Shown: positions 1 to 64,000 of the stretch, one piece after another
Position numbering within the stretch: the first letter of the stretch is position 1
Layout: every line of letters begins with the position of its first letter
Origin: Kryptolebias marmoratus
Taxonomy: Eukaryota > Chordata > Actinopteri > Cyprinodontiformes > Rivulidae
Reading direction: 5' to 3'
Assembly: GCF_001649575.2 (NCBI RefSeq)
Contig: NC_051445.1
Span: 26,712,161-26,776,160, forward strand
DNA length: 64,000 nt
Program-made: the position numbers and the translations under genes
The notes under the pieces: model-generated
What the model saw: the letters and a program-made list of their open reading frames with translations, nothing else
What the model was told of the DNA's origin: nothing
Databases searched by the model: none

Positions 1-467
1 AGACTTCCCACTGAGGTGCCTTGATACAGCACTCTGGGAACAGCCTATTCGTTCAGAAATTTCTTTCTGTGTCTTACCCTCTTGCTTGAGGGTGTCAATG
101 ATGGCCTTCTGGACAGCAGTCAGGTCGGCAGTCTTACCCATGATTGCGGTTTTGAGTAATGAACCAGGCTGGGAGTTTTTAAAAGCCTCAGGAATCTTTT
201 GCAGGTGTTTAGAGTTACTTCGTTGATTCAGATGATTAGGTTAATTGCTCGTTCAGAGAACCTTTTCATGAAAATTTTTTGAGATAGGAGTTTTGGGTTT
301 TCATGGGCTGTATGCCAGAATCATCAGTATTAAAACAATAAAAGACCTGAAATATTTCAGTTGGTGTGCAATGAATCTAAAATATATGACAGTTTAATTT
401 TTATCATTATATTATGGAAAAAAATGAATTTTATCACAATATGCTAATTTTTAGAGAAGGACCTGTA
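1..467 (-). mobile_element. Tc1-like DNA transposon, 5' end with start of transposase
   Basis: Read on the minus strand, an ATG at 141 opens a 47-codon frame that runs off the window edge. It begins MGKTADLTAVQKAIIDTLKQ and continues with a helix-turn-helix resembling the N-terminal DNA-binding domain of fish Tc1-family transposases. Between this start and position ~467 lies about 325 bp of AT-rich untranslated sequence ending in the terminal-repeat-like stretch TACAGGTCCTTCTC next to a TA, the usual Tc1 target. The rest of the element lies outside the window. The visible part has no stop, so its coding state cannot be judged. Family call from remembered sequence similarity. Confidence 0.85.
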
Positions 468-822
468 TATTGTAGCCGACAAAAGAACATTTACCTAACC
501 AGCAGACATTGTTCAGTGGTAAAACCAGCAGAACTAACATGACTTCTAGAATTCTAGAATCCTTCTAGAATTGCACCGCTCAAGGTGGCTGCATGTTGGA
601 GTAGCTCTGTTCCATTCATTCTGAGATATTGCTTTTGAAAATGTTATTCCTCTTTTGTTCTGGATGTAAATCAGGTTTTTTTTTTTTATCATTATTTCCT
701 TTGTTATCGGATGCTGTGCAACTGGAAGGATTTTTACTAAAGCCTTTTTACTTTTGGACATTTTGTTATGATGCGTAACCATGACAACAAGTGTTAAATG
801 TGAAGAACCCTGAAGTCCAATC
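468..822. other. spacer, nothing recognised
   Basis: About 350 bp between the Tc1 end and the H3 pseudogene. It contains a short TCTAGAATTC repeat near 545-570 and a T-rich run. I see no gene, RNA or regulatory element that I can support. Confidence 0.4.
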
Positions 823-1180
823 ATGGCCAAAACCAAGCAGACCGCCCTTATATCGACCGGAGGTAAAGCTCCCAGGAAGCAGCTCACCACCAAAGCCACC
901 CGCCAGCGCGCCCGAGCCACCGGTGGAGTGAAGAAGCTTCAGCGCTACAGGTCCAGTACCGTGGCTCTCAGGGAGATCCACCACCACCAGAAATCCACCG
1001 AGCTGCTCATCCAGAAGCTGCCCTTCTAGCACCTGGTCCAGGAGATTGCCCAGGACTTCAAGACCGACCTGCGCTTCCAGAGTTCAGCCATAATGGCTCC
1101 ACAGGAGGTTTACCTGGTGGGGCTCTTTGAGGACACCAGGACCGAGGACAAATCGGGACAGACTGCAACAAGAGACCCTT
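823..1180 (+). pseudogene. histone H3 processed pseudogene
   Basis: The frame starts [20 protein letters not shown] and follows canonical H3 closely ([12 protein letters not shown], then after a stop [15 protein letters not shown] and YLVGLFEDT). Damage is clear: a TAG at 1027-1029 where H3 has Gln after LPF, loss of about three residues before YLVGLFEDT, and after FEDT no similarity, so the last histone-fold helix is missing. The tail carries R2K, R8L and K9I relative to H3. No introns are present, which fits a retrocopy or a relic of a replication-dependent H3 gene. Mixed H3.1/H3.3-like residues prevent assignment of the parent. A functional histone is excluded by the stop and the missing C-terminus. 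Confidence 0.9.
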
Positions 1181-1234
1181 CCTGCCCACAGCCTTCAACT
1201 CTTTTATAAAACCAGGATTATGAGCTACAACAAC

Positions 1235-1290
1235 ATTTAATTTCCCTTTGGGATTAATAAAGTATTTTTTAATTGATTTGAATTTGAATG
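1235..1290 (+). repeat. LINE-like 3' tail
   Basis: The stretch TTTCCCTTTGGGATTAATAAAG followed by TTTTTTAATTGATTTGAATTTGAA is the typical end of fish non-LTR retrotransposons, which finish in a short simple repeat after GGGATTAATAAAG. It sits directly behind the H3 pseudogene. LINE-mediated retroposition of the histone message is possible, but a truncated LINE inserted next to it explains the arrangement equally well. Confidence 0.55.
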
Positions 1291-1686
1291 ACAGTCTTCT
1301 TGTAATGAAGTAGGTGCAGCTCCACTTGGGTTGCTAGGTAACGGGGATTGTGACGCAACAATCCCAAGGTTTTTGAAACAGGTCATTTTGCAGACAAGAG
1401 AAAACATTTACTTATTGTCAAAAAACAGCTGGGTGTTTTTTGGGTTTTTTTGCACTTTCTAGAAGCAGTAGATACCCAAATGGAAGTACAAAACTATGCA
1501 AAAAGTGAATTTTGCATGATAGGGCCCCGTTAAATAATTACTTAAAAAGTACAGAGTACACAAAAATCATATTCAATTACAGTACTGTGAGTAAATGTAA
1601 TTCATTACGTTCAACCTCTGTACCTTATGTATCATACCCTGGATAAACGGGAACCAGAGACTGTCTGCTAAGAAAAATAACTGTTA
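1291..1686. other. spacer, nothing recognised
   Basis: About 400 bp of AT-rich sequence between the LINE-like tail and the pogo element. No reading frame, RNA or repeat that I can name. Confidence 0.4.
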
Positions 1687-2575
1687 CCGTATTTTCTGCA
1701 CCATAAGGCACACTGGATTATAAGGTGCAGTCTCAATTATGTCGTCCATTTCTGTACTTAACCCATACGTAAGGCGCACCGGAGTATAAGGCGCATGCTA
1801 AAACATACGGTCTACAAAAAAAAAAAAGATCACAGAAGCAAAACGGTAAGTTTGGTTAAACTTTATTCTACTATGTAACAATTATTTTACATATTATTTT
1901 TTATCATTCTTCTTCCACAAATCCATCAAAGTCCTCAACTTCTGTCTGAATGGAACAGCTGGGTAATTTTGCCATCAAACATACTCTCATCCCTCTCATC
2001 ATTGTCGGAGTCAGTCTCGTTGCCAGGGGGCTGTTCAGCAAGGATGCCGGCTTTCGCGAAAGTTTGGACAACAGTTAAAGCAGATACCTTAGCCCAGGCA
2101 TCCACAATCCATTCACATATGATGGCGTAACTCACCCGGCGATGCCCTCTGTCTGAGTAAACGTGTGTTCGCCGTTTGTCATCCATCGCTCCCATGCCAC
2201 TCGCAACTTCACTTTGAGTACGCTGTTTACACCAACGTCCAGTGGTTTGAGTTCTTTTTTAATCCTCCCGGAATGTGGGCAAGCTCCGAATTGTATTATA
2301 TTACATAATGTTTTATGAGTGGTTTATCAGTGCCAGAGTACGTACTCTATGTATTACATAATGTTCTCTGATTGGTTTATTGCTGCCAGCATACGTATTA
2401 CATAATGTTCTCTGATTGGTTTATTGCTGCCAGCGTACATACCGGTACTGTACACATTATCGTATGTTCCTGTGTAAGGGACAGATTTTGGAATTCAGTG
2501 CACACATAAGGCGCCCCACCGATTTTTGAGAAAATTTAAGGCTTTTAGGTGCGCCTCGTAGACCAGAAAATATGG
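1687..2575 (-). mobile_element. pogo-like (Tc1/mariner superfamily) element, internally deleted
   Basis: Both ends carry matching inverted repeats: the left end starts CCGTATTTTCTGCACCATAA and the reverse complement of the right end starts CCATATTTTCTGGTCTACGA. Each is bordered by TA. Internal sub-repeats of AAGGCGCAC type are typical of the fish pogo family with this terminus. On the minus strand, 2195-1935 encodes an 86-codon remnant with the segment ICEWIVDAWAKVSALTVVQT and an acidic tail, which I recognise as the C-terminal part of the transposase-derived ORF in this family. The DDE catalytic region is absent, so this is a non-autonomous deletion derivative. Confidence 0.75.
2300..2442 (+). 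repeat. 44-52 bp tandem repeat inside the pogo element, three copies
   Basis: The phrase TATTACATAATGTT begins at 2300, 2352 and 2396, each time followed by a TGATTGGTTTATTGCTGCCAG-like stretch (the first copy diverged). Periods are 52 and 44 bp. The repeat lies in the non-coding right half of the pogo element and is probably a replication-slippage expansion. Confidence 0.75.
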
Positions 2576-2730
2576 TATTTGCAATTCAGGTAAACTACTT
2601 GCCATTCATTGATTTTCAGACGGTAAACTAAATACAAGCAATATACAATGAAGCTATTTTTCTTAGAAAAAGCTCAACAAGTCAATCAGTGCACCAAAAA
2701 GAAACAAACTACTGTGTGTGGGGCATTGTT

Positions 2731-3262
2731 CTATCCAGCTGCAGCATGAGTGCCCTGTTTCTTCTCTGCTCTCTTCTCATCAGCTTCCATCTTCTTAATT
2801 TCAAATTCAATCCTTTTTTTCCAATTCCATTCTATTTCTCTCCATTTCGTTCTCCCATTCAGACTGCTCCCTGTCATAATCATGGTTGTCCTCATGTGCA
2901 AAGAAACAGTCCATACTCTTGTTGATTGCCTCCTTTACCTGAGTTTTCCGCCCCTTCCTTCTTCGATGTGCTGAAAAAAAAATAATAATAATAAGGGCAT
3001 GTGATGCGGTCAGCATCACTCTTTTAGTTGTGTTTGAGGCAATTACAGTACTTCCTTTGAAGGTAGTCCAATCTGTCTTTGCATTTCGTCCACTCTCCGA
3101 AATCACGGACATACGAGCAATGGGCGACAAGGTCATTGTAAATATTTTCCTAGATGGTGTGGTTGTGCACTATTTGTTCAAATTGCCTTTGGTACCTTGG
3201 TTCACTCCGAATTTCAATTATTTTAAGGGTTTCTTCTCACGTCTAGTGCCTATATTTCTTCT
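2731..3262 (-). pseudogene. Myb/SANT (trihelix)-like domain ORF remnant
   Basis: Translating the minus strand from about 3262 gives a Myb/SANT-like segment (TLKIIEIRSEPRYQRQFEQ, later YNDLVAHCSYVRDFGEWT, DRLDYLQRKYCNCLKHN). Further on come a basic HRRRKGRK stretch and a charged coiled coil (EWENEMERNRMELEKK, EIKKMEADEKRAEKK) that ends at a TAG at 2733-2731. A TAG interrupts the domain near 3160-3150 and the pieces are in different frames, so it is broken. Such domains occur in the accessory DNA-binding protein of PIF/Harbinger transposons and in domesticated MSANTD genes; I cannot tell which this came from. Confidence 0.55.
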
Positions 3263-3489
3263 TAGTGCCCACCATCTTTTTTTTTTTTTTTCCTGCTTCT
3301 GGTGGAAGGCGGACGTGTTTCTTTTCTCTCTGTCTCCTCGTGCCCCCCCCCCATGCCTTTCCTTTTTCGAAGCCTCTTTTTACATATTTTCCAAAAAATT
3401 TAAGGAATATGGATCTGATCAGCTGGTTTCTCAACGCAATTGATACAATTTCCTCGACTGGGTGAAGGAGAGTCCAGTCTCAGGATATG

Positions 3490-3490
3490 N
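3490..3490. other. single-N joint at the left edge of the kmt2c contig
   Basis: A lone N separates AT-rich, repeat-filled sequence on the left from the Ser/Pro-rich coding exon on the right. No splice acceptor precedes the coding sequence, so the 5' end of the exon is lost at this point. Similar lone Ns at 7381 and 9858 bracket another repeat-filled block. Confidence 0.7.
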
Positions 3491-6400
3491 TCATCGTCTC
3501 CGAAAGACGTCCATCAGAGTCCAGCATCGTCTCCTAAAGACGTCCATCAGAGTCCGGCATCATCTCCAAAAAAAGTCCATCAGAATCCGGCATCGTCTCC
3601 GAAAGAAGACTGGCAGAGTCCGGCATCGTCTTCAAAAGACACCTCTGTCGATTCAACAGTTTGTCAGGGCCAAGAAGTTCCCACATTATTTCCAGAGGTG
3701 ACCCATACGTTCCAAGCCCCATCATCAGAGGAAACCCATCAAAGTCTTGATGCATCTCTCAGCCAACTCCAAGAAGTTCCTGCACCATTTTCAGCAGAGA
3801 ACTATCAAAGTCTGCCACAGTCTCCAAATCAAAATCAGGCATCAAGTCTTACACCTTCTGTAGTAGAGACTTATCAAAGTTCTTCATTTCTCTCAACAAA
3901 GTCTCAAAAATCTCTAACATCCCCTTCAAATCCTCATCAGTCTTCTGAGATTTTTTCTGGTGACAGGTGTCAGAGTCCAGAACCATGTCTAGAACACATC
4001 CACCAAACTCCAGAGCTACGTCCAGAACACACCCATCAAAGTCTTGCAATGTCTCCAGAGCAGACCTATTTAAATCCTGGACCGTCTCTAGAGGACACTC
4101 TCCAAAGTTGTGCCCAAACTGGACCATCTCCAACAGAGACTCTTCAAAGCACTGCACTGTCCCCGGAGAAGACTTGCCCTAGTCCTGTACCATCTCTTGA
4201 GGTAATTTCTCCAGGTCCTGGACCATATCACGAAGAGCTTCAAAAGAGCCATGCAGAAGTCCCTCAAAGTTCTCTTTCACCTCCCACAACTCTCCAACAA
4301 GATCCTGGTCCATCGTCCGAATGGACTAAATCCACTCCTGATCTATCCTCCACAAACCCTCAAAACATCCCACCACTGATTGTCAATGAGATCCATCCAA
4401 GTCCATTGGTTTCTCTTTCTGAACAACCAGAATTCCAAGAAGGTACTGACCATCCTAGCCCTTCCCCTGCAGAGCTCCAGGAGGGATCCTCGCTGCCTCA
4501 CCCGGGTCAGACAGAATTTGGATCAGATTGTTCGCTGCAGGAACTTCCCTCATCAACTCATCCTGATTCTTTAGAGGACCAAAAAAGAAACCCCCTATCT
4601 CACCTTAGTCCAGAAAGTTCTACACAGAGTCACCCTGGTCCAACAGAACCCAGATTAGATCAGAAGGCCTCTCCTTGTCCTCAGCAGGATCAAAATCCTT
4701 CCAGGATTCCTGCGCAAAACCAGCCAAGTTTTTGTCAGCACATTTTCACCTCCACTAGTCCTGCACAGAACCTTTCAGAAGATCAACAGAGTCCAGTGCA
4801 GACTGCACACATCCCTCCTCCACAGAGACTGACTCAGCTGGGTCTTAGTCCTACCAGGGTTCAACAAGATCCTGCAAAGTCTGAGAACAGTCCTGAACAC
4901 AAGACTTGGCTCAGCAGCTCATGTAGTCCCACATCACCTCCACAGAAGACTATTGGATTAGACCATGCACATGATATCTCTGCTCTGGACCAAGACCTCA
5001 CACAAGCCTACAATAAGTCCAGCTCAGCTCCATGTAGCCCAAACCCTCTCCTATCCAGACCCAGATTTTGCAGCCTGTCCCAAATTGGCAGCCCACTACA
5101 GCTGCAGTCTGACCAGGCTGTCACGCCTTCAGAATCCACCACAGAACCAAGTCCTCAATCTGATGGACAGATGCTGGAAAGTGGCTCTGACCACCCCATA
5201 ACCCGAACCCGGACACCAGAAAGCCTTGATCACAGTAGCCTAACTGTCTCACTTTGTGTGCAGGACACAAAGGTGAATCAGAGTCTTTGTGGAGGTCCAT
5301 CACTGTGCCCAGAAACCTTTGCAGCAGCAGGTGATGGTTCCACACAACCTGCCTTTGGTCTTAGCCCCATTCCAATTGAGCCTAGCACCCCAGCACAGTC
5401 AGCTAGTCCTGGAACAGTAACAAAACCAGAACCTTCTTCCTGCCAGGATGAGAAGATGGAGGTCCATCCTGACAGTGAGGTCCACATAGAGGCCATCAGT
5501 GGTTCTGGCCTTAGTTTGTCACAGATGAGTCCTACACATGTCCAGAGTGTCTGTAGTCCCCTTTCCAATCCCTCACATGGTTCTCTGACTCATACTGGTC
5601 CTGCTGATTCCTTTGGTATTCACAATCAGAGCCAAATCCCCTCAAATGGTGACGACCAGCTGAGTCCTTGCTTTGCGAGTCCACTGAGGTCTAGTCATGC
5701 TGGTCAAGCTAGTCCTGCTCAGACTCCTTGCACTTCCACTCAAGTTAGCCCACCTCACAGTCCGGCTCAGGCTGGGGAAACCCAGAACAGACCCAGTCTA
5801 CCCACTCAGAACACTGGAACCAATACTGGCCTTACTGGAGCACAACTGAGTCCTGCTTTAGACTCAGTTGTGCTCCTGGTAGCCAGCTCCATTACCCAGA
5901 GCACTGTTAGTCCTTTCAGACCTGCAGAACCTGATACTCTATCTGCTGTTGGCCCCAACCCGGCTGGTCCTGAATCAGACTTGTCACTGAGCCCCTCACA
6001 CAGAAGACCAGAAACCTCTGCTCAGACTAGTCCATGCAGTGTCAGTCTGGTCCCATCCTGTCCCACTCAGGATGATGCTCCGAAGCCTAGATCTACTCTC
6101 ACTAGTGACTCACCTGCCAGTCCATTAAGCTCCGCCTGCACACAGGTTAGCCCTCCTCAAACAGTCTGTACATCAAGCCCTGTTAGTGGTCCTGGTCCTG
6201 GTCCTGTTAGTCCCGTGCAGCTACAGTCTAGTCCTGATTCTGTTACTCTTGAACAGCCAGTGTCTAAGCTTGATCCTCGACCTGTCAGTCCAGTGCAGCA
6301 AAGGTCTAGTTCTGGTCCCGTTAGTCCAGTACAGCAAGAGACTGGTCTGGATCCTGGTCCTGTTAGTCCAGTACAGCAAGAGACTGGTCTGGATCCTGGT

Positions 6401-6866
6401 CCTGTCAGTCCAGTGCAGCAAAGGTCTAGTTCTGGTCCCGTTAGTCCAGTACAGCAAGAGACTGGTCTGGATCCTGGTCCTGTTAGTCCAGTACAGCAAG
6501 AGACTGGTCTGGATCCTGGTCCTGTTAGTCCAGTACAGCAAAAGCCCAGTCCTGACACTGTTGATCCCACTCAACCTGAAATTAGTCTTGATTTTGATCT
6601 TGGTCTTGTGAGTCAACCAAAAATTGTTCTTAGTCTAGATCCTTGTCCCGTTAGTCCCATACAGTCAGATCCTGGTTCTGGTCCAGATCCTGATTGTGCT
6701 AGCTTCACACCTAGGGAAGATAGTCCTGAAGGGAATCTTGTTAGCCCTGTTCCCGACACCCTTAAAGAGGCTGAAACCAGTTCTAGTCCCTATCCCACAA
6801 GCCCTGCACAGCCAGATTCTGGACTTGGTCCGACAGAGGTCGAGGTGGAGATTGGACATGCTGGAG
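3491..6866 (+). CDS. kmt2c: kmt2c giant Ser/Pro-rich exon
   Basis: One open frame of about 1,125 codons, ending at donor GTGAGT (6867) in phase 1 and continuing in phase into the exon at 6944. Composition is dominated by Ser, Pro, Gln and Thr, with S-P dipeptides every few residues: early units of the form [11 protein letters not shown], then EEThQS/EDTLQS-like units, and late GPVSPVQQ units. There is no Cys/His cluster, transmembrane segment or catalytic motif. In human KMT2D a Pro/Glu-rich repeat block occupies the same place between the first PHD cluster and PHD4; human KMT2C has a shorter acidic linker there. I infer a disordered, phosphorylatable linker. The 5' border is missing at the N of 3490. 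The absence of any stop over 3.4 kb and phase continuity argue for a real exon. Confidence 0.85.
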
Positions 6867-7381
6867 GTGAGTTTGATGGAGACTTCAGAACTGGTTGTAG
6901 GATCAGAGTTTTACAGTTTTACAAACCCTTATTGTTCCTGCAGACGTCAGCCCATCAGATGAACTGAAGAAGAGCAAAAAGAAGGAGGAGGAGGAGGAAA
7001 GGGGTGGACCTCTTCCTCCTCCGGAAGCACCAGAGAGTCCAGGTGGTGAAGAGGAACCAGTTCATCAAGCTGAGGCTAAAGGAGACCAGCTCAGCACGGT
7101 TCCAGTCTGTTCTCCTTCAGGTGAGCAGCAGCGACTTTTACCTGACAGGAAACACCAGGTGTGTCTCAGGTCATGAATGTAGGTGTGGCCTAACAAGTAA
7201 ACCACTGTCGTCCATGGCAACTAAAGATCATCAGCCAAACAAGTTTGTTTAATGTCTGAGACATCATTCAACTCAAATGAAATGAACCTGAGACAGGTTG
7301 TCTACACTGGTTTAGACAGGTTTGGGTTGGTTCAAACTAGTTCCACATCGGTTCTTATTGGTTCGTTTTACATTAGTTCTN

Positions 7382-7428
<47 letters not shown>

Positions 7429-10400
7429 AGATGTGCATTGCTCTATATTATAGGTGCATAGTGTTTTATTTTATTTTTTCATCTCAACCTTTCCTGTATT
7501 GAGCTACAGTAACCTGCAAATTTCCCCATTGTGGGATCAATAAAGGTTATCTTATCTTATTTTATTAAAACTACATAAACACAAAGCCACAGAGGACTTT
7601 ATCAATACCTTGTACATCATTGGCTTACATCCTCAAATCACTCAACCCAGTTGGATTATGGTCCACTGTGCACCGTTACTTGATAATATCTTCTGAAATC
7701 ATATGCATAGCAGTGTAGAACGTGGATTATTGGTCTATTGGCAAAATTGGCAGTAAATATATAAATAAAATGATTTTAATAAGTCATATGAGGAATTTTT
7801 TGAGAATATTTAAGATGCTCTATGATGAAAATTGTCCAGTAAAACAACATAGTAAAAAGACAAAAGTATGAAAATAATCCATGGAGATCAAGGCAATTGA
7901 AGAAGAAAAGGTTTTTTTTTCATTTTTTAAATTTATTAACAACTTGCATAATACAAAAACTATCATAGAGGATACATGTTAACATTCAAAATAAAAAGAC
8001 AAATGTGATACATGTAACAACATGGTATAAAAAGAGTCTCATACCAAATATGGTATGGGACTGGCATATGGTCCGTCCCGCCCCTTTCTGTTTGCTGCAG
8101 CAAGCTGCAACTCTTCTTCTTCTGTCTTTCTTGTTCAAATATACAAGAATTGTGAAATGTATGCAGTTGCCCACTTCCCTCCCCCTTCTCCTTCTCTACA
8201 ATGTTGTTACATGTATCGCATTTGTCTTTTTATTTTGGGTGTTAATATGCATCCTCTCGAACAGTTTTTGTATATTGCCAGTTGTTAATAAAGTTTAAAA
8301 AACTTTTTTGGCGGGTTAGCAAGAGGTGTATATATATATGGAAGGTCGGCTTTTATTTTGTTACTCCACCTCTGCTTTTTGGCAAGAACTTTGAATATTA
8401 GCTAAACATATAGGTTTTAGCTAAATATTTAACTTTGAAGTTCAATACTTAGGTCAGAGCTAAATGTTTAAATTTCAAGTTCAATATTTAGGTTGGAGCT
8501 AAATATTTAGTTAGCAAATAAATATTTATTTCGGAAATTAAATGTTTAGCTTGGAAAATAAATATTTAGGTAAGAGCTAAATATTTAGTTAGCAAATAAA
8601 TGATTTAATTTAAACCTAAATATTGAACTTGCAAGTTAAGTATTTAGTTTGTAAACTAAATATTTAGCTTGTAAATTAAATATTTAGTTTGGAACTTTAA
8701 AATTTATAAATGTCATAGTTCCATAGAGTAATAAAACCAAAATATTGCTATTATTTTTTGACTGTGTAACTTTACAAATGGCACCTTATATATATGAGGG
8801 TAAGAACATAGTTATTCTTATTTTTTATGATATATTGTTTATTGATTTGTCTTTCTTGTATAGAAATATACCACACAAATAATAAGCTAATAAACATACA
8901 ACACAGAAAAATATGGGGTTAGAAAAAGATATATATTACCTATAGATAATGGGTAGGATTAAATAGGTTTTCAATTCATCTGACTCCCTTTCAAGCAGAT
9001 GAAACATGCCAAGCCGAATAATAATTTTTTTTCCGCTCTGTCTTTCTGCCTTTGGTGTATTTTCTACTTTGCATTGCTTTAATTGTTTATTTTTTCCCTC
9101 CTTGTTTTAAATAAGTATTTGTTTTCATTTGGTTGAAAGAAACTTTATGAATCAAATAGTCAATAAAACATCTGCAATTAGCAGAATGATTCTAAAACAA
9201 GAGAAAAGCTCTGTGTTGTAGAAGTGTAATTCTTGCGAGAGGTCCCAGATTCAATTCCTGGATGAGCATGGTGGGTTTTTTTTCTTAAAAGTTTCTCAAA
9301 GCAATAAAAAAAAACAAGGTTAAAAGTGCTCTAAAGAAAGCAAAGTAAGACATTTCAAATGAGAATAGGGGTCTTTCTCCATAATATTTAAAGTTACAGA
9401 ATATCCTTATGTTTGGTGTAGCTAAACAGTGTTGAGCTTCTGAACATCGAATATTCATGTCAGATACAATGTAATGTAAATGGGCATTTAGGACAGTTGT
9501 GACATCTTAGGCTTGTTCATTTAGGATTCAACTAAATGTAAATGAGAAAACTGTGTAACAATACAGTCTGAATATCGCAAGACCTGTTCTTTGAAAGTTG
9601 CGTCTTTGCAATCTTTAAAAAACGTACGACTTTCAAAGATGTTACGTTTCTTTTGCATGCATAGTGTTGAGGTAAGGATTTTCACCTGCAATTCTCCTCC
9701 TTCACCTCACCCGAGTTGGTTGATGGAAAGAGACCGGAAGGAGACAATACCTTAAATTTAAATATTTATTTTACCAAAAGCAGAGAGAAAACAGGTCATT
9801 ACAAAGATAAAACCAAATGCATTTGGGAGACAATCCTCAAATAAAATGTGGGAAAACANATTCAGACCAATTCAATCAGGTTCAGACAGGTTCAGAGTGA
9901 TTTGGACTGGTTCAGCCTCAGATTCTGCAGGGTTCTGATTAACTGGTTCTGCTTTGTCTTTGTAGGAGTCCAGCAGCCTGTTGCTGCCCCCCACCCCTCA
10001 CCCACCTTCCCCACCCTCCAGCCCTCCTGTTCTTCACCTCACCTTCCTCCTTCACCACCACCTCCTCCTCAAGCCAGCTTTCCAGAGACCCCTAACTCTT
10101 CCTCATCTCACAAGACTGCCTTACCCCCCTACTCCCCTCAGGCCACACCCCCTGCAGAAGGCCACCCCCAGGAAGGAGAGGAGGCAGGGCTGGAGGACAG
10201 CCAATCGCAGAGCCTGATTGAATCTATTGCCTTGCCCAAAGAACCCACCAAAGATGAGCTTCGATCACACGTTCAGCCTTCAGAGAAGCAGGAAGAGGTT
10301 GTTGAGCAACAGCCAATGACAGAGAAGCAGGAAGTAGAGGAGGATAACCAATCCGATGCAGAGGAAGAGTCTCCTGTGAGCCCTGTTCTGGACCTGGACC

Positions 10401-13400
10401 CTTCTTTGGATGGCGAGGTGATGGAGCTGATGACCTTTGCTTCTGCCCCGTCCCTGCTGGATCTGTCCTCCTCTAGCCCGCCTCCCTCTTCTCGCAGAGG
10501 GAAAGGGCGGAGCTTCAGGTTTCCTCCCTGCTCCTCCCGCCCCTCAGATGATCTCTCCATCCGCCTAAGGCAGTCTCCATTTTCCACAGAGGCCTCCCCT
10601 GAAACCTCCCCTGCCAGAACTCCCATCACACCACCACCTCTCACACCACCTTCCCCTCCCACAGCCAGAGAGTCTCCGCCTCTGTCCCAGGTAAGACTTA
10701 CAAGACAATGGTGATGTTTACCGGTGGGGTGTCCTCCTGCTGACCTCCTGTCCTGTTTTCAGGCTCCACCTGCTACTGTGTTCCCCCTCACCCTGAAGAT
10801 CGGCATGGGGAAACCGGCCATCTCCAAAAGAAAGTTCTCCCCCGGCAGAGCGCGAGTCAGACAGGTAGGTTGGTTCTACTGGTCCAATCAGGACCCAGCT
10901 GTCAATCACCTACTCTGCATCAAGCCGTCAGCATGTTTCCACACACACACACACACGTGGCTGCAGCATGTTGTTCAGGCATGGAGCGTGTGCTGAGTTG
11001 CACGTGGTTGCTACGGTAACATTGCTCATTCACACAGTTCAGTTAAATCACCTAATTTCGTATTTTTTTGTTTGGCATTTTTTGTTATGTGGCTGTTGCA
11101 TTTATGTTGCTGCGTTTTGTTTCCTCCTCTGTCTTCTAATCTTCCTCCTTCCCTCTGTTCTTTGACCTGCACCTCCTCCTCCTCCCTCTGCATGACTCAG
11201 GGTTCGTGGTGGAGCAGTCGCAGGGCGTTGAGCCCTCCCTCGTCCTCCCAGGATTCCATGGGGGAGGGAGGTTGGGACAGCCCTAAGCCCCGTCCACCAG
11301 ACTCCCCCTTTTGGAGCATGAAAGTGGTAAACAAGCGCACTCTGACTTTGACAGGCTGTAACTAACTGTGATGGTGTGGAAAACGAGCGCACCCTGATAG
11401 GCATTCCGTAAACGAGCAGACCCTAACTGGTTAAGGAGATCTCTGAACATGAGCTCTCCAGAGTTGGTGATGGACTCATGACGTCGCGTTTATCATCTCT
11501 GCTCTCGTACCGTAAAAGTTCCGTTGTTTTCTGGAACCCTGCTGTTTGCTCCTTCAGCTGCCATCTCGTAGCGCAGTGCCAGTGTGGACTTTATGAGACA
11601 AGGCAGCCATCAGAGTCAGACTTCTTCTAGGAATGGTCAGACACTGAAGGAGCGCACCACCAAACTAAAAAAGTTTATACAATTTTGGACGTCTCAATCA
11701 CTGCTGCCGTCATTACATCATCAGTGTCTCCATGGTAACAGCTGTGTGACATCACCATCTGAGACCTGCTCTTGTCTTTCCTATTCTTTGTTCCTCCTGC
11801 TCCTCCTCCTCTTCTTAATCCTCTTTCTTCTGTTCAGGGTCGTGGCTCAGGGTTTCCAGGCAGGAGGAGGTCCAGAGGAGGAGGTGTTGGAGGAGGAAGA
11901 GGAGGGAGAGGAAGGAGCCGCCAAAAGACTCAGGACAGTCTGCCTGTGGTACCCGGAGTAAGAACACACTCACACAGGTATCACCATGGTAACCGTTGTG
12001 AGTGGATCTGTAAGGTGTGTGTGTGTGTGTCAGGGCGCGTACGTGGAGGTGTTCCCTTCGAAGGAGGAGGAGGAGAACTCGATGCACAACACCGTGGTGA
12101 TGTTCTCCACTTCGGACCACTTCACCCTCAAACAGGTAACCTCACCTGTGCACCTGTAACTCAGGACAGAAGTGAAACACGCCTGTTGTTCTGCAGTCTG
12201 TGCACTCACCGTGTGTGTGTGTGTGTGTGTGTGGGGACAGGACATGTGCGTGGTGTGCGGCAGCTTCGGTCAGGGAGCAGAAGGTCGACTCTTGGCCTGT
12301 TCTCAGTGTGGACAGTGTTACCATCCCTACTGTGTCAACGTCAAGGTAGTCATCTTGTACTCTGATTCTTTGCTCTGTAATCAGATTACTCATCCTGTAA
12401 TCAGATTACTTCACCCTCACTCTGGGTGAAGTAATCACTGTTCCCCTTATTGTAATCTGGTAACTGTAAACAGCAGTTGGCCCCCCTGATATGGTCTGAA
12501 GCCTAAATGTAATCTCTGTGATGCAGGTCACGCGGGTTGTCCTGACCAAAGGCTGGCGCTGTCTGGAGTGCACGGTGTGCGAGGCATGTGGTGATGCCAG
12601 TGACCCCGGCCGCCTGTTGCTGTGTGACGACTGTGACATCAGTTACCACACCTACTGTTTAGACCCGCCCCTCCACACGGTGCCCAAAGGAGCCTGGAAA
12701 TGCCAGTGGTGGGTGGAGCTGTCCATCAGACGCTCACCTGTCAGAGTATAGTGTTTCTGATGACGTGCCATCTCCCTGCAGGTGTGTGTGGTGCGTGCAG
12801 TGTGGCTCCACCTCCCCCGGGCTGCGCTGCGAGTGGCAGAATAACTACAGTCTGTGCGGCCCGTGCTGCAGCCTCAGCCAGTGTCCCGTCTGTCTGCGGC
12901 GCTACACTCAGGAAGAGCTCATCCTGCAGTGCCAGCAGTGCGACAGGTAACGCTCACATCACACACAGCTGCTCCGGTCCGGTGCGGTCCGGTGCGGTCC
13001 GGTGCAGTCCGGTCGTCAACATGTCTGTCTGCAGGTGGGTTCATGCCGTGTGCCAGGGTCTAACCTCAGAGCAGGAGGTGGAGCTCGCTGCCGACGAAGG
13101 CTTCGACTGCTCTCTGTGCCGAACCCAAGGCCGCTCCTCTTACGGTTTGTGCCGCTCTGATGATGAAACTTCAAGCTTTTCTTGGGAAGCACGGACTTTG
13201 ATGTGTGTGTGTGTGTTTCAGTGAGGTCAGAGGGTCAGGTTCCCTACATGGCTCAGATCATGTCCAGGAACAGAGAACCGGGTCAGTATTCTCGGCTTTG
13301 TTTACAATCTGATCCGGACTCAGAGCTTCATCATGTGACCGTTTGTTTACAGACTCAAGGACCTTCACTCAGGATGGAGTCTGCCTCACTGAGTCCGGTC

Positions 13401-14252
13401 TGACCCACCTGCAGGCTCTGGTCGAGCCTCTGACATCACCGCGCAGGTACCGCAGGTAAGCTCCACCCACTTTCTGTCAATGTGAGAGTATCAGGTGAGT
13501 CAGACTGACGAGCTGTTTCCTGTCTGCAGGTGTAAACCCAAACTGAAGCTGAGGATCATCAACCAGAACAGCGTGTCCGTCCTGCAGACTCTGCCGGACC
13601 CAGAGACGCCCACCGAGCTGGACCAGAACCGAGGTTGGTCCCTGTTGGTCCACCACATCGTCCTTAGACTGAAGGAGTTAAATCCTGATCCCAAGAACAA
13701 GTTTGTAAACGGTGACACCACTTCCTGTTCTTCAGGTGACCTGGACTGTGACATGAAATCTGACTCCAGCCCAGAGAGAGACTCCACCCACCTCGATGAC
13801 ATCACTAAAGACGCTGAGGTTACTGACTGCAACAAGAAGAGGAAGAGGAAACCCTACCGGCCAGGTGAGGAAGAGGGAGGGCCAGTCAGTCGATCACAGT
13901 GGAGCACCACCTCCTGCCTCCCCCTCACCATTTGCTGTCTCCCTCCCGCTCCTCCTCAGGTATTGGGGGCTTCATGGTGCGGCAGCGGGGCGGAAAGGCC
14001 GGTCTAAGCAGGAAGGACTCCACAGAGATGCGAGATCCAGGTAAGTCACCTGTGGCCACGCCCCCTTTATCATAAACACACGTTTGTGGAGAGAAAACCT
14101 GTCAAATGTTAACTCCACACCTGTCAGGTGTGCTGGATGCTGTCGTTTCTATGGAGACTGTGTCTGCAGCAGACCAGGTGATTGAGAAGGTGAAGAAGAG
14201 GTACAGGAAGAAGAAGACAAAGCTGGAGGAGGCATTCCCATCGTACCTGCAG

Positions 14253-14297
<45 letters not shown>

Positions 14298-17200
14298 CGA
14301 TGCCGATGATGTCCTGAGCTCTGATTGGCTGTCTCCTCCCAGGAGGCCTTCTTTGGTCGAGATCTCCTGGACCGCAGCCGTCAGGTGGATGGAAAGGCAG
14401 GGCCAGGGACGCCAGGCAACCACCAGTCAGCATCGGGTGACATAAAAGGTCCCACCCACAAACCACACAGCCCCTCCCCCTCTCAGCAGCTTGTGGGCGC
14501 CATGGCAACAAACAGGAAGCAGGGAGTGCTGCGTGAGTTTCTTATTGGTCGTTTTTATCATCATTTCTTCATCTCATGTTGGTTTGATTCAGCCTGAACG
14601 TTGGGTTCTGCTGGGTTCTCTGGGTTCTCTGGGTAAAATGACCAGCTGACCCATGTCATCCAGATGAGTCCAGAACTGTTCTGAGATCAGTTTCAGGCTG
14701 AATCTGATGGAGAACATCTCACATGTTCATGTGTGTGTGTTGTCATGGTGTGTGTGCTGTCATGGTGTGTGTTACCATCCAGTGATGTCGGAGGAGACTC
14801 TGGTGGATCTGTCTGACGTTCTGAATACTGACCCTCACATTCTGGCCACGGGACACACAGGTACATCTTCATCGTCCTCCTCCTCCCCCTCCTGCTGCAG
14901 CCTGAAGTTGACTGTATGTGTTTGGTTCTAGGTCAGTTCCAGGTGGAGCGCTCCCCCTCACCGTTTGGTAAGCCTCCACTGGACCACCTCCTCCTCCTCA
15001 GCTTCTTTCCTATGTTTCCGTTAGTTATCGATGCAGTCTTCTTCTTTGCTCCTCGTGGACCTCAGGATAATTCAACCTTCATTTCTTCTTCTCCTGCAGA
15101 TTTAATAGTCTGGTCTTCCTTCTCCTCACCTCCTATATGTTTCCTTCCTCCTCCTCCTGTCTAACCTCTCCATGGTTTCCTGTCTGTCTCTGCCAGCCGG
15201 GCTGGACATCAGCTCCCTGTCCTCCGAGCCAGCTGAAGCTTGTGGGCGTGGCCAGAGGACAACGCAGGAGGAGCCGCTAGATGCCATCCTGAGTCCTGAG
15301 CTGGATAAGATGGTCACAGACGGTGGGTGTGATGGGGTGAACAGGAAGTGATTGTTGGTGTCGGTGAACATCTGCCTGACTGTCTGGTGTTGTGTTTCAG
15401 GAGCCATCCTCAGCAGACTCTACAAGATCCCAGGTAAGACTGACATACCCACCTCATCTGGTAGGATGCTGAAGGGTCACATGACAGGAAACGAGTTGCA
15501 CCACCCTGTATCCGTCTATAATTTGCAGAGCTGGAGGGGAAGGATGTGGAGGAGGTCTTCACTGCCGTTTTGAGTCCAAACAGCAGCACCAACCAGCTGA
15601 ATCCAAGTAATACTCACAGTTCAGGTACACACACACACACACACACACACAGGTAGAGGATCAGGCAGCTGGTCACATGATGATCAGGTGTATTAACTCT
15701 GTGTCTCCCCTCCCCCAGCCTTCCCTCGCCTTCCTCTGATGAATGGCCTGATGCCCGCTGCTCCTCCCGGCGCCGCCCCAGGTCCAGCTGGGTTCAGGGT
15801 TCCCCCTCAGAACCCTGGCCCCTGCTCAGCAGCAGCAGAGGGCGAGCAGGACGCCCTGTCGACAGCTCAGAGGAGCATGTTGAAGTGGGAGAAGGAGGAG
15901 AGCCTGGGAGAGCTGGCCACTGTCGCTCCGGTTCTTTACTGCAACACGAACTTCCCCCAACTGAAGCAGCAGTACCCCGGTACACACACACACACACACA
16001 CACACTGAGATAAACACACACATGTTGTGTCAGATAAACATGACTTTGGTTGTGCTTGTGTGCCAGACTGGCCCACCCGGGTGAAGCAAATCACCAAACT
16101 GTGGCGGAAGGCCAGCTCCCAGGACAGAGCGCCCTACGTGGTGAGTTTCAGCAAACTGGACCAGAACCTGAGACAGAACTCCTCCAGGTTCTCAGTCTCT
16201 GATCAGCAGGCGTCATGGAGAACTATAACACAGTATCAGTACAACATCAAACTTTATACTGTGTGGGATTCATGATTGATGTGAACAAACTGGAATCTAA
16301 CCAGTGGTGTGTCTGCACCACGATGACCTCTGAACCCTGAACCCTGAACCTTATTTCCTCTCTGCAGCAAAAAGCTCGGGACAATCGAGCGGCTCAACGC
16401 ATCAACAAGGTTCAGCTGTCCAACGACCCGCTGAAGCTCCTGCAGCCAGCGCAGCCGCAGCCACCGCCGCTGCAGCAGCTGGGACCCTACGACCACGTTT
16501 CCATGGAGACGGAAATGTCCTTCAAGGACCCGCTGAGGCCCAGAGAGTCGGAGCAGGAGCAGGAGTGGAAGCTGAGACAGGTGAGGACAGTCTCTGTGTC
16601 TTATAACTGCTGATCACATGAGACAGCAGCTGAGGTTGTCTCTGTCGTCCTTCACTTCATCCTCCTCCTCCTCCTGCTCCTCCTCCTCCTCCCCCCTTCT
16701 CCTCCCCCTCCCCTCCTCCTCCTCAGCATCNNNNNNNNNNNNNNNNNNNNNNNNNNNNNNNNNNNNNNNNNNNNNNNNNNNNNNNNNNNNNNNNNNNNNN
16801 NNNNNNNNNNNNNNNNNNNNNNNNNNNNNNNNNNNNNNNNNNNNNNNNNNNNNNNNNNNNNNNNNNNNNNNNNNNNNNNNNNNNNNNNNNNNNNNNNNNN
16901 NNNNNNNNNNNNNNNNNNNNNNNNNNNNNNNNNNNNNNNNNNNNNNNNNNNNNNNNNNNNNNNNNNNNNNNNNNNNNNNNNNNNNNNNNNNNNNNNNNNN
17001 NNNNNNNNNNNNNNNNNNNNNNNNNNNNNNNNNNNNNNNNNNNNNNNNNNNNNNNNNNNNNNNNNNNNNNNNNNNNNNNNNNNNNNNNNNNNNNNNNNNN
17101 NNNNNNNNNNNNNNNNNNNNNNNNNNNNNNNNNNNNNNNNNNNNNNNNNNNNNNNNNNNNNNNNNNNNNNNNNNNNNNNNNNNNNNNNNNNNNNNNNNNN

Positions 17201-20200
17201 NNNNNNNNNNNNNNNNNNNNNNNNNNNNNNNNNNNNNNNNNNNNNNNNNNNNNNNNNNNNNNNNNNNNNNNNNNNNNNNNNNNNNNNNNNNNNNNNNNNN
17301 NNNNNNNNNNNNNNNNNNNNNNNNNNNNNNNNNNNNNNNNNNNNNNNNNNNNNNNNNNNNNNNNNNNNNNNNNNNNNNNNNNNNNNNNNNNNNNNNNNNN
17401 NNNNNNNNNNNNNNNNNNNNNNNNNNNNNNNNNNNNNNNNNNNNNNNNNNNNNNNNNNNNNNNNNNNNNNNNNNNNNNNNNNNNNNNNNNNNNNNNNNNN
17501 NNNNNNNNNNNNNNNNNNNNNNNNNNNNNNNNNNNNNNNNNNNNNNNNNNNNNNNNNNNNNNNNNNNNNNNNNNNNNNNNNNNNNNNNNNNNNNNNNNNN
17601 NNNNNNNNNNNNNNNNNNNNNNNNNNNNNNNNNNNNNNNNNNNNNNNNNNNNNNNNNNNNNNTCCTCCCCCCTGCACCAGCCCCCATCCTCCCCCCAGAT
17701 GTTTTCCCCGCCTTCCTCCCGCCCCTCTTCCCCCTGGGACCCCTACAATAAAGGTGCGGGGACTCCTCGGCCCTCCTCCTCCCAGGCAGGAGGTGCTCCG
17801 GCTCCTCAGCAGCAACGCCTCACCTCCCTCGGTGCCTCCCCAGCTCATGATGCAGGGGGCTCCCCAGCGCCATCTCCAGACTCTAAAACCTGCGACGCCT
17901 CACAGTCGGGTAACTACTCCTCTCTGTCCGTCCCTCTGTGTCCCTCCTCAGGTGTCTTGTTAACTCCTCCCCCTGTCCTTGCAGGCCCACAGCAGAGCCG
18001 GACGGGGATGATGAGCCCCTCCTCAGGCTCCGCCCCTGACCTGTCAGTTCGACTTGTTGGTCTTCGAGCAGCTGAAGGCCACCAGAGGATGAACCAGCGG
18101 GTGGCGGTTCCTGGCTCTCCAGGTCGGGGGGGTGAGTTTGTGCATGGGGGGTTGTTTAAAGCTCCCATGCCCCCTCAGCAGGAGGCAGGAGGAGGACGGA
18201 GGGAGCTGTCCAGACCCACAGACCTGGGTTTCTCTCTCCCCCCAGTCCTGGAACCTCCCTTTCCCTCCAGTCCTCTGTCTGGCCTGGGCTCCCCCCACTG
18301 CAGCCCCTATGCTCAGACCCCTGGCACCCCCCGAGCAGACTACAGCCAGCAGACCGGGGACCTCCTCTCCCAGCAGTCCCCTGTAAGCTCCCGGCCCTCC
18401 CCTGACCCCTACAGTAACCCTCAGACCCCCGGTACGCCACGCCCCCACTCTGACTCCGCCTACCTCGCCACCCCCCCTGCACTGAGATCAGAGCAGTTCA
18501 ACCAGCAGCCTGCCAGCCGACGCCCGTCCCCGTCCCACCTGCCGCTGGACCCTTATGCCTCCAACCCGGGTACACCCCGCCCGTCGGAGCGCTTCCCACG
18601 CTCACCAGGGACTCAGCGCGGTGCCGACCCGTACGCCCAGCCTGCAGGGACGCCCCACCCCTCTCCAGACCCGTACCAGCAACAGAAGGCCTCAGGGGAC
18701 AGCTTTTCAACCCAGTCTGCAGCGTCTGGTCTGTCCCCTCTGACTCCAGGACCGTCAGCTGAGGCGGGGAACTTCACCGTCACGCCCCCCCAGGTGACAG
18801 CCTTACCTGCAGCTGGACTGAAGGAGTCTGAGGGTCTTCTCTCGTGTTCTGGTTCTCATTGTCTCCTCTCTGGTCAGCTGCAGCAGTCTCCAGGACGACC
18901 ACAACCTGACCCGTTTCCCAGAACCAGCAGCAGCCAAACCCCGAACCACCCTGGGATATCTGAGGAGGCCAGCTTCTCCTCCCACCCTGCAGGGCAGGAT
19001 GCAGGTCACATGACACCAGGTCTGTCACAGATGGACAAGACTGCAGCCAATGGGATGTCAGCAGTGGGTGTGTCCTCTCTGGAAGGACCAATGAGCATGT
19101 TGCCTCAGCTCGGGGACACGGAGGAGAAGCTGCGGCAGGTAGGACAGGTGTTCTTCAGTTTCTTCTTCTTCCTCGTCTGTGTTCAGCTCGTGGATGTGTG
19201 ACCCCCTCCTGTGGTCCTCCTGCACAGCGCCAATGGCTCCGGCAGCGGATCCTTAGGCAGCAGCACCAGAAGAGTGCCTTACGGCAGGAGAAAGTCCTGC
19301 AGGATCCGGGCTCTGGACCTGCTCCTCTTCACAACTGGCTCCCGGAGAACTCCCCCACCGCTTCTAATGCACCAACTGACCCGTTTGGGCGTCCCCCACC
19401 CCCGTACCCTGGCACAGTAAGACCTCCTGGTCCCAGGTTTCCTGGAGGGTTCCCAGGGGAGCAGCAGAGAGGCTTGACCCCCAGACAGAACCTCCCCCAA
19501 AACGTGGGTCTGAGAGGACCGGCTGTGAGGTAAGATCAGCGTCAGAACCTGGTCCAGACTCAGTCAGACTGTAAGACTCACTCTTTCCTCTGTCCTGGTC
19601 CAGGTTTGGTGGTCCTCCTGGACCTCCGACGGGCCTTCCAGAGTCCTTCCTCCGTCCACCCCAACGACCACTGCCTGCTCCTGGACTCGGTCCGGTGGAG
19701 AGCAACCCGGTCCAGATGAGGAGATTGATGCCCTCAGAATTCACCGGGATCCGGCCTGTGGTGCCCCCCAACTCAAACGCTCACACGATGCCAGGTCAGG
19801 ACAGAACCAGGTCCAGACTCTGAAACTGTAAGGTTGTGTTTTTCTCAGAGATGACGTGTGTCCTCTGTTCTCTCCCTCTGTCCTCCTCAGGTGTCCCCCA
19901 GCCCTTCCTTCCCAGGTCCCTGCCGGTCCAGCAGCACAGCATCATGCCTTTCATCGAGCTCCGACACCGGGCTCCAGAGAACCGCCTGAGGCTGCCCTTC
20001 CCCCTGCCTGCAGACCCAGAGGTCCCGCTACTGCACCCCAGAGACCCCTCTCAGTCCGCTGCAGTCCGGCCCGGCCCAACCAGGATGGGTGAGACTGTGC
20101 TGGCCCAACAGGACCAGCACCACCTGGGTCACTCAGCAATGATGACTCAAGGCGGCGAGGCGTTGCACCCGGGGCATGATGGGATTGAGGAGCACCTGGA

Positions 20201-23200
20201 GGGCGAGGACTCGGCTGTGAAGGACCTAGAGGACGTGGAGGTGAAGGACCTGGTGGACCTGAACTTGAACCTAGACCCAGAGGATGGTAGGAAGTCCATC
20301 TGTGTGAATCTGTGTCAGTCCTGTTTGATCTATGTGGACTCATTAATGTGGCGGTTCTGACTCAGGTAAAGAAGACCTAGACCTGGGTCCAAACGACCTC
20401 CACCTGGACGACTTCCTGCTGTCAGGGAAATTTGACCTGATCGCCTACGCTGACCCAGAACTCAACCTGGAGGACAAGAAGGACATGTTCAATGAGGAGC
20501 TGGACCTTGGTGACCCTGTGGAGGACAAGGAAGGAGGCGGAGCCTGTAGGAAACCAGATGGCCACATCCACCAGGTGAAGCAGGAAGTGAAGGAAGCGGT
20601 GAAAACAGAAGGTGTCAGCGATCCTTCGGCACCTCCAGGAGCTCTGGGGCCCGAAGCAGCGGGTCCCTCAGTTCTCTTCAAGGTTTGACCCTCAGTCTGA
20701 GCTAATACTCATATATATATATATCATTTTATTTTATGTTTTTAAAGCTAGTTGATTTTTAAGTGAGTGACTCCACCTCCCTCCAGGAGAAGCTGGAGGA
20801 CTCTGGTTCTGTTTCAGGTGCTGGTCTGGCCTTACAGGTCCAGTCTCTATCCACTGATCACCCCCCCATGCCTGCAGGTAAGCTCAGACCCCACTGTCCC
20901 CTGAAGAGCTGACAGTTGGATAAATGACTGAGCTTGTGACCCGTCTCCTCCATTTCCAGGGCAACAGGCCATGTTTCAGCAGAACCAGAGACCACTCGGA
21001 GCTGTCTCCATCCCCCACCCACAGGGTCCTCAGCCTCGTCTCCTTCTCAGCCCCCAGAACCAGCCTGCACACCCAGGGGCCTCAGCCCAGAACCAGAACA
21101 AATCCAGGTCTCTCCTTCTGGTGGAGCAGCCGCTCCTCATCCAGGACCTCCTGGACAAGGAGCGCCAGGAGCAGCAGCAGCAGAAACACATGCAGGCCAT
21201 GATCAGACAGAGTTCTGGATCTGAAGCTGGCTTCTCCAACATGGGTAAGACCAAAGTCCCAGTCGACCCAAACTCTGACAGAACTTCCAAAGAGCAAAGT
21301 CTCATTCCTGTGAACTTGTCCTGTGTTCAGTTTCAGCCCCTTCAGAACTCTGTGTGTCTGTTGGCTCTGCAGACTTTGACTCCATCTCAGACCCGATCAT
21401 GAAGGCAAAGATGGTGGCTCTGAAGGGGATCAACAAGGTGATGAGTCAGGGGAACCTGGGTCTGAACCCCGTCGTGGTCAACAGGTACTAGTGTGACCTG
21501 AACCTTTCAGGGTTCCTTCTTTCTGAACCCAGTTCCTCATCAGTTTGTGTGTGCTCACAGGTTCCAGCAGGCTCCGGTGGCCCCCGGCCCAGAGGGGACT
21601 CCTCAACCTCCTCACCTGGTTGGACAGGTATGTAGCTGCTCAACAGTGACTCAGCTGTTGTCCTTTGGACTCTGAATGTCTGTCATTTACAGGACGGGAA
21701 GTTGAACACTCAGCTGGTCAGACGGAACCCCCCCAGCTTCGGTCCGGGCTTTGTCAGTGAGTATCAGTATTAATTTAATACTGTGTGTTATTGGGGGGCT
21801 TCAGGCTCTGATCCAGCTCCATCTGTTCTCCCAGATGACTCCCAGCGGCGACAGTACGAGGAGTGGCTCGGGGAGACGCAGCAGCTCCTGCAGATGCAAC
21901 AGCGCCTCCTGGAGGACCAGATCGCCGCTCACAGAAAGGCCAAGAAGGCTCTGTCGGCCAAGCAGAGGACGGCCAAGAGGGTGGGCCGACCCTTTGCAGA
22001 GGAGGACGCCGCCCAGCTCCGCCACATCAGTGAGCAGCAGGGGGTGGTCCAGAAACAACTGGAGCAGGTAATGGGCTCTACCTGGACTGCAGTTCTCTGG
22101 AAAGGTTAGCTCAGCCAGGTTCTGACTTGGTTTGTTTTTTCAGATCAGGAAGCAGCAGAAGGACCACACTGAGCTGATCGAAGACTACAGGAACAAAAAC
22201 CAGCAGAGGCTCCTGCAGATGCCTCCTCAAAACCCCCTCGCCCAGCCCATGGTGCCCCTGCAGCCCCACCCAAATGGACCCGCTCCAGTCCACGCTCCAA
22301 ACGTTGCCTGGACGCCGGGCCCCAGTGCTCCAGGATCCATGGGACAGAGAATACCACCACACCTGCCTCCTCAGATCCCCCCCACCCTGTCTAACAACCC
22401 CCAGGGTCCCCGGCACACCCAGAACCCTCCAGCCATGGTTCCAGGCCTTACAGCTCCAACAGCTGGCTTCGCTGCAGGTCCTCGGGGCCCTCCAGGGGGC
22501 CCTCCAGGGGGCCCTTCAGGGGGCCCCAATGGCCCCACAGGGGACGGAGATGCACTAACGCCGCAGGTAACAGGACTGTTGTTCCCATGCTGCACCAGTT
22601 AAAGTTTGCTTATTTCTTTTTGAGTTGTAAAAACGGGGATATTCCAGTGTTTGTTCAGCATCGAGCTGCGACAGCCTCGGTAATGCCTCCGTCTCCTCTG
22701 CAGGTGAAATTTGACGACAACAACCCGTTCAGTGAAGGTTTCCAGGAGCGTGAAAGGAGGGAGCGACTGAGAGAGCAGCAGGAGCGTCAGAGAGTCCAGC
22801 TCATGCAGGAGGTAAAACCTCATCGTATTCTCAGAGAGACAGACAGGAGGTCTGGATCCACACCCAGAGTCCCCTGAAGGACCCTGAAGGACCCTGAAGC
22901 TGTTTCTTAGCTTCACTTCTCTGCTTCTTGTTGTTTGTTCTCAGGTGGAGCGTCACCGCGCCCTGCAGCAGAGACTAGAACTGGAGCAACAGGACCTCGT
23001 GGGGGCCTCCGTGGGCCCCGGGTCTGTAGCAGGTGCTATGTCTGGGCCCCGAGTCACACAAACTCCGGGTCCGGGAACAGGAACAGGTCCTGGAGGTCCA
23101 ATCAGAGCAAGTCTCAGAGGTGACGGACAATCTCAGATGCCATTCTTCAGTTCTAACTCTGAGATGGACTTCCTCCAGTCCTCCACAGCCTCCAGACCTT

Positions 23201-23799
23201 CACCTCAGGTTCAGGTTCAGGTTCAGGCTCTAGCAGGGGCACTGTTCCCCTCACAGACAAGTCTTCATCAGGGCTTCACAAGAGGAGCCCTGCACCCAGC
23301 TGCAGGACTGCTTCCAGGGGATGGTTCTGGTTCCCCCCTCCAGACCAGACCGAGGCTCCTGGCTCAGGTGCATCCTGCTGCAGCAGGGATGACCCCCTCC
23401 CATCCTGGAGGTCAGGGTCCTCAGTTCGGACACAACTCCAACTCTTCGTCACCCCCCTCGTTCCCCTGTTCCTCCTCTGGAGGGTCTGCCTCCATGATTC
23501 ACCCCCAGGCTGACATCACTGCAGATGGCAAACCAAAGAAGAAGAGCAGAAGAGGGGATGGAGATGACACAGGAGGACGAGGGGCCCATACGCCGTTGTC
23601 GCAACACTCTGAGGACATCACAGCCCCGCCCACTCCAGCTGTGTCTGACACCTCCTGCTCCACACCCACCAACCAATCAGAAAGCTCCTTCTCTGGTCTG
23701 GCTCCATCTACTGAGCTGGAGAGGCAGCTGTCAGCGAGAAGCTCCGTCCTGGTCTCTGAAGGCCAGAGAGGACCCCTGTCTGTTTTTCGGATGGAGGTC
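3491..23799 (+). CDS. kmt2c: kmt2c (MLL3-like) histone H3K4 methyltransferase, central exons (partial at both ends)
   Basis: Overview of about 40 exons on the plus strand, broken by a 932-N gap. Domains in order are: Ser/Pro-rich region, basic [18 protein letters not shown] block, PHD4-6, [13 protein letters not shown] segment, HMG box, Pro-rich DPY/PGTPRP region, acidic MFNEELDL region, [13 protein letters not shown] motif, [14 protein letters not shown] block and Gln-rich coiled coils. The order and wording match vertebrate KMT2C rather than KMT2D (e.g. [23 protein letters not shown]-type LL motif, DPYxxPPGTPRP units). KMT2C is the scaffold and catalytic subunit of the COMPASS-like enhancer H3K4 mono-methylation complex. 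The FYRN/FYRC and SET domains should follow 23799 and are not present; the N-terminus lies on the opposite strand at 23936-27278. Teleosts often keep two kmt2c copies and I cannot say which this is. Confidence 0.95.
6281..6542 (+). repeat. coding tandem repeat, 120-bp higher-order unit of 42-bp subunits
   Basis: Sequence at 6301-6400 recurs almost exactly at 6421-6520 (period 120). Inside it, 36-42 bp subunits encode [14 protein letters not shown] and [12 protein letters not shown]. The reading frame is kept because both periods are multiples of three. This nested identity indicates a recent duplication in the germ line, or possibly an assembly artefact. Confidence 0.9.
6944..7120 (+). CDS. 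kmt2c: kmt2c exon: Lys/Glu-rich linker
   Basis: Acceptor CTGCAG ends at 6943 and donor GTGAGC starts at 7121; the exon enters and leaves in phase 1. It encodes [18 protein letters not shown] followed by a Pro/Glu-rich stretch. No domain is recognised. It links the Ser/Pro-rich exon to the Pro-rich exon at 9966; the intervening intron contains the repeat-filled block bounded by Ns at 7381 and 9858. Confidence 0.8.
7382..7424. repeat. (TA)n microsatellite at a contig joint
   Basis: About 21 TA units directly after a lone N at 7381, inside a kmt2c intron. The N plus simple repeat suggests a gap-filling seam. Confidence 0.9.
7490..7560 (+). repeat. LINE-like 3' tail
   Basis: CCTGCAAATTTCCCCATTGT followed by GGGATCAATAAAGGTTATCT and a TTATCTTATTT run is the standard end of fish non-LTR elements (CCC-x-GGGATCAATAAAG plus a short tandem tail). 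No upstream reverse-transcriptase sequence is attached, so this is a heavily 5'-truncated insertion. Confidence 0.65.
7925..8300. mobile_element. foldback element with ~95-bp inverted arms
   Basis: The stretch 7930-8027 (TTATTAACAACTTGCATAA through GATACATGTAACAACATGGT) is the reverse complement, with about 15 mismatches, of 8203-8298 (ACATGTATCGCATTTGTCT through GCCAGTTGTTAATAAAG). The ~175 bp centre has no ORF of note. This is either a MITE with long terminal inverted repeats or two head-to-head copies of a short repeat. It lies in the repeat-filled block of the kmt2c intron. Confidence 0.8.
8390..8700. repeat. degenerate AT-rich satellite built on (A)AATATTTAG
   Basis: The phrase AAATATTTAG and close variants recur every 20-35 bp (e.g. 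GCTAAATATTTAGTTAGCAA, GGAAAATAAATATTTAGGTA). Units have diverged and the spacing is irregular. There is no coding potential. Confidence 0.8.
8701..9206. other. AT-rich intron filler, nothing recognised
   Basis: About 500 bp of low-GC sequence inside the block bounded by the Ns at 7381 and 9858. No ORF or RNA gene is supported. Confidence 0.4.
9207..9269 (+). pseudogene. tRNA-Pro-like pseudogene, anticodon region deleted
   Basis: This 63-nt stretch aligns along its length with eukaryotic tRNA-Pro (72 nt): an A-box-like TTGTAGAAGTGT, then GAGAGGTCCCAGATTCAATT as variable and T-arm (B-box-like), then CCTGGATGAGC as the 3' acceptor side. A 9-nt deletion removes the anticodon loop and part of its stem, so it cannot be a functional tRNA. 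A second, full-length relative lies at 36097-36168, and the ~300 bp that follow are similar in both places. The pair therefore belongs to one repeat family, probably a tRNA-Pro-derived SINE. Confidence 0.7.
9590..9660 (+). repeat. copy of a hairpin-bearing dispersed repeat
   Basis: CTTTGAAAGTTGCGTCTTTG followed by CAATCTTTAAAAAACGTACG and ACTTTCAAAGATGTTACGTT. CTTTGAAAGT and its complement ACTTTCAAAG can pair around an internal loop. The same sequence recurs at 35141-35180 and 35877-35935. Confidence 0.8.
9966..10690 (+). CDS. kmt2c: kmt2c exon: Pro-rich and acidic linker
   Basis: Acceptor TTTGTAG ends at 9965 and donor GTAAGA starts at 10691. The frame begins [13 protein letters not shown], continues with Pro-rich and Ser-rich stretches, an acidic segment ([20 protein letters not shown]), then [20 protein letters not shown] and [10 protein letters not shown], and ends with Pro/Thr-rich sequence. 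No folded domain is apparent. It precedes the conserved KIGMGKP exon, so it corresponds to the variable linker before PHD4 in KMT2C. Confidence 0.85.
10763..11957 (+). CDS. kmt2c: kmt2c exons: conserved basic block before PHD4
   Basis: Three exons, 10763-10864, 11201-11326 and 11838-11957. The first encodes [20 protein letters not shown], nearly identical to the matching KMT2C segment. The second carries [12 protein letters not shown] and a conserved FWSMKV end. The third encodes [16 protein letters not shown] and further RG/GR repeats, an RGG-like basic stretch ending SLPVVPG. All junctions keep phase. The RGG/basic segment is a likely nucleic-acid or nucleosome contact region (inference). 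Confidence 0.92.
12034..13455 (+). CDS. kmt2c: kmt2c exons: PHD fingers 4-6
   Basis: Exons 12034-12135, 12241-12345, 12527-12708, 12782-12946, 13035-13144, 13222-13281 and 13353-13455. After an acidic lead ([20 protein letters not shown]) comes [20 protein letters not shown] with [12 protein letters not shown] (PHD4), CTVCEACG with [17 protein letters not shown] (PHD5), and [13 protein letters not shown] with [20 protein letters not shown] and CSLC (PHD6). Zinc-ligand spacing is intact in all three. In KMT2C/D these fingers read histone tails, with PHD6 known to bind the H4 tail around H4K16. The later exons carry the conserved [14 protein letters not shown] segment. CA/TG microsatellites lie just upstream of several acceptors. 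Confidence 0.95.
13531..15624 (+). CDS. kmt2c: kmt2c exons: post-PHD conserved region
   Basis: Exons 13531-13633, 13736-13864, 13960-14040, 14128-14252, 14343-14532, 14783-14860, 14932-14967, 15197-15322, 15401-15433 and 15529-15624. Recognisable blocks are [30 protein letters not shown] then [78 protein letters not shown] and [14 protein letters not shown]. All are in KMT2C order. The KKRKRK and KKRYRKKK stretches look like nuclear-localisation signals. Very small exons (33 and 36 bp) were accepted because phase and family sequence continue through them. (CA)n tracts lie at 14255-14294 and 15626-15652, directly after donor sites. Confidence 0.92.
15719..16580 (+). CDS. kmt2c: kmt2c exons: HMG box region
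   Basis: Exons 15719-15979, 16067-16140 and 16368-16580. The first holds [12 protein letters not shown] and [20 protein letters not shown], then [15 protein letters not shown]. The second and third join to give the HMG box core [41 protein letters not shown] conserved [20 protein letters not shown] end follows. The box lies immediately after the conserved WEKEE segment, as in KMT2C. This domain contributes to chromatin binding. The next exon begins at about 16727, four bases before the N gap. Confidence 0.95.
16731..17662. other. sequencing gap (932 N) inside kmt2c
   Basis: A run of 932 Ns. By family order it should hold the Gln/Lys-rich segment that follows EWKLRQ in KMT2C, up to the Pro-rich region that resumes at 17663. 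The flanks are CT-rich (CTCCTC runs), which may explain the failed assembly. The apparent long frames across the Ns are meaningless. Confidence 0.95.
17663..19138 (+). CDS. kmt2c: kmt2c exon: Pro-rich DPY/PGTPRP repeat region
   Basis: Open from the gap edge to donor GTAGGA at 19139. The frame reads [20 protein letters not shown], then repeats of the type DPYxxPxGTPRP ([63 protein letters not shown]), the hallmark repeat of vertebrate KMT2C in this position. It ends with [13 protein letters not shown]. Two stretches, 17910-17984 (75 nt) and 18794-18877 (84 nt), have GT...AG borders, multiple-of-three length and no stops, so they may be either exon or small introns. Likely intrinsically disordered. 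Confidence 0.9.
19228..20877 (+). CDS. kmt2c: kmt2c exons: Gln/Pro-rich and acidic region
   Basis: Exons 19228-19529, 19604-19794, 19891-20286, 20366-20682 and 20787-20877. They encode [20 protein letters not shown] (coiled coil), [60 protein letters not shown], and [20 protein letters not shown] followed by NEELDL. The IELRHRAP and FNEELDL motifs are strongly conserved in KMT2C. The acidic VKDL/NLNLD stretch resembles a transactivation-type segment (inference). Confidence 0.92.
20960..22067 (+). CDS. kmt2c: kmt2c exons: LLxxLL-type motif, [14 protein letters not shown] block, coiled coil
   Basis: Exons 20960-21244, 21373-21484, 21561-21627, 21693-21756 and 21835-22067. They encode [20 protein letters not shown] (contains LIQDLL, a nuclear-receptor-box-like motif), the block [19 protein letters not shown] with [24 protein letters not shown], and a Gln-rich coiled coil ([40 protein letters not shown]). 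Each phrase has a direct counterpart in KMT2C, which separates it from KMT2D. Confidence 0.94.
22144..23799 (+). CDS. kmt2c: kmt2c exons up to the gap (truncated)
   Basis: Exons 22144-22566, 22704-22811 and 22945 to at least 23799. They encode [20 protein letters not shown], Pro/Gly-rich sequence with a [14 protein letters not shown] run, [20 protein letters not shown] with [16 protein letters not shown], then a long exon with basic [13 protein letters not shown] and [15 protein letters not shown]. The last exon is cut by the N run, with GGATGGAGGTC at the border; a donor may lie at AG/GT here. About a third of the protein, including ePHD2, FYRN, FYRC and the catalytic SET domain, should follow and is absent. 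Confidence 0.93.
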
Positions 23800-23899
23800 N
23801 NNNNNNNNNNNNNNNNNNNNNNNNNNNNNNNNNNNNNNNNNNNNNNNNNNNNNNNNNNNNNNNNNNNNNNNNNNNNNNNNNNNNNNNNNNNNNNNNNNN
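23800..23899. other. 100-N scaffold gap
   Basis: Exactly 100 Ns, the usual placeholder for a join of unknown size. To its left kmt2c is on the plus strand; to its right the N-terminal exons of the same gene are on the minus strand. The right contig starts with a (CA)n run at 23900-23917. Confidence 0.95.
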
Positions 23900-23935
23900 C
23901 ACACACACACACACACAGCAGCAGGGAGGAGCTAC

Positions 23936-24407
23936 CTGTGGCATCGAACAGTGATTGGACGTTAACGTCATGTGGAAGGCCGATGGGTCCGAGCTGCTTG
24001 ATGAACTCTGAGGAAGACTGGTCCTCTGAAAGAGACAGGTACACACACAGGTACACACACAGGTAAACACACACACCTGCAGCTGCTGGACCAGTTGATG
24101 GAACACAGAAGGGACAACTCACCACACACGTCTGGACTGCTGCACCTGAAAACGAACAACCAGATCAGCTAATTATTCAAACAGTCTGAATGCTCAGGTA
24201 GCGCAACCAGGAAGTGAGGTAACTCACGTGGGTGGGGCCTGGTTGCCGCGGTAACAGTGGTCGTGGCAGTCATCGTCCCGGTCAGAAGAGGCGCGGCGGT
24301 TGAGGATATGGAGCGGGATGTACCCAGGCGTCGGGCCGAACACCAGCAGGCCGCCCTGGCCCAGAGGAGGCTGGTCGCCACGGTAACAGAAGGCACACTG
24401 CTTCACC
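23936..24407 (-). CDS. kmt2c: kmt2c exons 5-7: first part of extended PHD 1
   Basis: Minus-strand exons 24228-24407, 24123-24145 (23-nt micro-exon) and 23936-24025, joined in phase. They encode RVKQCAFCYRGDQPPLGQGG with the following LLVFGPTPGYIPLHILNRRA, then CSSPDVCEDQSSSEFIKQLG and PIGLPHDVNVQSLFDATG. CAFC is the first zinc-ligand pair of ePHD1, and the GLPxxxxVQSLFDATG phrase matches the KMT2C segment just before the remaining ePHD1 ligands. The exon ends with donor GTAGCT at 23935; the next exon should lie beyond the contig edge at 23900. Their strand is opposite to the rest of the gene. Confidence 0.9.
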
Positions 24408-24469
24408 CTGTAGGGAGACAGGTCAAAGGTCACAGCCTGGTCTCTGTCCACAGACAGCATGGCTGAAAC

Positions 24470-25180
24470 CATGGCAACAGTCTCCTTGGTTCCTCTTTAG
24501 AACCCTGTAATAACTAGTTTAAACCTACTAACTGGACCCGGAGCAAAGACCAGAACCTGATCTGGACCCACAAGTCCAGTCCAGCACTGGGATCTGGTCC
24601 ATGTTGGGTTTTATGACAAACAGACTGAAGTGGATCAGTTCTGAGTTTAGAACTAGTCTCCACAGTGAATAATGATTAAAAAACTTAAAAAACTTTATTT
24701 TACTTTAAACAGAATTTATTAAAATCTTTTCTGTTAAAACTTTATAATTTTTAAAATAAATGATAAAAAAACTAATTTACTCAAAAATCTATTTTTCATA
24801 AAAACCTTTGATTAAAAAAAACTTTTTAAATTTAAAGAAAGGATCCCATTCACCACAGTTTGATCTGTCCTACAGTCAGTTTCTGATTTACATCCTGAGC
24901 CGGTACCAGCAGAACCCCTCTCCATGTCAGACCCAAACTAACCTGAGCTCTGTTCCAGAACCATCAGGTGTGACCCCAGAGTTCTACTCTGATCGGGTTC
25001 TGTAAACACCTGCTAGTAAACCCAATCAGAACCACAGCCTGAGCTCTGACCCAGTTCTGGTCCACAAACTGAAGGTGGACTCTCTGTGGACGCTCATATT
25101 GGCCCAGTGAGCTGTCAATCAGAAGCTAAGGATGCTGGGTGACCCATGAGGGCTGTTTCCATGGAAACCCACGCGGAGAC
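24470..25180. other. kmt2c intron 4
   Basis: About 700 bp between coding exons on the minus strand. 24660-24845 is an AT-rich, AAACTTT-rich low-complexity tract; the rest carries scattered GAACC/GGTTC words. No embedded gene is seen. Confidence 0.6.
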
Positions 25181-25184
25181 TCAC

Positions 25185-25800
25185 CGTTTTTTGGTCTGAC
25201 CCAGGCTGGGGGTGGGCGACCCCCCTGAGTCCTCTGAGAGGGACCTCTGGAACAGGGGGGACAACGAGTCCTCGTCCTCGAGTCGTACGCAGGGGGACAC
25301 TGGAGGACTGGAGCGGGGACTTGTGACTGGACTCGGCTGCATGGGACTGGCTCCGCCCCCCTCAGTCTCTGCGGTGACCCTGCTGAGACTGCTGATGGAC
25401 TCCTCGGGGACGGGGCTGTGGCTCAGACTGGGCTGGTCTTCCTCTGATGGGTCAGGATCTGGTTTGAGGTCCGGTGCAGGAGAGACCGGGTGAACCTCCT
25501 CGGGGACAGGGTCTGTGGGCGGGGCAGCAGGAGCGGGACTGGTTCTGTTGTCCTCCTCAGAACAGGGAGGTGGTTCTGGGCTGCAGCTTGGGACAATCCG
25601 GTCAGGATCCGGCTCAGGCTGAGGACTTAGCCTGTCCTGGCCGGGTTCAGGATCCGGGTCTGGATTGGGGTTTGTGTGCAACTTCCTCCTGGAGGAGGAC
25701 CGCCGACGTCCCACCGCCTTCACCTCCTTTGGCTCCTTCGGCTCCTTCGCCTCCTTCGCCTCCTTCGGCTCTGTGGAGATCACAGCAGACCCCCGAGGTT
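25185..25800 (-). CDS. kmt2c: kmt2c exon 4: charged Pro/Asp/Glu-rich linker
   Basis: Minus-strand exon from acceptor TTGTACAG (at 25801) to donor GTGAGT (at 25184), 616 nt. It opens EPRGSAVISTEPKEAKEAKE with an A/P-KE repeat, then basic GRRRSSSRRK, a long Pro/Asp/Glu-rich stretch (NPNPDPDPEPG and similar), and closes with SPLFQRSLSEDSGGSPTPSL. The last phrase parallels the RSVSEES segment that precedes CAFC in KMT2C. It is longer than the mammalian equivalent, which pushes CAFC to about residue 306. Confidence 0.88.
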
Positions 25801-25819
25801 CTGTACAAGAACAGACCAA

Positions 25820-26363
25820 AGAAAAAGATCAGGAACAGATTTAGACCCTGACTGGTCCATCAGGTTGTCGCTGGTTCTTGATTATTCTTGATTGTCAATC
25901 ATGTCATCAGCTAAATGAATAACATCCAAATCAGATAAACTGAGAACTAATCCTAACAGAACTAAATACAGGATGCAGATAAAAGGGTTTTTGTCATTGG
26001 ATGACATTATGTTGGTAATCCTGCTCTCAGAAAATGTGCTGTGTGTGAACAGCTGATATATGTTATAAAGAGTGTAGGTTAAGTTATATAACATTTAGAA
26101 AAGTTCCAGTCTCCATTATCACATGTTAAACAGTTTGATTAACACCTAAATGTTAATCAAACTTTTGTCATGCTGGAGTTAGAGCTAACTGTGTTTTGTA
26201 CTTTTTATTTGTTTACGTTTGTGGGATGCCTAAAATAAATAAACTGAAACTAAAATGATTTTTGGAGAGACAGAAATAAAACGGTTGTTAGTGGCAGCTC
26301 TAGTTTCCACCCAACAGAGACAGGACGTGTTCAGGTGTGGGCGGAGCCTCTGCTCTCACTCAC
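25820..26363. other. kmt2c intron 3
   Basis: About 540 bp, AT-rich between 25890 and 26290. No gene or repeat that I can name. Confidence 0.5.
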
Positions 26364-27278
26364 CTGTCCTTTGGGGCCGGCTCTTCTCCGCAGCCTTGGT
26401 GCTCTCTTCATCCTCCACCTGTGCCCGCCCTCGGCTCCGCCCCCTGCAGAAGCACAACAGGTCATGTGATCAGAGCTGATGCTGTTGCCATGGCAGCAGA
26501 CACAAACTTAACCTGTGGTTCTGGTCCAGGATGGGATCCAGAGGTGATTTAGTCTTTAAGTGTGAAAACATTTAAACTGGTGGCTCAGACAGGACTTCTG
26601 TGTTTTTATTAAATGTAAAGAATAAATCTGATCCAGTGAAGTCTGCAGTTAGAGTCAAAAGATGTTCTCAGGGTCCACTGGCTGCAGCAGGACCTGAATC
26701 AGAACAACCACCGCTTGTTTGTTTGGACCATGTCTCCTGAGGTTCTGAGAGGTTTGGCTTTTAAATCTGTTCTGGGATCAGTCTTCTGCAGCTGACTGAT
26801 AAACATGTTTAGTCTGAGTTTGTTCGAGGTCAGAAACATGTCACCTTATCATTTCTACTGAAGCAGCTTCAGTTCTCAATGTTCCTCCGTCTGCTGTCAG
26901 ACGAGGTGAAACCATCTCATGAAGGCCTGCATCAAACCACAGACTGAGCATGCCCCACCCTCAGGACTGACCCGGTTCTTCAGGTCCATATGCTCTCAGA
27001 CAAATGGAACCAGTACCTGCCCTGCCCTCAGTAGTCACATCATGTCCTAACACTTACTTCTTCCTGGACTTTGGCGGCGGCGGAGGCGGAGGAAGAGGAG
27101 GAGGAGGGGTGGGAGGAGCAGAGCGCCCGTTGCTCCCATCCTTCCGAGGACGCCCGCGAGGCCGTCTCTCAGGGGCGGGGCTTGACGCTGCAGCTTTGGC
27201 CAGCTGAGCGCTGCGTCCCGCCCGTGTGACGGGAGGGGGCGGTCCTCTGTCCCGAGGCTCCTGAGCCTCAGATGGCAT
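26364..27278 (-). CDS. kmt2c: kmt2c exons 2-3: start codon and AT-hook
   Basis: Minus-strand exons 27058-27278 (coding from the ATG at 27278) and 26364-26443. The protein starts MPSEAQEPRDRGPPPPVTRA and reaches ERRPRGRPRKDGSNGR, a classical AT-hook (RGRPRKDG) shared with human KMT2C, followed by a poly-Pro run and KSRK. The next exon gives KGRSRGRAQVEDEESTKAAE, matching the PRSRGK-VEDED segment of KMT2C. The start is well supported: reading back in frame through the acceptor (TTTTTACCCAG) into exon 1 gives a TGA before any other ATG. Phases 2 and 1 at the two junctions agree. Confidence 0.9.
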
Positions 27279-27289
27279 TCTGGGTAAAA

Positions 27290-28815
27290 AAAACAAAAAC
27301 AGCAGAGACACAAGGTCAAAGGTCAATGAGGTTATCCAAAAAACTGGTTGGTTCTGATACCTTCACATTTCTAACATTAAACAACTAAGGAACTTGGAGA
27401 ACCAGTTCAGCACTCTAGGATCTGTGTCTGGTTCGGTTCTGCTTGAGTTCTGGTGGTCAACAGATGAAGGTGTTTTATTTATTTGTTCTTCTCTGGTTCT
27501 GTGAACCCTCAATCCAACAGAATGAGTCCAAACTCTGATCAGCTGATCACTGACCCATTTATTGATTATTCCATCAAGCAGAACCCAACAGAACAGCAAG
27601 AGGACCAGAAACAAGAACGTCTCCTGACCACACGAAAACTTGAAGTTCTTTGTTCTCTACAAGAACATTCAGGACCACCAAACCCACTGGACTGGACTAA
27701 AATCTCCAAGAAGAACCACTGGAATCTCAAACTGAAGTATTAGAACCTACTAAAACACCACCCTGGGTTCTGGGAGACTTATAATATTCTCCAACTGGAC
27801 CTTTATGGGAATGAGATTGAACCAGAACCTCCAAAGAACTGATGGAACCTCAAACTGAAACATTAGAAGTAGAACACTGGGGTCTACTGGAACCTTTAGA
27901 ATTATTAGAACCTCTGACTAAAACATCAGAACATCTTAAAATGCCTCTCGGAACTCTTACAGAATCTGTTCACCTGCTGGTCTGAACTGAAACCTCCTTT
28001 AGAACCACTAGAACCTCTCACTGAAACAATAAACTGATCTAAAACATTATTAGAACCATCAAATCATCACTAGAACCAATAAAGGGAAGATCTGCACCAT
28101 CTAAAACTTAACTGGAACCTCTAAACATAACAATCAAAACATCAATAGAACCATTAAATGGAAAATCAGTACCGGAATCTAGAACCAAAAGCCCAACTGG
28201 AACCCTCAATCATTACATGAGAAATATCACTAGAACCTAAAACTGGATAATCAGAACCAACTAGAACACAACTGTAATCTGTAGTTGGAACATCAGAACC
28301 ACCTAAATCACAACTACAAATAGCAACTGAATCTTCAGAACCCTCAACAAACTGAAACTTTAGAACTTTTTAGAACCTGTAACCATCTGGAATACAATTT
28401 GAACTTTCTTTTAACATCAGAACCACTTACAAACAATCCTAGAAACTATTACATGGAACTTCAAAATCATCTAGAACCTGTAACTGAATCATTAAACAAA
28501 CATCTAAAACAACTAGAACTTGAAAACCCTTAGAACTTGTAACGGGAACTTGGGAACACTCTAGAACCTATAGTTGGAACAGAACTGGAACCTCCTTTAG
28601 AACCCGGCCCTGCACAGCTGACCTGAGTGCAGCTCAGCTCTGATGAAGATAATCTCTGACCAGATCGATAGTACTGATCAGTGATCTGGTACCTGTAGCT
28701 AACCCTCTGGCTAGCATCACGCTAACAGCCCCATCTCTCAAAAGGCTGATAGCCGACTGTCTAACGACTGTTAGCAGGCTCCAGGCGGTGGGCAGCAGCC
28801 CCCTCTGTTAACACG
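27290..28815. repeat. kmt2c intron 1: degenerate GAACC-rich sequence
   Basis: From about 27,360 to 28,620 the plus strand repeats short words of the form (A)GAACC(T) separated by 8-20 bp AT-rich spacers such as CTAAAACATC or AACTGAAAC. Spacing is irregular, unlike a clean tandem array. The same word is common in the other noncoding parts of this contig. I see no gene in it. Confidence 0.7.
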
Positions 28816-28817
28816 AT

Positions 28818-29047
28818 GTTAGCTTCAATCTGTGTAAAAACACAGCAGTTAGCAGCTAGCTGTTAGCTTCAGTCCGTGTAAAAACACAGCAGTTAGCAGC
28901 TAGCTGTTAGCTTCAGTCCGTGTAAAAATATAGCAGTTAGCAGCTAACTGTTAGCTTCAGTCCGAGTAAAAACACAGCAGTTAGCAGCTAGCTGTTAGCT
29001 TCAGTCCGTGTAAACACATAGCAGTTAGCAGCTAGCTGTTAGCCTCG
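28818..29047. repeat. 44-bp tandem repeat, about five copies
   Basis: GTTAGCTTC begins at 28818, 28862, 28906, 28950 and 28994, with a partial copy at 29038; the period is exactly 44 bp. Each unit reads GTTAGCTTCAGTCCGTGTAA then AAACACAGCAGTTAGCAGCT, and is rich in the partly palindromic GTTAGCAGCTAGCTGTTAGC. It lies about 170 bp downstream (in transcription direction) of the kmt2c first exon. Confidence 0.95.
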
Positions 29048-29217
29048 GACCGCCCTGTTCACTTCTCCGTTAGCGTTAGCATTAGCTATGGCTTCACCGC
29101 CCCGCAGTAAACGCTGCTGACAGGCGGGCAGTGAGCGGGGACAGCCGGCCAGACAGAACCAGAACATGCAGGTCAGAAGTGACCAGGTTCGGGGAGAAGC
29201 CAGAAGAAGGTTCTTAC

Positions 29218-29460
29218 TGATTTGATGCGGTTCTCTTTTTCCTCTCCAGCTTTCAGCCGAACTTAGAGCGACGTGTTCAAGAGCGAACTTCTTCCACAGA
29301 TAACATCTGCTTCACCGGTCTGCCGTGACCCGGTTCTCCGTGGAAACATCCCCGTGGGCCGTGGAAGAAGAAGAACGCACTCTGCGCGCAGAAAATCGGT
29401 GAAAAATTAAAGTTGAAGCGGTCGCTCCGTCATGGAGGCCATGTTTGGGAGCGACCGAAG
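29218..29460 (-). promoter_or_regulatory. kmt2c: kmt2c non-coding exon 1 and core promoter region (approximate)
   Basis: A donor GTAAGA reads on the minus strand from 29217, preceded by GC-rich, CpG-containing sequence without a long ORF. I place a 5'-untranslated first exon here, upper limit uncertain. A YY1-like AACATGGCCTCC lies at 29448-29434 (minus). 29419-29457 forms a nested inverted repeat: CGGTCGCTCC pairs with GGAGCGACCG, and inside it CATGG with CCATG. Two ATGs in this hairpin share a short frame of 11 codons ending in TAA. No TATA box is seen, as expected for a housekeeping chromatin gene. Confidence 0.55.
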
Positions 29461-29744
29461 TACCGCCTGTCAGCACCAGCAGGAGAAGTAGATCCTAGAA
29501 AACACTTACTACCGAAGCGCAGGTCCAACCGGAACCAGAACCAGACTGTTTCTTAACACCAGGATAAAGACGACAATCGACCTAAGCGGAGCCCGGTTCG
29601 GTGTCAGTGTGATTCTTTTCGGTGTCTGACTCGGTTCGTTTGTTTGTGTTCTGTAAAAAGTGTGTGTGACCCCGCGGAGGGATATAGAAGAGGGCTGCTC
29701 CAGTGAAGCGGTCTGTCATCAGACTGGAGAATCCCGGACCGGAT

Positions 29745-29945
29745 CAGAACCCAGAGGATCCGGACTGAAACGACCAGAGAAACCCGGACCGAACTACAGG
29801 ATCCGGACTAGAACCCAGAGGACCCGGACCGAACCAGAGGATCCGGACTGAAACCGACCAGAGAAACCCGGACCGAACCAGAGGATCCGGACTGAAACCG
29901 ACCAGAGAAACCCGGACCGAACCAGAGGATCCGGACTGAAACCCG
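29745..29945. repeat. second 44-bp tandem repeat, about four copies
   Basis: GAACCAGAGG begins at 29831, 29875 and 29919 (period 44), with a more diverged copy before it. Units read GAACCAGAGGATCCGGACTG then AAACCGACCAGAGAAACCCG. It lies between the kmt2c first exon and the 3' end of xrcc2. Open frames across it are by-products of the repeat. Confidence 0.92.
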
Positions 29946-30245
29946 GGACTTTTCTGTGCACCTGTGGTCCCCTGCACGTTTCCACCTGATTGGAGGTTGG
30001 GCATCAAGGTACCAATCATTACCTGAACAGGTCCGTCCACTCAGGTGGGTTTCTGGTACAAAGTTAAAAGGAAATTCTAGACCTGTAGTACAGGATCTTC
30101 AGAACTCAGAACAAAAACCATGAGAACCACCTAAACCCACACAGAGGCTTCTGAGAACCAGCTGCAGAACCAAACACTGACCCGGGATCCAAACAAGAAG
30201 AGGTTTTATTAAACTATATCTGAGTCCATGTTACAGAGGTCTGCT

Positions 30246-30251
30246 TTTATT
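30246..30251 (-). terminator. xrcc2: xrcc2 polyadenylation signal
   Basis: AATAAA on the minus strand within CAAATAAAAGC, about 75 nt after the xrcc2 stop codon. A second AT-rich candidate lies near 30205. Confidence 0.6.
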
Positions 30252-30324
30252 TGAAACATCTAATAAATACAAAACAAACGTGTCTACAGTAAACAGGAAG
30301 TAGCTCAGATAAACAGGAAGCAGC

Positions 30325-32756
30325 TCAGATAAACTCCACCCCTCCATCTGTCACTCTGAACGAGCTGGTCCTGGAACCCTTCGTCCCCGTTGATGATAAT
30401 GAGGAGGAGGTGCAGTGGACCCTGAAGACTCGGCGCCTCCTCTGCTCCCCGTCTCCTCGGTCTGAGCCAGCCTGGTCGGGGTCAGCTTCCTGTCTGGAGC
30501 ACAGCAGTCGGTGGGTGACCAGGCGTTGCCAGGGGCGACAGAGGAATGGGCGGTCCGTCTCCGACGAAGAGGGTCCGCTGTTGCTCCTCCTGATGGCGTG
30601 GCAGGTAGCAAAGATGGTGATCCTGTAATCCCTGAGGAGGAACCACCAATCAGAACATTAGATTATGAGTCACAGGTCCATATTAGAAGTTTCTCATGGT
30701 CCAACAGAACTGGAACAGTTTGTTCTTCTGAAATCTCACAATAATCTGTCAGAACTTCAAACTAAATGACAAGAACCACCTAAAGGAGCGGTTTGGACAC
30801 TAGAACCTCAGTAAGGCCTGAGAACCCCAAATTGGAACCTCCTACTGTGTCATTGATAGAACTTCTTAAAAAGTGAAGAACAATGATATTGGGTCAAAAG
30901 AACCTTGAATAACAACCTAATGCAAGAAAACTAGCCCTCCTCAAAACCACTGGAACCTCCTAAAAATAATCCAGGACCTCCTACTGTATGACGAGAACAT
31001 TTTATTTGACCACTTGGACCTGTAGATGATGATCAGAACCTTCCTCTTCCCAAAACCTCTTAAAATTCATCACATCCTAAGAAATGACCAGAACCAAACT
31101 GGGTCAGACTGTTAACAACTGGACTTCTCAACGTTCTCAACTGTTGAACTGAAGCTCCTAAAGAACCACAGAGGATCTCCTTAACCAGAACCTGTAGATC
31201 CAAAACCTTTTTATCAGAAAAATATCTTCCTACTGCTGAAGGAACTCTTGAAGAACAACTGCAACCTCTACCACTAGAACCTCCTGATGAACCAGTGCAA
31301 CCACCGTTACTCCTACTCTGTCCAAAGAACCAGATCAAACAGACCTCTTTGGACCCACCAGAACCTCCTAAAGGGTCACTAGAACTTTCTTCAGATGATC
31401 CACCTGAGCAGTCGTCCCAGCAGCTCTGAGCTCTTGCTGAGCTTCTCTTCCTGCTTGGAGATGCTGGCCCCGCCCTCACCGCGGTCGGACCAATAAAACG
31501 CTGACATGCTGTCGATGAGGAGGAGCGCCAGGCTCGACCGCGAAGATAAGGTGGTCTCCAGGAAGTGCAGGGTGAGGAGGAGCTGGGAGGAGGAGGAGCA
31601 GTGAACAACCAGGAGGCGAGAGAGACACAAATGCAGCGCCGCCTCATCGGACCCAGCTGAGGACGGGCTGGTGGAAAGACCTGGGTCCAGAAAAACACAC
31701 AGACCTGATTCAGTTCTGGAACTGTGAAAACCATAAAAGCAGATCTTATGAACCCCTGATACCTACCCTTCAGTGTGGTTCTCCCTTTATTGAGTCTGGT
31801 ATCCAGGATGCTGACCAGCCGTAACATGTCCAGACTGTAGTCTGTGTCCACAAACACCACGTCCACCTCGAGGCCGCCGGCAGCCTCCGGCAGAACACAG
31901 CGACTCAGCAGGTGGTACAGCAGCTCCGTCTTACCTGAAAAACACTCAGAGTTTACAGACCAGACTGAGCAGGACCTGCAGAGCTGCCAGTGGACTCACC
32001 TGTCCCCTCCGGTCCATACACCTCCACCACCTCACCTGACAGAGCCAAACAGACACAACGCAGTCAGACGCAGCATGGCAGCATCCCCCAGCTGACAGGA
32101 AGTGGGTGTGGCTAATAATCACCATGGTCAGGTCCTCCATCATCAGGGAACAGACGAGGTTCGATGTCCTTCAGACAGCGCCGAGCCTCCAGACGAGCAA
32201 ACAGCTGTGGAGGCAAAGTACCAGAACATAGACTGTACCACAGCATCCGAATATCATCATCACCAGAACATAGACTGTACCACAGCATCAGAATATAAAC
32301 ATCACCAGAACATAGACTGTACCACAGCATACAGCATCAGAACATAGGCTGTACCAAGTTCCTGTTTTCAGATTGTAGAACCTTCCGTTCTCCTGCCAGC
32401 TCTCAGATGTTCCTTCAGAGGTTCTTCAGCCAATGGAGGAACCCATGAGTGACGTCACAGGACCTGGTTCTTTCAGTGGCTTCTGTTTATTATTCACGAT
32501 TTAAATATGGTGGATGTGTCTTTATTTTATTATTTATTTAAGGTGCTCATTTTGTTAGTTTTATCTTTAAAGATTAAAAACCTGCAGTGATTCTAAAACA
32601 GCCAAAACTCAGCCACAGCTGGACTTTTATTTTGAAAACCCGTGCAGCGGCTGTTCCGGTGGTTAAAACCGCCATAGTTTCAAACAAACAGTCTTCCGAC
32701 GTCATCACCCTCACCTGCCGGCGGCACAGACTCACCTGCGTGCCGCTTTCACTCAT
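30325..32756 (-). CDS. xrcc2: XRCC2, RAD51 paralogue of homologous recombination (complete)
   Basis: Six minus-strand exons: 32736-32756, 32123-32204, 32000-32035, 31767-31934, 31404-31680 and 30325-30631. They sum to 891 nt, exactly 297 codons with the TGA. The protein starts MSESGTQ, then [20 protein letters not shown], the Walker A motif GPEGTGKT (split by an intron after GTG), [20 protein letters not shown], the Walker B strand [27 protein letters not shown], and ends DGGVEFI; each phrase matches human XRCC2 (280 aa). XRCC2 with RAD51B, C and D forms the BCDX2 complex that helps RAD51 load on single-stranded DNA in the nucleus. Human XRCC2 has three exons; the last is divided into four here. 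The region between FATCHAI and GVEFI is more diverged. Start chosen from the family N-terminus. Confidence 0.95.
32221..32358. repeat. 42-bp tandem repeat in xrcc2 intron 1, three to four copies
   Basis: CCAGAACATAGACTGTACCA begins at 32221, 32263 and 32305, with a shortened diverged copy from about 32337. It lies just upstream of exon 2 (about 16 bp from the acceptor), where repeat-length change could affect the branch-point region. Confidence 0.9.
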
Positions 32757-32814
32757 TTCAACGCGAGCTTCATCCTCTTCTTCCTCCTCAGCAGCGCGCC
32801 GCGCACGATCGCTT

Positions 32815-33022
32815 TCACTTCCGGTTCCGGCTGCTCGGAGCAGGGCGGTACCGGGACGTTTATCCGGTTCGGTTCGGTCCGGTATCGGTACAAAATGGAT
32901 CCAAACTGTTTTACTGATGAGACATACAATTTGAAACATTGGTTTTTGAAACTGACGAAGAATAAATTTAATATTCCCTGGTTACACTTCCGGAGCTTTT
33001 CACAATAAAGTTACACTTCCGC
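32815..33022 (-). promoter_or_regulatory. xrcc2: xrcc2 promoter with ETS-like sites
   Basis: Upstream of the xrcc2 ATG the minus strand carries CCGGAAGTG at 32824-32817 and again at 32993-32985, and the related GCGGAAGTG at 33022-33014. These are ETS/GABP-type sites common in TATA-less promoters. The first lies in a GC-rich segment with GGTTCGGTTC-like repeats about 60 bp from the start codon. Transcription start not determined. Confidence 0.5.
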
Positions 33023-34887
33023 CTAACAAATAACAAGACGGAGCTTTTCACAATAAAATGAATCGAATCTGAGTTTTGTTTGAACTTCAAAATAAAATGC
33101 CAGATTAAAAACAAATATTTTTATGAGATAGATCTTTTCTTTTTGATGTAAAATATTTTTAATCTGAAATGGAGACACTACACCTGGACAGGTACAAGTC
33201 CACCACAGGACCAGACTAACACCTGAGGTTAGTTAGGCACCTGTGTGGTTCCGGACCGTCGGGCGAAACAACCCAGCTCAGATCTGGACCCGGAACCCTC
33301 CTTCCCTTCAGTCATCTCCTGAATCAGAATCAGACCCTTTCACTCTGATCAATCCGTTTATTGACAGCAGATCAACATCAGACCAGCATCTGATCACATG
33401 ATCAGGTCCAAACCGGCAGGTGAGCCAATCAGAGGCTCCTCCTCCACCTGCAGCAGGTGTGCCTGCAGCTCAAACCAACAATAAACTCAGTGTTTGAGTC
33501 CAAAGACAGAAAACTAACAGATAGACAGAAATACAGACACATTTCCTGACTGACCTGCAGGGGGCGACACTTTACACCAAACAGCTGACTGTCAAGTTTC
33601 AGCTTCCCGTTTCCCCATGAAATCTAGATTATTACAAAATGTAAATGTTTGATCAAAAAATAAATGTACCAAGCAGGTTTTGGCACAGTGTGGTGCGTTC
33701 AAGTGACTCATCTCAGCTGGTTTTTCGCCTCAGGTTGGTTCTGGTTAGCTGCTGTTTGGATCAGCTGAAGCTTCACCCATCTTTGAGTTCAGCAAACAGC
33801 CTGACTGATCATTCTCACAAACTTATTTGTTGAAGAAAAAAAAAACAGAACAAGAAGAAAAATATGATTTTTGTTTTTAAAAACCTTTTTTGTTGAAAAA
33901 ATGAAAAATATTCACAAAAAGAATTAGAAAAAAAATCTGAAACCTCTTTAAAAGGATGAGAAAACAATGGGAAACCCTAAACCCAAAATCCAGACTGTTT
34001 AAACCCATCCTGTTTTTAGTCACTGAAATGACTGACTGCACCTGAACGCACCACAGTTTAACAGGATGGTTTGGACCTGATCCTGGATCAGCTGCCTCCT
34101 CAGTCTCTCAGTATTTACAGTAAACACAAGTGTCTTTATTTCACCTATTATTATAGAAGAATCTTTCTTTACAAATATAAACAGTCTGAGAGCTGCAGGT
34201 GATAAACACAGAAAACAACAACGAATAATGAAAAATACAAACAACAACAGGAAATAAAAGCTCTTTTTCCCTTTAAACTCAAACATCTGACCGTCTCTGG
34301 TCAGGTTTACATCAGGTTGAAATAAAGACTCTTAGGACTGATGAAGGCCATCCTCCTCCTCTTCATCACAAACATTAACGTGGTGAACGCCGGAGGAGTC
34401 GTGTCCTGATGGGGGCGCTACAGACAACTTAAAGAACAAAACGTTTCCAAGAACAACAAGAACACAAGACGAGCGCAGGAGGAAGAAGAGCATGAGTTCA
34501 AACGGTTCTGGCTCAGAATTCCACCTGCTGAAACACCTGAAACTTCAGCAGGTCATGTGACCACATGACCACACACCTGACCTGAACAAACCAGGAAACA
34601 CAAAGTGCTACGATAGAAATAAGGATGGCTAACAGGCCAGCAGCTCCACACGCTTGTTTTTAATAAATAAAACTACTTTTCTGTGGAGCATTCTGAATAA
34701 AATAACTTTTTATGCCTTCTAGCTAACGTTGTGCTTCACTTTCTCCAGCAGACTGAGCTAACATGCTAACAGACTCGTAGCCTTAAAGGTTAGAAACTTG
34801 GCAGGAACAAAAAGCTAACAGGCTAACAGCTAAGTGGCTGGTGAGTAGCAGACAGCAGGCTAACGGGCTAACGGGCTAACGGCTCCA
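33023..34887. other. intergenic region between xrcc2 and the actr3-type gene
   Basis: About 1.9 kb, probably partly 3' untranslated sequence of the actr3-type gene (minus strand). It is AT-rich between 33600 and 34300. A triple ACGGGCTA repeat (34858-34882) and GCTAAC-rich words lie next to the stop codon. No further coding sequence recognised. Confidence 0.5.
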
Positions 34888-34983
34888 TCAGGACATGATG
34901 CCGAACACGGGGTTGTGTCGGCAGATACTCGGACCGATCTCATCGTAGTCCTTCTTCGAGTGACACACCTGGAAAAACTCCGG
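34888..34983 (-). CDS. actr3b: actin-related protein 3 (ACTR3B/ACTR3), last exon
   Basis: Minus strand, acceptor CCACAG at 34984, stop TGA at 34890-34888. It encodes [20 protein letters not shown] then [11 protein letters not shown], the highly conserved C-terminus of ARP3. ARP3 is the actin-like core subunit of the Arp2/3 complex that nucleates branched actin filaments in the cytoplasm. The paralogue cannot be read from 31 residues; ACTR3B is preferred because it neighbours XRCC2 and KMT2C in human. The exon upstream is lost in the 100-N gap at 35041. Confidence 0.88.
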
Positions 34984-35040
34984 CTGTGGACACAAAAACA
35001 CAACAAACACCCAGTGTCAACAACAACAAACACCCAGTGT

Positions 35041-35140
35041 NNNNNNNNNNNNNNNNNNNNNNNNNNNNNNNNNNNNNNNNNNNNNNNNNNNNNNNNNNNN
35101 NNNNNNNNNNNNNNNNNNNNNNNNNNNNNNNNNNNNNNNN
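35041..35140. other. 100-N scaffold gap
   Basis: Exactly 100 Ns, right end of the contig that carries actr3b, xrcc2 and the kmt2c N-terminus. Left flank: tandem CAACAAACACCCAGTGT. Right flank: begins inside the hairpin repeat TACGACTTTCAAAGATG. Confidence 0.95.
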
Positions 35141-36440
35141 TACGACTTTCAAAGATGTTACATTTCTTTTGCATGCATAGCCAGTTCATTGACCAAACCC
35201 AGAACTTCACCACATTTGCCTAAAGCTGTTTTTATTGCTACCTTTCTTCAACTGACAATTTGTCCATTATAGATAGCTTTGGTTGAGGACGATGCCAACA
35301 AAGTTCTTGGATCAAAAAAACAAAACAAATCTTTCTGGAGCCACAAAAAAATTTAAAGCCTTTTATAAGGCTTACAATGAAGGCAACACAGGCTTTAAGT
35401 GTCTATAGTAGCCTATAATCAAAATGTCTAAGTGCATACATAATGAACATTCATGATTAAATGTTTATTGTCCCTGCAGTGTGTCCTGGACAGAACTACG
35501 CACCATATGACTACACTGTTGCACAATGTTGCTTTAAGTTTACTTCCATTACAATATTAATGTATTATGTTTGGTTGCTTTGTTAAAATTTAAGAAAAAC
35601 AATAAAGAAATCAGATTTTTGATGCCATTTTTAGTGTGAAGATTCGACAGGGAATGATGGTGTCATTTTTTTTCTTTTGAAACATGAAAAATCTGCTCCC
35701 AAAAGCAGTTTGCATAACAATGATCGCACCTTGTAAATAATCACCTTAAGTGTGTGATCGAAAAAACAACATCATGCATGAAAAAACAACAAAACGGAAT
35801 GTTTTGTGCAACATAATGTGGATGCAAAAATGGTGTGATTGTACAGCTTGAATGTTATAAAAGCTTTTTTTTTTAAAGTCGCGTCTTTGCAATCTTTAAA
35901 AAACCTACGACTTTCAAAGTTGCTACCTACATTTTGTATGCATAACCAGTTCTTTGACCAATACCCACAACTGCACCACATTTGTCTAAGGCTGTTTTCA
36001 TTGCTGCCTTTCCTCAACTGACGATTTGTCCATTATAGATAGCTATCGTTCGTGACAGTGCCAGTGATGTTCTTAAACAGATTTGCATGCGTTTTTTGGT
36101 CGTTGGTGTAGGAGTATGATTTTTGCTTATGGTGTGAGAGGTCCTGACTTCAAATCCCAGACGAGTTCTGTCTTGATAAGTCTTGATAGCTTCTCTGAGC
36201 AATGAAGTAAACAAGGCTAAAAGTGTTATGTTAATGAATTTACACTCTCTTGTCAATGACAAAAGAGGCCTTTCTTCATCGTGTTTAAGGTTTTAGACAA
36301 GACTTTTTTCTGGTATACCTAAACACTTTTCAGCTTCTGACTTTTCAGTATGTAACACAGCAGCTTGTGTATTTAAGATTCAAGTAAAGTGGAAGTTAGT
36401 ATGCTTGGACATTTAGAATTTAACCTTTTGTAAACGGGAC
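35141..36440 (+). repeat. dispersed repeat family, two partial copies, with tRNA-like module
   Basis: 35141-35300 and 35915-36065 are diverged copies of one sequence (ACGACTTTCAAAG, CATGCATA, CCAGTTCTTTGACC-like, CAACTGACAATTTGTCCATT). 36097-36168 is tRNA-Pro-like, and 36170-36440 resembles 9270-9560 (CAAGGCTAAAAGTG / CAAGGTTAAAAGTG, then AAACACTTTTCAGCTTCTGA / AAACAGTGTTGAGCTTCTGA). The family therefore has at least three members in the window. Its class is not settled; a tRNA-Pro-derived SINE or a larger non-autonomous element is possible. Confidence 0.7.
36097..36168 (+). pseudogene. tRNA-Pro-like pseudogene with ATG anticodon position
   Basis: Exactly 72 nt, aligned end to end with eukaryotic tRNA-Pro(AGG). 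The A-box-like TGGTGTAGGAG and B-box-like CTTCAAATCC are recognisable. The anticodon loop reads TTATGGT, so the triplet at the anticodon position is ATG instead of AGG. The acceptor stem has two mismatches and a wobble at its end (TGGTCGT against ACGAGTT) and the anticodon stem is weakened. It is most probably a SINE-type relic rather than a working tRNA. Confidence 0.7.
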
Positions 36441-39009
36441 ATGCTTTTCCTACCAATGAAGTAAGAGAGAGATGCCGTCCTGCTGGAAAAAGTAACTAAC
36501 TTTTACTCAAATAATTAATGACTTTTTACTTCATACAAATGCGCTAACAAATTTTAAGTTTCAAGACTGTTCTTAATAAATAAGAGTGAGACTGAGCTGT
36601 TGCAACTCAATCAACAAAAGTCTTTTTTTATTTTTGAAATTCTGATTTTGCAAGAGCAATCAAGTTCCCCCACAACATACACAGAAATCTTTTCTCAACT
36701 TGTTGACCCCCTGCTGTACAAAATACAAAGAAGGGTGTGTTAGCAAGGTTTTCATAAGATGACACCTGACTATGTAAACCCTAGTTTGTATACTTTTCCC
36801 AGTGTAAAATTAAGAACTTTTCAATAATTTTTAATGTAAATTTTCAAACTTTTCAAGGTATACAACTGTACGGTTAAACTCAAGAAGACAGTTTTAATTC
36901 ACTATCAATCAAAATTATTCATTTCTGTTATTTATTATGCCTTGTGACAAAAGCAGGGACAAAATAAAATAAAATATAACAAAAATGTATGTTTTAGTGT
37001 GCTCTTAAGTTTAGAACTGTGCGCTTCTAAATACAAAACGTTCGCAACACAATTTTAACCCTTGATTTTTCTTTTCACCCTCCAAAGAGGGGAAGAGTAG
37101 ACACACATACAGACATACACACATTCCGTTCTTTGGAATGAGAATGTGTGTGGGAATACCCCCCCTCACTTTTCTTTACTCTCTCTTTTAAGTGTCTATG
37201 AGGGAGCAGCCAACTGACAGCACAAAACACCACAGAGGGTGATGAGCAATTTGTGCTGTGTTAAAGGCCTACTACACAGATCATTTTTCTTTTTCCTATG
37301 TCTGAAGTTCACCTCAGCATGCTTCTGCAGTTCGAAACATACCCAGACCAGTGACAAAAAGAAAAAAAAACAGTTCACATCGTTTCTGGTCATTACATCT
37401 TACTGCAGGAATTTCATTTCAAACTATTCTGTCTTGGAGAATCCATTGAGGAATCTCAAGGAAGAGGACTTCAGACCACTTTTGTGTGAACTATAACATG
37501 CTTATGGATGGAGATGTGTAGGGATGCATAGTTATCAACATAATCAATTTTTTTGCTGTACTATCTACTATTTCTCACAGGAAATGGATTCAAGAACATT
37601 TTATGGGTGTAAGGAACATGATCAAGCGGTTAGGCTCATTCCTTCCAACAGTGAGGACGGGTGAGCTTGAGAGTGACAGTAAGGAAGAGTCCAAAATCAG
37701 GTTTGAGGGATAGTTAGAAGATTAGGGTTCAGTCAGTACAGTATCATACTGTATGAAATGATCATGTGTGTGTGAGTGTCTGACTTCAGGCTGCTGACAT
37801 TATCATTCAGCTAAAACTGACACTACAGACTGACATCAGTTCTACTGCAATCACATGTAGAAACACTAAGCCCTGTTGCATTCTTTTCAGCAAAATTAGA
37901 TATGGTTGCAAAGGATCTCCCTAGGTTGTTTTCATGCAGTGACAGCAGGAAAGGCTGTTCTTTCTTCACAAGACATTGTAGGATATGCAAGTCTCATCTT
38001 GCTGGTACCACATTCTGTTCTATTATCCTTTCAAAGCAGAAAACTTCATGTAATTCATCTGCACAATGGCTGAGATATGCATCAGTTTTCTTGAACATGA
38101 CTAACATTACTGTGAAATACTGCACTCTCTTACTGACTCCTGATGATGGTGACCTCATAATTGTGAAGCTGTGCTGGAGCAGAGTTTATACGCATCGCTC
38201 TGATCTAACTGATGCACCTCTGACTAACCCTGACTTGTTCCTGTTTAGATGTTTCTGCATCACGTGATCCTGCTACTGGAACTAACCGTGTTTGCTTTGC
38301 TGTTTGCTGTTCGCTCTCTGCATGAAATGCTTGTTTCTGACTCTTTGCAGCAACACTTTCCTGTACAAACCGCTGAACTGATAGCACTAACAGAGGCATG
38401 TAAATTTGCAGCTGGTAGGTCTGTCTCCATTTTTACTCAAGTTTTTCAGACGGTGAAAGCTGAGACCCCACTGCATGTTATCAGACAAGCTGACTGGATC
38501 CTGGTAAAAGATTTCAAAGAAACTCTAAGGAACGCCAAGTGTGGGGAGGGACCATTTCTGCTGCTCGCAACAAACAGCTGTCAAAGTCACAGAGAGGGCA
38601 ACATGGATTATACCTTAAACTTATGATACAGATATGCGAAGTACATTGCACAAAACAGGTCAGACTGTTATGTTTGAATGTTTTGCTAACTCAAAGTATT
38701 ACTCAGTTATCTAACAGTCCCATTTTCTTAGGTAACATACCACATACACATTGTAAAGCTGCACTTGTTCACTACACTTCGTACTTCAATAATGCTTCTC
38801 TTAATTCTTACAAACTTTTCCAAGGACCACCTGCTCACTCTATTACCAGGTACCAGATGTTTCAGTTTGAGGGTCTACTGTTCCAGAGGGAAAAAAGGTG
38901 CGGACTCGAGATCAAAAAATCATGTTATCATTTCTTCCATCCTTAGGAGTTGGTAAAGTTATGTTTCGTGTTAAAATCCTAAATTACCAATATAACCTTA
39001 GTTGATGAT

Positions 39010-39207
39010 GTGTTAACAGCCCCAGTGGAAGTGAAAACTGAATTCACTGCTTTAAGACTTAATACTCTTCAGAACAGAATGGTCCTAGATCAGTTGACAG
39101 CTTCAACAGGGGGGTTTGTGTATTGGTTGGTACTTCTTGCTGTACTTTCATTAGCGTTCTTTAATGTTTCTAATGGCCTTGTATTGTTGTATAATTCCCT
39201 TACTTAA
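39010..39207 (+). pseudogene. retroviral envelope transmembrane-subunit remnant
   Basis: A 65-codon open frame contains the conserved TM ectodomain motif around LNTLQNRMVLDQLTA followed by a hydrophobic membrane span and a stop. The surface subunit and the furin-type cleavage region are not recognisable, and the cysteine cluster expected after the motif is not preserved in this frame. Degenerate and not functional. Confidence 0.7.
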
Positions 39208-40022
39208 ACGATTAATGGAGAATTTGAATAATGTTCATCTTTTAAAGAACACTTTTCTCACAGACTCCTCTTCTGGTCACTTTCCAAACCCCACCTACCA
39301 CAGTAATGATTCTAATAGCTTGGATTTCTCCTCAACCAGACTACAATGTGTAATTTTTTGTTTTGTTTTTTATATTATATGTGTTAATCTTTGTTGATAT
39401 GATCAGAATTATTTTAACGCTTTGCTTAAAATGAAAATGACTATGTTCCACAAAAACAGATGCCTATACTATCTACATGTTTTTCAATGTGCACTCTGAA
39501 ATAAAAAGAAATGTAATTTTACATGTTTTGCTTAATGACATTTACCTTCACAAGCTTAATTTAATTTTACTTTCTTGATTTTACTTTTATAATACCTTCT
39601 TACTTAATCATTTACCAGTTAGACATTACATTGTTATTATTTTTCAAAAGATTAATTGTATTACTTATAAACTGGGTTTTGGGGGTATTTCACTTTTACC
39701 TGAGAAGTAACAGAGCATATTCATGACCATCTCTCTGGTAGAGAGGGGTTGCAAGATAAGTTTTCCTACCAAACAAAACAATGACAACATAATAAAGGGA
39801 CGGATGGACGGGCCGGTATGTTTTTTGTATCTTGTGTATATGTTTTGTTACATCTGGCAGGTTAATGTTAATGTTTTTTTTCTCATCTTTCTTCTTTCTT
39901 TCTTCTTAAGTCTAACCATATTCAATAGTAACTTCCTTTGACATGATGGAAGGGAAATGTGGTAAACTTAATGTGTGATTAATATCAAATATTACATATT
40001 TTCTATAATCAAAAGAGGGGAA

Positions 40023-40330
40023 TGTGGTAGCAAGGTTTTTATAAGATAACACCTGACTATGTGATATCTGAATTCCAAGTCTTGACTATGTTATGGCTAA
40101 ATTCCACAGTCTATGAGGTTTTCACCAAATGACCCTGTTATTCTTCACTGAAACCAGACTGACTTTGCTTCCTGTCTCCTCCTCACCTTCCAACATTCTA
40201 ATATCTTAGATATAAGCTCCTGTGTGGACTCTGGAGGTAGAGCTTTTGATTCTGAGCTTCCTGGTCAGACCTGGGACTGTATGTCATGCACCATACATAA
40301 ATAAACCTGTTTGAGTGATTTCATCTAACA
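40023..40330 (+). repeat. retroviral 3' LTR
   Basis: Starts TGTGGTAGCAAGGTTTTTAT immediately after the polypurine tract. A TATA-like AGATATAAG near 40209, a polyadenylation signal CATAAATAAACC near 40298, and an end in ...TCTAACA near 40330. Length about 308 bp, within the retroviral range. Borders set by these signals only. Confidence 0.7.
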
Positions 40331-40369
40331 GTGCTTGGAAATTGATTTTTTTTTTCAGAACAAGGGCAA

Positions 40370-41520
40370 CAAGGAGAACCAGACAGTGCATAACAGCAAC
40401 AATGAGAAGAAAATGAATAGAATATATAGGCTGAGGCTGATGAGGAAGCTGGGCACGGATGACTGATTACAAAGTGAGAACAGGTGTAGATGTTGTTGCA
40501 GGCTGACATGGAAAAGTACCAACTAAGGGAGAAGGTGGCAGATAACACAGGGAGTAAAGCCAAACAACACAAATGAAAACACAGGGAACAAAACAATGAA
40601 AACAGGTAACTCAGAAACACACAGAACCCACAAAGCAAACAGGACTACAGATCTCATAAAAAAAAGATTACAAAAAAAAAAATTACTTCAATGAGCACAG
40701 ATTCCAAGAGCAAGCGTCTTTCTTACTGACACAAACGTGTGCACAAAACATTAAGGCTGTGAGCTTCAAGACATCTCTTTCAAAGCCAAAAAAATGAAAG
40801 AAAAGTAGATTTGGAAATAAATTGTAATCTTAACTTATATAACATGACGTCATGCTCATTGTATGGTTTGTAAATGACCCTCAGCTACTATCACATCGGT
40901 TTTTTAGTGCAATATCTGTAAAACTGACTGTTATAATCATTTTTGTGTTGTTTGTGTTGATGTGGTGGACATTGTAAATTTATTGACTCCAAAAGTTAAT
41001 TAGTTGTATATGTGCATCCAATGATTGCTTTCTAAAACTTTCATAAAAATTTGTCTGGTGTGATATTTTGATTTATTGGGACCATTCTTAGCTACTACTA
41101 CACCAAATTTTAGGTCTACATCTGTGAAATTGACCTTTTTTCTCTTTGAAATTTCCTCTTTTTAGCAAATTGTGGTTGCTTGGTCAGGGACCCAAAGCCG
41201 CAGGCAAGTTTAAATAAAATAAAAAATGTTTAATTAAATTAAACTACATAACAGTTATCACCTGGGGAATGACACATGCCCCAAATAAAATTAAGTACCC
41301 AAGCATTAAACAGATAGCTATGTTTGAGGATCTGACAATGATCTGAGACAACTGAGGATTATAAGCACTGGGAAGGTGATTGCTGAATGAGGACAGGTGG
41401 GTTGATTACAAATTGCAGACATGGGTGTATGTTGCAGGCAAAGCAGAAGTTGAGTTTAAATTGTGGCTAAACAAAAACCTAAAACTGCCAGGCTGAACAG
41501 GTAATAGAAACGTCCAACCA
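40370..41520 (-). repeat. two copies of a dispersed repeat (family B), with a family A copy between
   Basis: On the minus strand 40640-40370 and 41520-41185 share a plan with 49860-50335, 53810-54145 (plus) and 63060-62590 (minus): a T-rich start with repeated TTTGT/CCTGTT words, then AGTCACTCACTTGTC, CCCATCTCCACCTG, TTGTAATCAG, and an end like CTGCACTCTGGGTTCGCCT before GACA. 40840-41170 is a copy of family A (see 62200). I do not know the published names; an LTR-like or non-autonomous DNA element would fit. Confidence 0.55.
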
Positions 41521-41875
41521 TTTTCTTTACCCACTTTCCATTTCCAGGTTGCAGGGAGCTGGTCCCTATCTCCAGCCATCACTGTGCAAGAGGCAGGGGA
41601 CACCCTGGACAGGTCGCAAGTCCATCACAGGGACACATAGAGACAAACAACCATTCATGCTGTCACTTACATCTAGGGACAGTGTTACCAACTAACCTAA
41701 CATGCATGTTTTTGGTCTGTTGGAGGAAACCAGAGTACCTGGAGTAAACCCACGTGCACAGGGAGAACATTCAAACTCCACCCAGAAAGACCACAGGCCA
41801 GGAAGCAATCCTGCAGCCTTCTTGCTGGGAGGCGACATCTCTAAACACTGCGTCGCTGTGCCACCCATAATAGAA
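41500..41875 (+). repeat. common teleost interspersed repeat
   Basis: Contains GCAGGGAGCTGGTCCCTATC, CACCCTGGACAGGTCGCAAG, CTAACATGCATGTTTTTGGT, GGAGAACATTCAAACTCCAC and CACTGCGTCGCTGTGCCACC. These phrases occur in this order in a very abundant fish repeat (a LINE/SINE 3' module in many genomes). Non-coding; plus/minus orientation is nominal. Confidence 0.75.
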
Positions 41876-41879
41876 AAAA

Positions 41880-43980
41880 ATGACTCTAAATATCTAAGGA
41901 ACTAAAAAGACTCTCGCAGAAACAATGTAACTGAAACATACTTATAAGCACATGAATTAATCAGATGAACACAAAAAAACACCCCCATGACAGTTATAGC
42001 CATTTAAATTTTTTTAGGGTCAGTTGGCATTGGCAGATATTTTGAATCGAGTTAATTAAAAGTTAATCATTTGTAGCTACATATCCAATGATCACTTTAT
42101 GCAAGTTTCATGAAAAAATGTTAATTCAACCAAGAGAAATTTCTCTTTACGCTAACAAACACACCTACACATAATCCAAAACATAGTCATCTGTCTTTAC
42201 CTTTCAGCATTTTGCAATAAGTTTTGCCTGTGTCCCTCAGCCAGATCATCTCAAAGAGTGTCTATGGATACAGGTTCCAAAGCAGAATAGTCATGATGTC
42301 AAGCTTGTCAAGGAACGTGAGTTGAGATGGCAAGAAAGTCACAATGAGACGGTACTGTAAACTGTAAAGACGCAGCTAAGACAGTTGACAGGCAAGCAAG
42401 TAAATATATAATCAGTAAAAGTGTGCTCAAGATTTTAACAAAGAGATGTGTGTGTGTTTATGTCTGCTATTACCAGTAAAAAAAAAAGCTGAAAATTGAA
42501 TTATAAGTAGAAATCAAAAAACATTATACTGTGAATCACAAACTTGAATGTTATAATTAAAAATCACTTCTTTCTGTAATAAACAAGTAACCATTTATTG
42601 AACAATTGATCAGGTAATAGATTATACTTAATCTTTTAATATTATGAGTATAAGTTGATTATGGAAATTAGATGGGGTAATGAAAGAGTTAAAAGTCCTA
42701 AACCCGACAGAATGATTTTAGTATAAGCTATAATCAATATTAAGTGATTATTCTGTAATTGATGATTTATTATATGCTATTATTGTCATTGAGTGATTTG
42801 TTATAAAATATGTACTTTAAAGAGTGTAAGGCCACAGCTGAAAAGTAAGTGACAGAATGGGGAAATTGCTGTAAGAAGAGACAGTTGGGACATCGGACGT
42901 CACTGTCTGTCTCTAGGCAGGTTACTAGGGTAAAAGACAAAATTACTTGAGACAGGAAATACTCCTCTCCAAGGAGCTGCTATCCAAACATTGAGCAATC
43001 TAAAAGAGATAAAAACCTTGCACAAAGTGCAGACAGAGGCTGGAACTGCGGGGGATGAGCGAAGAAAGAAGAAGGAGATTTATGCATGCTGTCTCATGTG
43101 AAGAAAACCAACAGGACCTTGACCAAATCCAGAGAAGGAAGTCCCATCCGTCAGAGGTTTCAGCCCGGATTGCCAAAGGGTCAAGCTCTAGATAAGAGGC
43201 GCTCTTTACAGATACAGTACTGCGAGAGTTAAAATGCCAATTTAGCTCGTCTGACGACACTGCAGACTTCCAGCCTAGGATGGTAGGAAATTAAACTCTT
43301 ATTTCTCCGTCTTAACCAAAATTTTATATATTTAAAGTAAATTAATTGGGAAGCTTTATAAATTGTTTTTATTGATTGGAAAATTCTATTCTATTGAAGT
43401 AATTTTAAACCTTTTCAGCTACTGATTTATGCCACAACGCTGTATCCTGCAATGCATCATTATTAATAAAACCAAAGCATAGAAAGCCAATACTCTGTGA
43501 TGGATTTTTGTCAAATCACATGAGTCACTTAATCTCTATTCTCACAAAATCATGGATTCAAGGAGCTTGGTTCTGCAAATATTGGCAGGTTTTGCAAATG
43601 TGGTTCAGCACAATGATTTATTAAAATATCACCCCGAAATCCTATTCCTAGATTTTGAAGAAACCAGACCAACTATAACAGCGATTTTGTCACAAAGTCG
43701 GGGAGGTGAATGGTCGTCAGCCTGAGAGCTTGTTGGATAATTATCTGTTCTCAGCTGCTGGAATGATTTTTTCCTTTAAGGGAAGTGGGGTGAATCTCAG
43801 GGAAAGAAGACCGTAATTTTGTCTGCATTAATCATTTCCCCGCAGACAACTTATTTAAGACCAACTGTGGTATCATTCGGGTAAGACTCAGGGTTCAGGT
43901 CTGGTCTTTTACCTTTTGAAAGTAAACTGAAGGGAGCAATTCATACAGCAAGAACAATGGAATGTCATTCAAACTGGATA
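41880..43980. other. about 2 kb without a recognised gene
   Basis: 41990-42180 is a family A copy. 42840-43330 has features of a solo LTR on the plus strand (AGATAAAAACC TATA-like box, ATTAAACTC polyadenylation-like signal), but I cannot prove a second copy. The rest is AT-rich with no supported feature. Confidence 0.4.
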
Positions 43981-43984
43981 AATG

Positions 43985-44490
43985 CAGTAAATTTAATTAG
44001 CTGCTTTCTGCCTCTGTTCTGCAGAGTATCATAGCTGTTTCCAGGACTGTGCTATTCTGGACAGAGATCTCTGAGGTTGTTCCTGAGATCTGTTGGAGCT
44101 ACTCTTCCAGTTTTGGGGTCACAGCACTGAGTGCTTCAATGACCACTGGTACCACTGAGGCCTTGACTCTCCACAGCTTCTCAATTTCCTCTTTCAGCCC
44201 TTTGGTATTCTTCCTAATGTTACACATGCTTGGGACTCCTATATCTATCACCACTGCCTTCTTCTGTATCTTGTTGACCACCACAATGTCCGGTTGGTTA
44301 ACCATCCTGCCCATCTCTTCCACTGTTGGTGAAGACTCCCATTTGGACTATGAGACTTCTTGTTTTTCCTCTTCCACATTGAGTTTCTGCTGCCTGAGAC
44401 ATTTACTTAGCAGATCGTCATTGGGGGTTTTCTTCCTGATGTACTCTAGGATCATAGTTGTTTCATCCAGTTTAGAGGCTCTGATGCTCA
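43985..44490 (-). mobile_element. non-LTR retrotransposon ORF2 C-terminal fragment
   Basis: Minus strand frame 44323-44099 reads NQPDIVVVNKIQKKAVVIDI, then GVPSMCNIRKNTKGLKEEIE and KLWRVKASVVPVVIEALSAV, continuing past a stop to GTTSEISVQNSTVLETAMIL. This is the wording of the C-terminal part of a fish LINE polyprotein downstream of the reverse transcriptase. Stops interrupt it, and the 5' part is absent. Confidence 0.75.
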
Positions 44491-44494
44491 CTTG

Positions 44495-44585
44495 GCAAGG
44501 CAAGTCAAGGCGGCTTTATTTGCACAACACAATTCAGCAACAAGGCAATTCAAAGTACTTTAGATAAAGAATTAAAAACATTTTG
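44495..44585 (-). repeat. LINE/SINE tail
   Basis: On the minus strand: TACTTTGAATTGCCTTGTTG, CTGAATTGTGTTGTGCAAAT, AAAGCCGCCTTGACTTGCCTTGCC. This is the usual L2-type 3' end with TTGCC tail repeats, joined to the LINE fragment before it. Confidence 0.7.
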
Positions 44586-45984
44586 ACAAAGTGCAACACC
44601 AAAAAAAGTATATAGAAAGATAATGTAAAATTACAGCTGCTCAAAGAAAGAACATTTCATGAAATTAAAAGTAAAAAATTAGCTCTGATTAAGAGCTGGA
44701 CCAGAAGCAGAAGCAGAAAGTAGCAAATTACATTTACTTGCGTTGTGTAATTGTAGAGAGTACACGTTATAGAATGGAAAAGTTATGAATCATTAACAGT
44801 TCACAAATTATAAACCTCGGGGTACCACTCTCAAAAGAGAAAAAAATTATATAAATCTAGGATTTATATGTTTATCAGTCTCAAAATGTTACCCTTTGAA
44901 TCCACCAAAGGGGCAATGTGGTACTTTCTTTCCAATCCTAAAGGAATGTGGTTATTTCCTGTAGGAACCAGAATTTATAATCAGTTAAGCCTAAATTTCT
45001 TCTCAGAATGTAAATTTCTTTAAACAACAACAGAACTGACACTGGTGGGTCTCTGTTTCGGAGTCAGGTAGGCTGCAAAGATTTCTTTTTAGGGTGAGGG
45101 GTCTTTGTGTCAGTCTTTGAGAGCTGGTGGAAATGTAAATTTTAGTTAGAATCAACAAAAGTGATTGGTTGTCTTGGGGTTTAGCAAAAGGGGAGAGCTT
45201 GATCAATGACCATTCTTGGTCTGATAAGATCAAAAGAGAGACATCTGGGTTTCCCTTCCAAGCACTGATGAAATAGTCTATTTGCATTAGGCTATTAATG
45301 CAGAAATAGTCTGGCCCTACGTAATTAATTAAGAATTATGTGTACTTTGTACCTTTTTAAGTAATTATTATCTATACTTTTATTTATACTTAGGTATGTT
45401 TTATTTCAAGTATTTTACCTGGTTACATTTGAAATTCCATCAGTTATTAAGTAAAAAATGTGAATGTAAACATGAATTAAAATCAAGAGGAGAACAAAAT
45501 GCGCACCATAACGCCTGCGAGGTCTGTTCCTTACCAGCTGGTCTATGATCCGCCTAGAAGTGATGACAAGCCACGAAGGAGGAGCTTCTCTGTTACATAA
45601 TTTCAAAAGCAAATCAGCTGTATTTGTACATCCAATGTTTAGTTTCTGCCCGCTTTATTAAGATCTGTTCTGTGGTATTTTGCTAACAGACAGATTTATG
45701 AACACATCCACACACAGACAGAAACATTAATAAAATATTTATTATTTTAATCATTAACAATCTTTATTGTCATTTTAACATATATAACAAAACTGAAAAA
45801 AAACCAAACAAGCCAGTCGATGTATCATACTAATTGATAAAAACTAGAAAGAACAAATAAAAATTAGAAAGAAGATAGAAACAAAAATACACACACACAA
45901 CCACACATTATCTAATCTGGGAACTGCACAGACCCTTATTACACAAACAAATTGTTGTGATTTTAGTTTTATGAAGTGTGGTTA
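44586..45984. other. 1.4 kb without a recognised gene
   Basis: AT-rich sequence; 45600-45715 is a short family A copy (TGTACATCCAATG). No coding sequence, RNA or named element otherwise. Confidence 0.4.
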
Positions 45985-47080
45985 TTGCTATCGGATAGAC
46001 GCTGTTTCTGAATCTATTTGTGCCTGTTTTATTTGATCTGTATCGTCTGCCTGATGGTCAAAAGGTGAATGACCAGGATTTGCAGTGTCCTTTAAAATAT
46101 TCTGGGAACTACTCAGTTCTTCCAAAATAAGGAGAGGGCAGCAGGCGATCTTCTGGGCTGTGTTTATGACCCTCTGGAGCTTTTTCCTCTGATCCTCTGT
46201 GTAGCTGGCGTACGACACACACACGTACAATAAATCAGTATGCTCCCTATGGATCATCTAGAAAAGGACATGAACAGTCTCTGGGTGATGTTGTTCCTCC
46301 TGAGCACCCTTCGAACATGCAGTCTGTGTTGGGCCTTTTTCAGCAGCTGGGTTCACGCTCCAGGTTAAATTCTTTTTGATTTTGGTGCCCAAGAAATAGA
46401 AAACCATCACTTTCTCCATACAATAATGTAATTAGTGGTGAGCAGTCCATTTTCTTCCTCCTAAATTCTTTTATCAGCTCCTTGGTCTTTGAGGTGTTGA
46501 AGAGCAGTTTATTCTCCCTGCACCACGCCGTCAACTGCTCCACCTCGACCCTATAGATGGACTCATACCCTCCACAATATAGTAGTGTCATCTGCGTACT
46601 TGACAGTGGTGTTGCTGTGGTGGGTAGGGGTGGTGCAGTCGATGGTGTAGATAGCGTAGAGCAGAGGACTTAGCACACAGCCTTGTGGGGAGCTGGTCCT
46701 GAGGCTGAAGGTCGTGTTTGTGCGATGACCCATTTTGACCCTCTGGCTTCAACCAGACAGGAAGCTGTTTATCCACATGCAGGTGGAATATGGAATACCC
46801 ACATCCCCCAGTTTGTGTGGGAGGATGGTACTGAACGTGGAGCTGTAGTCAACAAATAGCAGGTGCAAGTACCTCCACTCCAGGTGGGACGGAGCAGAAC
46901 AGAGGGCTGAGGCTACAGGTTCTCTGTTTGATACATAAGCAGACTTGTTGGGTTGAAACTGTGGGGCAGGAGTGATAGGATGTGACCACAGACCAGCTTC
47001 TCAAAGCATTTAAACACCTGTCTTTCACCTCTTTGCGGCGGGTGATAAAAATTGTACTTTGGGAGAATTTAGAAATCAAA
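45985..47080 (-). mobile_element. non-LTR retrotransposon, reverse-transcriptase C-terminal half, decayed
   Basis: Minus strand, in several frames: a frame at 46776-46588 that covers the palm region (SPQGC-like phrase broken by a frameshift), then EVEQLTAWCRENKLLFNTSK at 46591-46340, and KKLQRVINTAQKIACCPLLI to ANPGHSPFDHQADD at 46257-45988. The order palm, thumb, C-terminal NTAQKI motif is that of fish Rex/L2/CR1-like LINEs. At least two frameshifts and stops; 5' part absent. Nonfunctional. Confidence 0.8.
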
Positions 47081-49859
47081 ATAAAAAATATATTGAATTT
47101 TCTTTATTTCAGCTGCTATGTTAAACTATGAGAAAGGAAAGAAAGGTCATGACATTTCCCTGCGCACAATATGTTTCTGCTTCATGGTGATATTTCTTTC
47201 TCATGCCAGCTTTTCCAGCCACCCCTCATCTTGCTTTGGCAGCACTGTAAAAATCTGCCAGTTGAAACTGCTTCTTCATTATGTCTGTCGGAGCTGCTTG
47301 CTAGTTTCCTTTTTGTTCAACATTTCAATTGTCTGTTTCTGGACCAGTAGAGGTCAGTAGGTTGTAGCTGTCAAGCTGGACAGGCTGATGTTTCTCAGAC
47401 AGGTAATGCTTGGCAGGAGATTTAAAAACATCACCAATCAGACACAGCACAGTTATCACTGTTTTGCTGAGAGATGGTTGACATTCACTGTCAAAGACAA
47501 ACAGCAGTATGCTTCTTGGTTTTCTTCCTTTAGAATTTCCCAGCATGCTTTAGCTTCTGTAAACTTTCACATCACTAAGGACAAACCAGCTTCCCTTCTC
47601 GGGAAGTTTTATTTTCTCACAATTGTCTTAAATGTCAACTATGAACTGTGGGGTCTTACTCTCCCAAAGGGGGGTAAGACCTGCTCTTTTATGGACGACC
47701 ACATTAAGCACCACTCCAAGTACCTGAACCCCTGAGTTGCTGCCACTCTGCAGCCAAAGACAAAAGGATGATGTTTTTCCCATATTGTTGTGCTTTTGTC
47801 TGTAGTTTTAGTAAAATATTTTTCATTAATTCTTTGGTTTATGTAACAAAACTTGAAAGAAAGAACTGATTTTTGCAAGTTCTTTCAATAAGACCATTAC
47901 AACCTGTAAAATATACAACATTGTGTGAGTATTTTATTTAACCCCTTAGGCCCTAGGCCTATTGGATTGATCTTGTTGGCAGTGCTGCTGATCCCCGACA
48001 TAATTTAATAGCTTGTAGAAATACCTTTAGTGACAATAACTTGAGATAATCACCTTTTGTCTTTTTTTTGGCAGGGGGTGGCAATTACAGAGGAACAGAG
48101 GAGAAACTATGGCCATGAAACAAAACCAAAGCTAAACAGAAAAACACCTATGGCTAACACAGAAAACACTGGCAAAAATGAATATTCAGAAACATACTTA
48201 AACAAGTAACAGAGGTACGCTGACAAGAAAATAACAAATTACACCAAATGAAACCCAGAAACAGTGGCAGTGTGATCAGATGGCCACATTAGCTCATAAA
48301 ACATTAGCCCTCTTCACAGATTTCATCTGCATCAGGACACTGAAACTGTATTATTCATAAGTCAACTGAGTGCAGAAATGAGTTCTCCGGAACAAGCTCA
48401 TCTCAGATGTACAGACAGACTGCAGGCATGTCCTCTGTGGTCAGATTAGTCCATGTTTCAAGTTATTTTTGGAGAAGAAAAGCATGACAAGTTTCAGTTT
48501 ATTACAACAACAAACTGCTGAACAGTTGAGATCTTGTTCTCACCAAAAATGAATAGAGTCCATATCAGATTTTTTTTTAACGACTGCAAAAAGTTACCTT
48601 CTAAAAGATTAAAAACTATCAGATTTAAAAAGGCAGTGCAAGACAATAATAAACATGCCTCTATACCAAATTACTATGCATTTGATGTGGGCATGAAATT
48701 CCAGATATATTTGATTTAATAAGTGGAAAAGTCTCTGACCGAAGACATTTTACTGTTTAAAAAACATATTGTTCAGAGAGTTTGTAGAGTTATTCACAGC
48801 TTGTGCAATATTCTACTTTCCACAACCAGCTCTGAGGGCCCCAAAGCAGCCCAGAGTCAGCTTTTATTCAGTTTCCATCAGTCAGCACTGTGTGCTGACG
48901 ATACTGCCCAACAGATGGTTGCACATAAAATTACACTCTCCAACCCATACTTATAGAATATCCAGCACTTAGTACTGTATCAGCCATGACATCAGTCATA
49001 AAGAAAGGACTATGGAGAAAAGGGCAAAAATGTTTGTCCAGACTAGACATGTCTAGTGTTTTAGTGTTTTTTTTTTAGTTTACTTTTACATGCCAGTGGT
49101 GCGTAGGCTGTGAATGTATCAGTCTTTCTATGCTCAGTACACATACCTTTGCGTAGAAATAGTGAAATGGTTTGTAAATAGTTTGATGTGTGTATGTGCA
49201 AATAAGCTGACGGTACAGATCATGCTACGATGCACGTGCAGCTTCTTGCTGACATAGGCTGTAAACGGGTCTATAGTGCAGCATTTGAAAAGCTTAATGT
49301 GATTGGCTTAGGAGTAAATCGTGTCCCACGTGGAGTGCGTTCTTATTCTTATGATTAGCTGAAACAAGGAAGATACCTGGCTGGTTGAAGATAATTCCCA
49401 GTTAGAAAAAAGACTTTTGTGCATTGAGACAAGTGTGGGGGTCCAGTTACAGGACACTGTAGAGCAAGTGGGACCCTCCACTTCCTTAAAAACATCTTTA
49501 AAACATCTGATCCCCTTCCTGTAAATATTTTTGTTTGTTTTGTAATTAAGAAGAGCTAATCATTGTATTGTTCATGTTAGGCTGGATATTTAAATGCATG
49601 TTGATATTATTAAATAGGGTCAGTCCAAACAGGCACCAGGGGCAGCCCGGGGTCCTGAGGATCGGTGTTGAAGTACGGATATGTAGAGAGAGGAGCGCAG
49701 CGTTATGGATGTAAAACAGGTTGGGCTAATGTGTGCCTGTTTTTTTGTATGTTCTGAAAGACAGACAGTAAAAGTTTATTGACAACCCATGCATGTCTCT
49801 ATTGTTCAGGTGTGCAACACAAGTCAGGGAGTCTCAAAATTCACACACAAATGCAGCAA
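47081..49859. other. 2.8 kb, no recognised gene
   Basis: An open frame at 47388-47735 (plus, 115 codons, ending SFMDDHIKHHSKYLNP) has ordinary amino-acid composition, but I do not recognise it. 49430-49800 shows LTR-like hints (TTAAATGC box, AGTAAAAGTTTATTG) without a second copy. Nothing else supported. Confidence 0.4.
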
Positions 49860-50335
49860 AGTGTCGGGTTTTGGGTTTTCTTTGGGTTATTTGCATTCTG
49901 TTTATTGTTTTCATGTTTGTGTTCAGTTATTCTTGTCTTAGTTTAGTTCTTGTTTCTCGTGCCTTTGTTTTCTGTCACTATTCATTCTTCCTCAGTCACT
50001 CACTTGTCTCTCTGCCACGCCCATCTCCACCTGTCAGCAATTTGTGTCACTCACCTGTGCCCACTTATCTCATCACCTCCTGTGTTTAAAAACCCGGTCA
50101 TCTCCTCCACTCACCGCTGATTCATTGTTTTGTTGTTCCTGGTTGTTCGCTCTGTGCCCGTTCCTGTTTTTGTCGCTCCGTGCTTTATGTTTGCATTTTT
50201 TGTTATTATGTAGTCTCTGCTTCCACGTCAGCCTTTTGTTTTATTTTGTTTGTTTTTATGTTAATAAATTAGTTTATTTTAAATTAGTCTGCACTCTGGG
50301 TTCGCCTTCGTCTCCACCTTCATTGACACAAAGTC
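49860..50335 (+). repeat. family B repeat, plus orientation
   Basis: Contains CAGTCACTCACTTGTCTCTC, CCCATCTCCACCTGTCAGCA, TTTAAAAACCCGGTCATCTC and ends CTGCACTCTGGGTTCGCCTT near TTGACAC. It shares this order with 53810-54145. Open frames through it are low-complexity and not genes. Confidence 0.6.
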
Positions 50336-51019
50336 CACAAACCAGAAGCAGTTTGTAAATGAGGATATATTTGTGTTTGCATCAGAAATACAGGTGTAAA
50401 TCTTGTTCTGTGCACATGTGAATCGTTCTGCGCATTTGTGATATATGAGACTGTTTTAGCTTCATGGCTATTTGACAGAACAGAGCAGACTGACCCGTAA
50501 AACAACACAGAAGTCAAATTTTGTCATAAAGTTTAATCTGCTTGGTCCTTTTTCCTCAGTGCTGCCTTTCCAGTCCAGTCTGTTATGCAGGTGAACACTG
50601 AGGCAACGATTATAATCCTGTTTTATGTTGGACAATGGGTTTTGGTCATCTGTAGATATCAGAATGGCAAAAACTGTTTTTAATTTAGATTCTTTTTACA
50701 TCAAGTCACAAAGCAGCAGCCAGTTACCTGATTAGCAACAAAATAATTCATCATCTGTGAGTGGCAAACAGAGAAATTGGAAAGGTAGAATTTGAAATTA
50801 AAATCAGGTGTTTACAATCAGTGGGGTGACACATTAGGTTTGAGTAAGCGCAAGGTTTTATTTCAAGAGCAGCAATTTATTAAAGTCTCAGCCTCACCAC
50901 AAGCCCTATGTTACAGAAAAATGCTCTCAGAATTTTCTTTTTTTTATCACCCACTGCAGAAAGGCAAAGGTTGGTGATGTGTTTTTTACCTGTGTGTGTG
51001 TGGGTGTGTGCATCATTCT

Positions 51020-51450
51020 GTTACCAAAGTAATTCATGAATCACTGGACAGATTTTGATCACACTTTCAGGAAATACTCATTGAATGTAAAACTACAACT
51101 GATTAACTTTAGGAAGCAACCCAAATCAAGATGGCCACCACAGCTAACTGATTTTAAAAGACACAAAAAAGGCTATAATTTAGTGATATGTTAGATATTG
51201 TAATAAAATTTGGTAAGAATGTAGCTGAGAGTTGTTGACACCGTATACTTTAATATTAACTACTGGTGTCAGCTATGTTTGTCTGTCAGCAGAATATTTC
51301 ATTATCCTCAGGATGGCTCTTAATGAAACTTTCAAATGAAATCAGATCTTTTTATATAGCACATTTAAAAACAACTGCCATTGACCAAAGTGCTGCACAC
51401 CAAATAAATAGCAAAAATATAATACTAAACACAAGAGACTATAAAAACAA
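51020..51450 (+). repeat. family A repeat and a SINE/LINE-type tail
   Basis: 51020-51300 carries TTCATGAATCACTGGACAGA, ACAACTGATTAACTTTAGGA and AAGATGGCCACCACAGCTAA, as in 62310-62450. 51340-51430 reads ATCTTTTTATATAGCACATT, AAAGTGCTGCACACCAAATA, a common fish retroposon end. Confidence 0.65.
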
Positions 51451-51489
51451 ACAAACAATTGAAATATAAGACATAAAATAAAACAAATG

Positions 51490-53680
51490 AAACAATACAA
51501 AAATGTCAACTCCTATGTTGTGTTAAAGGTCTAAGGTTATGACCCCTTGAGTCAGCATTTACCGCTGTCCAAATCAGCCCACATCTCTACCCGATCGAGT
51601 CTATTCTGGGAGGTCTAATATCCACACCTCACCTACTTAAACCATTAGGGAGCCAGTGAGGCTTCATACCGCTTGGAGCCCGTGTTCAAAGTGAGCCCCA
51701 AAACCCCTCTGTCATTCCTCTTTGAGAATTTAAGATAAGAACCAGGAAGGACGTGGTATCCTAGGACCCCAACTGAGATCAGCTTGTGTGTTTTTGTCAT
51801 AAACCAGTTGAACCAGCAGAGTAAAAAACTTAAGAGGCGACTTATATGAGAACTGTTCATTTTCCTCAAACAGACTACAGGCACTGTCATAAATTCCATC
51901 CAGTCACAGACCTCTGATTTTGTCTCCATGATAATGAAGGGCCTGAATCCTAAAACGATATCCTCCATCTGACGAGTGGTTCTGACTGCATGAAGTTTCT
52001 CAGTGTGCCTAACTTTCAGTCAAACTCTGAATAACCACTGAACTTATGAAAGCTAAATAATTATTCTTTTGTTCATTCTTGTGTTTTTGATATGTACATG
52101 ATATTTCATGGGATAAATATGTGTATTTGTTTTAAGCAAGGATGTTTCACTTAACCTCTCCTTTCCCTCCAGCATATGAGGTTGAAAATTAATCTTTAAT
52201 GAAGTCTGGGATAAGGTTTGATGGGTAATCTCTTTTGTGCTATTAAAATTATGTTACACTTCTAGCAATGTCTTCACCAGTACCAGAAAGTTAGATTTTA
52301 GTTAAAACCTTTGATTTCGTATAAGTGAAAGTATTTCTCAATGATTTCCTTTCAGACAAAGTGCAGAAAAGAAATGTGTCTTTTTTTCATTGGTTATTAA
52401 TATAAACATGACCTTAGTGGCCAGAACCAAGACATAAAACTGTCTTATCCATCATAATAAATACCTTAGCTTTTCCCTTCTCTCAGTTTAAAAATTCTTT
52501 CCCAACTCTTCCTAATCAGAACAATCAGAAGAATCAGAACTAATAGAAGAAGCAATTTTCAGAGCAGAGTCTTCCAGACAAAAACTCTCTGTTGAACATG
52601 GCTGATCAGGAAACACTGATTGTATATCTCCTTCCTGATCCAAACCCAGAAGCAGGCTACATCTGCAATACCCTTATCTTTACTCAGTGGGATTTACCTT
52701 TTTAAGAGACTGAACTTTGGTTTATCGAACAGACCACCTTAATATTTTTAAGATTATTTTCTAAGAAACCTTTCGTATTGACTTTATTGCTTTTGTAACA
52801 GATTTTTCAAGCTCAGACAGTACAAACCAGACACAGTGAAACCTGTCTCCATCTGTGAGAATACTCTGTGTGTTCTCCTCCATCTGAGAAAATCACCTCT
52901 CACAAATGTCTGGTGATTTTAACTCCTGGGACACTAAAAGCCAAAACAACATGAGCCCTGACGTACAAAGATCCAACCACCTATTCCTGCAAGTGGCAAT
53001 GCGCCCCTGGAGTTGGTCCAAGGTGTGTCACGTGTCCACGGGATCCAGCCATCTTCAGCTCCTCCTGCCTGGGTCAACGATCATTCAAATTAGTGGGAAT
53101 AACCTCCTGATGGTTGGACCTCCAGATCCTTTGCTTGCTCATTATGATTTGGGATCAAAATTATTTATGGTAACATTTATTCTGGGTTATTAACAACTAA
53201 ACCCAATATTAAATAGCACTTTTGTTTTTCTTATTTTGAGTAAACCTTTTAATTCTGATGCTCTTTAAGTAGGGAGTCAGTTAAGAGTTTCACTCCTCTC
53301 CATCCACAGTAATCAAAAATATAAACTTATATTTTAGACCTGGTGTTATTTTGTGACTCATCCATTGATCCCCCCTCCCCCACCACCATAAAATTACTGG
53401 AACCATTCCATTTATAATTCATTCTTTGATCTGTAAGTAGCTTGTAAATATCTCCCTTTGTTAATAAAACACATCAAATTTAAGTCTTAGTTTTTTGTTA
53501 ATGTGTTTCAGAAGATCGGACTGTGCTATAAATCTGAGCTATGGCTAAATAAACTAGAGCTAAGATAATCTAGCACAAGGAAGAGTTATGAAATTTTGAT
53601 ATTTTTATTTATGCATTAAAAGTGTTCGCTACATTATGCAAAAAGATAAGTTTCAGATATCTACTTGCCATGGTTTGAAC
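51490..53680. other. 2.2 kb, no recognised gene
   Basis: The minus frame 51968-51645 (107 codons) and the plus frame 52906-53193 (95 codons, MSGDFNSWDTKSQNNM...) are open but not recognised. Neither has flanking splice sites or motifs that I can defend. The rest is AT-rich. Confidence 0.35.
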
Positions 53681-53689
53681 AAAACAAAA

Positions 53690-54460
53690 ATAACTCAAAA
53701 ACACCTTATTTTCATGATTATGTGTGGGAAGATAAGATCAACAATAGCCAATACTAAAATGGCTATAACTCAATCCATTTTACAGATATTGAGCAAAAAT
53801 TGTTAGAATTTGAGTATTTTGAGTTATTTTGTATTAGGTTTATTGTTATTTTGTGTTTCTGTAATTCTGTTTTATTTCTTGCTATCCCTGTGTTTAATTT
53901 AATATTAAGTTCTTATGTAGTTTTGCTCCCTGTTCCCTCTGTCCCCTGTCATTAGTCACGTCCTCAGCTATGTACTTGTCAGACTGCCACTCCCATCTAC
54001 ACCTGTCTCTTGTTTGTAATCAGTCACCACTTACTAATCACCCTCACTCCATATAACCTGATCCTCAGCCTCCATTACTCACTGGTTCACTGTTACCCTG
54101 TCTGCATTCTGGGTTCGCCTCCATCTCCCCCCTTCTTGACACAGCCTTTTGTTTTCGTTCTTTAACATAAGCTACTGTTCATTTGAGCTCCTCCTGTGTC
54201 TGCCTGCATTTGACTACAAATCCTCCACCTTCCTCTCCACTAACCCAATAATAATTTAATGCCATAGTAGTTATTCACAACATATAATCTGAGCATGAAA
54301 TCTTGCAATATTGCATGAGATCGACTGTACAGTTTTTTCAAGGATTATTCAAAATTGCTACAACTCCATCATTTTTTAAACATAAGATCAAAATAATCTA
54401 AAACTCTGGCATGAAAGCGAGCGAGTGACATACATTCCTTCAAGGAAGAAATATATAAAT
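53690..54460. repeat. family A and family B copies
   Basis: 53690-53830 contains GGCTATAACTCAATCCATTT and CAGATATTGAGCAAAAATTG (family A). 53810-54145 is family B (GTCAGACTGCCACTCCCATC, TCTGCATTCTGGGTTCGCCT, TTGACAC). 54250-54460 is family A reversed, ending CTCTGGCATGAAAGCGAGCG, TGACATACATTCCTTCAAGG. Confidence 0.6.
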
Positions 54461-55036
54461 AGATCTTTGATTATATTTGTGTTTTTCATCACAGTGGGCA
54501 CAATAATAACTTTCGAAGATGATGAATTGTGGTCTCGCAGCAACAAGTGAAATGTTCACAAAAAGTGTAGTGACAAAGTCCGGATTTGGTGGTGTAGCTT
54601 TACACATCTTTACAATAAACCAACTGAGTTAGAGAACTTTTCAAACCCTTGGAGTTTTAAAGTTATTTTAAATGATAATTTTTTGTTCCTTAACATTTAC
54701 AATGAAGATTTAAAAAATAGAACATTACTGTCAAACCTCATTTAAACTGTTTCACATCTTGGTAAAGGTACGACATCAGCATCAAACAGTTACGAGAAAA
54801 GAAAAGAGTCTCTTTCTAAATGGGCTCGTTTTTTTTACAGCCCGAACAGAGCATCATATGACCTCATTCAAATCTCAGATAATGTGCTTTTGTTGTTGAA
54901 ATATAATTAATAGGGTTTTATAATGTGTGAACCCACCATCCCAATGGAACCACCAGCCCTCAAGTCCTTTGACCAATCCTCTGTTATGTTCATTATAAAT
55001 TATATTAAAGAGGTGAAATACTGGATGCCCAGTAAC

Positions 55037-56112
55037 CAGGGACGGCTGGTATAAGTGGGCTATTAGGGCTAAGCCCTCCCTGGTTTTTGCAATAAAAATG
55101 TTCAAACACCTAATAAGCACAAATTAAAAATATTGTATCACATTTTTTGAAATCTACAACAAAACCGGTGCCAAACAGTCTTGAGAAAACCCCAGCATCT
55201 TTCCAAAGGGCTAAATTTCTCAGCCCCGATCACTGAATGTAATTTTGTGATACAAAATGATTGACAGCTGTCTTGTCCCGCCCCCTCGGTTTGCTGCTCA
55301 TTCGGGCTAATTTAATTCAGCCCAGGGTCAGACCAAGGCCTCGGGCTTTAGCCAGTGAGGGTAGACGTACAATACTGTCTCGAGCGCAACTCTATGTGGG
55401 CGTGGTTTAGAGTAGACTGACATAGTTACTATGGCGAGCAAGACAAACATAAACGAAGCAAATTATTTTTTTATTTATTATTTTATATTATTTTATTTCT
55501 CACCCATTTTCCTTAATGTTTTGGGGGGAAAACTGGAAGTCAAGAGGTTGGGGGTGGATAGACCAAGGGATTCAAAAACGGAAAAGCGGCAAAACCAAAG
55601 TTTTTCTGTGACCTGGTTTCAGCGAAAGGACTGGCTAACAGCAAGTGTAGCTAACAAATCTTTAACAAGGTGGTTATTAACCTTTTTACATCCCAGAAAA
55701 GTCATCAGAGTGAGATTCTCTTTAAATAAAGTAGGCCTCATTTTAAAAAATGCACCTTCCAATATTGCATGGCTTGTTCGATTTTATTTTATCAGTGTGA
55801 TTAGTAATCATGTCAATGAGTGTGGAGCAGTGTTATGCAAAGCTGTTTGACTGTAAAAAATCCTCTGAAATAATTATAGTTGAAACTCTTAATGCAGGGG
55901 AGGAAGTATTGGACAACTGACAGAGGCTCTGTGTAAGCTTGTTTTTTGGAGGTGGTTTGTTTTAATGTTGTCTTTCTGATGAAAAAGGACATAATGTCAA
56001 TTTAAAGCAGGTTTTCTTAATTTCAAGTTCAATTATTATGTTGTTGAAATGCAAACTGCAGCATTTTATATCCTTTAGCCCACCCTACAAATATCACCAC
56101 CAGCCACCACTG
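55037..56112 (+). mobile_element. TTF/ZMYM1-type hAT transposon, internally deleted
   Basis: Ends match as inverted repeats: left CAGGGACGGCTGGT, right (reverse complement) CAGTGGTGGCTGGT. They are flanked by 8-bp direct repeats CCAGTAAC (55029-55036) and CCAGAAAC (56113-56120), one mismatch, the size expected for hAT. A plus frame from 55431 contains KRLGVDRPRDSKTEKRQNQS then FSVTWFQRKDWLTASVANKS, similar to the TTF-type zinc-finger region that starts these transposases. The rest of the transposase is gone, so it is non-autonomous. Confidence 0.8.
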
Positions 56113-56119
56113 CCAGAAA

Positions 56120-56760
56120 CTGTCTACAGTTAAAAGATAAGTCTGAAATTGTGATTTTTGGTTTCTTCTAACACTTGTGTAAAGCATCACATTTAAATCC
56201 TTTATCTTCTGATCTTTAATCCCTGGTCAAGAATTTAGGTGTCATTTTTGACTGTCAGCTAAAATTTCATGAACAAATTCATTTTGTGGTAAAAAGTTGT
56301 TTTCTACAAGTCAGAAACATTTTCATGCTTTAATCCATTCTCTCTGGCAACAACAGGAAGACAGGTTTTACAGCATTAATCACATCTAAGTTGGATTATT
56401 GTAGAATAACTCAACTTTATTTTGCCATCAGCCAATTTCGGTTGTTCTGTCTGCAGCTGGTTCAGGATTACTTGATACCAGAAAAAGAGCCAGTCTCACT
56501 CCTGTGTCAGCCCTAAAATTCATATATTTATAAAGCTTTATATGTTTTGAATCCTGAATATATATCTGAACTTCTCTGTCTTTTTTCAAATCCTAGATCT
56601 CTTGGATTTTCTGAGCAGGTCCTTTTGGAAATCTCTGCTCTATATTAGTCAGTAAAGGATGGTGACTTTGCTGTCGCTGCCTCAAAACTTTAGGAAGTTG
56701 CAAAATCCTGTACAAAGAGTCTGAACTTAATCAGCCTACAGTCATATAGACTGTGTGCCA
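56120..56760 (+). mobile_element. L2/Rex-like LINE reverse-transcriptase 3' fragment
   Basis: Translated in pieces, the plus strand gives the order found at the end of fish LINE reverse transcriptases: an IVIF-like start, NLGVIFDCQLKFHEQI near 56230-56280, an SKLDYCR-like stretch near 56390, PVSALKFIY-like near 56500, EYISELLC near 56560, and a DGDFAVAASKL-like end near 56670. Many stops and frame shifts; a relic. Confidence 0.65.
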
Positions 56761-56769
56761 ACAAAGAAA

Positions 56770-58150
56770 AATCAGGACCATTGTTAAACTCTCCAAGGGT
56801 GAATGACTCTCAAAGATCCACTGGAAAACTAAGGTTTGCAATCGACCACAAAATAAAAAGAACTGAGGGTAATTTCAGCAGAGAGACATAATGTTTGCAG
56901 AAAGGAAAGTACTGCGTTCCATTAGCCCATTGTTAGCAGCAGAATAGTCATTGTGTGGAGTTCTGTTGTCACATTTACGACCAGAACAGCATTTTTTCTT
57001 TGATGGAACCATTTATTCTGAATTGTTTGAATATATTCTGAAGAAAAAAACTGGAAATCTGCCAGTCGATAAACTGTCAAGAAAAATTGATTGACATACA
57101 GTTAGAAATATCCAGAGCATTCAAGTTGTTTAAACCAAGAAGGAAAAAAAAGAACTGAAGGCTTTGCAGTCCTTGGAGGAATTCAAGTCGCCCGCTTCCT
57201 TTCACAGCAAAGTTTTAAACTAACATCTTCCTCTGATGAGAAATAATGGAGTTGTAGCCATTTTGGTCAAACCATGTAAACCACGTTTTGCACAATTTTG
57301 TGCAACATTGCAAGACCTTAAACAACATGCGTTAGCTGTCCAAGTCTATCTAGGGCCACTATCCTGCAGGTTTTAGATGTTTTCTTGCTCTTAAGCAAGT
57401 CTTCAAGTTCTGCAGCAGCCCGTTAATACCTCATGCTTTCAAATCAGGTATATTGAAGTAGAGAAACATCCAAAACATGCAGAATAGTGGCACTCCAGGA
57501 CCAGGATTGGACACTGCTGAATCTAATGAATTTAATCATTAGATTACTAAATCTATTCATCCTTACGGTTCATCAGATTTCAACAGCTGAAGAGGAATTC
57601 ATTATTACAGTGATTTTTGATCTTATTTCCACCAAATGAGGAGAAGACTAGATTTTGTCTAATAATTTTATTACAGAAGTAGAATCAACAACAAACAATT
57701 AAGACAACAGAGCAAAAAACATGACTAACACTAAGAGTTTGGGGAATTCTTTTCTAAGAAATAACTGTGAGTGAATTACTTTGAATGTCATTTAATCAGA
57801 CAATGCAATTAAGTTAAAATCCCTTAATGATGATAATGATTAATATTATTATATGACTTTGATTATCAATTTGTCTGATTGAGAAGAATCTTTTAAACAG
57901 AATGTTTTAGGAAAACTATGTTTTAGAATTATACGTACAAAGATTTTAGACGGTGTAGACCTTTTTATCAATAGGTTTTGGGACACGATCAGAAGGATGT
58001 TAAAAATTCTGTCAGATTGTCAGGTTAATCTTAATGAAACATCAGATTGTTTTACTAAACTTGCATCATCTTAAAGTATAACAGGCAGTCCCAAACTGCT
58101 TTTTTGTTTCTCTCCCATCACACAGAATCAAAAGTGCCTCACAGGATCAG
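56770..58150. other. 1.4 kb without a recognised gene
   Basis: 57480-57520 has the phrase TGGCACTCCAGGACCAGGAT that ends many fish interspersed repeats. 56760-57330 and the AT-rich part from 57600 hold no supported feature. Confidence 0.4.
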
Positions 58151-58154
58151 AAGA

Positions 58155-58157
<3 letters not shown>

Positions 58158-58194
<37 letters not shown>

Positions 58195-58201
58195 GGGGGG
58201 G
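58158..58201. repeat. (TG)n microsatellite followed by a G run
   Basis: About 17 TG units followed by nine to ten Gs. Simple repeat, likely polymorphic. Confidence 0.95.
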
Positions 58202-58910
58202 TCGTCACTCTGTCTTTTAGGGCACTTCAGAGGCTGACCGTGCCTTAACAGAACCACGGCAAAGAGGCAGGCTAATGTCTAAAACCTACTGGGGGTCAGT
58301 GTTCAGAGTTCCATCCAAGGTCACCTGAGGTTGTGGTGTTGTTTGAAGAGGGTCAGCGAGGAGGCAGCTGATGCAGCAGGAGGCAGGAGGAAGGTGACAT
58401 GCAAACTGGAGCAACGTTCTTCAAGGTACAAAGCTATATCTCAACCTTGGTTTTCTCTTTGTTGTTTTTCTTTTCTTTTTTTTTCATTATTGTCTGTTAG
58501 ACTTGCAAAAACAACTCTAAGCAAAAAATGTTCTTTTTTTTAGGTTACAAAAACAAAGAACAGAGATGAATGAGGGGGAAGATCGTCACACAACGAACAC
58601 AAAGACGAACTGAATTGCAATCACTCACCAAGGCTTTCTCTTCAGTTTGTTATCAAAGAAGGTTTGATGAGAGACTAGAACATTCAGGTTGCTCATACTG
58701 ACAAACCTTGGGGTTTGTGTAAAAAGGTATTATCTCACTCTGTACAAAGATTCATCACCTACAACTGAGGACAGTTTTCCTGTAAGACAAGAGATAAGAT
58801 TTGTTAAAACACTTATTAATAAATAATTGCACACAGATCATGATCACCAACCATTTTTCATATTTCAAAATCAAACATATCTCATTTCAGCAACGAATAT
58901 TGCTAGATTC
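58202..58910. other. spacer, nothing recognised
   Basis: About 700 bp; short open frames (e.g. 58331-58543) show no similarity I can name. Confidence 0.35.
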
Positions 58911-58934
58911 ATATATATATATATATATATATAT
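58911..58934. repeat. (AT)n microsatellite
   Basis: Twelve AT units in AT-rich sequence. Confidence 0.95.
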
Positions 58935-59099
58935 GGTAGGCAAGAATAGGCTTGGCTTGGCTTCAGCCTATTCCTTTTTTGGTGAATTTGAGATTTGTTT
59001 ATTGATTTTCTTGTTTTGTTCTGTTTTGTTTTCTGTGTACAATTTGCCAAAATAAAAAATAAAGTAAGTAACATATATGAATCAGAGGTCATGAAAGAA

Positions 59100-59245
59100 A
59101 GGGATCCTTTCCGTCAAATGTCCTAGAAATCTCCAGACCTCAGTCCAACTGAGAATCTCTGGTTTGAGTTAAAGATTGTTGGACACACGCATGTGGAGAT
59201 AAAATGGTCTCAAAAGTATTCCCAAAAGTGTTCAACATGAATCAC
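59100..59245 (+). mobile_element. Tc1-like transposase C-terminal fragment
   Basis: The plus strand around 59135-59180 reads as SRPQSN-ESLV-VK, the decayed form of the SPDLNPIENLWxxLK signature at the end of Tc1 transposases, followed by HTHVEIKWS-like sequence. It is in the opposite orientation to the Tc1 piece at 59826-60600, so it is a separate insertion. Confidence 0.5.
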
Positions 59246-59825
59246 AAATGCATAGCATTTTGGGTTTTTTTTTAAATGTGCACATTTCAAACTTGCACAA
59301 GTAGGGATATTCTAAGCATACAAATTGTCAAATGCGCACGCACAAATCACCTGCCACAGATGGATCAGTAAACACAAGCACATGGATCAGGTTCCCTGTG
59401 CTTGGGATTTTTGAGACTTTCTTCACATTCCAGATTCACAAATCTAATGCTGCACTTAAGGCTGGGGCATCTGGGCCTTACCAGATTTACTGGGTTATTG
59501 AAAACAACGTATGTCTGCCTAGGCCCAGTAGCTCATGCAGCAAAAACTATCACAGCATAACACTGACTAACTCAGGACTGAACTTGTAAAACACACCTGA
59601 TAGAGAGGGCTGTGAGGGGAAAAAAGAGGCCTACTGGAGGAGCAATAATCAGCCTTTTCAGCACTTCTGACAACTAAAGTTGGTGTGAAACAATATTACT
59701 GCATAATGCCAAATGTGTGATTATATTATTATTTTCCTGATTTTTATTTTACTGTACAAAAAAACTGAAATATAATAGTTGTACAACTGTTTTTTTTAAA
59801 TGAAGTAGAGGAAAATCTTCTGAAC

Positions 59826-60600
59826 TCATGATAAAAACACTGCACCTTCAGTACTTTGTTGCACCACCTCTGGCTTTTCTAACAGCCGGAGCTCTCTGAG
59901 GATGAACCTAACTAATGACAAACAGTACTCTTCATCAATCTGCCTCCAACTGTCTCTTATTGCTGTTCTCAGATCAGCTTTGCAGGTTGGACTCTTGTCA
60001 TTGACAGTTTTCTTCAGTTTCCACCAGAAATTTTCAACTGCATTGATATTCAGATTACTTGCAGTCCATGCCAGTGACATTATATGACTTTGTTGAAGGA
60101 AAGGTTTCATATCCTTTGTCCCGTGGAAAGATACATCATCATCCTGAAACATGGAGTCATCATCACCAAACATCCTTTCAGCTGATGGAAGAAGAAAAGT
60201 GTCCAAAATTGCAATGAAGACTTTGGCATTTATTGCAGATGTAATGACTGCCATCTCCTCGTGTCTTTACCTGACATGACACTTTTATCCAGCCACAGTC
60301 CATGATTACTTTTCAATTTGTTTTCTGTTTGGGTGTTCATGATGGCTTTCATTTGTCCTTTCTGTTTGAAAATACCATGTCTTTCAGGTGATTCCTTACA
60401 GTTTGGTCACAGACATTGATTCAGAGACATTTTATAACCATCCCATTTTGTTTGTACTTGGTCCAGATTTCAGACCCATCTGACTGGGAACAGCCAACAT
60501 CTTTTTAACATTCTGTGATGATTTACCTTTTTGAAGAAGTTTCATAATCCTCTCTTTTGTTTCAGCTGATATCTCTGGTGTTGGAGCTGTGATACATGTT
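59826..60600 (-). mobile_element. Tc1/mariner-like transposase, decayed
   Basis: Minus frame 60254-59826 (142 codons) reads AKVFIAILDTFLLPSAERMF, GDDDSMFQDDDVSFHG, NLNINAVENFWWKLKKTVND, KADLRTAIRDSWRQIDEEYC. This is the catalytic C-terminal half of a Tc1 transposase; the second Asp is in FQDDD and the final Glu in the VENFWWKLK motif. Upstream (60600-60270) the N-terminal part is visible in fragments with stops (ISAETKERIMKLLQKGKSSQ). Inactive. Confidence 0.85.
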
Positions 60601-61079
60601 GGTTTGTTTTGTGCTGCAGCTCTTCAAGATGTGAGCACTCTTTTTACCTTAAAATTAATAAACAGATTTAATCTAATGCATGTGTTTGTTTTAGAAATGC
60701 AAATTATTACAGAGTGATTCCATATTTTTTTTCTGCATTTGATCTTGAAATAGCTTTTGTGGCCGACTTCAGCAAATACATATTTCTTTTTTCTTGTTTC
60801 TCAATGGCAGAAGGTTTGAGTTTTGAAAAATTATAGTTTTATGACACGTCTAGGAATTTTTTGTGAATTTTCCTTTTTTAAAATAACTTTCTCCAAGAGT
60901 GATGGTTTTATAATTTTTGCCAGGGGTTGTTTATCGAAACATTCAGATCATTCAGGAGATGAGTGCTAGTACTTGTGTTTTTTATAACTTTTATACTTTT
61001 CAAAGAATTTCAGTTGATTTACAAATATTTTCCCTAAAGAAATACATTAAGATCTTTCAGCATACTTGTTTTATTTATT
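60601..61079. other. spacer, nothing recognised
   Basis: About 480 bp of T-rich sequence without a supported feature. Confidence 0.4.
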
Positions 61080-61570
61080 TTTTTCATACTGTAAGTTAAT
61101 TTTAGTTAGTTTTGCTGTTTCTAGCTTTAGTGTTTTTCTATTTTAACCAGTCATTTGATGGCCTTTTGCTGCTTTTAGATAACCTTCTACTGTTTTAACA
61201 GTGTTGTTAGCTTTAGATTTCAACAAACCTTTTGGTACTCTAAGCTTTTAACTAGCCTTTTTTTTTTTTTTACCTAATATTAGATAGCCTTTAGGTACAT
61301 TTATTTTTTAGCTAGCCTTTGAATTTTTTTGTTTGTTTTATCTAGTATTTTGCTACCTATAGCAAGTATTTTACCAGTTTTAGATTTAGCTTGTGTTTTG
61401 TTACATTTTGGGTTTTAGCTAATGTTTTCCTACTTTTAGCTTTTAGCTAGCATTTGCTACTTATAGCTTCTGTGTAGTTTTTTTCCTCTACTTTAGGTTG
61501 TTAGCTATATTTAGCTTTTAGCTAGCCCTTTGTGACTTTTACCTTTAATTGTTTGCTACGTTAGGCTAGT
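61080..61570. repeat. degenerate minisatellite built on TTTTAGCTAGCxTTTTGCTAC
   Basis: Variants of TTTTAGCTAGCCTTTTG and TTGCTACTTTTAGCTT recur roughly every 25-35 bp over about 490 bp. Units have diverged and carry T-runs. Non-coding. Confidence 0.8.
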
Positions 61571-62199
61571 TTCTTTGTTGTTGTTGGACAGTGTTTTTGC
61601 TTTGTTTAGATTTAACAACTTTGTTTGTACTTCTTCAGCAAATTTAAGAAGCTGTTTAGCACTCAGCATTCGCTGCATTTTGAAAAAAAATGCAAACATG
61701 CAAAAAAATTATCTAGTTAAAATTCAGTTTGAAAATACTATCAAAAACCTTGTCATAAACATTTGTTTATTCACTTGCATCTCCACTTCATTTTCATCTC
61801 TGCTGGGAAGGAATGAAACACAAGGAGAGGAGTCAGGGATGTGTAAACTGGGAACTCAGATAAGAAGAAAGAAAAACAGAACCAATGCTTAGTCAGTGGG
61901 AGGTGACGAGTTGCATTTTAGAACTTTAAAAAAATATATATATAAATATTTATTGGTCCTTGTTTACTGACTCAAGACATATGATCATGCTTATTTAATG
62001 ACAATCCTTCAGTATGAACTATTTACCACCCATCACCAAAAGCTGGATGATAATGTTTTTGTCCACGTCTGCATGTGGGTTTGTGTGTATTTACAGATGT
62101 TTGTGTGTTTTTGCCTGTTTGCAAAAAAATCTTGTGAATCTCAAATCTCACTTTTATTATCATGTACAATCAAATTTAAAAGTGACCTTCTGAAAACAA
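61571..62199. other. spacer, nothing recognised
   Basis: About 630 bp; short frames (61575-61892, 61998-62207) have no recognised similarity. Confidence 0.4.
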
Positions 62200-62580
62200 A
62201 ACAATAGTTATAACTTAGTTTTACAGATACTGAGCTACAATTTGGTGCACAGTTTGTGCAGGATTTTTGTTTAAAACCTTGCCAATGACTATTGGGGTCA
62301 ACTCTGTCTGCCTGTTAGTAAAATATCTCATGAACCACTGAACAGATTTTAATAAACCCCTCAGAAGGTTATCACTGGAAGTACATCTACAACTGATTAA
62401 CTTTTGGCATCAACCCACTTTAATATGGACACAACAAGCAACTGAACGTAACCAACACTAAAATGGCTATATCTCAGACAGTTTCATAGATATTGAGCTA
62501 AAATTTGATCTGATAACAGCTGATAGCCATCTAAAACATATGAGAGATCAATTGTGCAAAATGTTATTTTCAAGGTTTTT
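62200..62580 (+). repeat. family A dispersed repeat, long copy
   Basis: Contains CAGATACTGAGCTACAATTT, CTCATGAACCACTGAACAGA, TTTTAATAAACCCCTCAGAA, GTACATCTACAACTGATTAA, CTTTTGGCATCAACCCACTT and TAAAATGGCTATATCTCAGA. At least six further partial copies occur in both orientations in the right half of the window (about 40840, 41990, 45600, 51020, 53690, 54250, 63690). Confidence 0.75.
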
Positions 62581-62589
62581 TCCGAAACT

Positions 62590-63060
62590 GACAATTGCAG
62601 GTGGTAGTTTGTCGGAGGGCCCAAGAGTACAGGTAGCAGACAGGTATAAACAGAAAATGTTTCTTTAATAACTGAGAACAAAACCAGGTGTTACAGGAGA
62701 CCAAAAGCAAACAACCCACATGCCTGGAGATTGGTGTTAGATGTGACATTTTGACAGAGTGAGAGAAGATGGGGAGCTTACATCTGCTGGGAGGGATGAT
62801 TGGTGAGTGAGGGCAGCTGGAATGATTACAGATGAAGCGCAGGTGTGTGACAGGCAAGACGGAGAAACCAAGGGAAATTATGAGAGGAACAAGGGAACGA
62901 ATCTGTCAGGCAGAACAGGTAACAAGGGATACAGATTACCTAAGAAACAGAAACACTGGCAGAAAAACATGATCCTAAAGACATTGCTACAAAAACTGAA
63001 ACACTCCGATACACAGAACTGAAAAAACAGGGACATACAAAAAAAAACAAAAAAACAACA
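62590..63060 (-). repeat. family B dispersed repeat, minus orientation
   Basis: Shares AGTGAGGGCAGCTGGAATGA, TTACAGATGAAGCGCAGGTG and related phrases with 41340-41440 (AATGAGGACAGGTGGGTTGA, TTACAAATTGCAGACATGGG). Its T-rich part appears as A-rich sequence at 62990-63090. Class unknown. Confidence 0.55.
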
Positions 63061-63142
63061 CAAGCAAACAACCAAAACCCCCCAAACTAACAAAAACAGC
63101 TTTAACTCTGTCATTTCTTATCCAAACATGATCTAAGTCTAA

Positions 63143-63688
63143 TGCCCCCTTTCCACTGGCTCTATTTCAGAAGCCCTGCTCTACTCGGCCCGGCTTGGCT
63201 TGGCTCTGTAAAAAAGGCATCGCGTTTCCACTGGCCAGTTCAATCAGTGAGTGTGCGCTACCGAAACTTGGCGTCATTTGTGGAGACAACGAAAGAGCTA
63301 TGGACAAAGTTGGCCCTGTGTTGTTGCCGTTTTTTCTCCTGAGACTTCAGGAAGAGAGGCACAGTGGAAGAAATGCTCTGGATGCCGCGATTGTTGCGCG
63401 GAGTAGGACAGCTGTTATCCGCCGGAGATTTCAAGCTTTACAGCACCTTCAGCTGGGGGACAGACGGCATAAATGTTGCAGGGTAAGCTAACGGTGTTGT
63501 TTATAGTCCAAAATTGTCTATCATTGTTTTCTTCGCTCTTCTTACGCTTCACACCCACAGCCAATGAGTGAACAGGAGCTAAGCTTGCGTCACCAATGAA
63601 AGCAGGGCCGGCCCAGCTGGCCCTACTCCAAAGCAGGGGCCAAAAAAGCAGGGACCGGCCTCGAAAAAATGCCGGTGGAAAAGGGGTA
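63143..63688 (+). mobile_element. PIF/Harbinger-like non-autonomous element (546 bp)
   Basis: Left end TGCCCCCTTTCCACTGGC; reverse complement of right end TACCCCTTTTCCACCGGC. Both sides are bordered by TAA (63140-63142 and 63689-63691), the 3-bp duplication typical of PIF/Harbinger. Inside, a plus frame around 63300-63480 encodes MDKVGPVLLPFFLLRLQEER with RNALDAAIVARSRTAVIRRR, the sort of N-terminal leader found in Harbinger-type ORFs. The transposase core is absent. Confidence 0.8.
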
Positions 63689-63691
63689 TAA

Positions 63692-64000
63692 TGCTCTGGC
63701 ATGAAATGTGCAGGGTGATATCCATTCCTTCAAGGAACGTTGTTATTTTAATTTTGTTGTTGTTTTTCACAGTTGAATATGTTCTTTATTTTATTTAACC
63801 AGGAAAAACTCACTGAGGTCTAAGAGATCTTTTACGAGAGTGTAAATGTAGTACAAACTGCTGTGCTGTTCATTCTTTAGACTAAAGCAAATATGAATAC
63901 TGATGTATAACCAGTAATGGTGCCTTCATAGACATGGAAAAAACCCACATCACATGTTTTAATGCACCTCCATCCTCTCATGAACACCAGCTTTCCCACT
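63692..64000. other. window end, family A fragment only
   Basis: 63692-63745 has CTCTGGCATGAAATGTGCAG and ATTCCTTCAAGGAACG, a family A end also seen at 54400-54450. The last 250 bp hold no supported feature. Confidence 0.45.

What the first reader, a model, noticed from the sequence alone, without database searches (positions are those of the whole stretch)
23800..35140. kmt2c is split across two strands: contig 23900-35040 is inverted and misplaced
Exons for the N-terminus (AT-hook, pre-ePHD1 linker, CAFC, FDATG) run on the minus strand from 27278 to 23936. Exons that must follow them in the same protein (Ser/Pro region, PHD4-6, HMG box) run on the plus strand from 3491 to 23799. The minus-strand contig is bounded by two 100-N gaps. 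Flipping it and moving it left of 3491 restores actr3b, xrcc2, kmt2c in one direction. Automatic annotation would report two unrelated genes here.
Basis: partly seen in the sequence, partly recalled or inferred. Interest (0 to 1): 0.85.

Follow-up and report, generated by a model that had tools for sequence, protein, structure and literature searches.

The report
A killifish gene cut by misassembly
One large gene for a chromatin enzyme looks broken in this killifish genome because a short piece of the assembly was put in backwards and in the wrong place; this is almost certainly an assembly error and not biology.

Summary
The genome is taken to be the mangrove rivulus Kryptolebias marmoratus (its XRCC2 record lies on a contig exactly as long as ours). 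Contig 23900-35040 carries, on the minus strand, an actr3-type last exon, xrcc2 and the first six coding exons of kmt2c; the rest of kmt2c runs on the plus strand. The next exons (ePHD1-PHD3) lie outside the window, at C16:26708588-26711058, so the contig belongs there, not directly left of 3491. The two pieces join in phase. In 5 of 8 long fish relatives tested, residues on this contig end at N and those on the other start at N+1; a sixth leaves a 2-residue gap and two lack this part. The pieces fit the same kmt2c duplicate; another kmt2c lies on C20. The breaks fall at gaps. Window 1-3489 is probably a second misplaced piece. Moving the contig does not restore the gene: about 1,190 C-terminal residues, including SET, were not found in the assembly. 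Which block is inverted, the contig or the scaffold to its left, cannot be decided without reads. Interest is low.

The parts
23900..35040 (-). Contig C (11,141 bases, no internal N) that reads actr3-type last exon, xrcc2, kmt2c 5' exons on the minus strand
   Evidence: gap map; exons
27058..27278 (-). kmt2c coding exon 1 (MPSEAQEPRD..., AT-hook RPRGRPRKDG)
   Evidence: spliced alignment of P0001, P0002, P0008 (P0008 ends it at 27070)
26364..26443 (-). kmt2c coding exon 2
25185..25770 (-). kmt2c coding exon 3 (linker)
   Evidence: with P0001; P0002 splits it and P0008 starts it at 25575
24228..24407 (-). kmt2c coding exon 4 (KQCAFC...)
24123..24145 (-). kmt2c coding exon 5 (short)
23936..24025 (-). 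kmt2c coding exon 6, ends FDATG with one base of the last codon; then 36 intron bases ending in a (TG)n run before the gap
30331..32204 (-). xrcc2 (exons 32204-32123, 32035-32000, 31934-31767, 31656-31404, 30631-30331)
   Evidence: 95% to P0144
34891..34983 (-). actr3-type last exon (31 codons) with acceptor AG; contig ends 57 bases upstream in a tandem repeat
3491..6866 (+). kmt2c Ser/Pro-rich exon, starts inside an 11-residue coding repeat; a GTGAGT donor follows at 6867
10769..23799 (+). kmt2c body, PHD4-6, HMG region, proline-rich regions and coils; 37 aligned blocks to 23730; frame open at the contig end
1..3489 (.). Contig lying between two halves of one coding repeat; begins with a 45-base genomic repeat; probably misplaced
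23800..23899 (.). 100-N scaffold join (false neighbours)
35041..35140 (.). 100-N scaffold join; no credible actr3, xrcc2 or kmt2c match within 35141-64000

Best explanation
This is a scaffolding artefact. Contig 23900-35040 and the scaffold that ends at 23799 hold one gene, a second kmt2c duplicate of K. marmoratus, and they are joined in the wrong relative order and orientation across a 100-N gap. The true order is the actr3-type gene, xrcc2, kmt2c coding exons 1-6, then the exons at C16:26708588-26711058, then the Ser/Pro exon at 3491 and the body to 23799. A further stretch that encodes the C-terminus is missing from the assembly. Likely cause (inferred): short-read contigs broke at repeats and GC-rich stretches, and an 11-kb piece carries too few genetic markers to be ordered or oriented. 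Shown here: the pieces, their complementarity and the collinear relatives. Inferred: the cause, and that the missing end exists in the fish.
For: Breaks coincide with contig ends: FDATG exon 36 bases from its end, ePHD1 exon at its contig's first bases, body ending in an open frame, actr3-type exon 57 bases from its end. The split codon joins in phase across the two contigs. Of 8 long relatives tested (chosen from 120 listed, 247 found), 5 match the two contigs at adjacent residues (493/494, 369/370, 365/366, 255/256, 496/497), 1 with a 2-residue gap (239/242), and 2 (P0031, P0032) show no match on either contig. Short relatives show the same join (P0002 364/365, P0008 326/327). The pieces fit the same duplicate: N-terminal piece 65-89% to six b-type against 31-43% to eight other records, ePHD piece 68-78% against 48-50%, PHD4-6 83-90% against 72-81%. 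Of 8 species with a contig length listed for both a b-type kmt2c and an xrcc2 record, 5 have the same length (Caranx with consecutive locus tags, Solea, Anableps, Aulostomus, Takifugu flavidus). The published SK assembly used ALLPATHS-LG and RAD-map anchoring (PMC5223126, passages). Our genome is 303,968 bases longer, about 3,040 x 100 N. The map has 1,019 bins from 49 F2 (PMC4825644, passages); about 0.16 markers are expected on 11.1 kb if they were even. Another likely misassembly in this species is in print (CYP2X25, PMC5751882, passages).
Against: No read, Hi-C or optical data were available. P0031 and P0032 do not cover the junction. In Oryzias melastigma, Gambusia affinis and Fundulus heteroclitus the listed contig lengths for kmt2c-b and xrcc2 differ, possibly from different assemblies. 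By bit score the zebrafish record P0044 ranks above b-type P0028 for PHD4-6, and the coil piece separates the duplicates poorly. The identity of G000 with the published assembly rests on one exact contig length and on total size.
Confidence: 0.94

Rival explanations
1. A real inversion or translocation broke kmt2c-b in K. marmoratus, leaving a 5' fragment and a body without SET.
For: The C-terminus was not found in the whole assembly and only one actr3-type exon was found there, as a decaying region would look.
Against: Every break lies at a gap or contig end. PHD4-6 is 83-90% identical to six b-type relatives and the frame stays open in long stretches; open spliced exons count little because the aligner penalises stops and demands GT/GC-AG.
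Confidence: 0.04
2. Contig C is correctly oriented and the left scaffold (C16:26672203-26735959) is the inverted block; flipping that block in place restores the exon order without moving C. This is a variant inside the artefact reading, so its odds overlap with the 0.94.
For: Gives the same exon order with one change; no call distinguishes it.
Against: The left scaffold begins with 36 kb carrying melanocortin-receptor genes, which would then sit inside one kmt2c intron unless that part is itself misplaced.
Confidence: 0.25
3. The 5' fragment and the body come from two different kmt2c duplicates.
For: The genome does hold a second kmt2c on C20.
Against: Pieces are complementary and non-overlapping, and the N-terminal, ePHD and PHD4-6 pieces have their highest identities with the same duplicate.
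Confidence: 0.02

Closest known systems
Map-anchored short-read assembly misjoin (for example CYP2X25 in the same species, PMC5751882, passages seen)
   Same: Gene parts on wrongly placed scaffolds in a K. marmoratus assembly
   Different: Here one gene is split and its parts face opposite strands
KMT2C (MLL3) second teleost duplicate, for example P0026 Aulostomus, P0028 Poecilia formosa, P0029 Lampris
   Same: Same order from the CAFC region to the coils; b-type sequence
   Different: The assembled copy lacks about 1,190 C-terminal residues that 5 of the 8 long relatives carry
K. marmoratus kmt2c on C20
   Same: Same family; on one strand from PHD2 to SET over the 60 kb fetched
   Different: Other duplicate (79-80% to two a-type C-termini, 53-54% to three b-type); its N-terminus was not fetched

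Membership tests
KMT2C (b-type teleost duplicate) | AT-hook N-terminus and CAFC/FDATG region | tested here: met
   65-89% to six b-type relatives over exons 4-6
KMT2C (b-type teleost duplicate) | ePHD1 and PHD1-3 | tested here: met
   C16:26708590-26710526, outside the window
KMT2C (b-type teleost duplicate) | PHD4-6 and HMG-box region | tested here: met
   by sequence similarity, no structure or domain scan made
KMT2C (b-type teleost duplicate) | ePHD2, FYRN, FYRC, SET | tested here: inconclusive
   Not found in the assembly (which scored 39 of 50 candidates); contig ends in an open frame at 23799, so missing sequence and real loss are not distinguished
Scaffolding artefact | All breakpoints at gaps or contig ends | tested here: met
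Scaffolding artefact | Relatives are collinear across the break | tested here: met
   5 of 8 at adjacent residues, 1 of 8 with a 2-residue gap, 2 of 8 not covering it
Scaffolding artefact | Reads or Hi-C contradict the present join | not testable with these tools
   no reads held
Real inversion | Contiguous sequence across a breakpoint | tested here: not met
   100 N at both ends of the contig
XRCC2 | Best matches are XRCC2 | tested here: met
   154 proteins at E<=1e-80; in the 120 listed, the names that state a function read XRCC2, X-ray repair complementing 2, or RecA family; the rest are hypothetical, unnamed or blank
ACTR3B rather than ACTR3 | Paralog-specific residues | tested here: inconclusive
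   31 residues only; best PDB match is Arp3

The most novel reading that the evidence does not exclude
The K. marmoratus kmt2c-b really lost its catalytic end, and perhaps was broken by a rearrangement, leaving a KMT2C-like reader protein without methyltransferase in a selfing vertebrate lineage.
Probability: 0.05. Interest if true: 0.5.

Novelty: not a real feature. Interest (0 to 1): 0.15.

Why it matters
It shows where this reference genome should be corrected, and warns that kmt2c dosage, synteny or gene-loss claims for this fish would be wrong. Records of this duplicate can be damaged in relatives too: 3 of the 8 long records examined list no SET, FYRN or FYRC domain, and one is named 2D.

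Tried and rejected
Rfam on the window: no family at gathering score. Pfam on 20 chosen ORFs of window contigs 1-3489, 7382-9858 and 35141-64000 gave only two matches, both below cut-off (DDE_3 at 59829-60266, SepQ at 46343-46669), so no neighbouring gene fixes the order. A 45-base exact overlap between the left contig end (C16:26708586) and the window start first looked like proof that they are neighbours, but the same 45-mer occurs 13 times in the genome, these two included, so it is only suggestive. The idea that the missing C-terminus sits on C8 or C20 was rejected: three b-type C-termini are 50.5-51.5% and 53-54% identical there, while two a-type C-termini are 79-80% identical to C20. Paper searches: kmt2ca+kmt2cb found 2 papers (listing only); xrcc2+actr3b+kmt2c found 4 (listing only); kmt2c+Kryptolebias found 0; kmt2c+teleost+ohnolog+duplicat found 0. 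Papers seen as passages only: PMC5223126, PMC7642942, PMC13283775, PMC5751882, PMC4825644. Human gene order (XRCC2 and KMT2C in the same direction, ACTR3B opposite) is recalled, from no call. The names a-type and b-type are mine.
Full report
What is there. The window is G000:C16:26712161-26776160, plus strand, in a 680.65-Mb genome of 300 contigs. Its xrcc2 product matches K. marmoratus XRCC2 at 95% (my splice model is imperfect), and that record's longest contig, 32,119,081 bases, equals the length of C16. I take the genome to be K. marmoratus, most likely the public assembly ASM164957v2 (named in PMC13283775, passages).

Contig 23900-35040 lies between two 100-N gaps. On its minus strand it reads an actr3-type last exon, xrcc2, and six kmt2c coding exons ending in FDATG. 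On the plus strand the window holds the kmt2c Ser/Pro exon from 3491 and 37 aligned blocks from 10769 to 23730, with the frame open to 23799. My aligner penalises stops and demands GT or GC donors and AG acceptors, so open exons and splice sites are partly built in. The independent support is the protein identity and the plain tblastn matches.

Where the pieces belong. The exons that follow FDATG are outside the window, at C16:26708590-26710526 on the plus strand. Their contig begins at 26708588, and the codon split at the FDATG donor (one base, G) is completed in phase by its first two bases, GT. One search listed 120 of 247 proteins; I aligned 8 of them (P0024-P0026, P0028-P0032) to the 164-kb region. 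Of these, 5 of 8 give adjacent residues on the two contigs, P0030 leaves a 2-residue gap, and P0031 and P0032 show no match on either. Short relatives P0002 and P0008 give the same junction. Hence contig C should meet C16:26708588.

A second probable error. The right end of the ePHD1-PHD3 contig encodes repeats such as EEQHQSPAPST in an open frame, and the contig at 3491 begins with repeats of [11 protein letters not shown]. Both are 11-residue coding repeats of a similar pattern, so the exon most likely runs straight on. The 1,102-N gap and window 1-3489 between them are then misplaced, or are an insertion that I cannot exclude.

One gene, one duplicate. Relatives split into two groups by summed bits. 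Four percomorph records (P0081, P0087, P0096, P0131) score 5,993-6,593 on C20 against 999-1,137 on C16; I call these a-type. Zebrafish P0044 also scores higher on C20, 2,862 against 1,468. Six records (P0025, P0026, P0028, P0029, P0031, P0032) score best on C16, 2,025-2,612; I call these b-type. The N-terminal, ePHD and PHD4-6 pieces have higher identity with all six b-type records used (P0024-P0026, P0028-P0030) than with any of the eight others. By bit score, however, P0044 ranks above P0028 for PHD4-6, and for the coil piece P0024 and P0025 fall below the a-type records, apparently because their annotation is damaged there (one search shows their ends). C8 holds a third gene, from the ePHD1 region to SET, probably kmt2d (name by elimination).

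Synteny. Eight species have a contig length listed for both a b-type kmt2c record and an xrcc2 record. In 5 of 8 the two are the same (Caranx melampygus, with consecutive locus tags, Solea senegalensis, Anableps anableps, Aulostomus maculatus, Takifugu flavidus). In 3 of 8 they differ (Oryzias melastigma, Gambusia affinis, Fundulus heteroclitus), which may reflect different assemblies.

What is missing. The C-terminus after 23799, about 1,190 residues in the five relatives that have it, was sought genome-wide with human and with Sander sequence. Only C20, C8 and more distant relatives on C1, C2, C4, C5, C12, C14 and C16:15.1 Mb matched (46 of 46 candidates scored, 39 of 50 scored). Human and b-type C-termini are 64-67% identical in 5 of 8 records, so one search should have seen it. 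Likewise actr3-type genes are near-complete on C6 and C23, while C16 shows only the last exon. Both absences lie at contig ends, which fits missing sequence. Real loss is not excluded.

Why the assembly would do this. The published SK-strain assembly is ALLPATHS-LG with 3,072 scaffolds and 680,349,455 bases, improved with medaka as a guide and anchored to 24 linkage groups by 9,904 RAD markers (PMC5223126, passages). The map has 1,019 bins from 49 F2 fish and uneven marker density (PMC4825644, passages), a mean of about 670 kb per bin. An 11.1-kb piece expects 0.16 markers if they were even. Chromonomer, a tool of this kind, needs two map positions to orient a scaffold (PMC7642942, passages); I do not know that it was used here. 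The size difference of 303,968 bases is close to 3,040 gaps of 100 N. That the 100-N gaps are map- or guide-based joins is inference.

Verdict. The split of kmt2c is an assembly artefact with confidence 0.94. Its scientific interest is low. The residual novel reading, a real loss of the catalytic end of this duplicate, has a probability of about 0.05 and is testable by one cDNA.

Noticed in passing
L026:6188-6808 (+) and L027:6550-7185 (-), C16 left of the window: Rhodopsin-type receptor genes, the first of which matches melanocortin receptor 5 structures at E=6e-93, lie in the 36-kb contig left of the kmt2c exons.
   Followed up: partly
window 1-45 and C16:26708542-26708586: A 45-base repeat sits exactly at both contig ends; 13 exact copies genome-wide.
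   Followed up: yes
window 3490, 7381, 9859; C16:26708587: Single N bases look like contig joins; the sequence after 3490 is a 33-base tandem repeat and after 7381 a (TA)n run.
   Followed up: partly
window 7382-9858: A 30.5% G+C contig inside a kmt2c intron between richer contigs; its placement was not tested.
   Followed up: no
P0024, P0025 (Fundulus, named 2D), P0030: Three of eight long records of this duplicate list no SET, FYRN or FYRC domain.
   Followed up: partly
window 34891-34983 against 30331-32204: The actr3-type exon and xrcc2 face the same way on one gap-free contig; in human ACTR3B faces the other way (recalled).
   Followed up: no
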